Shown: positions 1-37,102 of the stretch, piece after piece | Layout: the number at the start of each line of letters is the position of its first letter | Position numbering within the stretch: position 1 is the stretch's first letter | Assembly: GCF_016790145.1 (NCBI RefSeq) | Contig: NZ_JAEUOI010000048.1 | Location: forward strand, 1-37,102 | Source: Propionivibrio sp. | Lineage (GTDB): Bacteria > Pseudomonadota > Gammaproteobacteria > Burkholderiales > Rhodocyclaceae | Length of the DNA stretch: 37,102 nucleotides | Direction: 5' to 3' | The notes under the pieces: generated by a model | What the model was told of the DNA's origin: nothing | Seen by the model: only the letters and a program-made list of their open reading frames with translations | Databases searched by the model: none | Program-made: the position numbers and the translations under genes

Positions 1-1
1 G

Positions 2-2293
2 CTACCCATCTTCCTCGAAGAAGCGCTCGACCTGAACCAGGGTATCGCCACCCAATTGCGCGCCTGGCGCAGTGAACCGGGCAATGCCGAAGCCGTGCGC
101 ATGCTGACGCGTCTGTTGCACACCCTCAAGGGAAGCGCGCGGATGGCTGGCGCAATGAATCTGGGTGAAATTACGCACGCCATCGAGACGCACGTTGAAC
201 AAGCCAATAAAGCCGGCAATGCGCCACCCGAAGTCATTGACGAAATCGTCAATGCCTATGATTCTGTTTTGCACATCATTGAACGTCTGCAACTTGGCGA
301 GTTGCTTGAACAGCCCTCTGGCGCACCGGTCGAGAAGCTTGTTGCCGAGACCACTGTAGAAGCTGGGCCAGGTAGCACTCCGGAACCCCTTGTAGTCACC
401 GAGAAACGCCGTGATAATCGATTGCGCCTTGCCGATACCAAAGTTGAAGGCGATGCGGCTTCTCAACGTGCCACCTTGCGCGTTCGGGCCGATCTCATTG
501 ACCGACTGGTCAATGAAGCCGGTGAATTGTCAATTGCTCGTGCGCGCATTGAAGGCGAAATGCGCAGCCTTAAGGAATCGCTGCTTGACCTGACAGAAAA
601 CGTTATCCGTCTGCGTCGACAGTTGCGAGAAATCGAAATTCAGGCCGAGTCGCAAATGCAATCGCGTACCGCGCAGACCGATGAACGACATGCTGGATTC
701 GATCCACTGGAATTGGATCGTTTTACCCGCTTCCAGGAACTCACCCGGATGATGGCCGAGTCGGTTAATGACGTAGCCACTGTCCAGCAGAACCTGCTCA
801 AGAACCTTGACGATGCCAACGCCGCAATCATTGCCCAGGCTCGCCTGAACCGGGAAGTTCAACAGGAACTGTTGGCCGTACGTATGGTTACCTTCGGCAG
901 CCTGGCTGATCGACTTTACCGCGTTGTCCGGCAAACCTCCAAAGAACTTAACAAGCGTGTCAACCTTGAAATCAGTGGCAGCCAGGTCGAGCTTGATCGT
1001 AGCGTGCTGGACAAGATGGGCGCCCCTCTTGAGCACATGCTGCGTAACGCTGTTGCTCACGGACTGGAAGAACGCGAAGTCCGGGTGGCGCGAGGCAAGC
1101 CGGACATTGGCGAGATATCACTGGCACTCAAGCAGGAAGGCAACGAAATCATCCTCAGCTTCTCGGATGATGGTGCCGGACTCGACCTTGAGCGTATTCG
1201 CATACGCGCCATCGAATCCGGGTTACTGGGTGCTGATGAAGTAGTGGACACGGCACACCTCGCGGATCTGATATTTACCCCCGGGTTCTCAACGGCAAGC
1301 AAAGTATCGCAGCTCGCTGGTCGTGGCGTCGGCATGGATGTTGTCAAGACCGAGGTAAGCAGCCTGGGTGGCCGCATCGAAATTATTTCCACCCCCGGTC
1401 AGGGCACTGAGTTCCGCATTTACATTCCTCTGACACTGGCGGTGACCAAAGCCCTACTCGTACGTGTCGGCAGCAAACGCTATGCCATCCCGTCTGTGAT
1501 GATCGAGCAGGTACTCGATCTAAAGGAAGCCACACTGACCCGCATTCGCGATGCGGGCAAAGCTGAATGGATGGGACAGCACTATCCATTCAGTTTCCTG
1601 CCGCATCTGCTCGGCGACACCTCAGCACTACCTGAACAACATCGTCAATACTGGATCCTGCTACTGCGCAGCGGTACGCGGCGGATTGCAGTTCAGGTCG
1701 ATGAACTGCAGGGCAACCAGGAAATCGTCGTCAAGAATATCGGCCCCCAACTCGCCCGTGTTATCGGCGTTGATGGTGCTACCGTGCTCGGCAACGGCCA
1801 GGTCGTACTGATCCTCAACCCGGTGGCACTGAGCACACGCACAGTGACAGGCGAATTGAACGCCCCGGTTCCGGCAACGCCTGCACTCCCTGACGGCGAA
1901 ACGGCGACCGCCACGCTGCCGACAGTGATGGTGGTCGACGATTCCTTGACCGTGCGCAAGATAACCGGTCGCCTGCTGGCGCGTGAAGGCTATCAGGTCA
2001 TACTCGCCAAGGACGGTGTCGATGCCCTGGAGCATTTGCTCGATGTGATTCCCGATGTCATGCTGGTCGATATCGAAATGCCGCGCATGGACGGTTTTGA
2101 TCTGACCCGGAACATACGCGCCGACGAGCGCCTGAAGGCCATTCCGATCATCATGATCACCTCGCGCACCGCCAGCAAGCACCGCGCCTACGCCTTTGAA
2201 ATCGGTGCCAATCAGTACCTTGGCAAACCGTATCAAGAAGAGGAATTACTGCAGCTTGTGGCGGAATACGTCAAACAGCAACGGCACGCTTGA
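2..2293 (+). CDS. pilL: PilL/ChpA-type hybrid chemotaxis histidine kinase (5' truncated)
   Basis: The reading frame is open from base 2, so the gene begins left of the window; only its last 763 codons are present. Domains in order: an Hpt domain with the phosphorylatable His in HTLKGSARMAG (His codon 119-121), a coiled dimerisation region around LRVRADLIDRLVNEAGELS, a CheA-type ATPase (N box LRNAVAHGLEERE, G1 DDGAGLDLERIR, G2 GRGVGMDVVKTEV), a CheW-like domain, and a C-terminal receiver with phospho-acceptor Asp in LVDIEMPRMDG. Hpt-CheA core-CheW-REC is the architecture of PilL/ChpA, which control type IV pilus twitching; more Hpt domains probably lie upstream. In this family the kinase takes input from a PilJ-type receptor and phosphorylates PilG/PilH. 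The 3' end overlaps the convergent photolyase gene by 23 bases. The CheA-hybrid class is certain; the pilus assignment is inferred from architecture. Confidence 0.88.
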   Translation, partial: LPIFLEEALDLNQGIATQLRAWRSEPGNAEAVRMLTRLLHTLKGSARMAGAMNLGEITHAIETHVEQANKAGNAPPEVIDEIVNAYDSVLHIIERLQLGELLEQPSGAPVEKLVAETTVEAGPGSTPEPLVVTEKRRDNRLRLADTKVEGDAASQRATLRVRADLIDRLVNEAGELSIARARIEGEMRSLKESLLDLTENVIRLRRQLREIEIQAESQMQSRTAQTDERHAGFDPLELDRFTRFQELTRMMAESVNDVATVQQNLLKNLDDANAAIIAQARLNREVQQELLAVRMVTFGSLADRLYRVVRQTSKELNKRVNLEISGSQVELDRSVLDKMGAPLEHMLRNAVAHGLEEREVRVARGKPDIGEISLALKQEGNEIILSFSDDGAGLDLERIRIRAIESGLLGADEVVDTAHLADLIFTPGFSTASKVSQLAGRGVGMDVVKTEVSSLGGRIEIISTPGQGTEFRIYIPLTLAVTKALLVRVGSKRYAIPSVMIEQVLDLKEATLTRIRDAGKAEWMGQHYPFSFLPHLLGDTSALPEQHRQYWILLLRSGTRRIAVQVDELQGNQEIVVKNIGPQLARVIGVDGATVLGNGQVVLILNPVALSTRTVTGELNAPVPATPALPDGETATATLPTVMVVDDSLTVRKITGRLLAREGYQVILAKDGVDALEHLLDVIPDVMLVDIEMPRMDGFDLTRNIRADERLKAIPIIMITSRTASKHRAYAFEIGANQYLGKPYQEEELLQLVAEYVKQQRHA

Positions 2294-3719
2294 CCACGGC
2301 GTAGCGCTCCAGTGTCCTCAGTCGCGCCTGGCCGTGGTCGACCAGCGGCAGCGGCGTATCGCGCCCGACAATCACCCCGCAGGCCGACTGTTCGGCGCCG
2401 CTCATGCGCCACGGTGCGTGAATGAACTTGTCTGGCACGGCAGCCAGCTCCGGCAGGTAACGGCGGATGAAACGTCCCTCCGGGTCAAAACGTTCGGATT
2501 GCGTCAGCGGATTGAAAATGCGGAAATACGGCTGCGCATCACAGCCGCTTGACGCCGCCCATTGCCAGCCGCCATTGTTGGCCGACAGATCGAAATCATT
2601 CAGTTGTCTGGCAAACCAGGCTTCACCCCAACGCCAGTCAATTCCCAGATCCTTGGTCAGAAACGAGGCAGCAACCATACGCAAACGGTTGTGCATGTAG
2701 CCGGTGCCGTTCAACTGACGCATCGCCGCATCGACCAGCGGATAGCCGGTTCTCGCCTCACACCAGGCGGCAAAAAGGCGCTCGGCATTTTCACCTTGCT
2801 CCCAGGCAATCCGATCGTATTCCGGCTTGAACGAGCGTTCAGCGACATGCGGGAAGCGATCGAGAATCATGAAATAAAAATCGCGCCAGATCAGTTCCGA
2901 AAGCCAGGTTGAAGCACCTTCATTACCGGCCAGGGCACCTTCGGCGCAAGCGATGGAAACCAGGTTACGAATCGAAACAGTCCCGAAACGCAGATTTACC
3001 GACAAATAGGACACGCCCTTGATCGCCGGATAATCGCGTTGTTCCCGATAACGCCGAATGCGCTGGCGGAAGTCGTCAACCAGTAACCGTGCGCCAGAGA
3101 GTCCCGGAACGATGCCTAGCTGTCGCAAATTGCCTGGCCTGAAGCCGATGTCCTGAAGCGAGGGTACGCCATTTGCACTTGAGGTCACGAGCAGCCGGCC
3201 ACTTTCGCCCGCGTGGGCAGCCAGATCGTCATCGGTCAGGCGCTTCAGCCAAGAATTCTTGTAGGGTGTAAAGACGGTATACGGTCGTCCGGCCTGGGTC
3301 AGCACCTCGGGACCATCGAAAACCACCTGGTCCTTGAATAGCTCAAAGCCGATTCCGAGATCGGCCAATGCCGCCGCAACCTTCGCATCGCGTGCCTTGG
3401 CCTGCGGCTCGTAGTCGCGGTTGGCGAACACTGCCTCTACGCCAAGCTCACTGGCCAGTCGGGGAATCTCGCTGGACGCCCACGCATGGCGAACAATCAG
3501 GCCGCCACCGCGCTGGCGCAAGGCCAGATCGAGTTCGACCAGCGACTCACGAATGAACTCGACGCGGCGATCCGTCCGTGAAGGCAGTACCTCCAGGATC
3601 TCGCTATCGAAGACGAATGCGCAATGAACGCGCCGCGCTCGCCGTAGCCCCTCGCAGAGGGCAGCATGATCGGTGTCGCGCAGATCGCGACGAAACCAGA
3701 CAAGAACCGAATCGAGCAT
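2271..3719 (-). CDS. phrB: Deoxyribodipyrimidine photolyase (class I CPD type)
   Basis: This 482-residue protein uses light and FADH- to split cyclobutane pyrimidine dimers in DNA. The N-terminal alpha/beta antenna domain starts with SVLVWFRRDLRDTDHAAL, the usual photolyase opening. The C-terminal helical FAD domain is intact, with RTGYPLVDAAMRQL, GYMHNRLRMVAASFLTKDL, DWRWGEAWFARQLNDFDL and NNGGWQWAASSGCDAQPYFR, including the Trp-rich region used for flavin photoreduction. Length is typical for the class. The start ATG lies 47 bases from the divergent yqgE start, so both promoters share a very short region. The 3' end overlaps pilL tail to tail. A cryptochrome/DASH member is less likely because the FAD-domain motifs match the standard photolyase pattern. 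Confidence 0.95.
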   Translation of the reverse strand: MLDSVLVWFRRDLRDTDHAALCEGLRRARRVHCAFVFDSEILEVLPSRTDRRVEFIRESLVELDLALRQRGGGLIVRHAWASSEIPRLASELGVEAVFANRDYEPQAKARDAKVAAALADLGIGFELFKDQVVFDGPEVLTQAGRPYTVFTPYKNSWLKRLTDDDLAAHAGESGRLLVTSSANGVPSLQDIGFRPGNLRQLGIVPGLSGARLLVDDFRQRIRRYREQRDYPAIKGVSYLSVNLRFGTVSIRNLVSIACAEGALAGNEGASTWLSELIWRDFYFMILDRFPHVAERSFKPEYDRIAWEQGENAERLFAAWCEARTGYPLVDAAMRQLNGTGYMHNRLRMVAASFLTKDLGIDWRWGEAWFARQLNDFDLSANNGGWQWAASSGCDAQPYFRIFNPLTQSERFDPEGRFIRRYLPELAAVPDKFIHAPWRMSGAEQSACGVIVGRDTPLPLVDHGQARLRTLERYAVVKRAVAV

Positions 3720-3766
3720 GGATTACCTTTGTATCTGCCGCCGTCGGCGATTAGAATAGATGCATC

Positions 3767-4336
3767 ATGAACAGCATCAACCTGACCGACCATTTTCTCA
3801 TCGCCATGCCGGCGATGGACGATCCTTACTTTTCGAAGTCCCTGATCTACATCGCCGAACACAACGATCAGGGTGCCCTCGGCATCATTGTAAACCGCCC
3901 GATCAACATGAATCTGGCAACCCTCTTCGAGAAAATCGACGTGCCCTTCGAGTCGGTAGCGTCAACTAACATGGCCAATCTGCCGGTCTTTTTTGGCGGG
4001 CCGGTACAAACCGATCGCGGCTTTGTTCTGCATCGACCGGTCGGCGAATGGCAATCGACGCTGGCGGTCAATCAGGACGTTGGCCTGACCAGTTCGCGCG
4101 ATGTCCTGCAGGCCGTTGCCCGCCAGGGGCAACCGCACGAAATCGTTGTTACGATCGGCTATTCCGGCTGGGGAGCCGGTCAGCTTGAACACGAACTGGC
4201 ACAGAATGCCTGGCTCACCGTGCCGGCTGACCCGCACATTCTGTTCGACCTTACCTACGAAGAAAGGCTCCCGTCAGCGATGGAGATTCTAGGTATCGAT
4301 TTCACCCATCTCGCCGAGCACGCCGGCCATGCCTGA
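3767..4336 (+). CDS. yqgE: YqgE/AlgH family protein
   Basis: A 189-residue cytosolic protein of the UPF0301 (YqgE/AlgH) family. It opens with [18 protein letters not shown] followed by [20 protein letters not shown], the conserved family core, and later carries [15 protein letters not shown] and [14 protein letters not shown]. The biochemical role is not settled; the algH name comes from alginate regulation in Pseudomonas. It is the first gene of a compact unit with ruvX, pyrR, pyrB and pyrC', the same order known from pseudomonads. Its stop overlaps the ruvX start by 8 bases, suggesting translational coupling. Confidence 0.93.
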
Positions 4337-4823
4337 ATCTGCCTATGATGCCGCCAGGCCCCAACGCGGCACCGTACTCGCTTTTGACTTCGGCGAAAAA
4401 CGCATTGGCGTCGCTGTCGGCGAGCGGGAGCTCGGGCAGGCGCACCCGCTGACGACGATTCGCAGCGAAGCCAATGCCGAGCGCTTCGCCTCCATCGCCG
4501 CACTGATCGGTGAATGGCAACCCGCGAGTCTGGTCGTCGGTCTGCCGGTCTCCCTCGACGGCACAGCACACGCCATGACCGCGCGCTGCATTCGTTTCGC
4601 CAACCAGTTGCGTGGCCGCTTTGGCCTGGCTGTCGAATACGCCGAAGAACGCCTCAGTTCGGTCGAAGCCGAAGAACGGCTGCGCGACTGCGGTCACCAG
4701 GCAAAAAACGCCAGGGAGCACCTGGATGCGCTGGCCGCCCAGATCATCCTGCAGTGTTACTTTGAACGCATTGCCGAAGACGCCAAGGACCACCAACACC
4801 ATGCCACTCACCAAGCTGCCTGA
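4329..4823 (+). CDS. ruvX: Holliday junction resolvase-like / pre-16S rRNA nuclease YqgF (RuvX)
   Basis: A 164-residue RNase H-fold protein of the YqgF family, which in E. coli is needed for 16S rRNA 5'-end maturation. The first acidic residue is in [15 protein letters not shown], the second conserved acidic region is [16 protein letters not shown], and a third Asp is in [11 protein letters not shown], matching the family's DDE-like pattern. The strand in between, [12 protein letters not shown], is also characteristic. The ATG lies inside the yqgE end, and the last 23 bases overlap pyrR in another frame. The C-terminal tail is His-rich (DHQHHATHQ), an unremarkable extension. Confidence 0.93.
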
Positions 4824-5307
4824 CGCCGAAACGCAATGTGCCGAATTGGCCGAACTGATCCGCCCGCATTTACAGGCGAACACAGTGCTGGTCGGCATTC
4901 ACAGCGGAGGCGCCTGGATTGCCCGTCGTCTGCGTGAATTGCTCGAACTGCCCAGTGAAGTCGGCCTGATCAACGTATCCTTTCACCGCGACGATTTTGG
5001 CGAGAAGGGTCTGCATCGGCAAATCAAGCCGACCTCGATTCCCTTCGATGTGGAAGGCCGCTCGCTGATTCTCGTCGATGATGTGTTGTTTACCGGCCGT
5101 ACCACGCGCGCCGCAATCAACGAGCTGTTCGATTACGGTCGTCCGGCCAGCATCAAGCTCGCCGTGCTCGCGGATCGCGGCGGACGCGAGTTGCCGATCT
5201 TCGCCGAGTTCTGCACCTGGAAACCCGAACTGGGTAAAGATGAAGAGCTTGTTCTCGAACCTGACGCGGCGGGACGGCTGCAATGGAGGCGTGCCGAGCA
5301 TGCATAA
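4801..5307 (+). CDS. pyrR: PyrR bifunctional pyr operon regulator / uracil phosphoribosyltransferase
   Basis: A 168-residue phosphoribosyltransferase-fold protein. The start is the ATG at 4801 ([12 protein letters not shown]), 23 bases inside ruvX; an upstream extension of the frame has no family similarity and is a shadow of ruvX. The PRPP-binding signature [17 protein letters not shown] is complete and SVGIHSGG-like [14 protein letters not shown] sits near the N-terminus. PyrR proteins bind pyr mRNA in Gram-positive bacteria and have UPRTase activity. In proteobacteria with the order pyrR-pyrB-pyrC' a regulatory role on the pyr genes has been proposed. No pyr attenuator is evident upstream because the gene is embedded in an operon. 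The stop overlaps the pyrB start by 8 bases. Confidence 0.93.
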
Positions 5308-6289
5308 ACCGGCGTGGCACATCCCACCGCATCGCAATCCACAACTCAACGCCAGAGGCGAACTGAACCACCTGCTATCGATCGATGGCCTGCCCCGTGA
5401 AATACTGACGCACATCCTCGACACCGCGTCGAGCTTCCTCGAAGTCTCCGACCGTGACGTAAAGAAGGTGCCGCTGCTGCGCGGCAAGAGCGTTTTCAAT
5501 CTCTTCTTCGAGAATTCGACACGCACCCGTACCACCTTCGAGATCGCCGCCAAGCGGCTTTCCGCCGATGTCATCAATCTTGATGTCGGCCGATCTTCGA
5601 CCGCCAAGGGCGAAACCCTGCTCGACACCATCGACAATCTGGTGGCCATGCATGCCGACATGTTCGTCGTCCGCCACGCCGCCTCCGGCGCACCCTACCT
5701 GATCGCCGAACACCTGCACCGTATTGGCCGCTCCGATGTGCACGTGGTCAATGCCGGAGACGGGCGCCATGCGCACCCGACGCAGGGGCTGCTTGACACC
5801 TATACGATCCGCCACTACAAGAAGGATTTGACCAATCTGACCGTCGCTGTCGTTGGCGACATTCTTCACTCACGAGTTGCCCGCTCCGACATTCATGCGC
5901 TGACCACCCTCGGTACGGGCGAAGTTCGCGCCGTTGGCCCGCAAACCCTTCTCCCGGTGGCGGTTGAAAAAATGGGCGTGCGTGTTTTCCACGACCTGAG
6001 CGAAGGGCTCAGGGACTGCGATGTGATCATCATGCTGCGCCTGCAGAACGAGCGCATGAATGGCGCGCTGCTGCCTTCCGCGCGCGAATACTTCGACTGT
6101 TACGGACTGACGCCGAAAACACTGGCGCTGGCCAAAGCGGACGCCATCGTGATGCATCCGGGGCCGATGAATCGCGGTGTTGAAATCGATTCCGAGGTTG
6201 CCGACGGGTCGCAAGCGGTCATCCTGCCGCAGGTTACTTTCGGTATCGCGGTGCGCATGGCGGTCATGAGCATTCTGGCGGGGAACTGA
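5300..6289 (+). CDS. pyrB: Aspartate carbamoyltransferase catalytic subunit
   Basis: PyrB condenses carbamoyl phosphate with L-aspartate in the second step of pyrimidine synthesis. The ATG at 5300 gives 329 residues beginning [17 protein letters not shown]; the frame is open further upstream but only as a shadow of pyrR. The carbamoyl-phosphate signature [13 protein letters not shown] lies at about residues 69-81. [12 protein letters not shown] and [12 protein letters not shown] are also present. A short N-terminal extension before the catalytic core is usual for class A ATCases, which associate with a DHOase-like PyrC' partner, and the next gene encodes exactly such a partner. No pyrI regulatory-chain gene is seen. 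Confidence 0.96.
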
Positions 6290-6293
6290 GGCG

Positions 6294-7562
6294 ATGCGCG
6301 ACGAATTGAAGGACACAAGAATCCACATCCGGAACGGTCGGCTGATCGACCCGAAAAATGGGCTCGACGAGATGGCCGATGTGTTCATTGCCAACGCCCG
6401 CATCGCGGCCATCGGCGAGCCCCCGGCCGATTTCACTGCCGAGTGGACGCTAGATGCCAGCGGCCTGATTGTCTGCCCCGGCTTCGTCGATCTGTCGACG
6501 CGACTGGCCAGCCTCGAACCGGAGCTGCTCGCCGCTGTGGCCGGCGGGGTCACCGCCGTCGCCTGCCCGCCCGATACCAAGCCGCCGCTCGACGAGCCGG
6601 GACTGGTCGAACGTCTGGTGAGCCACAGCGAAGCACTCGGTCTGGCGCGGGTCTTCCCGATCGGCGCACTGACCCAGCAACTGGCCGGCGAAAAACTCTC
6701 CGAAATGGTCAGTCTCAAGCGTGCCGGCTGCATCGCCTTCTCGCAGGCCAAGCACCCGATATTCGACACGCAGATCCTGCTGCGCGCCATGCAATACGCC
6801 GCCAACTTCGATTTCGCCATCCGCCTTCGGCCGCAGGATCATTACCTGGCCCGTGACGGCGTTGCCCACGACGGCGAGGTGGCCTCACGGCTGGGCCTGG
6901 CCGGAATTCCGGTCTGCGCCGAAACGGTGGCCATCGCCACGGCGCTTCAACTGGCCAATGAAACCGGGGTCCGACTGCATCTGGCGCGGCTGTCGTCGGC
7001 GGCAGGCGTCGCTCTGGTGCGCGAGGCACGGCGTAACGGTCTGAAGGTCACCTGCGATGTGGCCATCCACTACCTCCATCTTTCGGAAATGGATATTGGC
7101 TACTTCGACAGCCAGGCGCGCTTCGATCCGCCGCTGCGCTCGGGGAGCGACCGCGACGCGCTGCGTGCAGCGGCCGCCGAAGGGCTGGCGGCAGTCTGCT
7201 CTGACCATACGCCGGTCGACGAGGACGGCAAGCTACTCCCCTTTGCCGAAGCGCTGCCTGGTGCCACCGCACTTGAACTGTTGCTGCCCCTGACCCTGAA
7301 ATGGGCCGAGGAAGCCGGACTCCCCCTGCTCACCGCACTGGCTAGAATTACCTGCGATCCAGCAGCGATCCTTGGCATCGAGACCGGTTCGCTGGCCGTT
7401 GGCCGTCCTGCCGACCTCTGTGTCTTCGATCCGCTCGAGCCCTGGCAGGTAACAACGGAAACGCTGCGCAGCAAGGGCAAGAACACGCCTTTCATGGGCT
7501 ACGAAATGGCTGGCCGGGTGCATGCTACTCTGGTCGGCGGGCGTGTTGTTTATGAAATTTAA
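6294..7562 (+). CDS. pyrC': Dihydroorotase-like non-catalytic ATCase subunit (PyrC', zinc ligands lost)
   Basis: A 422-residue class I dihydroorotase homologue, starting 4 bases after pyrB. In active enzymes the HxH zinc motif follows a PGxxDxH context; here the equivalent is CPGFVDLSTRL, so residues 68 and 70 are Ser and Arg instead of His. The later SDHAPH motif reads SDHTPV at 303-308, keeping Asp and the first His but losing the second. The usual His-Cys/Ala-Glu-Asp strand is replaced by RPQD at about 180-183. Substrate-contact FDPPLRS is retained. This is the pattern of PyrC', the inactive DHOase-like chain that scaffolds dodecameric ATCase in Pseudomonas. An active dihydroorotase must then be encoded elsewhere. 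Loss of the ligands is seen directly; the scaffold role is inferred from the family. Confidence 0.9.
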   Translation: MRDELKDTRIHIRNGRLIDPKNGLDEMADVFIANARIAAIGEPPADFTAEWTLDASGLIVCPGFVDLSTRLASLEPELLAAVAGGVTAVACPPDTKPPLDEPGLVERLVSHSEALGLARVFPIGALTQQLAGEKLSEMVSLKRAGCIAFSQAKHPIFDTQILLRAMQYAANFDFAIRLRPQDHYLARDGVAHDGEVASRLGLAGIPVCAETVAIATALQLANETGVRLHLARLSSAAGVALVREARRNGLKVTCDVAIHYLHLSEMDIGYFDSQARFDPPLRSGSDRDALRAAAAEGLAAVCSDHTPVDEDGKLLPFAEALPGATALELLLPLTLKWAEEAGLPLLTALARITCDPAAILGIETGSLAVGRPADLCVFDPLEPWQVTTETLRSKGKNTPFMGYEMAGRVHATLVGGRVVYEI

Positions 7563-7970
7563 GCTGTACTTTCTGTTTTTTTCGCGCCATAGGGATTGGA
7601 CCCAGGGCATGCTATTCGTTTAAATAGCTATTGGCCTAATGCGCTTGGCTCGATCCATCGTGAACAAACGTGATAGTTCTTCGTCTTGAGTGATCCATGG
7701 TTGGTTGCCGCAGAATGCCGAAAGCCCGTTCCGTGCAAACCGTGCCTTGAAAATGAAATGCTAAGGCGGCAAATTGGCCAAGTCGACGGTGGGCTACAAT
7801 GGCTGGCCAGTAATTTTCGGTCATCAAGAGACGCTGAAGACAGTAAAAGTTTATAGAATTGAACTTCGGCTACGATCTTAAACCGGCCATCACCAAACAT
7901 CTCAAAATCGCTGTTGTCGCCGCAAACATTCCGATAGAATACGCCGCAAACTAACGTATCAAGAAATCCG
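7563..7970. other. Intergenic stretch without a confident gene
   Basis: 408 bases between pyrC' and the Sel1-repeat gene. A weak hairpin (gctatt / aatagc) lies at about 7611-7628, about 50 bases after the pyr operon, but no convincing U-tract terminator is seen. A minus-strand frame at 7636-7827 (63 codons, starting MMTENYWPAIVAHRRLG) has no recognisable relative; it could be a gene remnant or chance. TTGTCG at 7914 and TAGAAT at 7935 are a possible poor promoter (15-base spacer) for the downstream gene. Confidence 0.4.
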
Positions 7971-8621
7971 ATGGGGAAAATGATATACCGTTTGCGCGTC
8001 ATACTAATGGCACTAAGCCTTTCCTGTTCGATGATGCCAAGCATTGTGCTGGCCGGGCTGGTCGAAGGCAAAGCTGCCTACAAAAAGAAAGACTTCGCCA
8101 CGGCGTTGCGGGAATACAGACTGCTTGCAGCGCAGGGGGATGCCGAAGCTCAGTTCCGTCTCGGCGTGATGTACTTCATCGGCCAAGGTATACTCGATGA
8201 CTACAAGGAAGCCATAAAATGGTATCGCCTCGCGGCTGGTCAGGGGCATGCCAACGCTCAGAACAATCTCGGCGGGATGTACGCCGACGGTCGAGGCGTA
8301 CCCAAAGACTACAAGGAAGCCATAAAGTGGTATCGCCTCGCGGCTGGTCAGGGGGTTGCCGACGCTCAGAACAATCTCGGCGAAATGTACGAAAACGGCC
8401 AAAGCGTAGCCTCAAATCGTGTCGCCGCGTATGCGCTCTATAACCTTTCAGCATCAATCGATCCGTCAGATACTAACCCAGCTACTGCCAATCGTGCCCG
8501 ACTAAGTAAGTTGATGTCGAACATGGGAATCGAGGCCGCACAGAACTTGACGCGAGAAATTGCAAGACCGGGAAATCTGCTGAAAGCGCTGGACAAGTAC
8601 GCCAATAACCAGAATGACTGA
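7971..8621 (+). CDS. Secreted Sel1-like (TPR-type) repeat protein
   Basis: 216 residues. An N-terminal signal peptide is visible (basic MIYRLR, hydrophobic VILMALSLSCSMMPSIV, cleavage near LAGL), so the protein should reach the periplasm. Residues from about 40 to 150 are roughly three 36-residue Sel1 repeats of the AEAQFRLGVMYFIGQG / DYKEAIKWYRLAAGQG type. They form a helical solenoid used for protein-protein contact. The C-terminal third is non-repetitive and helical. Two of the repeats are almost identical at DNA level. The start could be 7971 or the second ATG at 7980; neither has a strong ribosome site. No specific partner can be named. Confidence 0.8.
   Translation: MGKMIYRLRVILMALSLSCSMMPSIVLAGLVEGKAAYKKKDFATALREYRLLAAQGDAEAQFRLGVMYFIGQGILDDYKEAIKWYRLAAGQGHANAQNNLGGMYADGRGVPKDYKEAIKWYRLAAGQGVADAQNNLGEMYENGQSVASNRVAAYALYNLSASIDPSDTNPATANRARLSKLMSNMGIEAAQNLTREIARPGNLLKALDKYANNQND
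8199..8414 (+). repeat. Tandem 108-bp duplication inside the Sel1 gene
   Basis: Units at 8199-8306 and 8307-8414 both begin gactacaaggaagccataaa and differ at only a few positions over the first 80 bases (for example aaaatgg/aaagtgg and gggcatgccaac/gggttgccgac). 108 bp equals one 36-codon Sel1 repeat, so gain or loss keeps frame. Confidence 0.85.
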
Positions 8622-8640
8622 GCATTTCGGATAGAAGAGT

Positions 8641-8670
8641 AAAAGGGGCCAGGGTCGATTTTCCGAAAAG
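8641..8670 (+). repeat. 30-bp dispersed repeat, copy A (IS insertion site)
   Basis: This 30-base stretch matches 11961-11990 at 26 of 30 positions. It contains ggggccagggtcgatttt, which is also partly matched at 10328-10345 (ggggccaggcacgattta) and 10115-10126. The IS element begins immediately after it. Confidence 0.6.
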
Positions 8671-8696
8671 TATAGTGGTCCCCGTTTTCAAGACAG
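8671..8696 (+). repeat. IS left inverted repeat
   Basis: 26-bp terminal repeat that pairs with 10077-10102; the eleven inner bases nearest orfA (tcaagacag end) are the best conserved part. Confidence 0.8.
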
Positions 8697-8717
8697 CGGT
8701 TTAAGCTGTACGCTGTT

Positions 8718-9032
8718 ATGAGGAACGAAGCGATGAGAGAAGCGAAGAAGCGGAAGGTGCACTCCCCTGAGTTCAAGGCGAAGGTTGGTCTGGAGGCGGT
8801 TCGCGGGATGAAGACGATCAACGAGATTGGCCAGGAGTACGGTGTTCATCCAGGTCAAGTTGGGGATTGGAAGAAGGAAATTCTGGAACAGGCCAAAACG
8901 CTGTTTGAAGGCAAGCGAGGGCCCAAGCCGATGGCAGCGCACCAGGAGCCAGATCTGCTGTACAGCGAGATCGGCAAGCTGAAGGTGGAACTTGACTGGC
9001 TCAAAAAAAAGTCCGGGATGAGCCTGTCATGA
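8718..9032 (+). CDS. IS3-family transposase OrfA (helix-turn-helix subunit)
   Basis: 104 residues. KRKVHSPEFKAKVGLEAVRG followed by INEIGQEYGVHPGQVGDWKKEILE is the IS3 OrfA helix-turn-helix that recognises the element's ends. The C-terminal part (SEIGKLKVELDWLKKK) is a leucine-zipper-like coiled coil for multimerisation. The stop overlaps the orfB ATG as ATGA. Near its end the frame contains an A AAA AAG heptamer, so a fraction of ribosomes should shift -1 and make an OrfAB fusion. Confidence 0.92.
   Translation: MRNEAMREAKKRKVHSPEFKAKVGLEAVRGMKTINEIGQEYGVHPGQVGDWKKEILEQAKTLFEGKRGPKPMAAHQEPDLLYSEIGKLKVELDWLKKKSGMSLS
9005..9011 (+). promoter_or_regulatory. Programmed -1 frameshift slippery heptamer A AAA AAG
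   Basis: The heptamer is in the correct X XXY YYZ phase relative to orfA (codons aaa, aaa, aag at 9003-9011). A -1 slip enters the orfB frame and reads through VRDEPVMKRQAW into OrfB, giving a predicted OrfAB of about 448 residues. Confidence 0.85.
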
Positions 9033-10063
9033 AGAGGCAAGCGTGGATCGATCAAGGTAATGGGATGGCCGTGGTTCAGCAATGCCATCTGGCAAGCGTA
9101 TCCCGCGCCACGTTCTATGCGCAGAAGGCGCCTCATCGAGTCGATGAACTCGATCTGCTGCACAGTCGCCTGATCGACGAAGAGTACACCCGGCATCCGT
9201 TCTATGGCACCCGCAGGATGGTTATATTTCTCGACACAGCGGGCCACGTCGTCAATCGCAAGCGGGTACAACGGCTGATGCGGCTGATGGGACTGGCCGG
9301 CATGGCGCCGGGGCCCAACACCAGCCGCCCGCACCCCGAGCACAAGGTCTATCCCTACCTGCTGCGCGGCGTTCCGGTGGTCAGGCCCAACCAGGTCTGG
9401 AGTACCGACATCACCTACATCCGGTTACCGCGTGGCTTTGCCTACCTGGTGGCGATCATCGACTGGTACTCGCGCCGGGTGCTCAGTTGGCGGATCAGCA
9501 ACAGCATGGAAGCGGTATTCTGCGTCGATTGTCTTGAGGACGCTTTGCGTACCCACGGCAAGCCCGAAGTCTTCAACAGCGATCAGGGCTCGCAATTCAC
9601 CAGTGTTGCCTTCACCGGCGTGCTGGAACGTGAAGGCATTGTGATCAGCATGGATGGCCGGGGGCGGGTATTCGACAACATCTTTGTCGAGCGGCTCTGG
9701 CGCAGCGTCAAGTACGAAGACGTCTATTTGAAAGGCTATGCCACGATGGGCGACTTGATGGTCGGGCTGGCCGGGTATTTCGCCTTCTACAACGGCGAGC
9801 GTCCGCACCAGTCGCTCGGCCAGGAGACGCCCGATGTCGTGTATCGAACCGGGACAGGGGGTGGTGCAGTGATCGTGGATAAATTTGGCGGCGCGGGGGA
9901 AGAACCCCCTGTTCCGCTACGCTCCACAGGGGGTTCTTCCCCCGCAACAGCAAGATCAAAAGTAAGGGCAACAACAGAAGCAACAGCAACAGCAGAAACC
10001 AAAGCAAAGTCAAAACCGGGGCAGCGCCGTCCAGCTGCATGTGAAGTTGAATGCCCAGCTTAA
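9029..10063 (+). CDS. IS3-family transposase OrfB (DDE catalytic subunit)
   Basis: 344 residues. The HTH_21-like region HPFYGTRRMVIFLD is followed by an rve integrase core. Catalytic residues are the Asp in VWSTDITYI, the Asp in VFNSDQGSQFTS, and the Glu in NIFVERLWRSVKYE. The last two are separated by 35 residues, as expected for D(35)E IS3 enzymes. The normal end of the family is around GERPHQSLGQETPDVVY; here about 80 more residues follow. They are low-complexity and encoded over a perfect 20-bp palindrome (9893-9945) and an acA/gcA-rich run. It can be made alone or as the OrfAB fusion, which is the active transposase in this family. Confidence 0.92.
   Translation: MKRQAWIDQGNGMAVVQQCHLASVSRATFYAQKAPHRVDELDLLHSRLIDEEYTRHPFYGTRRMVIFLDTAGHVVNRKRVQRLMRLMGLAGMAPGPNTSRPHPEHKVYPYLLRGVPVVRPNQVWSTDITYIRLPRGFAYLVAIIDWYSRRVLSWRISNSMEAVFCVDCLEDALRTHGKPEVFNSDQGSQFTSVAFTGVLEREGIVISMDGRGRVFDNIFVERLWRSVKYEDVYLKGYATMGDLMVGLAGYFAFYNGERPHQSLGQETPDVVYRTGTGGGAVIVDKFGGAGEEPPVPLRSTGGSSPATARSKVRATTEATATAETKAKSKPGQRRPAACEVECPA
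9893..9945. repeat. Perfect 20-bp inverted repeat (13-nt loop) within the 3' end of orfB
   Basis: Arms 9893-9912 and 9926-9945 are exactly complementary (ggggaagaaccccctgt / acagggggttcttcccc plus gc at each end). It lies beyond the conserved transposase core and is translated into the anomalous OrfB tail. It could be a REP-like element inserted near the end of orfB, or act as a transcription stop. Confidence 0.85.
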
Positions 10064-10076
10064 ACCCGGCAGGATT

Positions 10077-10102
10077 CTGTCTTGACTATGGGATCCACTT
10101 TA
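10077..10102 (-). repeat. IS right inverted repeat
   Basis: Reverse complement matches the left end at 20 of 26 positions; followed by the AAG target duplication at 10103-10105. Confidence 0.8.
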
Positions 10103-10126
10103 AAGTGCATAATAAGGGGCCAGGCA

Positions 10127-10329
10127 CCAATGGCACTACCTTAAGCTTTTAACATCAGCTATTTTCGTTCCACAACAAGCAGTTGCCAAGACAGGCTGGA
10201 TGTAAAGCGTCGTCCCGGCAAAAGCCGGGACCCAGTAGCGGGGCACCATTCTGGATAGCGGCGTTCGCCGTTGTGACGTGCTCTGTTGACTATTCGTACG
10301 ATGTCATTGGCCTAAGGTAGTGCCATTGG
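10127..10329. repeat. 203-bp segment bounded by 17-bp perfect inverted repeats
   Basis: ccaatggcactacctta at 10127-10143 is the exact reverse complement of taaggtagtgccattgg at 10313-10329. The enclosed 169 bases contain a REP-like hairpin and no ORF. The shape is that of a small non-autonomous (MITE-like) element, though no target duplication was found. Confidence 0.6.
10212..10231. repeat. REP-like palindrome
   Basis: gtcccggc-aaaa-gccgggac: a perfect 8-bp stem with a 4-base loop. It belongs to the same general family as the palindromes at 12361, 12430 and 13500. Confidence 0.7.
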
Positions 10330-10354
10330 GGCCAGGCACGATTTAACTAAAAGC

Positions 10355-10389
10355 AAAAAACCCGTTCAGCGTCGGGAGCGAACGGGTTT
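10355..10389 (-). terminator. Rho-independent terminator of the Ser/Thr kinase gene
   Basis: A 10-bp stem aaacccgttc / gaacgggttt (arms 10358-10367 and 10380-10389) is followed on the minus strand by a run of T (complement of a-run 10355-10360). It lies about 120 bases after the kinase stop. Confidence 0.75.
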
Positions 10390-10507
10390 CGGAGAAGCTC
10401 GCTTTAGCCGCATTTGTAATGCGCCTGCAAGCTGAACTTCAAATCGGCGCGAAGGCGTGAGTTCTAACGCCAAAAGGCTGACAAACCAGGCAATTATGTG
10501 GCGACAA

Positions 10508-11857
10508 TCAGGGCGTTTTCTGCCCTGCCTTGTTCGAAGGACAGTCGTCGATGGTGCCCCAATGTCCTGGGCAATGCTTCCAGCGCGCCTTTTCGATGCA
10601 CACGATCCTGCTGAATACGGACTCCTCTCTGCATGCCTTGAGTTCGGCGTTCAAGGCGTCCTTCCAGTTCTTGGCTGGTATCGCCTTGACGGAGGGTGGG
10701 GTATCGCGGCGGGTCTTTGGCGCAGCTGCGGAATCTGTCGGCGTTGTTGCGGCGGCGGACTTGGGCTCGGCGGGTTGCTGCTTTGCGAGGTCCGGTTCAG
10801 GCGGCGTGGGCAGATTGCTTGTTTGATCGGCGACCGGCGTCATCGTCGGTGACGGCGAGCGCAACAGGAAAACAGTTGAAGCTATGGTGAGCAATAACAG
10901 TGTGACAGCGATTGCCCCCAGACGCAGACTGCTGGAATTCTGCCGCTGCTGGTCTGTTATCGCTGTTGCCCATGCGTCGTTGGCGGGTTGTGCAACAGCG
11001 ATTTGCCCGCGCGCTTCGCCAGACAGGGTCGCGCTTCCGGAACGCAGCATCCGGCGCAGATCGGCCGCCATTTCGGAGGCATCCTGATAGCGAGCGGAGC
11101 GGTCCTTGGCCATCGCCCGAGCAACGATTGCGTCGAAATCCGCAGGCAGGCCGGGGCAGCAACTCGACGGCGGCGGCGGTGTCTTGTGTACGACCTGATA
11201 CATCGTCGCGTGCAAGTTGTCGCAGGAGAACGGGGGCTGCCCGGTGAGCATTTCATAGAGCACGGTGCCGAGCGAAAAAATGTCGGCACGGCCATCGGCT
11301 TTCTGGCCGGCCACCTGCTCCGGCGACATGTATTTGGGCGATCCAAGCACGGAGCCCGTCATGGTCAACGATCCGCCGAGCAGTTGCGCGATGCCGAAAT
11401 CGGTGATTTTCACGACGCCGTTTTCAAGCACCATGATATTGGCCGGCTTGATGTCACGGTGCACGATGCCATGCGCGTGGGCGAAAGCGAGACCGTCGGC
11501 AATGGCACTGACAATATCGATCATCCGCTCGAAGGACAGGGGGGCGCCGCTATTGAGGAGCGCTCGCAGCGATTGGCCGGATAGAAATTCCATGGCGATG
11601 TAGGCGAGCCCGTTGCTGCGACCGACATCGTGAATGGTCACGATGTTCGGGTGATTCAGGCGGCCGGCAGATTTGGCCTCCCGGAAGAAGCGTTGTTCGA
11701 ATTCCTCGGCCTCCGTTTCGGAGAGGCCGGCGAAAGCCACCGTCTTGATTGCGACGATGCGTTCGATGAGCGGATCATGGGCTTTGTAAACGACGCCCAT
11801 CGCTCCTCTTCCGAGCGTTGCGGTGATTTCATAGCGGCCGAGTTGCTGCTGTGGCAT
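10508..11857 (-). CDS. Membrane-anchored Ser/Thr protein kinase with Cys-containing periplasmic tail
   Basis: 449 residues. Residues 8-270 are a complete Hanks-type kinase: glycine loop GRGAMGVVYKA (17-27), ATP-binding Lys38 in VAIK, catalytic HRDIKPAN (Asp135), DFG (153-155) and SPE (178-180). A single hydrophobic segment at about 311-332 should span the inner membrane. A Pro/Ala/Thr-rich linker follows, then a small C-terminal domain with four Cys (KACREES, RIVCIEKARWKHCPGHWG, DDCP), probably two periplasmic disulfides. This tail may sense an extracytoplasmic signal, but that is inference. The gene is monocistronic with its own terminator and lies between repeats, with no phosphatase or FHA gene adjacent. 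Substrates are unknown. Confidence 0.9.
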   Translation of the reverse strand: MPQQQLGRYEITATLGRGAMGVVYKAHDPLIERIVAIKTVAFAGLSETEAEEFEQRFFREAKSAGRLNHPNIVTIHDVGRSNGLAYIAMEFLSGQSLRALLNSGAPLSFERMIDIVSAIADGLAFAHAHGIVHRDIKPANIMVLENGVVKITDFGIAQLLGGSLTMTGSVLGSPKYMSPEQVAGQKADGRADIFSLGTVLYEMLTGQPPFSCDNLHATMYQVVHKTPPPPSSCCPGLPADFDAIVARAMAKDRSARYQDASEMAADLRRMLRSGSATLSGEARGQIAVAQPANDAWATAITDQQRQNSSSLRLGAIAVTLLLLTIASTVFLLRSPSPTMTPVADQTSNLPTPPEPDLAKQQPAEPKSAAATTPTDSAAAPKTRRDTPPSVKAIPAKNWKDALNAELKACREESVFSRIVCIEKARWKHCPGHWGTIDDCPSNKAGQKTP

Positions 11858-11960
11858 GTGCGTTGTCCGGAGGGAATGCAGTGGCAGTCAAGGACTCCGA
11901 TTCTAGTGGGCGACCGGGGGCTGTCAACAACGAACAATGCGCTGTGCTTCAAAAGAAACG

Positions 11961-11990
11961 AAAAGGGGGCGGGGTGGATTTCCCGAAAAG
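11961..11990 (+). repeat. 30-bp dispersed repeat, copy B
   Basis: Matches 8641-8670 at 26 of 30 bases (aaaaggggg..ggggtggatt..gaaaag). Unlike copy A it is not followed by an IS. Confidence 0.6.
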
Positions 11991-12052
11991 CGAGCGCTGG
12001 CGAAACACTGAAAAGGGTAGCAAGGGGGTCTTGTCTCTTGTGGCCCTGCTAG

Positions 12053-12316
12053 ACGATCCGGCGCCAGCGTACCGAGCGCACGCCAGGCGCCCTTGAATTC
12101 ATTGATTCCGGCGATGAGACTGAGGATTTCCGGGCTTATCTAAACGGCATTCGCCGAGATCATGGATACCAAAACGACATCCATTTGCACCCATTACAAC
12201 AGGGCGATCTGTCAAACTCGGGCCGCGTAACTTATGGCCTTGTAGCGGGTAATCGGTGCATAGCGGAAGCAACTGGCGATGATCGTCAGGAATTGGCCTC
12301 AGAGGCTGTGAATTGA
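12053..12316 (+). pseudogene. Possible gene remnant (orphan open frame, no ATG)
   Basis: The frame is open for 87 codons and ends at TGA 12314-12316. It reads for example FIDSGDETEDFRAYLNGIR and later RQELASEAVN, which looks protein-like. There is no ATG, only an internal TTG, and codon third positions are not GC-rich. No family is recognised, so chance is possible. Confidence 0.25.
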
Positions 12317-12335
12317 TAGATAAACACCTCCCAAG

Positions 12336-12390
12336 CCGTGGCCCGAGGCCAGGCTTCGCGCTCATTCCGGCGAAAGCCGGAATCCAGTAC
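12336..12390 (+). repeat. REP-like element with 34-bp extension, inverted copy at 13500-13552
   Basis: Core attccggc-gaaa-gccggaat palindrome at 12364-12383, preceded by an extended block (12336-12363: ccgtggcccgaggccaggct then tcgcgctc). The same extended block recurs inverted at 13519-13552. Confidence 0.75.
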
Positions 12391-12426
12391 CTTCCTCTGA
12401 TATCCATTCAAAAAATCAGATAAACG

Positions 12427-12460
12427 AACTGGACCCCGGCTTCCGCCGGGGTGACGAGCG
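12427..12460 (-). repeat. REP-like element, opposite orientation
   Basis: ccccggc-ttcc-gccgggg palindrome at 12434-12451, within aactgga...gtgacgag. With 12336-12390 it forms a head-to-head REP pair (BIME-like). Confidence 0.7.
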
Positions 12461-12573
12461 TGGAAATCAGGCAGTATTGTTTTTTCACAGACTCTCAGCG
12501 CATTTTGTCTGTATGAACGAGGTTTTCAGGTTAAGCATACTGGCATCGACTTGATGCACGCGCATCGTCGTTC

Positions 12574-13272
12574 TCAAGCTTCGGCCGTCAAATCGAGGGC
12601 ATGCAGCAGGCGTCTGGAAAACTCCTCCGGCGAAGTCGAAATGACCTCGCGTGGCACGCCGAAGTCGCCGATCAGTCGTTCGCTGTCCTCGAAGCCATAG
12701 GCGACGACGAAGGGATACATACCGGCGCCGATCGCCGCCATATAGTCGCTGTATTCGTCGCCACAGGCGTAAGCGCGCGCCGGATTGATGGCCAGACGTT
12801 CGCGTGCCCGTTTCAGTTGCCCGGTCTTCTCCTCGCGCAGAGGAATGCAGGCGAAATAATCGAAATCGCCAAGGTCGATGCCATGACGTTGAAACAGGCA
12901 GGTTAGCGTTACCTCCGGCTCCACGGTCACGTTGCGGGTGACCAGACCGACACGGATATCGGGAGCCGCCAGAAGTACTCGTAGCAAGGAGACGATACCC
13001 GGATACAGCGAAGCTTCGTTGCGGTAGAACTCAGTCAGCGTCGCCAGCAAGCGCTTGCGGTTCTGCTTGCCGAACTGGCGGCGTAAGTTGGTCGGGAATT
13101 CGCGCAGGCCACCGAGATACTTCAACAGTTTGCGGCGCTTCTGAAAGCGTTCAAGGTCGCCAATGGCCATGCCGTGAGTCAGAAAGGTCTGCTCAATGGC
13201 GTTGAATGCGTCGATGATCGTGCCATCGGCGTCAAAGATAACCAGCCGTTCCCGGTTTGCGTACAGGGTCAT
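12574..13272 (-). CDS. HAD-superfamily hydrolase
   Basis: 232 residues from the ATG at 13272 (MTLYANRERLVIFDADGTII). The frame continues upstream to 13359, but those 29 codons precede the hydrolase fold and look non-coding. Motif I is FDADGTIID (nucleophile Asp and general acid Asp), motif II is GLVTRN, a Lys for motif III lies in REEKTGQLKRARE, and motif IV is ACGDEYSDYMAAIGAG. This is a haloacid dehalogenase-type phosphatase with a helical cap, cytoplasmic, substrate unknown. Cap region residues 35-85 are basic (RFQKRRKLLKYLGGLREF). The gene stands alone on the minus strand between inverted REP copies. Confidence 0.85.
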   Translation of the reverse strand: MTLYANRERLVIFDADGTIIDAFNAIEQTFLTHGMAIGDLERFQKRRKLLKYLGGLREFPTNLRRQFGKQNRKRLLATLTEFYRNEASLYPGIVSLLRVLLAAPDIRVGLVTRNVTVEPEVTLTCLFQRHGIDLGDFDYFACIPLREEKTGQLKRARERLAINPARAYACGDEYSDYMAAIGAGMYPFVVAYGFEDSERLIGDFGVPREVISTSPEEFSRRLLHALDLTAEA

Positions 13273-13627
13273 GGCCGCTAACTTACATCGCGCTTGTGAC
13301 AATGCGATGACAAAACGATGAAATGTGTCACAGATTTGCCAGCCGCCGGATTCCCGCACAGGGCACTCAAGCGTGCCCGCCCGGCTCGCTGGATGTTTGT
13401 TGCCCTTAAAAATTCAGCAAGGCGTCACACTATTGTCATCTGGTTTGAGTAGCTTTCGGCCTGCGATACATGTCGCGTTAATCTATTTTGATGAACGAAC
13501 TGGATTCCGGGGCAAGCCCGGAATGAGCGCGAAGCCTGGCCTCGGGCCACGGTAATTCAATGGGTTAAGCGTTGGGAAAAATTGACCCTGATTCCGCGAG
13601 GATATTGTTTGACACAGGAGGCCAAGG
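13273..13627. other. Intergenic region with a REP element
   Basis: 355 bases with no gene apart from the REP-like element at 13500-13552. TTTGACAC at about 13608 just before the next gene's ribosome site may be part of a promoter but no -10 follows it. Confidence 0.4.
13500..13552 (-). repeat. REP-like element, inverted copy of 12336-12390
   Basis: attccgggg-caag-cccggaat core at 13504-13523, then the extended block (gagcgcgaagcctggcctcg...) that reverse-complements 12336-12360. The two copies flank the HAD gene. Confidence 0.75.
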
Positions 13628-13912
13628 ATGAAATTACATATTTACGCTCCAGGCTCAACGGCAAAAGAGGCGCACGCACGGACCTGTCCAGGCTGCAAAC
13701 AGCGGACGCGATTGCTGAAATTTTATACGCCCAGATATGGCTGGGATGCTACCTGCATTCGATGCGGGCAAAAATGGATCGACGGTGAGTCGGCGGAAAT
13801 TCCGATGACCAACGGCATCAGGATGGATAACATCGAATCGGCGAAAATTCGTTGGCGAGTCATGCCGCCCAAGAGCAGTAACCACAGTGCCATTCAGGGA
13901 AACGCTGAGTAA
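13628..13912 (+). CDS. Small zinc-ribbon-like protein of unknown function
   Basis: 94 residues. A strong ribosome site, AGGAGG at 13616-13621, precedes the ATG by 6 bases, which makes this a real gene rather than a shadow. CPGC at about residues 20-23 and CIRC at about 43-46, 20 residues apart, form a plausible four-Cys zinc ribbon; the region between is basic and aromatic. The C-terminal half (MTNGIRMDNIESAKIRWRV) is not recognised. It could bind nucleic acid or act as a small adaptor; the sequence does not decide. It sits alone between REP elements. Confidence 0.65.
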   Translation: MKLHIYAPGSTAKEAHARTCPGCKQRTRLLKFYTPRYGWDATCIRCGQKWIDGESAEIPMTNGIRMDNIESAKIRWRVMPPKSSNHSAIQGNAE

Positions 13913-14009
13913 GCCGTAACGCCGGCGCATCCCAGCAACCGTGTTACCTTCTGGGCAGAGGCCGGTGTCCATTGCCTTGGTTTTCTGGCTCTGCATTCCC
14001 TGCGGTCAG

Positions 14010-14056
14010 ATTCCGGCTTTTGCCCCGAAGGAAATACCCCTGGGGTGCGCCGGAAT
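14010..14056. repeat. REP-like imperfect palindrome downstream of ccmI
   Basis: attccggc at 14010-14017 pairs with gccggaat at 14049-14056 around a 31-base loop containing tgcccc and ggggtgc. It lies in the convergent gap between the zinc-ribbon gene and ccmI, where it might also slow transcription. Confidence 0.5.
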
Positions 14057-14083
14057 GACGTTTGTTGCAAATTCTCACCGATC

Positions 14084-15325
14084 TCAGGGCTGAACCTGAT
14101 CGATCACCAGTTTGTTGTTCTTGCTGCCGGGTTTGATGCCCTTGATGCTGCCGAAGAGATCGCCGCTTGAACTTTGCGCCTTGCCCGCCTTGGCGACCCG
14201 CGCTTCGAGACTGACCGTCCTGAACTCGGAAATTTTCTTTCCGCCCGGCAGGACCATTGAATCGTCAAAGCGGAAAGTGAGCGGCAGATCGGCCACCCGC
14301 GTCCGCATGACGGCGAGCGGCATGCGCGAGCCTTCTTCGGCACGCGCAAAAACAAAGAGCAGGTCGTCGGGTCTGGCTTGCGAAGCAACCTTGCCGCTGA
14401 TCGTTACCTCGCCACTGATGGATTCCTTGCGGGCAGCTGCCTCTTTGGACAGCTTGACGCTGCCCTCTTTTATGCCAGTTTTTTCGTTCATCTGGGCAGC
14501 AATTTCGCGTGCCTTGGTTACCGCCGCCGCGAGTGTCTCTGCCTCTTCCGAGCCGGGTTCGAGCTGCGGTAGCAGACGCCCCCAGTATTCGGCTACGGCA
14601 GAAAAGTCCTTGCGTTCACTGGCCGCAGTGCCAGCCAGGAACAGGGCCTGCGGTTCGTCCGGATCAATCTTCAGCGCACGGGCAATCAGTTGGCCCGGCT
14701 TGCCATCAAAACTGCCGCCTTGTGTCTGCGCCAGCACTTCGGCATAGTCGGCCAGCAACACCGGTTCGGCGTCGACCAGCGCACCGCCGTGGCTGTAGGC
14801 CTCGGCAGACTCGGCAAAACGGCCCAGCACCTTGTAGGAACGCGCCAGCATGACCCAGCCTTTGCTGTCGTCCGGATTCGCCTTGAGTTTCTCTACCAGA
14901 TTGCCCAGCATCGATTCGATCTGCTGCGGGCTGACTCGCGCCTGCGTCTGCAGCGGATCAAGCGCTTCCGGTTTGCCGAGGATCAAATAACCGGCCGTCG
15001 CCGCCAGCGGGATGGCAATGAGCAGGGCCAGCGCAGTCTTGCGTCCACCGGTACGTTCCTGAGCCACCGCCTCGGGCTGGACTTCTTCAAGCAGACGACG
15101 CTGCAATTCAGTCTTCGCCTGCTCGAAATCGGCTTCGGCGAGCGCACCTGCGCTCCGCTCGCGTTCGAGTTCGCCTAATTGATCGCGAAAGATGTCCAGA
15201 TTGGCTTGACGCCGATCAATGGCACTAGAGGCCCTGGGCGCACGCCAAAGCGGCAGCAGCAGAATGGCAAGTATGGCAAGGACAAGCAGTGCGGCGGCGA
15301 GGATGAAACCGGTCGTGGCAGACAT
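14084..15325 (-). CDS. ccmI: Cytochrome c maturation protein CcmI (CycH)
   Basis: 413 residues, last gene of the ccm operon. The N-terminus has a hydrophobic segment (FILAAALLVLAILAILLLPLW) followed by the CcmI signature RQANLDIFRDQLGELERERSAGALAEADFEQAKTEL split here as RQANLDIFRDQL and AEADFEQAKTELQRRLLEE. A second membrane segment (ALALLIAIPLAATAGYLIL) leads to periplasmic TPRs (AEAYSHGG, ALFLAGTAASERKDF). A C-terminal domain binds the apocytochrome. CcmI chaperones apocytochrome c to the CcmF/H heme lyase. Its ATG overlaps the ccmH stop by one base (TAATG). Confidence 0.95.
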   Translation of the reverse strand: MSATTGFILAAALLVLAILAILLLPLWRAPRASSAIDRRQANLDIFRDQLGELERERSAGALAEADFEQAKTELQRRLLEEVQPEAVAQERTGGRKTALALLIAIPLAATAGYLILGKPEALDPLQTQARVSPQQIESMLGNLVEKLKANPDDSKGWVMLARSYKVLGRFAESAEAYSHGGALVDAEPVLLADYAEVLAQTQGGSFDGKPGQLIARALKIDPDEPQALFLAGTAASERKDFSAVAEYWGRLLPQLEPGSEEAETLAAAVTKAREIAAQMNEKTGIKEGSVKLSKEAAARKESISGEVTISGKVASQARPDDLLFVFARAEEGSRMPLAVMRTRVADLPLTFRFDDSMVLPGGKKISEFRTVSLEARVAKAGKAQSSSGDLFGSIKGIKPGSKNNKLVIDQVQP

Positions 15326-15789
15326 TATCGAGGTTCTTTGACGTTCAGCAGGCGCTCGGCCTGTTGCTGTTCTTCTGTGCTGAGCGGCGAATCGTTGATC
15401 GCCTTGCTACGGCGGCGCAAGTAGAGAACCAGTGCGCCGAGGCCACCCACCAGGAGCAGCCCCGGACCAAACCACAAGAGCAGGGTTGTTCCCTTGAGCG
15501 GTGGCCGGTAGCGAACAAAATCGCCGTAGCGGCTGACCATGAAGTCCATTATTTCGGCGTCGCTCTTGCCCTGCTGGATCAGCGTGCGAATTTCGCGGCG
15601 CAAATCGTTGGCCAGTTCGGCATGCGAACCGGACAGCGATTCGTTCTGGCAGACCAGGCAGCGCAATTCGGATGAAATCGCCACCAGGCGCTTTTCGGTG
15701 GCCTCGTCCTGAGCCAGCGGTGCAGCTTCTTTGGCATGCAACTGCGCTGCCGACAACGCGAGCAGGATTGCCATGATCAAGACTTTCAT
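15325..15789 (-). CDS. ccmH: Cytochrome c maturation protein CcmH (CcmL/CycL type)
   Basis: 154 residues: a cleavable signal (VLIMAILLALSAAQLHA), the redox motif LRCLVCQN with Cys44 and Cys47, then SLSGSHAELANDLRREIR, and a C-terminal membrane helix (LLLWFGPGLLLVGGLGALVLYL) ending in RRR. CcmH reduces the CxxCH thiols of apocytochromes in the periplasm as part of the CcmF-CcmH lyase. This is the short form, with the TPR part supplied separately by CcmI. ATGA overlap with ccmG. Confidence 0.95.
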   Translation of the reverse strand: MKVLIMAILLALSAAQLHAKEAAPLAQDEATEKRLVAISSELRCLVCQNESLSGSHAELANDLRREIRTLIQQGKSDAEIMDFMVSRYGDFVRYRPPLKGTTLLLWFGPGLLLVGGLGALVLYLRRRSKAINDSPLSTEEQQQAERLLNVKEPR

Positions 15790-16370
15790 TTCGACAACTC
15801 TGCAAGCAGCGGCAGAATTTTGCCTGAGAAATCATCGCGGCTGATCGGGCCGGTGTGCTTCATGCGGATGATGCCGGCCTTGTCGATGAGGTAGGTTTCC
15901 GGTACGCCATAAACACCGTAGTCGATGCCGACGCGCCCGTCGAGGTCCAGCACCGAAAGGCGGTAAGGATTGCCGTGTTGCTTCAGCCAGGCATTTGAAC
16001 GCTCAAGCGCCAGCTTCCTTTCGGCGGCTGCGTCGAGCTTGTCCGCATCCAGCCCGCCATCACCGCGCACTTCCTTGTAATTGAGGCCGACCAGCGTCAC
16101 CCTATTGTTTTTCACCATGTCGACCAGCACCGGATGCTCCTGCCTACAGGAGACGCACCAGGTCGACCACACGTTGAGCAGCCACACCTTGCCGAGCATG
16201 TCCTGCGGCGAGAAGTTCTGCTCCGGTGCATCGAGCCGGGCCAGCGAAAACAGCGGTGCCGGCTTGCCAACCAGTGGCGAGGGCACATCGCGTGGGTTGA
16301 GATTGAGTCCGACGGCCAGCAGGACAACGAGTACAGCAAAGCCGATCAGCGGCCAGAGAAATCGATTCAT
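15786..16370 (-). CDS. ccmG: Thiol:disulfide interchange protein CcmG (DsbE)
   Basis: 194 residues with an N-terminal membrane anchor (LWPLIGFAVLVVLLAVGL) and a periplasmic thioredoxin fold. The active site is NVWSTWCVSCRQEHP (Cys72, Cys75) and the cis-Pro region is YGVPETYLIDKAG. CcmG supplies reductant, received from CcdA/DsbD, to CcmH and apocytochrome. GNPYRLSVLDLDGRVGIDYG is the acidic-loop region usual for the family. It ends with ATGA overlap into ccmH and starts 9 bases after ccmF. Confidence 0.95.
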   Translation of the reverse strand: MNRFLWPLIGFAVLVVLLAVGLNLNPRDVPSPLVGKPAPLFSLARLDAPEQNFSPQDMLGKVWLLNVWSTWCVSCRQEHPVLVDMVKNNRVTLVGLNYKEVRGDGGLDADKLDAAAERKLALERSNAWLKQHGNPYRLSVLDLDGRVGIDYGVYGVPETYLIDKAGIIRMKHTGPISRDDFSGKILPLLAELSK

Positions 16371-16379
16371 GAAGTGTCT

Positions 16380-18371
16380 TTAAGCTTTCTGCGCCAGCGC
16401 GCCGTCGATGCTTGAAGCGACGCGCGACCTGCTGCGATAGCGGCGGTCAGTCATCGCCAGGAGGCCACCGAGCGCCATCAGCACGCAGCCGCCCCAGATC
16501 CAGTCAACGAAGGGCTTGTGATAGACGCGCACGGCCCAGGCCGCGTCCGGCCTGGCCTTGTCGATGGGTTCGCCGAGCGAGACGTAGACGTCGCGCAGGA
16601 AGCCGGTGTCGATCGCCGCTTCGGTCATCGGCATCGATGACGAAACGTAGTTGCGTTTCTCCGGATTCATTTTCCGTATCGTCCTGTCGCCCTTCAACAG
16701 ATCGATGTCGCCGACCAGCGCCACGTAGTTCGGCCCCTTCTCCTGCCGCACGCCGTTAAAGCGGAAGGTATAGCCACCGACGCTTACGCTATCGCCGACC
16801 TCCATCTTCACGTCCTTTTCGGCCTGATAGCCATTGACCATCGCCACGCCGACGACGAAGACGGCGATGCCGACATGGGCGGTGTGCATGCCGAAAAAGC
16901 TGCGCGGCTGCTTCAGCGCGGCGGTCAGGAAAGGCTGGCCGGCGCGCGTGGACTGCACGCGTTCGACCAGGTTGAGCGACCCCGAAAAAACGATCCACGC
17001 CGCCAGCAGCAGGCTCAAGGCCACCAGCGGCTTCCATTCGCCGAAGAAGAAGGGTGCCACCAGTCCCACAACTGCAGCAGCGGCAAAGGCCCAGCGCAGG
17101 GTGCGTGCCAGTTCGCCGAAACTGGCCTGCTTCCAGCGGGCGAATGGCGCCACGCCCATCAGGAACAGGGCCGGGATCATCAAGGGAGCAAAGACCGAAT
17201 CAAAATAAGGCGGTCCGACCGACAGCTTGCCGGCACCGAGGGCGTCGATCAGCAGCGGATAGAGCGTGCCGAGCAATACCGTGGCACAGGCGACGACCAG
17301 CAGCACATTGTTGGTGAGCAGCAGCGATTCGCGCGAGAGCAGGGCGAAACGGCCACCCAGACCAACCTTGGGCGCACGCCAGGCGAAGAGGGCCAGCGAG
17401 CTGCCGATCACGGCAACCAGAAAAACGAGAATGAAGATGCCGCGACGCGGATCGGTGGCAAAGGCATGCACCGAGGTCAGCACGCCGGAACGCACGAGGA
17501 AGGTGCCGAGCAACGAAAGCGAGAAAGCGGAAATGGCCAGCAGCACCGTCCAGTTCTTGAAGCTGCCACGTTTCTCCGTCACCGCCAGCGAGTGAATCAG
17601 CGCGGTACCGACCAGCCACGGCATGAACGAGGCATTCTCGACCGGGTCCCAGAACCACCAGCCGCCCCAGCCGAGTTCGTAATACGCCCACCACGAGCCG
17701 AGCGCAATACCCAGCGTCAGGAAAATCCAGGCGGCCGTCGTCCACGGACGCGACCAGCGCGCCCAGGCGGCGTCGAGCTGGCCGGAAAGCAGGGCGGAAA
17801 CGGCAAAGGCATAGGCTACCGAGAAACCGACATAGCCCATGTAGAGCATCGGCGGATGGATGATCAACCCAGGATCCTGCAACAGCGGGTTGAGGTCGCG
17901 CCCTTCCTCGGCACCCGGCAGCAGGCGTTCGAAGGGGTTGGAGGTGATCAGGATGAAGAGCAGGAAACCGGCCGTGACGAGCGCCAGCACACCGAGTACG
18001 CGGGCCACCATGGGGTCCGGGAGTTGCTTAGAGAAGAGCGACACCGCCAGCGTCCACATCGCCAGCATCACCACCCAAAGCAGCAGCGAACCTTCATGCC
18101 CACCCCACACGGCTGCCACCCGATACGGCAAGGGCAGCAAGGTATTCGAATGCTGCGCCACATAGACAACCGAAAAATCGTTCTGTACGAAGGCGGTGGT
18201 CAGGCAGGCGAAGGCCACCGCCATCAGCAACGCCTGCGCCATCGCTGCCGGACGCGCCAGCGCGATCCATTCCGGCCGTCGCCAATGGGCGCCAAACAGT
18301 GGCAACGTACCCTGGAGGAGTGCCACGCACAGCCCGACGATGAGAGCGAAGTGACCGAGTTCAGGAATCAT
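16380..18371 (-). CDS. ccmF: Heme lyase subunit CcmF
   Basis: 663 residues from the ATG at 18371 (MIPELGHFALIVGLCVALLQ); the frame extends to 18476 but the extra 35 codons lie in a dispersed repeat. A polytopic inner-membrane protein with the WWD domain GWGGWWFWDPVENASFMPWL, and conserved VWGGHEGSLLLW and HPPMLYMGYVGF. CcmF with CcmH transfers heme from CcmE to apocytochromes. The large C-terminal periplasmic region is present. Length is standard for the family. A 142-base spacer separates it from ccmE, longer than usual for this operon. Confidence 0.96.
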   Translation of the reverse strand: MIPELGHFALIVGLCVALLQGTLPLFGAHWRRPEWIALARPAAMAQALLMAVAFACLTTAFVQNDFSVVYVAQHSNTLLPLPYRVAAVWGGHEGSLLLWVVMLAMWTLAVSLFSKQLPDPMVARVLGVLALVTAGFLLFILITSNPFERLLPGAEEGRDLNPLLQDPGLIIHPPMLYMGYVGFSVAYAFAVSALLSGQLDAAWARWSRPWTTAAWIFLTLGIALGSWWAYYELGWGGWWFWDPVENASFMPWLVGTALIHSLAVTEKRGSFKNWTVLLAISAFSLSLLGTFLVRSGVLTSVHAFATDPRRGIFILVFLVAVIGSSLALFAWRAPKVGLGGRFALLSRESLLLTNNVLLVVACATVLLGTLYPLLIDALGAGKLSVGPPYFDSVFAPLMIPALFLMGVAPFARWKQASFGELARTLRWAFAAAAVVGLVAPFFFGEWKPLVALSLLLAAWIVFSGSLNLVERVQSTRAGQPFLTAALKQPRSFFGMHTAHVGIAVFVVGVAMVNGYQAEKDVKMEVGDSVSVGGYTFRFNGVRQEKGPNYVALVGDIDLLKGDRTIRKMNPEKRNYVSSSMPMTEAAIDTGFLRDVYVSLGEPIDKARPDAAWAVRVYHKPFVDWIWGGCVLMALGGLLAMTDRRYRSRSRVASSIDGALAQKA

Positions 18372-18384
18372 GGGACGGTAACCT

Positions 18385-18520
18385 GGTGAGGAGTGAATAG
18401 TAAGGAGTCGGGAGCAAAAGCGAGTGGTGCCTTGCCTGTCTCGATGTGCTCGATATTCCGTTGGTTTCTTGCGCACATCGAATCATACCTCCTCACCCTT
18501 CACTCCCAACTCCTCACTGC
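18385..18520. repeat. Inverted short repeats in the ccmE-ccmF spacer
   Basis: gtgaggagtgaatagtaagg at 18386 (continuing agtcgggag) is mirrored by ctcctcacccttcactccca at 18489 (continuing actcctcac). The same aaggagtgaggagtcgggag text recurs at 19211-19230 in the ccmC-ccmD spacer. Confidence 0.65.
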
Positions 18521-18993
18521 TTAACCGTTTTGGCCGTAGCCTCAACCGCCGCCTTGTTCGCTGCAGCGCGCTGCTGTGCATCGCCAAGCGCCTTGGTGGC
18601 TTCCGGCGGCATATAGTTCTCGTCGTGTTTGGCAAGTACTTCACTGGCGACGAAAACGCCGTCCTCGCCGAGCTTGCCCTGGGCGACCGCGCCTTTGCCT
18701 TCCTTGAACAGGTCGGGCAGGATTCCCTTGTAGGCGACGATCATGTCCCGCTCGGTGTCGGTCATGACAAAACGCAGGGTGACACCGTCGGCTTCGCGCT
18801 TGATCGTACCTTCCTTGACCAGGCCGCCGATGCGGAACGACTTGCCCTTGGGCGCCTCGCCCGCCGCCACTTGCGTCGGCGAGAAAAAGAATACCAGATT
18901 GCTCTGGAAGGCGTTGAGTACCAGCGCGACGACAAGGCCGAGAACGGCCAGCCCGCCGATGATCAGCGCGATACGCTTGTGACGTGTTTTCAA
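18514..18993 (-). CDS. ccmE: Periplasmic heme chaperone CcmE
   Basis: 159 residues beginning at a TTG codon (18993-18991), preceded by AAAGGT six bases upstream; no nearby ATG exists in frame, so the TTG start is well supported. One N-terminal membrane anchor ([19 protein letters not shown]) is followed by an OB-fold. The heme-attachment motif is [11 protein letters not shown] with His123 and Tyr127 (HxxxY type). CcmE receives heme from CcmC/CcmAB and hands it to CcmF. Ala/Lys-rich C-terminal tail, variable in the family. Three bases separate it from ccmD. Confidence 0.95.
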
Positions 18994-18996
18994 TGC

Positions 18997-19194
18997 TTAC
19001 CTTTGGGATTGTGTTGAACGTTCAGTCTTCTCGGCACGAAACTGACGCTTCAGGCGCGCGACAAGACTCTTCTGACCGCGAACCAGCAGAACCGGTTCCA
19101 GCACCATCAGGAGTGCCATGACGCCGACCGAACCCCAGACGTAGATGCCGTGGGTGCCCATGGCCAGAAATTCGGAAAAGCTGTTCCAGTACAT
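18997..19194 (-). CDS. ccmD: Heme exporter protein CcmD
   Basis: 65 residues: MYWNSFSEFLAMGTHGIYVW, one membrane helix (SVGVMALLMVLEPVLLV), and a basic cytoplasmic tail (RLKRQFRAEKTERS). This is the usual small CcmD that tethers CcmC, CcmAB and CcmE. Its position between ccmC and ccmE confirms the call. Confidence 0.92.
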   Translation of the reverse strand: MYWNSFSEFLAMGTHGIYVWGSVGVMALLMVLEPVLLVRGQKSLVARLKRQFRAEKTERSTQSQR

Positions 19195-19210
19195 AGGGTC
19201 AGTGATGTGT

Positions 19211-19230
19211 AAGGAGTGAGGAGTCGGGAG
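19211..19230 (+). repeat. Dispersed repeat copy in the ccmC-ccmD spacer
   Basis: aaggagtgaggagtcgggag, same family as the repeats at 18386 and 18489. A similar stretch (cgctcccaactcctcgcgca, 19317-19336) lies in the 3' coding end of ccmC. Confidence 0.55.
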
Positions 19231-19298
19231 AATAAGTGGCAGGCGGTGTAGGGCTTACGCTGGGTTCAGGAGGCTGGCGACTTGCTGCGTTCATCATT

Positions 19299-20057
19299 TT
19301 ATTGCTCCTTGGCCTTCGCTCCCAACTCCTCGCGCACCCACTCCGTGTGCCGCTCGCGCTCGAGCATGATGGTGCGTACCCGCATCAGCGCGACAGCGAT
19401 GGCGTACATCCAGCAGGCCAGGGCACAGAGCAGCATGCCGATGAGCATGGTCATGGCCATCGAGGGCGATTTGGTCAGGCTGACCGACGAACCCTGGTGC
19501 AGCGTGTTCCACCACTTCACAGAGAAATAGATGATCGGAATGTTGACCACGCCGACCAGCGCCAGGATGGCACCGGCCTTGTCGGCGCGGCGCGGATCGT
19601 CAATCGCCGACTGCAGGGCGATGAAACCGACGTAGAGAAAAAGCAGGATCAGTTCGGAGGTCAGGCGGGCGTCCCACACCCACCAGGTACCCCACATCGG
19701 TTTGCCCCACAAGGCGCCGGTCCACAGTGACAGAAAGGCGAACAGCGCTCCCGTCGGCGCCAGCGCCGTGGCCATCATGCCCGACAGACGGAAGTTGAAG
19801 GCCAGCCCCAGCCCGGCCCAGAAGGCCATCACCAGGTAGATGAACATCGACATCCACGACGCCGGCACGTGCAGGAAGATGATGCGGTAGCCCTCGCCCT
19901 GCTGCGCATCGGTCGGCGCCACGAGAAAACCCACATACAAGCCGGCAATGCCGAACACGGCGGACAGCGCCCAGAACCACGGAATCATCCTCCCGGCGAG
20001 TGGGTAGAAGGCTTGCGGGCTGGCGAATCTGAACCAGTTGATCAATCGTTTATCCAT
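19299..20057 (-). CDS. ccmC: Heme exporter/handling protein CcmC
   Basis: 252 residues, six predicted membrane helices. The WWD-domain motif is WGTWWVWDARLTSEL, with flanking periplasmic His in IIFLHVPASWMSMF and KWWNTLHQGSSV. CcmC loads heme onto CcmE. The C-terminal tail (MLERERHTEWVREELGAKAK) is charged and cytoplasmic, and its DNA overlaps one of the short repeat copies. It lies between ccmB and ccmD as in the classical order. Confidence 0.95.
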   Translation of the reverse strand: MDKRLINWFRFASPQAFYPLAGRMIPWFWALSAVFGIAGLYVGFLVAPTDAQQGEGYRIIFLHVPASWMSMFIYLVMAFWAGLGLAFNFRLSGMMATALAPTGALFAFLSLWTGALWGKPMWGTWWVWDARLTSELILLFLYVGFIALQSAIDDPRRADKAGAILALVGVVNIPIIYFSVKWWNTLHQGSSVSLTKSPSMAMTMLIGMLLCALACWMYAIAVALMRVRTIMLERERHTEWVREELGAKAKEQ

Positions 20058-20145
20058 TTAGAAAAAAGTTGAAACCTCTTCTAACGAAGGGGCCGCATAG
20101 AAAATCGGCATTTATTCCTTGGCTGAGTGGCGATCCTCTCGGAAA

Positions 20146-20172
20146 ACTCTGCGCACTCTGCGTCTCTGCGTT
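20146..20172. repeat. Simple repeat in the ccmB-ccmC spacer
   Basis: actctgcgcactctgcgtct followed by ctgcgtt: near-tandem CTCTGCG units of the kind that recur between genes in many environmental proteobacteria. Confidence 0.5.
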
Positions 20173-20197
20173 GAAAGTGCTTACGTTTTTACGCCAC

Positions 20198-20866
20198 TTA
20201 CTCCAAAGCAATGCGCAAAGCCGCTGCCGTTGGCCACGGTGCGAAAAACACGCCAGCCAGCGTCAGTGCGCCGAGCAGCGACAGATGGGCTTGTGCGCCC
20301 AGGCCGGTCACCGTCGCATCGACCGCACCGGCGCCGAAAACCAGAACCGGAATATACAGGGGAAGAACCAGCAGCGACAGTAGCACGCCGCCGCCACGCA
20401 CTCCCAGCGTCAGCGCCGCACCGATGGCACCAATAGCGGACAGCGCCGGAGTACCGATGAGCAGCGAACAGGTCAGCACCCACAGGGCGTCGGTAGACAG
20501 GTCGAACTGGAGGCCCAGTACCGGCGTCAGCAGCGCCAGCGGCAGGCCCGAAACCAGCCAGTGCGCCAACACCTTGCCAAGTACGATCAGACCCAGTGGC
20601 TGCGGTGCCAGCGCCAGTTGCTCCAGGGTGCCATCGCGATGGTCGTCGGCGAACAGGCGCGGCAGCGAGAGCATGGTGGCGAGCAGCGCCGCAACCCACA
20701 GCACGCCCGGCGCCAGTTTGCGCAGCAGTTCCGGCTCCGGGCCGACGCCGAGCGGAAACAGGCTGACGACGATGATGAAAAAGAACAGCGCCGAAACGAT
20801 GTCGGCCCGTCGCCGCATGGCCAGACGCAGATCGCGGCTGATGATGGCACTAACGAGTTTCAGCAT
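20198..20866 (-). CDS. ccmB: Heme exporter permease CcmB
   Basis: 222 residues from the ATG at 20866 (MLKLVSAIISRDLRLAMRRR); the frame runs on to 20950, but those 28 codons fall in repeat DNA and lengthen the protein beyond the usual about 220. Six hydrophobic segments, with the conserved cytoplasmic region PRLFADDHRDGTLEQLAL and LVSGLPLALLTPVLGL. It forms an ABC transporter with CcmA that releases holo-CcmE from CcmCD. Spacers on both sides (about 140-160 bases) are long for a ccm operon. Confidence 0.94.
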   Translation of the reverse strand: MLKLVSAIISRDLRLAMRRRADIVSALFFFIIVVSLFPLGVGPEPELLRKLAPGVLWVAALLATMLSLPRLFADDHRDGTLEQLALAPQPLGLIVLGKVLAHWLVSGLPLALLTPVLGLQFDLSTDALWVLTCSLLIGTPALSAIGAIGAALTLGVRGGGVLLSLLVLPLYIPVLVFGAGAVDATVTGLGAQAHLSLLGALTLAGVFFAPWPTAAALRIALE

Positions 20867-20919
20867 CTTCTTGGCCCACTCGTCGTACAGGTGCCGGTTC
20901 GTCGGCCATAGACTTCCAA

Positions 20920-21016
20920 CGCAAGGGCGCAAAGAGAAAGGAAGCGACAAGGAAGGCCAGGCAAAGTCAAGTCATCGGCTTTCTTTACGTTAGCTTTGCC
21001 TCTTTGCGCCTTTGTG
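20920..21016. repeat. Inverted dispersed repeat in the ccmA-ccmB spacer
   Basis: cgcaagggcgcaaagag at 20920-20936 pairs with ctctttgcgcctttgtg at 21000-21016 (15 of 17). These GCGCAAAG-rich units resemble widely scattered intergenic repeats and can fold into a hairpin. Confidence 0.6.
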
Positions 21017-21029
21017 GTGGATTTTTCAG

Positions 21030-21659
21030 TCATGCTCGTCCACCCGGCGCCAGAACCAGCTCGCAAATCTTGCCGGCGGCGACCGCGACTGCCTGATGCG
21101 TGGTCAGCACCGCCAGCCCGCCGCGTTGCAAATGGGCTCCGATCAATCCGGCGACTCGTTCGATCGCCGACGAATCAAGCGCCACGTAAGGTTCGTCCAG
21201 TACCCACAGTGCCCGTCGCTCATTGACCAGCCGCGCCAGGGCGACACGGCGCTTCTGCCCCTGCGACAGGTAACGGCAGGCCAGATCCTCGCGCCCGGCC
21301 AGACCGACCTGCTCCAGCGCGTCGAGCGCGGCACCTTCGTCAAGCGCTTCGTCGGCCAACCTGGCCGAGGCCAGCAGGTTTTCCAGCGGCGTCAGTTCTT
21401 CCTTGATGGCGTTTAGGTGTCCGAGATAACACAGCTCGCGGCGATAATCCTCGCCGAGCTTGCCGATCAATTCACCGCGCCAGCGAATTTCACCCTCCTC
21501 AGCGGGCGACAGCGAACAGAGCATGCGCAGCAGGCTGGTTTTGCCTGAACCATTGGCCCCCTGCAAATAAAGCATCTCGCCGGCGTCCAGCCGGAATCCG
21601 ACCCCGGCAAAAAGGCGTCGTTCGCCGCGAATACATTCAAGGTTGGAAACTTCAAGCAT
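21030..21659 (-). CDS. ccmA: Heme exporter ATPase CcmA
   Basis: 209 residues from the ATG at 21659 (MLEVSNLECIRGERRLF); the upstream 22 codons of the open frame are probably leader. Walker A is QGANGSGKTSLLRML, the ABC signature is YLSQGQKRRVALARL, Walker B is LWVLDEPYVALD, and the switch His is in LTTHQ. It powers CcmB. As first gene of ccmABCDEFGHI it follows a 250-base region with an FNR-like site, so the operon promoter is expected there. Confidence 0.95.
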   Translation of the reverse strand: MLEVSNLECIRGERRLFAGVGFRLDAGEMLYLQGANGSGKTSLLRMLCSLSPAEEGEIRWRGELIGKLGEDYRRELCYLGHLNAIKEELTPLENLLASARLADEALDEGAALDALEQVGLAGREDLACRYLSQGQKRRVALARLVNERRALWVLDEPYVALDSSAIERVAGLIGAHLQRGGLAVLTTHQAVAVAAGKICELVLAPGGRA

Positions 21660-21716
21660 GCAGGGGATTCGAGGGAGGGGAAGACCGCAGTGTGCAGCAT
21701 CCAGTTTAACTTTGGA

Positions 21717-21730
21717 TTGATGCAAATCAC
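21717..21730. promoter_or_regulatory. FNR/ANR-type binding site upstream of ccmA
   Basis: TTGAT-gcaa-ATCAC matches the FNR-family consensus TTGAT-N4-ATCAA at 9 of 10 positions. Its centre is about 64 bases before the ccmA ATG. If it sat at -41.5, transcription would start near 21682, about 23 bases before ccmA. This suggests oxygen- or NO-responsive control of cytochrome c maturation. The remaining 21660-21908 region shows no gene. Confidence 0.6.
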
Positions 21731-21908
21731 ACTGTCTGGAGCTATTTTAAGCGGTAGCAAATCCGAAGGCTATCCGAAAGCACAGCCTCGTATAAGGCCT
21801 GCATTCTCGATTCTCGATCCAGGCCCTCAAGGTTTTCGCCAAGAGCTTATGCAACGCCCCATTTCTTGTGGATACAAAGATCATAAGTTCAAACTTTACT
21901 GGGCAGGT

Positions 21909-23297
21909 TCATTGTCGCGGAAATTCAATACGCACTCGCAATCCGTTCGATTCACTTTGTGACAGATGAATAACGGCACCATGGAGTTCCGTAATTTCCT
22001 TGACGATTGGAAGTCCTAATCCACAACCATTGCTTGACGAACCCGGAATGCGATAGAAGCGTTCAAACACTTGCGCCCAATATTCTTCCGGTATGCCTGG
22101 CCCACTGTCCTCAACCTCAAGGAAAGCCATCTCGATTGTTTCACCGCAACGAACAGTAACCGTCCCACCGCAAGGGGTGTAGCGAATTGCATTGTCGATG
22201 AGATTGGCAAGAGCTTCCTGAAGTAACCAGGGAAGTCCAATAACTCTAGCTGGCGAAATATTGAATCCAAGATCGACATTTTTTGCCAATGCGGCATCAA
22301 GATAAGCGGTTGCAGACATTTCAACGATTTGATCGAGAGAAACCTGCTCCAGTCTATCGGTTATTGTTTCGGAAGCTTCCGCACGGGCATATGTCAATAG
22401 CTGACCAAGAAGGCGTCGAAGGCGCTCGGTTCCTTCCTCAATTTTTTGTAGACGCCCTTCATTTTGAGAAAAAACCCCCTCGCTTACTGCCAGATCGAGT
22501 TGAGTCTGCAAGCCTGCCAGTGGCGTGCGCAATTGGTGAGCGGCATCCGCGATAAATCGTTGTTGTGCCTCCGATGCTTCGCGTAGCAATGCGAAAAGTT
22601 CATTCAGTCTGAGCAGCATAGGCTGTATTTCACGAGGAGTCTGCTCCAGATCAATTGCGCCCAGATCATTGGGGGAACGAGAAGCGATCTCATTTTCGAC
22701 CACTTCGAGGGGAAGCAAACCCTGACGCACACCAAATAATACGGCTAACAGTGAAGCAATAATCACGGCCAGATTGGGAAGTAGCATGGCCGTCAAAATT
22801 CTATGCCTTGAAAGCTTACGCTTCTCAGTCGTTTCCATGACCGTAATGAAGATTTCGGAGGCTGGCAGGATGACCCGATGCAAAGCAATGCGTACCCGTT
22901 CCCCCCGATGTGTACCATCAAGAAACATTATTCCATTACCTTTTGGCATTGAGAGGACTGGAATGTCATCGTCACCCGCCAATATTTTGCCGGAACTGTC
23001 GCGTATGGAAAAGTAGAGTTTGTCTGGAGCGTTGGTTCGTAGCATAACCTCGCTCTCTTCGCTCAAATCCAGTACCGAAGAGGGCTGACGGCTTCGTATA
23101 TGTGATTCAAGGTCGAAAACGGTATCGGATAACCCCTGATCGTGAGCGGAGTCGGAGGTTTTCCTTGCCAGACGATAATCCAGGAGCGAACTGATACATA
23201 GAATAAAAATCAAGGGAATCGATAGCGCCAATATCAGGCGTCGGCGCAGGCCTGGTGGTTCGTTTCTGCTGATGACGCGATCAGTTATCTGGCGCAT
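21909..23297 (-). CDS. TctE-like sensor histidine kinase
   Basis: 462 residues from the ATG at 23297, which lies 17 bases inside the response-regulator gene (coupled translation). Membrane helices at about 20-38 and 167-190 flank a periplasmic domain opening LLDYRLARKTSDSAHDQGL, the 2CSK_N-type sensor of TctE kinases. Cytoplasmic motifs: H box DAAHQLRTPLAGLQ (His254), N box NLIDNAIRYTP, G1 VEDSGPGIPEE, G2 GCGLGLPIVKE. TctE relatives often sense carboxylates, but the ligand here cannot be read from sequence. The position next to a multiheme cytochrome cluster suggests it controls that cluster. Base composition looks less GC-rich than the ccm genes. Confidence 0.9.
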   Translation of the reverse strand: MRQITDRVISRNEPPGLRRRLILALSIPLIFILCISSLLDYRLARKTSDSAHDQGLSDTVFDLESHIRSRQPSSVLDLSEESEVMLRTNAPDKLYFSIRDSSGKILAGDDDIPVLSMPKGNGIMFLDGTHRGERVRIALHRVILPASEIFITVMETTEKRKLSRHRILTAMLLPNLAVIIASLLAVLFGVRQGLLPLEVVENEIASRSPNDLGAIDLEQTPREIQPMLLRLNELFALLREASEAQQRFIADAAHQLRTPLAGLQTQLDLAVSEGVFSQNEGRLQKIEEGTERLRRLLGQLLTYARAEASETITDRLEQVSLDQIVEMSATAYLDAALAKNVDLGFNISPARVIGLPWLLQEALANLIDNAIRYTPCGGTVTVRCGETIEMAFLEVEDSGPGIPEEYWAQVFERFYRIPGSSSNGCGLGLPIVKEITELHGAVIHLSQSESNGLRVRIEFPRQ

Positions 23298-23952
23298 CGA
23301 CACGGTAGCCAATTCCGCGGATCGTACGGATGGTGACATTCCCATGAGATAGTTTGGTGCGCAGGCGGGAAACGTGCACTTCTATTGCATTCTGTGTGAT
23401 GTCTTTATCCCATCCGGCGAGGCTTTGTACCAGTTTGTCTTTGCTGACCACGGCGGGCGAGGCCATGAGTAATAGTTCTAGAATCGCCCATTCGCGATTG
23501 GTCAGATCAAGAGGTATGGCATCAAGGGTTGCAGCACGACTTCGCGTGTCGAGACATAGTCCGTTATGGCGCAAGCAGGCATCGGCAATGGAGTTGGAGC
23601 GCCTGATCAGGGCCCGAATCCGGGCAGCGATTTCGGGGAGGCGATAGGGCTTTGTTAGGTAATCATCAGCTCCTGCATCAAGGCCGTTGACCGTGTCTTC
23701 CATGCTGTCCCGGGCAGTCAGAACCAATACCGGGAAATTTTTGCTTTGGGCTCTGAGTTGTTTTATAAAGTGTAGGCCATCTGCTTTTGGCAACCCGATG
23801 TCGACCAGAGCCAGGTCGAAATCTTCAAATTGAATGAAGCGCTCGGCTTCCTCTGCACTGCCAGCAACATCGACGGTATAACCCAGTTGCGTCAGACCCT
23901 GCTTCAGCCCATCGGCGACCAACAACTCATCTTCTACGACCAGGATCCGCAT
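23281..23952 (-). CDS. OmpR-family response regulator (TctD/QseB-like)
   Basis: 223 residues. A receiver domain with acidic pocket VVEDE, phospho-acceptor Asp51 in LALVDIGLPKADG, Thr79 in LVLTARD and Lys101 in DDYLTKPY. The C-terminal winged helix spans about 125-220 (LTNREWAILELLL, VHVSRLRTKL, IRTIRGIGYRV). It is co-directional with the kinase behind it and the tetraheme cytochrome gene in front, 55 bases away, and is likely part of the same transcript. A tandem 12-bp repeat directly upstream (23974-23997) is a candidate binding site. Confidence 0.92.
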   Translation of the reverse strand: MRILVVEDELLVADGLKQGLTQLGYTVDVAGSAEEAERFIQFEDFDLALVDIGLPKADGLHFIKQLRAQSKNFPVLVLTARDSMEDTVNGLDAGADDYLTKPYRLPEIAARIRALIRRSNSIADACLRHNGLCLDTRSRAATLDAIPLDLTNREWAILELLLMASPAVVSKDKLVQSLAGWDKDITQNAIEVHVSRLRTKLSHGNVTIRTIRGIGYRVDAPDN

Positions 23953-23973
23953 TTATAAGTTTTTCCAGCATTG

Positions 23974-23997
23974 TTGTCGAGAGAACTGCCGAGAGAA
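23974..23997 (-). promoter_or_regulatory. Tandem 12-bp direct repeat before the response regulator gene
   Basis: ttgtcgagagaa at 23974-23985 and ctgccgagagaa at 23986-23997 agree at 10 of 12 bases, with a 12-base period. OmpR-type regulators bind two direct half-sites about one helical turn apart, so this may be an autoregulatory site; not proven. Confidence 0.4.
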
Positions 23998-24007
23998 TCA
24001 GTTTGAT

Positions 24008-24604
24008 CTACTCCTGTGCTTTTACCATGACATCACTCGGCTCGGCACCGCCCTGGGGTTCTTTGTGAGCAATTCCAAAGTGGCAATCAATACAGGTCTT
24101 ACTCCCATTGCCTAATTTGAGGTGCTGTTTCTGAGCAGTCTTACCCTGCTTCTCAGGGTCCATCGAATTGACATCATGGCAGTTCCGGCATTCTTTGGAA
24201 TCTGTTTCTTTCATTCGCAACCAGACGCGCTTTGCCAGTTCCAGGCGGTGCTCCTCGAACTTTTCCTTGGTGTCAATCGTGCCGGCGAAATGCTGGAAGA
24301 CATCGTTTGCGGCCTTTACCTTGCGTATCGTTGTGTCCATGAAACCATGGGGTACGTGACAATCAGAGCACGTCGTTTTCACACCGGTGCGGTTCCTGGC
24401 ATGGATAGTAGTCTTGTATTCCTCGTAATTGTTGTCTTTCATTTCATGGCATGAGGTGCAGAATTCAAGCGTATTCGTCTGGTCTACAGCAGTTTTTCCT
24501 CCTGCAAAAACCAAGCCTCCAAGCAGTATAAGCGCCAGCGATTCGATAGCAAAAATAGTGGCCCATTTCTTCCGATTTGAAAGCCATTCACGAATTGAAC
24601 TCAT
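24008..24604 (-). CDS. NapC/NirT-family tetraheme c-type cytochrome (CymA-like quinol dehydrogenase)
   Basis: 198 residues. One N-terminal membrane anchor (TIFAIESLALILLGGLVFAGG) without cleavage, then four CxxCH heme sites: CTSCH (49-53), CSDCH (79-83), CRNCH (139-143) and CIDCH (171-175). The layout and the segment PHGFMDTTIRKVKAANDVFQH identify the NapC/NirT/CymA family. These proteins take electrons from quinol (or in reverse give to quinone) and exchange them with periplasmic partners. No nitrate, nitrite or TMAO reductase gene is adjacent; the neighbours are a divergent outer-membrane cytochrome and a two-component system. The short size resembles CymA. The heme count is read directly; its partner is inferred. 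Confidence 0.93.
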   Translation of the reverse strand: MSSIREWLSNRKKWATIFAIESLALILLGGLVFAGGKTAVDQTNTLEFCTSCHEMKDNNYEEYKTTIHARNRTGVKTTCSDCHVPHGFMDTTIRKVKAANDVFQHFAGTIDTKEKFEEHRLELAKRVWLRMKETDSKECRNCHDVNSMDPEKQGKTAQKQHLKLGNGSKTCIDCHFGIAHKEPQGGAEPSDVMVKAQE

Positions 24605-24658
24605 CTTGCATTCCCTTGAGATAGGCGCCAGATGATTACTTTCTAAAGCTTAAGGAAG

Positions 24659-24700
24659 CCTGACGAAACCCGAGTTACGTTAACGATTTTTAGCGTCAGG
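24659..24700. promoter_or_regulatory. Nested palindromes in the divergent cytochrome promoter region
   Basis: cctgacg (24659-24665) and cgtcagg (24694-24700) are inverted around a nearly central palindrome cgttaacg (24678-24685). This lies between the divergent starts of the tetraheme cytochrome and the Cyc2-like gene, where an operator would be expected. The regulator is unknown. Confidence 0.4.
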
Positions 24701-24756
24701 AAATCGCAAGCTTGATGGGCGGAAAATCAGGCTGTTTCTATTTCGGAAAGAATGTC

Positions 24757-26136
24757 ATGTCAGTTTTTACTGCTAATTTTCCAAAACCCTGTGGACGCTA
24801 TTGGTTGCAGTTTTTCAGGAATATTGCTTGCGCAGTCTCTTTGTTCGGAATTTCAGCATCCGTGGCGCTCGCCGTTCCGAGTTATGCACGACAGACTGGC
24901 GCTGACTGTGCGTCATGTCATATCGGCGGGTTCGGGCCACAGTTGACACCTTACGGGATGAAATTCAAGCTCGGCGGTTATACGGACACAGACGGCAAGG
25001 ACGGAAAGATACCTTTGTCCGCAATGCTTGTCGCGAACTGGACACAGACCGCAAAAAACGTCGCCGAGGCTGACAAGGTTCCTCGTTACGACACGAATAA
25101 CAATGCTGCGGTTCAGGAAGCGTCGCTTTTCCTGGCTGGCCGCATGACTGAAAACATTGGGACTTTCATACAGGCTACCTATTCCGGCGTCGAGCGATTG
25201 TCGTCCCTCGATCAAGTCGACATACGTTATGCGCGCACTATGGAACTCTTTGGTCAGGAATCAACATTTGGCTTGTCACTCAATAACAACCCAACGTTGA
25301 CCGATCCCTTCAATACGCTCGGCCAATGGCGATTTCCATACACATCATCCGACTTCAATGCCGGCTATGGTCCGTCACCGCTGGTTGAAAGTCTCGGCGG
25401 AAGCGTGATCGGGGTAAATGCGTATACGTTCCTAAATAACGGAATTTATGCCGAACTTGGTCTTTATGACACGCTTTCTGCATCTACGCTCAACAAGATC
25501 AACGCTGAAGACATCGGGCAATTCAAGGGCTTGGGAACGTACTGGCGAGTTGCCTACTTTAAGGACATGAAGCGAGACAATTTTCAGGTCGGCCTCTTCG
25601 GGTTTAATGCCAGGGTACAGCCAGACCGTAACGATCTCGGAACTGCAAATAACTACTTCGATCTTGGCGTCGATGGCACATACCAGTTCCTGGGTAATCG
25701 CGAACATATCTTCACGCTGAACGCAAGTTACGCGAAGGAGTGGCAGAAGCTCAACTATACCTACGGCAACCTCGCTGAAGCCGACAATCTGAAGAACAAC
25801 ATCAATCAGTTCCGCCTGGCAGGTTCTTACTATTACAACCAGACCTGGGGAGCCACGGCCGGGATATTCGATACGCGTGGAAGTACTGATCGGACGCTTT
25901 ATAGCAACTCCTTGAGTGGACGACCCACAACAACAGGCTATCTCCTTCAGGCTGACTGGACACCTTGGGGCAAAGAAAATTCCTGGGGCGCGCCGTACGC
26001 GAACGTTCGTCTGGGTGCTCAATACACTGGATACTCTCGATTCATGGGAGGTTCCTCGTATCTTGACGGAGATGGAAACCAGCGTCGTGCCAATGACAAC
26101 AACACCACAATGCTTTTCCTCTGGATGTCACTCTAG
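24757..26136 (+). CDS. Outer-membrane monoheme cytochrome fused to a beta-barrel (Cyc2-like)
   Basis: 459 residues from the ATG at 24757, which follows GGAAAG by 6 bases; an earlier ATG at 24712 adds 15 residues with no good ribosome site. A signal peptide ends near SASVALA-VPSYAR. One heme motif, CASCH (51-55), lies just after it, within PSYARQTGADCASC and followed by FGPQLTPYGMKFKLGGY, strongly like the N-terminus of Cyc2-type fused cytochrome-porins. The rest is rich in aromatic, Asn and Gly residues with alternating strands and ends LFLWMSL, as expected of an outer-membrane barrel. Cyc2 proteins oxidise Fe(II) at the cell surface; this member could instead exchange electrons with another extracellular donor or acceptor. 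The barrel is inferred by eye. Confidence 0.75.
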   Translation: MSVFTANFPKPCGRYWLQFFRNIACAVSLFGISASVALAVPSYARQTGADCASCHIGGFGPQLTPYGMKFKLGGYTDTDGKDGKIPLSAMLVANWTQTAKNVAEADKVPRYDTNNNAAVQEASLFLAGRMTENIGTFIQATYSGVERLSSLDQVDIRYARTMELFGQESTFGLSLNNNPTLTDPFNTLGQWRFPYTSSDFNAGYGPSPLVESLGGSVIGVNAYTFLNNGIYAELGLYDTLSASTLNKINAEDIGQFKGLGTYWRVAYFKDMKRDNFQVGLFGFNARVQPDRNDLGTANNYFDLGVDGTYQFLGNREHIFTLNASYAKEWQKLNYTYGNLAEADNLKNNINQFRLAGSYYYNQTWGATAGIFDTRGSTDRTLYSNSLSGRPTTTGYLLQADWTPWGKENSWGAPYANVRLGAQYTGYSRFMGGSSYLDGDGNQRRANDNNTTMLFLWMSL

Positions 26137-26268
26137 GGGAATCGATAACCACGATTTGGCCATTGATTCAAATTTGGGAATACGGAGATTGCCTGGCATG
26201 ATTGATTCCCGCTTGAGCTCAAATGGCTGTTGATCAGATTCTCAATTGAATATAGGAAAATGCTGACC

Positions 26269-26649
26269 ATGAAGAATTATTCGATATTGCTTGCTGCCTT
26301 GCTGCTCTACCCGGCTATTTCACAGCAATCTTTTGCAGCCGGTGATGCCAAGAAAGGAGCCAACGTATTTGCCGAGGAATGTGGCGACTGCCACAGCGTT
26401 ACTCCTGGAAAGAACAAGAAAGGACCGGGTTTGTTCGGCGTCATTGGACGCAATGCAGCGTCTGTTCCGGATTTCTCCGGTTATTCAGACGGAATCAAGC
26501 AAAGCGGCATAACGTGGTCGATGGACAAGTTAGATGCCTACATTACCCAGCCTAGAAAAATAGTACCTGGAGGTAAAATGAAATATGATGGGCTGGACGA
26601 CGCTGGCGCTCGTTCAGATGTTATAGCCTACCTGTCTTCACTGAAATAG
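26269..26649 (+). CDS. Periplasmic class I monoheme cytochrome c
   Basis: 126 residues from the ATG at 26269, with AGGA 11 bases upstream; the ATG at 26260 is too close to it. The signal peptide is MKNYSILLAALLLYPAISQQSFA-AGD. The mature protein has GANVFAEECGDCHSV with CGDCH at 38-42, GPGLFGVIGR, and the Met axial ligand in GGKMKYDGL (Met104). This is a soluble cytochrome c2/c550-like carrier. It lies 132 bases after the Cyc2-like gene in the same direction and is a natural shuttle between it and inner-membrane components such as the tetraheme cytochrome or a terminal oxidase. Confidence 0.93.
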   Translation: MKNYSILLAALLLYPAISQQSFAAGDAKKGANVFAEECGDCHSVTPGKNKKGPGLFGVIGRNAASVPDFSGYSDGIKQSGITWSMDKLDAYITQPRKIVPGGKMKYDGLDDAGARSDVIAYLSSLK

Positions 26650-27032
26650 CGAAACCTCATATAAAAAATGCAAAGGTGCCAGTTTCAATTTACGCGCTTG
26701 CAAACACCGTCCTGGCGCCTTCGTGGTGGGTAGCCTTTACAGATAAAACTACCCGTGCCTCTCGGTTCAATTATTGAGGGTTAGCATTCCGCAACCCCGT
26801 AGTATTTTTTACTCGCCGTTTTCCCGACATCTGCTGGGCATCAATGCTGGTGCAGTTCACTCATGCCCTTGTGTAGCGCGCGGTGTTTCCTGCAAAGTTT
26901 AGGGCAAGGCATACGTAGGCCAAGTGCACAGCACACGGCCATTCTGGATGAAGCCAGCAGGTTTTCCAGCAGCATCAGCTCTTCCTGTTAATGATGTTAC
27001 TTCAGCTTGAATCCATAGATGCGCCATTCCAA
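26650..27032. other. Intergenic region with a possible small ORF
   Basis: 383 bases. A loose hairpin (aaggtgccag 26671 / ctggcgcctt 26711, 9 of 10 pairing) could end the cytochrome transcript. A 42-codon minus frame is described separately. Otherwise no feature is seen. Confidence 0.4.
26899..27027 (-). CDS. Possible small ORF, 42 residues, unrecognised
   Basis: It starts at an ATG 5 bases after the stop of the upstream 278-residue gene on the same strand and reads MAHLWIQAEVTSLTGRADAA onward to YALP. The phrase looks protein-like and could be the 3' remnant of a longer gene. There is no clear ribosome site and no known family. Low confidence. Confidence 0.25.
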   Translation of the reverse strand: MAHLWIQAEVTSLTGRADAAGKPAGFIQNGRVLCTWPTYALP

Positions 27033-27869
27033 CTACTCGACCCGCTCGAAACTGACTTGCCCGTACATTTCCGGGTAATTGGCTGCGATCCATTGGCCGG
27101 CTTCCGATTCGGCACGCTCCCAGGTGGCAGCGCGCAGTGCGACGGCTAGCACGCGTTCATCCTGTTGCGGCCATTCAAGCATGTAGCTGCGAAAACCGCC
27201 ACGTTCCTGCAGGCGAATCCTTCGTGTCCAGCGCGGTGGTTCTCGACGCAATCTGGCCGTGTCAGAGTCGAGATGCAGCCTGAAAAGCGGCCCCTTGCCG
27301 CGATGTTGAACGATGTACTCACGGTTCCTGGCGACTTCTTCAACGAGTTGCCAGTCGGGGCAGGCTTCGATGATTGCCGCGATGGCCTGGTCTTGGCCGT
27401 CGCGAACAATTTCCGCCTCGACGACATGCGTCTCTTCCTGACTCTCGACCAGGTCATGCCAGGGCAAGCCCTGCCGTGTCGGCGGCGGGAAGGGGAGTGG
27501 CCGCTTGCCTTCCCGGATACGGGCAAAGAGCGCCGATTTGAGAACGTCTTCCAACTCGACCAGTGGAAAGGCCGTGCGCGGTTGCGCGGGGAAACTGCCA
27601 GCGCCCATGTAGCCGACGTTCCACAGCGTTTCCAGCCACTCGGCAGCATCAAGGGCCACTTGGGCGAGTTGCGCTGCAAACTCCTTGCTGCTTTTTCCTG
27701 TCCCTGCGGAATCGGACAGACCTGAAAGTAATTCGGCCTCGTGCATGCGCGCACGCAGGCACTCCTGAAACAGGCAATCCACCCAACCTGCGTCAGCCGG
27801 CGGAAGCTGTTCAATGCGCTCGGCAAAGTTCATCAACTCGTCGGCGTCCAGTGGTGTTTGATCATTCAT
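27033..27869 (-). CDS. Conserved-looking protein of unknown function
   Basis: 278 residues, cytosolic: no signal or membrane segment. The N-terminal 80 residues are helical and acidic (LMNFAERIEQLPPADAGWVD, AAQLAQVALDAAEWLETLW). The middle has a Pro-rich segment (PLPFPPPTRQGLPW) and the C-terminal half is a basic/aromatic region (REPPRWTRRIRLQERGGFR). Codon use is GC-rich and consistent through the frame, so it is a real gene. I do not recognise a family or motif. It is divergent from the pteridine reductase gene, with 132 bases between the starts. Confidence 0.75.
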   Translation of the reverse strand: MNDQTPLDADELMNFAERIEQLPPADAGWVDCLFQECLRARMHEAELLSGLSDSAGTGKSSKEFAAQLAQVALDAAEWLETLWNVGYMGAGSFPAQPRTAFPLVELEDVLKSALFARIREGKRPLPFPPPTRQGLPWHDLVESQEETHVVEAEIVRDGQDQAIAAIIEACPDWQLVEEVARNREYIVQHRGKGPLFRLHLDSDTARLRREPPRWTRRIRLQERGGFRSYMLEWPQQDERVLAVALRAATWERAESEAGQWIAANYPEMYGQVSFERVE

Positions 27870-28001
27870 ATCAGGAGTTCATGGCGGGTGATTGTCGCAA
27901 GCAGTCTAACGCTTGGCGCCTGCTTCGGATAGCGGCCATTCTCGGCGGCGGGGGTGATAATCCGCTAAAATCCATATCCTTGTGCGGGGTAGTTAAAATA
28001 T

Positions 28002-28751
28002 ATGGGGTCGGGCGTGATCGGCAAAACGGTATTGGTAACCGGGGCGGCAAAACGGGTAGGTCGATCTATCGCGCTCGAGTTGCATGCAGCGGGTGCCAAC
28101 ATCATGGCGCACTATCGTAGCGCGACAACAGGCGCCGAAGCGCTGGTAACTGAATTGAATACGGTGCGGCCGGGTTCTGCGCTCTGCCTGCGGGCCAATC
28201 TGCTGGATAACGAGGCTTTGGCCATTCTGGTGGCAAGAACGGTAGCGCATTTTGGTCGGCTTGATGCGCTGGTCAACAATGCGTCGAGTTTTTTTGCCAC
28301 ACCGCTCGGCGAAATCGATCTTGCAGCCTGGGATGATCTGATCGGCAGCAATCTCAAGGCGCCCCTCTTTCTGACGCAGGCGGCGGCGCCTCACCTGCGG
28401 GCAGCGCATGGCGCCGTAGTCAATATCACCGACATCCATGCCGAACGGCCGTTGGCTGGATACCCGCTGTACTGTGCTGCCAAGGCCGGGCTGCTGGGGC
28501 TGACGCGTGCACTGGCGATCGAACTGGCGCCGGAAGTCCGTGTAAACGCAGTCGCTCCGGGACCGATCCTGTGGCCTGACGACAGCGTATTTGACAGCGC
28601 AATGCAGGACGGAATCGTAGCCCATACGCTATTGAAGCGCGCCGGTAGCCCGCGGGATATTGCGCGCGCTGTCCGCTTCCTGCTGGATGAAGCGTCTTAC
28701 ATCACCGGGCAGGTGATCAACGTCGATGGGGGTCGTACCGCCCATCTGTAG
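28002..28751 (+). CDS. folM: Pteridine reductase (short-chain dehydrogenase, FolM-like)
   Basis: 249 residues. The NADPH-binding motif is [12 protein letters not shown] (13-24), with an Arg at 39 in HYRS suited to NADPH. NNAS lies at 92-95, the catalytic pair is Tyr157 and Lys161 in [10 protein letters not shown], and [11 protein letters not shown] is the segment typical of pteridine reductases. It probably reduces dihydrobiopterin or dihydrofolate/dihydromonapterin. The ATG at 28002 has no ribosome site; a GTG at 28014 is preceded by GGGG at six bases and may be the real start. ttcA follows, an arrangement common in betaproteobacteria. Confidence 0.88.
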
Positions 28752-28797
28752 CTGTTTATGCATTAATTCAGTTTTCGGATGCATCCGTAGAGGGCTG

Positions 28798-29724
28798 GTG
28801 GAAAATTCAGTGGAAAATTCAAAGAATCTTCAGCGTTTGAAAAAGCGCCTTGAAAGTGATGTCGGCAAGGCGATTGCCGATTACAAGATGATCGAGCACG
28901 GCGACACTGTTCTCGTCTGCGTGTCCGGCGGCAAGGATTCCTACGCCATGCTGACGACGCTGATGGCACTGCGCCAGCGTGCGCCGGTTGATTTTCGCCT
29001 GATTGCAATGAACCTGGATCAGAAACAGCCAGGTTTCCCCGCCGATGTGCTTCCGGCTTATCTGACCGGTCTCGGTATCGAGTACCGCATCGTCGAGCAG
29101 GATACGTATTCGATCGTCAAGGCGAAGATTCCCGAGGGCAAGACGACGTGCTCGCTCTGTTCGCGTCTGCGCCGTGGCGTCATCTATCGTACCGCCAAGG
29201 AGCTGGGCGCCAACAAGATCGCGCTCGGACATCATCGCGACGATATCGTACATACCTTGTTTCTCAACCTCCTGTTTGGGGGAAAACTCAAGGCTATGCC
29301 ACCCAAGCTGGTGACCGACGACGGTGAGCACGTCGTTATCCGACCGCTGGCCTACTGCAGTGAAAACGACATCGCCCGCTTTGCGCGCGGCATGGCCTAT
29401 CCCATCATCCCGTGCAATTTGTGTGGTTCGCAGAACAACCTGCAGCGACAGAAAATCCGCGAGATGATGGCTGACTGGGATCGCCGTTATCCGGGGCGTA
29501 CCGAGTCGGTGTTCTCCGCGCTTCAAAACATTGTGCCTTCGCATCTGGCCGACAATACGCTGTTCGACTTCAAGGGTCTCCATGTCGGTACCGATCTTTC
29601 GGCAATGGACGGTGGTGACCGGGTCTTCGACACTCAACAATTTGGCTCAGCGGTTTCGCTGCCTGAGGTGATTCCCCAGCCAGGGATCAGTCTGCAAAGC
29701 GCAAATGACGGGCTTTTGCTATGA
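28798..29724 (+). CDS. ttcA: tRNA 2-thiocytidine biosynthesis protein TtcA
   Basis: 308 residues from a GTG at 28798 ([20 protein letters not shown]), just after AGAGGG; a second GTG at 28810 is possible and no in-frame ATG fits. The PP-loop is [10 protein letters not shown] (43-52). Cys118 and Cys121 in [11 protein letters not shown], together with Cys206/Cys209 in PCNLCGS, provide iron-sulfur cluster ligands. [21 protein letters not shown] is the TtcA core. The enzyme thiolates C32 of certain tRNAs in an ATP-dependent reaction. Confidence 0.95.
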
Positions 29725-29844
29725 TCCATAAACACGGGCTGTGCTGCACTTTGGATGGAATGGCCGGTGTAACGGACTGCGCGGTACGAGTTTTCACAGG
29801 CTGTGTAAGATGCTGCAAGCGAGTTTTCTGGTACCGGGATAATC

Positions 29845-30747
29845 ATGAATGATGCAAACTGCCCCTTGTCAGTTCTGTTTGCCGACGTGTCGGGAAGTGT
29901 GCGGCTGCATGAGCGACTCGTCGATGCCGAAGCGCTGCGCGCCGTTGATCGTTGCCTCAAGCGCATGGAGCGCGCAGTCGAGGTTTTTGGCGGGCGCATC
30001 GTCAAGACCGTTGGCGATGAGCTGATGGCGGTGTTTGACAAGGCGGATGAAGCACTCCAAGCCGCCATCGAGATGCAGCAGCGTGTGGCTGACCTGCCAC
30101 CGGTTTCGGGAGTCAAGCTGGCTATTCGTGTCGGCTTTTCACATGGTCCGGTAAACGTAAAAGCAGGCAGTTACGCAGGCGAAACCGTCAACGCGGCAGC
30201 ACAGCTTTCCGGGTTGGCCAAGCCAGGGCAGGTATTGACCAGCCTTCAGGCACAGTCCACACTCTCTCCCCTGTTGAAAAAGTCGACGCATGACCTTGGC
30301 TCAGTCGAAGCCAGGGGAAAATCTCCAGGGATGAACATCTTCGAAACGGTTGATCCAATTACGTCAACGCCGGTGGCGAAAATCGCAGAGGTTGCGGATG
30401 AGCGTAATGGCTATAGCCAGCGTGGTTTATTTCTTAGGCTGCGCTATGGCGCCAAGGTCGTCACGCTGAATGACAAAAAGCGTATCATTCGAATGGGGCG
30501 TGGCATGGAGAGTGACATTGTCATTCATGATCCTCGCGCGTCACGCAATCATGCAAGGCTAGAAAGCCAAGGCGACAGGGTCGTGCTCATTGACAACAGC
30601 ACAAATGGCACATTTGTCACCATGAATGGCAAGCCGGAGTTGTTTTTGCTGAACGAGGAGTTTGCTATTCACGGCAAGGGCCTGATCTGCTTTGCCGATT
30701 CGGCTAGCAATCCGGATGCCGATAGCGCTGAATTCGAGCTGCTCTGA
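29845..30747 (+). CDS. Class III cyclase-homology domain fused to FHA domain (catalytic Arg replaced)
   Basis: 300 residues, no membrane segment. Residues 8-170 form a nucleotide cyclase homology domain with metal-binding Asp14 (LFADVSGSVR) and Asp58 (VKTVGDELMAVF), and Lys54 in the purine-specifying place. The transition-state Arg expected in VNxAAR is Gln121 here (TVNAAAQL), so catalysis may be weak or lost. Residues 195-285 are an FHA domain: MGRGMESDIVIHD, SRNHARLE, DNSTNGTFVT, all the phosphothreonine-binding residues. FHA implies recognition of a Thr-phosphorylated protein, possibly by a Hanks kinase such as the one at 10508-11857. It stands alone, before a strong terminator. Confidence 0.88.
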   Translation: MNDANCPLSVLFADVSGSVRLHERLVDAEALRAVDRCLKRMERAVEVFGGRIVKTVGDELMAVFDKADEALQAAIEMQQRVADLPPVSGVKLAIRVGFSHGPVNVKAGSYAGETVNAAAQLSGLAKPGQVLTSLQAQSTLSPLLKKSTHDLGSVEARGKSPGMNIFETVDPITSTPVAKIAEVADERNGYSQRGLFLRLRYGAKVVTLNDKKRIIRMGRGMESDIVIHDPRASRNHARLESQGDRVVLIDNSTNGTFVTMNGKPELFLLNEEFAIHGKGLICFADSASNPDADSAEFELL

Positions 30748-30760
30748 TCGACCCGTGAAT

Positions 30761-30792
30761 AAAACGGCGGTGTTTTGACACCGCCGTTTTTA
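30761..30792. terminator. Bidirectional rho-independent terminator
   Basis: aaaacggcggtg (30761-30772) pairs perfectly with caccgccgtttt (30779-30790) around a six-base loop, followed by T-rich sequence on both strands. It serves the cyclase-FHA gene and the convergent psiF-like gene. Confidence 0.9.
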
Positions 30793-30810
30793 TTTTCACT
30801 TTAGCGCGCT

Positions 30811-31131
30811 TTATTTCTTGTCCGCCTTGAGGCATTCGCTCATGAATTGCTTGCGTTCGTCACCTTTGAGCGCCTTGGTGCCCGCCTCGGCGTTGCACGC
30901 TTTCATTTTGTCCTGTTGCGTGGCAGGCGCCGGCTTTGAACCGAGGCACTCACTCATGAACTTCTTGCGTTCGTCACCTTTGAGTTCCTTTTTTCCTGCT
31001 TCGGCGTTGCAGGATTTCATTTTTTCCTGCTGCGCCTGTTGTGCGGGAGAAGGTGCTTTCTTCTCCGGATCGGCAGCAAATGCACTGCCCATAGTGAAGG
31101 CGAAGGCAACGAGAGCAATTATGGTTTTCAT
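30811..31131 (-). CDS. psiF: PsiF-repeat periplasmic protein
   Basis: 106 residues. A signal peptide (TIIALVAFAFTMGSAFA-ADP) precedes two PsiF repeats, each with paired Cys: QEKMKSCNAEAGKKELKGDE...MSECL and QDKMKACNAEAGTKALKGDE...MSECL. The two copies are also similar at DNA level. E. coli psiF is phosphate-starvation-inducible, but its function is unknown. Highly charged, Lys-rich, secreted. No Pho box was identified upstream. Confidence 0.92.
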   Translation of the reverse strand: MKTIIALVAFAFTMGSAFAADPEKKAPSPAQQAQQEKMKSCNAEAGKKELKGDERKKFMSECLGSKPAPATQQDKMKACNAEAGTKALKGDERKQFMSECLKADKK

Positions 31132-31181
31132 CTGTAACTCCTTGACAGGGTTTATGAACGTCCGATGATTATAAGCGTGAT

Positions 31182-32126
31182 CTAGATGTCTTCGTCAAGG
31201 ACGGCCTGTTGCTGGCGATTGATGAATTCGCTCATGCTGTCGATGCCGCGCAGTTGCAGGATGCAGTTGCGTACGGCGACCTCGAGCAGAACAGCAAGGT
31301 TGCGCCCCGGCGCCACGTGAAAAACCACCTTGCGTACGTGGATGCCAAGAATTTCCTGCGACTGGGCATCGAGCGGCAGACGCGGCGAATCTTCGTCGGC
31401 AGAGTGCTTCTGCAGTTGCACAATCAGCTTGAGTTTCATTTTTCGCCGCGCCGCCGTCTCGCCGAAGATCGTGCGAATATTGAGCAGGCCGAGACCTCGC
31501 ACTTCCAGGTAGTCGCGCAACATGCCGGGGCAGCGACCCTCGATGGTCGTCGGCGCGATGCGTGCCAGTTCGACGACATCGTCGGCAACCAGCCCGTGCC
31601 CGCGCGATACCAGTTCGAGTGCCAATTCACTTTTACCGACGCCGGAATCGCCGGTGATCAGTACGCCCATGCCGAACACGTCCATGAACACACCGTGCTC
31701 CGATACCGTATCCGCGAAGCGGCGCCCGAGGTAGAGATGCAGCAGATCAATGACCACCGAACAGGCTTTCGGAGTAATAAAAAGCGGTGTTTTGCTCGTC
31801 TCACAGATTTCGCGCACTCTGGGGGGAATTTCCAGGCCATCGGCAATGATCAGTGCGGGGGGTCCGGCGGCCATCAGGTCGCCAATTTGACGTTGCCAGC
31901 GATCCGCGCCGACACGTTCGGCCCACTGCTGTTCGGCCTTGCCGATGACCTGCACCCGCTGGCTGTAGATCAGGTTGAAGTGCCCGACAACGTCAGGGCC
32001 GTAAATCGCCTGGTCCTTGAGTTCGATTTGCCGTTCAACGCCCACCGCAGCAACCCAGGTAAGCTTGAGTTTCTCCAGATTTTCTTCGTAGAGCTGGATA
32101 ATGCTCAGGACACGTTTGGCAAGCAT
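31182..32126 (-). CDS. hprK: HPr kinase/phosphorylase
   Basis: 314 residues from the ATG at 32126 (MLAKRVLSIIQLYEENLEKL); the frame extends to 32309, but that part overlaps ptsN and is a shadow. Walker A is ITGDSGVGKSELALEL (about 158-173), the catalytic His lies in SEHGVFMDVFG, and the HprK signature is LEVRGLGLLNIRTIFGE. It phosphorylates and dephosphorylates a Ser of HPr. In betaproteobacteria it belongs to a regulatory PTS without sugar transport. It follows ptsN by 13 bases, the end of the recA-to-hprK run. Confidence 0.95.
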   Translation of the reverse strand: MLAKRVLSIIQLYEENLEKLKLTWVAAVGVERQIELKDQAIYGPDVVGHFNLIYSQRVQVIGKAEQQWAERVGADRWQRQIGDLMAAGPPALIIADGLEIPPRVREICETSKTPLFITPKACSVVIDLLHLYLGRRFADTVSEHGVFMDVFGMGVLITGDSGVGKSELALELVSRGHGLVADDVVELARIAPTTIEGRCPGMLRDYLEVRGLGLLNIRTIFGETAARRKMKLKLIVQLQKHSADEDSPRLPLDAQSQEILGIHVRKVVFHVAPGRNLAVLLEVAVRNCILQLRGIDSMSEFINRQQQAVLDEDI

Positions 32127-32139
32127 GAGGATCGGGCGC

Positions 32140-32586
32140 TCAGTTGGCGAATATCTGGCGGATCGTGTCAACACTGTCGGCGGTGCACAATGCTTCGCGG
32201 CAGGTGCGATCGGAGAATCGCTCGGCAAGTTCAGAAAGGATTTGCAGGTGTTGCTCCGTTGCCTGTTCGGGAACAAGCAATATGAAAAGGAGGGATACCG
32301 GCTTTCCATCCGGAGAGTCGAATGCTACAGGCGCAGCCAGACGCAGGAACGCGCCGCTGGCTTCCTTCAGCCCTTTGATGCGGCCATGGGGAATCGCTAT
32401 GCCTTGCCCGAGGCCAGTCGAACCAAGCTTTTCGCGAGCGAAAAGGCTGTCGAATACTGCGCTGCGGGCGATGCCCTGATTGTTTTCGAAAAGCAGGCCC
32501 ACCTTCTCGAAGACGCGCTTCTTGCTGCTCGCGTCAAGATCAAGGACGATATTTTCGGGGGCTAATAACTGATTGATCTGGCTCAT
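32140..32586 (-). CDS. ptsN: Nitrogen regulatory PTS EIIA component
   Basis: 148 residues of the EIIA-Ntr/fructose family. The phosphorylated His67 lies in GIAIPHGRIKG, preceded by LGSTGLGQ, and the body has FDSPDGKPVSLLFILLVPE and HLQILSELAERFSD. It takes phosphate from NPr/HPr and modulates potassium, nitrogen and carbon metabolism. The position rpoN-hpf-ptsN-hprK is the standard betaproteobacterial one. Confidence 0.95.
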   Translation of the reverse strand: MSQINQLLAPENIVLDLDASSKKRVFEKVGLLFENNQGIARSAVFDSLFAREKLGSTGLGQGIAIPHGRIKGLKEASGAFLRLAAPVAFDSPDGKPVSLLFILLVPEQATEQHLQILSELAERFSDRTCREALCTADSVDTIRQIFAN

Positions 32587-32656
32587 TCAGGGATACTAAA
32601 AATAACGGCTGGCAGTAATTAGGAGCAAGAGAAACGGAAGGATCAGGTTCGCGGGA

Positions 32657-32682
32657 GGGTTCGACAAAAAATGGTCAAACCC
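32657..32682 (-). other. Hairpin in the hpf-ptsN spacer
   Basis: gggttcgac (32657-32665) pairs with gtcaaaccc (32674-32682) at 8 of 9 positions around a loop of eight bases including an A-run. It may attenuate or process the transcript between hpf and ptsN. Confidence 0.35.
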
Positions 32683-32697
32683 GCCGCAAAGAGCAAG

Positions 32698-33021
32698 TCA
32701 GTCCTGGACAATATGAGCGATCTTTTGCCCACGGTGATGATTCTGCACTTTTTGTTTGTGCTTCTGGACCTGGCGGTCAAGCTTGTCGACCAGAACATCA
32801 ACCGCCGCGTAGAGATCCTCGTCAATGGCTTCAACGAAAACGTCCTTGCCGGAGAGGTGAACAGTAACTTCGGCTTTCTGCTTGAGCTTGTCTACCGATA
32901 AAATCACGTTCACATCGATGACGTTATCGAAATGACGCGTAACACGCTCAAGCTTCCCGGTAACGTAATCGTGAATTGCCGGGGTTATTTCAAGATGGTG
33001 CCCACTGATTTTCAGGTTCAT
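32698..33021 (-). CDS. hpf: Ribosome hibernation promoting factor (short HPF/YfiA)
   Basis: 107 residues from the ATG at 33021 ([20 protein letters not shown]), with AGGAG seven bases upstream; the ATG six codons earlier lacks this. The beta-alpha fold motif [20 protein letters not shown] and [22 protein letters not shown] are typical. The length is that of the short form, without the long HPF dimerisation domain. It binds the ribosome in stationary phase. 129 bases downstream of rpoN. Confidence 0.94.
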
Positions 33022-33150
33022 TATGTGGCTCCTTTTCAAGGTAATGATAGTCGCGTCAGCGACCGTCGAATCTCCCCTCGCCCATTCCTGGAAGAGGGCT
33101 CGGGGGTAAGAGTAATGGGCATTGCTTTCATCTTCTGCGCTTGAGTCCTG

Positions 33151-34569
33151 TCAGATCGTCTTGCGTAGTTTAACCGGAGGTATGCTGAGCGCTTCTCGGT
33201 ATTTTGCAATTGTTCGCCGAGCAACGACAATTCCCTGCTGACCCAGTATTTCGGACAACTGACTATCCGAAAGGGGTTTCTTCTGGTCTTCAGAACTAAT
33301 CAACTGCTTGATCAGCGCGCGGATGGCCGTTGCCGAACAGGCACCACCGGCTTCGGTGGCGACGTGACTGCCAAAAAAATACTTCAATTCAAATATCCCG
33401 CGTGGCGTTGCCATGTATTTTTGCGTGGTCACCCTGGAGATGGTCGATTCATGCAGGTCCAGGAGATCGGCAATTTCACGCAGCACCAGTGGTCGCATGG
33501 CGACCTCGCCATGATCGAAAAACTGGCGCTGGCGATCGACAATAGATTGTGCCACTCTCAGGATGGTGTCAAAGCGTTGCTGAACGTTTTTTATCAGCCA
33601 GCGCGCTTCCTGCAACTGACCGGCCAGTCCTGAACCACGCTGTCGGGTGAGAATCTGGGCGTAAAGACTGTTGATACGCAGGCGAGGAAAAGCGTCGGAA
33701 TTGATGTTGACCGTCCACTGGCCGCGTAACTTGCGCACTACGACGTCGGGGGTAATGTAGCGCGCATCCAGTGCAGCAAATTTTGCACCGGGCCGTGGGT
33801 TGAGGCTGCGAATGAGATACTGGGCCTCGCGCAACTGCTCGTCGTCGCACTCGCTGAGTTTCTTGAGCTTAACGAAATCGCGAGCGGCAAGCAGGTCAAG
33901 GTAATGGCGAACGATCTTCAGAGCCAGAATCTGCGTATCATCTGCGGGCAGTGCTTCCAGTTGCAGGGTCAGGCACTCCTGCGCATTGCGTGCGCCAACG
34001 CCGGTCGGATCGAAGCATTGCAGATGATTCAGGGCGATCTGCAATTCCTCAGGCTCGATTTCAAGTTCGGGCGGCAAGGTTTCTGCAAGATCTTCGAGAG
34101 ATTGGGTCAGGTAACCGTCATCGTCGAGCGCGTCGATCAGGCATTGCACCAGTGTCTGGTCACGTCCGGGAATGCTCATGAGCCCGAGTTGCCATGACAG
34201 GTGTTCGCGCAGGGAGGTGGTAGCGGCCTGCACGTCCTGGTAATCGTTGTCGTCATCGTCAAACGATCCGGGCGAGCTGGAGTAACTGCTTTCCTCGCCC
34301 AGCCAGCTCTCGTCATCGGCTGACGAGGTTGGCGGCGTGGGCTGGTCAGGCTCGAAGTTTTCAGCTTCAGTTGATTGGGATTCGCTGATGCCCGTTAGCT
34401 GAGGCGCGTATTCCTCTTCTTCACGTTCGAGGAGTGGGTTTTCCTGCAGGTATTTTTCCAGTTCCTGCTCAAGCTCAAGCGTCGACAGTTGCAACAGTCG
34501 TATCGATTGCTGCAACTGGGGCGTCAGTGCGAGGTGTTGCGATAGCTTGAGTTGGAGGGATGGTTTCAT
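33151..34569 (-). CDS. rpoN: RNA polymerase sigma-54 factor
   Basis: 472 residues. Region I is the Gln/Leu-rich activator-response segment ([35 protein letters not shown]). Region II is acidic ([21 protein letters not shown]). The core-binding and DNA-binding regions follow, with [19 protein letters not shown] and the RpoN box [12 protein letters not shown] near the C-terminus. It directs transcription from -24/-12 promoters with enhancer-binding proteins. It starts 79 bases after lptB. Confidence 0.97.
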
Positions 34570-34648
34570 TTACGGAGCCTGATTGGCCGCCGGATTGGGG
34601 GTGACGCTGTCCGATGTGTTCTGGATTCTGGAGGAGCAAGCGGCAGGT

Positions 34649-35404
34649 TCAGAGGCGGAAATTCTCGCCCAGATAAACCTTCCGGACGTTTTCATTATAA
34701 ATGATTTCATCGGGACGACCAGAAGCAAGAACGCTGCCTTCGTTGAGGATGTAGGCGTGGTCACAGATTCGCAATGTTTCGCGGACGTTATGGTCGGTGA
34801 TCAGGACGCCGATGTTGCGCTCCTTCAGGAAGTGGATGATCTTCTGGATATCCAGCACGGCAATGGGATCAATGCCGGCAAACGGCTCATCAAGCAGGAT
34901 GAAGCGTGGTTCGGTCGACAGCGCACGGGCAATTTCCACCCGGCGACGCTCGCCGCCGGAAAGCGATGCCGCCGAGCTGTTGCGAATATGGCTGATATGC
35001 AGCTCATCAAGCAGCCGCTCGGCGCGCAGTTCAATCTCGTCAGGCTCAAGCTTTTGCAGTTCCAGCACAGCCTTGATGTTTTCAACGACGCTCAGTTTGC
35101 GAAAAACCGAGGCTTCCTGCGGCAGGTAGGAGACCCCCAGTTTTGCCCGCTGGTGGATGGGCATATGCGTAATTTTTCTGTTATCGATAAAGACCTCGCC
35201 TCCATCGCAGGCGACCAGACCGACCACCATGTAGAAGCAGGTCGTCTTCCCCGCACCGTTCGGACCGAGCAGGCCGACCACTTCGCCGCTACCGACCTCG
35301 ACCGACACGTCCTCTACCACGGTGCGCTTCTTGTAGCGCTTTTTCAGGTTGTGCGTGGAGAGTGTACTCTTCGTGTTCATGCTGACACTGGTTTCGGACA
35401 TCAT
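34649..35404 (-). CDS. lptB: LPS export ABC transporter ATPase LptB
   Basis: 251 residues. Walker A is [17 protein letters not shown], the Q-loop is [12 protein letters not shown], the ABC signature is [15 protein letters not shown], Walker B is [16 protein letters not shown], and the switch His is in [10 protein letters not shown], the LptB-specific set. It drives lipopolysaccharide extraction from the inner membrane with LptFG. The usual upstream partners lptC and lptA are absent here; recX abuts it directly with no spacer. The start may be 35404 or the Met nine codons later ([19 protein letters not shown]). Confidence 0.95.
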
Positions 35405-35851
35405 TCAATCGTCTTCAAAGTCGCCGCGAATTATGCGGCGGATGGTTTCACCGGAAAATCCCCGGCTCATCAAAAAACGCGTCTGTCGAGCGCGCTCAGT
35501 GGCACCAAGCCCACCGGATTGATCGCCATACTTACGCTGCCAGACCTGACGCGCGCGCGTCAGTTCATCATCGCTGGCGGCCAATGCGGAAGCCACCAGT
35601 TCTTCAGAAACACCCTGAGCTCGTAGTTCGTAAGCCAGGCGAGCGTTGCCAAATCTCGCACCGCGAGCATTCAATCGCATTTCAACGTAGCGCTCGTCAG
35701 AAAGCAGATGACGCGCATTCAGATCATCGAGCAGAGCCTCAAGGGTTGCGCTCGATTCGGCGTGCGGGATAAGCTTCCGCGCCAGTTCGGCCCGCGCGTA
35801 TTCGCGACGCGCCAGCAGCCTCAGTGCACGCGCGCGCAACGTGCCGCTCAT
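35405..35851 (-). CDS. recX: Recombination regulator RecX
   Basis: 148 residues, all helical, with the three-repeat RecX pattern: ALRLLARREYARAELARKL, YVEMRLNARGARFGNARLAYELRAQGVSEE, and a C-terminal RFLMSRGFSGETIRRII. RecX binds RecA filaments and limits their activity. It lies 6 bases after recA, so is probably made from recA read-through, and its stop directly precedes the lptB ATG. Confidence 0.94.
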   Translation of the reverse strand: MSGTLRARALRLLARREYARAELARKLIPHAESSATLEALLDDLNARHLLSDERYVEMRLNARGARFGNARLAYELRAQGVSEELVASALAASDDELTRARQVWQRKYGDQSGGLGATERARQTRFLMSRGFSGETIRRIIRGDFEDD

Positions 35852-35857
35852 GGCGAC

Positions 35858-36877
35858 TTACTCGTTGACGCTGATCGGCTTCGGCGAGGGAACATTGACG
35901 GCGGTACGTATCCTGGCCTCAATCTCCTCGGCGATTTGCGGGTTGGCCTTGAGGTATTCGCGGGCGTTGTCCTTGCCCTGGCCGATTTTTTCGCCATTGT
36001 AGGCGTACCAGGAGCCCGACTTCTCGACCAGTTTGTGAATGACTCCCAGTTCGACGATTTCGCCCTCGCGCGATGTCCCTTCACCGTAAAGAATGTCGAA
36101 AATGGCTTCACGGAAAGGCGGTGCGACCTTGTTCTTGACCACCTTGACGCGGGTTTCGTTGCCAACCACCTCATCGCCTTTCTTGATACCGCCGATACGG
36201 CGGATATCAAGGCGAACCGAAGCGTAGAACTTGAGCGCGTTACCGCCGGTAGTGGTTTCCGGGCTGCCGAACATGACGCCGATCTTCATGCGGATCTGGT
36301 TGATGAAAATAACCAGCGTGTTCGTCCGGTTAATATTCGCTGTCAGCTTGCGTAGCGCCTGACTCATCAGGCGGGCTTGCAGTCCGGGTAGCGAATCACC
36401 CATCTCGCCTTCGATTTCGGCTTTCGGTACGAGCGCGGCGACCGAGTCGATGACAATGACGTCCACGCTTGCCGAACGCACCAGCATATCGGTGATTTCA
36501 AGTGCCTGTTCACCGGTATCCGGTTGTGAAATCAGGAGATCGTCAAGATTCACTCCGAGTTTGTGGGCGTAAGTGGGGTCAAGGGCATGTTCGGCGTCGA
36601 TGAAAGCGGCAGTACCGCCGAGTTGCTGCATTTCGGCGATGACCTGCAGCGCCAGTGTCGTTTTGCCAGACGATTCCGGACCGTAGATTTCAACGACGCG
36701 TCCGCGCGGCAGGCCGCCGATGCCCAGCGCAATATCCAACCCAAGCGAACCGGTGGAAACGACCTGGATGTCATTGGCGACGCTCCCGTCGCCCATTTTC
36801 ATGATCGATCCCTTGCCGAACTGCTTTTCGATCTGAGCCAGCGCTGCAGCCAGTGCTTTTGACTTGTTGTCGTCCAT
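35858..36877 (-). CDS. recA: RecA recombinase
   Basis: 339 residues of a complete RecA. Walker A is [14 protein letters not shown], Walker B is [13 protein letters not shown], the L1/L2 DNA loops include [19 protein letters not shown] and [20 protein letters not shown], and the C-terminal domain is shorter than in E. coli but intact. It catalyses strand exchange and promotes LexA self-cleavage. Regulation by SOS is supported by LexA boxes upstream. First gene of the run recA-recX-lptB-rpoN. Confidence 0.98.
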
Positions 36878-36954
36878 TGCGTGTCCTTTATTCTGATTGA
36901 AAAGATTATCTCATGTTCAACGGCGCCGATCCTGTGAGTTACACCAAGGTCGAT

Positions 36955-36974
36955 TACTGTTATTATATATGGGG
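36955..36974 (-). promoter_or_regulatory. Second, degenerate LexA-like site over the putative recA -10
   Basis: On the minus strand ccccatatataataacagta matches the LexA consensus at about 13 of 20 positions with a perfect ACAGTA half. It overlaps TATAAT (36962-36967 complement), the likely recA -10 hexamer. Confidence 0.45.
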
Positions 36975-37001
36975 TATCCACTTAGCTCCAGTTATCGCGA
37001 G

Positions 37002-37021
37002 TACTGGATAAATAAGCAGTA
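37002..37021 (-). promoter_or_regulatory. LexA (SOS) box upstream of recA
   Basis: On the minus strand TACTG-N10-CAGTA (spacer cttatttatc) matches the E. coli LexA consensus at 16 of 20 bases, with both CTG/CAG half-sites intact. It lies about 125 bases before the recA start, upstream of the likely -35. Confidence 0.8.
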
Positions 37022-37049
37022 TTGAATGATATGCCAGTGAGGCAAACAG

Positions 37050-37102
37050 TCAAGCCTTTTTCACCACATCCCGGTACGTCACCGGTGCGGTCACGACCGC
37101 TT
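37050..37102 (-). CDS. 3' end of an unidentified gene entering from the right
   Basis: Seventeen codons of GC-rich coding-like sequence end in TGA at 37052-37050: AVVTAPVTYRDVVKKA. It is co-directional with recA, 172 bases upstream of its start. Too short to assign a family. Confidence 0.45.
   Translation of the reverse strand, partial: AVVTAPVTYRDVVKKA

Follow-up and report, generated by a model that had tools for sequence, protein, structure and literature searches.

Fused cytochrome-porins of the Cyc2 type, represented by Cyc2 of A. ferrooxidans, Cyc2-PV1 of Mariprofundus and Cyt572 of Leptospirillum, combine a signal peptide, a single CxxCH and, just upstream of it, the motif AxPx[FY]ARQT with a fused 16-stranded porin resembling OprO/OprP. 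The criteria described for the family are one CXXCH near the N terminus of a protein of at least 365 amino acids, AXPXFAR[QK][TY] upstream of it and PXL four amino acids downstream, and three Cyc2-family proteins have been biochemically tested as Fe(II) oxidases (PMC8406198). Cyc2-like genes have already been published for organisms not known to oxidise iron (PMC5566968, PMC8406198). How Cyc2 hands its electrons over to the inner membrane is poorly known, and the evidence for the periplasmic carriers and inner-membrane proteins of this route is described as limited (PMC12442390). In the Mto/ImoA system of Sideroxydans, a NapC/NirT tetraheme with a CXXCHXM motif and a small monoheme cytochrome connect the quinone pool with the outer-membrane cytochrome, which is a decaheme seated in a porin of its own (MtoAB; PMC13390432). 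The Fe(II)-responsive irc cluster (Slit_1321-1324), reported in connection with Cyc2 iron oxidisers, comprises an inner-membrane b-type cytochrome and small periplasmic c cytochromes, with no Cyc2 gene listed in the descriptions of the cluster (PMC12442390, PMC8788666). Two-component control of Fe(II) oxidation genes is represented by RegB/RegA of A. ferrooxidans, which is called a global redox regulator (PMC5506826).

The locus described here lies in a window, the whole stretch of 37,102 nucleotides of Propionivibrio sp. DNA that was analysed, and comprises five genes (Table 1). On the minus strand, the NapC-type gene is followed by the response regulator (RR) gene after 55 bases and then by the histidine kinase (HK) gene, the ORF of which overlaps the RR by 65 bases as listed, and given this overlap its true start may lie later. 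The barrel and cytochrome c genes follow each other on the plus strand, and a gap of 152 bases separates the divergent NapC and barrel genes. The ORF list, the Pfam matches and the CxxCH motifs bear out the five ORFs of an earlier note on this DNA, including its count of four CxxCH in the NapC/NirT protein and one in the barrel protein; the class I cytochrome c has one as well. As in the Mto/ImoA system, a CXXCHXM tetraheme and a small monoheme cytochrome accompany an outer-membrane cytochrome, which is here a single fused monoheme porin, present in one copy in the genome. The neighbours are an OmpR-type pair and a quinone module, where Acidithiobacillus has rus/cox genes (PMC10654088). As this combination of genes is also found in other genera, the set represents more than a chance association, and we read it, at a probability of roughly 0.7, as a horizontally mobile, quinone-linked electron conduit of the Cyc2 type with its own two-component regulator.

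Table 1. Genes and putative regulatory sites of the locus (positions in the window)
Feature	Position	Strand	Characteristics
Sensor histidine kinase (HK)	21909..23345	-	478 aa; Pfam 2CSK_N + HisKA + HATPase_c; QseC/PmrB-like
OmpR-type response regulator (RR)	23281..23952	-	223 aa; Pfam Response_reg + Trans_reg_C
Membrane-anchored NapC/NirT-family tetraheme cytochrome c, candidate quinone module	24008..24604	-	198 aa; four CxxCH
Putative response-regulator site, left arm (NapC side)	24649..24665	+	3 mismatches to consensus
Putative response-regulator site, right arm (barrel side)	24694..24710	-	no mismatch to CTTGCGANNNCCTGACG
Cyc2-type fused cytochrome-porin (barrel)	24757..26136	+	459 aa; signal peptide, AVPSYARQT-GAD-CASCH, predicted 16-stranded barrel
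Periplasmic class I monoheme cytochrome c, candidate shuttle	26260..26649	+	129 aa; Pfam PF00034; one CxxCH

The protein that had been called barrel-like from its sequence is predicted with high confidence (pLDDT 88.8) to form a 16-stranded porin, the C-terminal domain characteristic of Cyc2, and its fold resembles the 16-stranded general porins. Its single CxxCH is located at residues 51-55. Searches with the barrel returned two Pfam matches, both under the cut-off, no NCBIfam match at E <= 1 and no PDB sequence match at E <= 10. The protein is homologous along its length to proteins bearing the Cyc2 motif, which upholds its proposed place in a Cyc2-like family, strict Cyc2 membership being a separate matter. 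All 79 barrel rows compared, including that of the window, have one CxxCH and at least 365 amino acids. The motif AVPSYARQT in the window departs from the described motif at one position (Tyr for Phe); among the 79 rows the strict form is found in 43 and the relaxed form in 78. One row of the barrel tree, L148, comes from Uliginosibacterium gangwonense DSM 18521, an organism listed among the carriers of Cyc2-like genes (PMC5566968). The PXL motif is present as PQL in the window, but follows the CxxCH after five residues rather than three, as it does in 78 of the 79 rows, and among 15 hand-picked other homologues the spacing is three residues in 11 and five in four. In the barrel tree, the lineage sits apart from the homologues with the three-residue spacing.

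NapC/NirT proteins are quinol dehydrogenases facing the periplasm. The tetraheme of the window matches Pfam PF03264 (Cytochrom_NNT; E 3.2e-66, residues 18-184), with the four CxxCH in this domain and an N-terminal membrane helix as read from the sequence. Its first heme motif, CTSCHEM, conforms to CXXCHXM, the methionine of which is reported for NrfH, some NapC proteins and ImoA and is missing from CymA (PMC13390432); the earlier label 'CymA-like' is therefore replaced by 'NapC/ImoA-like'. The same genome contains no other NapC/NirT protein at E <= 1e-20 and no NapA over the cut-off, the partner by which the NapC of a periplasmic nitrate reductase would be recognised. Among the 13 genomes with the NapC version of the locus, NapA over the cut-off is found in three and Cytochrom_D1 matches in ten, including the genome of the window, where the match has the size of a nitrite reductase. 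Since Cytochrom_D1 is this common, the NapC could also serve nitrite reduction, and it might serve other periplasmic enzymes, additionally or instead, which counts against the conduit reading. Three of the 13 (G470, G472 and G477, for which completeness is not given) contain neither NapA over the cut-off nor Cytochrom_D1.

To place the locus among its relatives, named genomes were scanned with barrel patterns only and 80 of 112 confirmed loci were kept; near-copies are included among these, and the contigs of L132, L135, L145 and L150 are identical with G382, G057, G416 and G199, respectively. An orthologous small cytochrome c (> 50 bits within 3 kb) occurs beside the barrel in 71 of the 80 loci and adjoins it in all six nearest relatives. 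A quinone-active membrane protein is encoded near the barrel in 55 loci, a NapC-type protein (> 50 bits within 6 kb) in 12 and a cytochrome b561 (ORF cluster within 5 kb) in 43, with no locus containing both; PF01292 was found in all five b561 proteins tested against Pfam. A two-component system (HK or RR > 100 bits within 6 kb) is found at 44 loci, five of which have no quinone module, mostly weak RR-only matches that may be unrelated. The gene set is thus linked across relatives rather than scattered. The main argument for a putative electron exchange between this barrel-cytochrome pair and the quinone pool is that either of two unrelated quinone-active proteins may stand next to the pair. 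That the tetraheme has b561 as an alternative lay beyond the reach of the earlier note. Among 61 loci with long flanks, nine contain NapC, 37 b561 and 15 neither, indicating that a quinone module is not obligatory in cis, and these 15 loci count against the conduit reading.

The position of the NapC gene also varies: it is divergent in the window and eight named loci and co-directional downstream in L111, L135, L156 and L173, and in G057 the RR, HK, barrel, cytochrome c and first part of the NapC gene run in one orientation to the contig end. Carrier strains not marked as metagenome-assembled genomes include Zoogloea sp. LCSB751, Thauera sp. 2A1, Ideonella azotifigens, Paucibacter and Uliginosibacterium. 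The ccm maturation operon, which adjoins the module in the window, was rejected as a constant part of it, as ccm genes occur in only three of the 80 loci, within stretches reaching at most 10 kb to either side. In the barrel tree, at least four changes of the NapC/b561 state are required, and the clade of the window comprises 11 rows (ten with NapC and one cut; SH-aLRT 100). In the NapC tree, one branch (SH-aLRT 93, below the mark of 95) unites the barrel-linked NapC proteins of this clade with that of a Rhodopila relative, with 29 other NapC proteins apart from it (26 in one branch and three in another) and L135 and L156 on long branches elsewhere. Both trees are quick searches with SH-aLRT support only. 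Three of the eight outgroup rows of the barrel tree fall on the wrong side, L180 (split frame) was left out, L108 has a cut N terminus and the starts used for L160 and L174 are approximate. The 30 other rows of the NapC tree, one of which is the window's own copy, derive from the loci displayed in the NapC/NirT search and do not comprise every NapC found there.

The best-ranking NCBIfam models are PmrA for the RR, where TctD ranks third, and QseC for the HK, all of them below their curated cut-offs. This corrects the earlier annotation of the two-component pair as TctD/TctE-like. Homologues of both proteins occur near the barrel in other genera. ExxE sequences are the metal-sensing motifs of PmrB; sensing of Fe(III) by the kinase through ExxE was considered and rejected, with the motif present in only 15 of 40 kinases, that of the window included, at varying places. 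The NapC-barrel gap of the window and of eight relatives contains an inverted 17-bp pair, CTTGCGANNNCCTGACG ... CGTCAGGNNNTCGCAAG, with 0 to 3 mismatches per arm, the consensus being drawn by eye from these nine divergent loci, so that its occurrence in 9/9 is no independent test. The two arms of the window are the only sites scoring above 12 in the 37 kb. With a matrix built without the window, they score 13.5 and 22.8; in 2000 dinucleotide shuffles of the gap, none reaches the best arm and none reaches the weaker arm on both strands. Among the nine divergent-NapC genomes, 15 of the 22 sites with at most one mismatch, and all eight perfect sites, are located at the barrel locus (16 of the 22 site loci were inspected, and the remaining six are the second arms of pairs, within 50 bases of an inspected site on the same contig). 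The seven sites elsewhere do not exceed the reversed-pattern control (14), and a wider regulon was rejected on this ground.

When the strict score of 13 is applied, 11 sites are found in the other 72 loci as a whole against 12.7 expected from shuffles, and thus no excess. At a lower threshold and in a defined region, the 300 bases upstream of b561, a variant site, mostly CCTTCAANNNCCTGACR, lies above the 95th percentile of the control (390 stretches) in 26 of 27 kinase-linked loci and in one of 12 without a linked kinase, and 24 of the 26 are oriented like the barrel-side arm. None exceeds the 99th percentile of the control, the stretches of which are taken from the loci themselves and may coincide in part with true sites, and the related loci are not independent. 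A first count gave 20 of 29 regulator-linked loci against one of 14 others; the region was redrawn since some ORFs start too early, and the later count leaves out L118, L132, L147 and L172. The sites resemble tandem half-sites of OmpR-family regulators, such as those of the PmrA box, and would be bound by the linked regulator. The half-sites of the PmrA box are likewise in tandem about 11 bp apart, as in CTTAAT and CCTAAG with 5 bp between them (PMC3973317), and two loci with no linked regulator (L151 and L158) carry the PmrA-box-like CTTAAG-N5-CTTAAT or CTTAAT-N5-CTTAAG. The site of the window's clade is instead CTTGCGANNNCCTGACG. Unlike the global RegB/RegA, the regulator here is a linked OmpR-type pair with putative sites concentrated at the locus.

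The five genes have a GC content of 0.48-0.53 and a GC3 of 0.45-0.56, while the 17 flanking ORFs measured in frame have values of 0.55-0.65 and 0.62-0.86, respectively (the GC3 value of ccmA, off frame, being left out). No full-length barrel was found in the 27 congeners searched, several of which are incomplete, and one of which has an 82-residue match. Horizontal gain is the simplest reading and likely, given the AT-richer genes and the absence of a full-length barrel from these congeners. No GC contrast between barrel and locus is seen in the closest relative (L102). Among 16 congener loci of the flanking gene X, no simple empty insertion site was found; an SDR gene lies beside gene X in eight and is absent from the stretch in the other eight, and ccmA is found in none. 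The module therefore probably stands at a break in synteny, with ccmA on one side and gene X on the other. In G010, one contig carries both ccmB and gene X at a distance of about 0.8 Mb; the two are on different contigs elsewhere among the congeners, which is less telling. Base composition and promoter sites lend further weight to the description of the module as self-contained, with a dedicated regulator.

In the proposed mechanism, a small dissolved redox species would enter the 16-stranded pore and exchange one electron with the single heme, the class I cytochrome c would ferry electrons across the periplasm and the NapC-type tetraheme would exchange them with the quinone pool; among the relatives in which a quinone module is linked, most would use cytochrome b561 in place of NapC. 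By description, the irc cluster likewise has an inner-membrane b-type cytochrome. The HK/RR pair would switch the gene set through the divergent promoter, with one 17-bp site per direction. The reading as an electron-exchange module has gained support, and we infer electron transfer and its order, its direction, which the earlier note had likewise left to inference, and the substrate; by homology to the tested Cyc2 proteins, the substrate would be Fe(II)-like ions.

Uptake of electrons is favoured by homology and export by the potentials and the type of quinone module, with uptake slightly ahead in our view. In uptake, the classic Cyc2 direction, the barrel may oxidise dissolved Fe(II) or a similar ion, and the cytochrome c may feed a terminal oxidase or nitrite reductase, with NapC or b561 passing some of the electrons to the quinone pool; both the oxidation and the routing are held tentatively, at somewhat less than even odds. 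This direction is favoured by homology to the Cyc2 family, three members of which have been tested as Fe(II) oxidases (PMC8406198), and by the reported association of a CymA/ImoA-type protein and a b-type-cytochrome cluster with iron oxidation in Sideroxydans (PMC12442390, PMC8788666). Matches to the RuBisCO large chain in eight of the 13 NapC-version genomes include the genome of the window, where these and the Cytochrom_D1 matches are compatible with lithotrophy, but the other five genomes, the closest relative among them, have none, and the barrel lineage stands apart from the homologues with three-residue spacing. The energetics also speak against uptake: the NapC-type ImoA is reported to work between 0 and -400 mV and to oxidise quinol in Shewanella (PMC13390432), so that reduction of such a low-potential tetraheme from a carrier at +150 to +200 mV, or from a barrel at the +208 mV of Cyc2-PV1 (PMC8406198), would be uphill, a point against the conduit reading as well. 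MtoD, a small cytochrome at +155 mV, is described as not interacting with ImoA (PMC13390432). Quinone reduction by ImoA is still proposed by the authors for Sideroxydans (PMC13390432).

Export, in which NapC or b561 would oxidise quinol and electrons would exit through the cytochrome c and barrel to a soluble acceptor (chelated Fe(III), Mn or quinones), would be downhill on the same potentials. It agrees with the role of NapC/NirT proteins as periplasm-facing quinol dehydrogenases, and with the Cytochrom_D1 matches in ten of the 13 genomes. The host genera of the barrel loci are largely heterotrophs and denitrifiers, which also fits export. The quinol oxidation by ImoA in Shewanella points the same way (PMC13390432). 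No Cyc2-type protein reducing an extracellular acceptor is described in the parts of the literature examined, however, and contact with solids would not be easy for a monoheme pore. We hold export to be rather unlikely. The fuller form of this reading, a Cyc2-type pore with interchangeable quinol dehydrogenases (NapC or b561) that exports respiratory electrons on demand to a soluble extracellular acceptor, is in our view doubtful.

It is improbable that the genes are separate neighbours, with the unit limited to barrel and cytochrome c and the NapC serving nitrite reduction or another periplasmic reductase, as the Cytochrom_D1 matches and lack of a second NapC/NirT protein (E <= 1e-20) in the genome would allow: the barrel-NapC linkage survives rearrangement between divergent and co-directional loci, the linked NapC proteins of the window's clade group together, NapC and barrel have a common promoter region with paired sites, and G470, G472 and G477 combine the linkage with neither NapA over the cut-off nor Cytochrom_D1. 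An ordinary porin with a structural heme and no electron conduit, to which the match with general porin folds would point, is very improbable with a cytochrome c as the commonest neighbour and a quinone-active redox protein added in 55 of the 80 loci.

A literature search of open-licence PMC text brought no description of a Cyc2-b561 or Cyc2-NapC operon to notice, and a Cyc2-type operon with alternative NapC and b561 partners and its own regulator is new as far as this search reaches. For the poorly known hand-over of electrons from Cyc2 to the inner membrane, one lineage offers candidates: a single unit contains the possible partners together with a regulator, and the quinone module comes in two alternative versions. 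The locus would also caution that not every Cyc2-like gene should be read as iron oxidation. Were the export of respiratory electrons on demand true, the module would constitute a minimal, transferable kit that equips ordinary heterotrophs and denitrifiers for extracellular respiration, opposite in direction to the known role of Cyc2.

The five-gene module of the Propionivibrio sp. contig, comprising a histidine kinase, a response regulator, a NapC/NirT tetraheme cytochrome, a Cyc2-type cytochrome-porin (the barrel) and a class I cytochrome c, is probably placed at a synteny break, and its flanks are less AT-rich than the module itself. Among the 16 loci of congeners, gene X at the module's flank adjoins the SDR gene, as in the window, in eight, and ccmA is found beside gene X in none.

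Coordinates of the module and of features near it and near homologous barrels
Feature	Location	Position	Context
Five-gene module	Window	21909-26649	
Cytochrome c maturation cluster ccmABC, ccmFGHI	Window	14084-21725	Adjoins module directly
Small secreted protein	L181	203-661 bases upstream of barrel	ccm genes close by
Barrel, b561 and cytochrome c set	L053 (Thiotrichaceae genome G382)	10629-14042	Next to additional cytochromes c and the small-subunit gene of a NiFe hydrogenase

The ccm genes likewise adjoin the barrel in the relatives' loci L062 and L181, and few other loci with ccm were seen. Judged by eye, the small secreted protein ahead of the L181 barrel looks like a pseudoazurin-type copper protein. 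The hydrogenase-linked locus L053 and locus L132 represent one contig.

Loci L151 and L158 carry, upstream of the cytochrome b561 gene, CTTAAG-N5-CTTAAT and CTTAAT-N5-CTTAAG elements that resemble the PmrA box, although no linked two-component system was found at either locus. In the Nitrosomonas loci L176 and L178, neither a quinone module (NapC-type tetraheme or b561) nor the module's cytochrome c was found near the barrel. The barrel is flanked in both by a response regulator and a protein of ~515 aa, the two copies of which appear similar by eye. A barrel homologue annotated as a hypothetical protein is also encoded on plasmid CP084173.1 (L184) of the iron oxidiser A. ferrooxidans, where it is followed by a c-type cytochrome, with a transposase adjacent.
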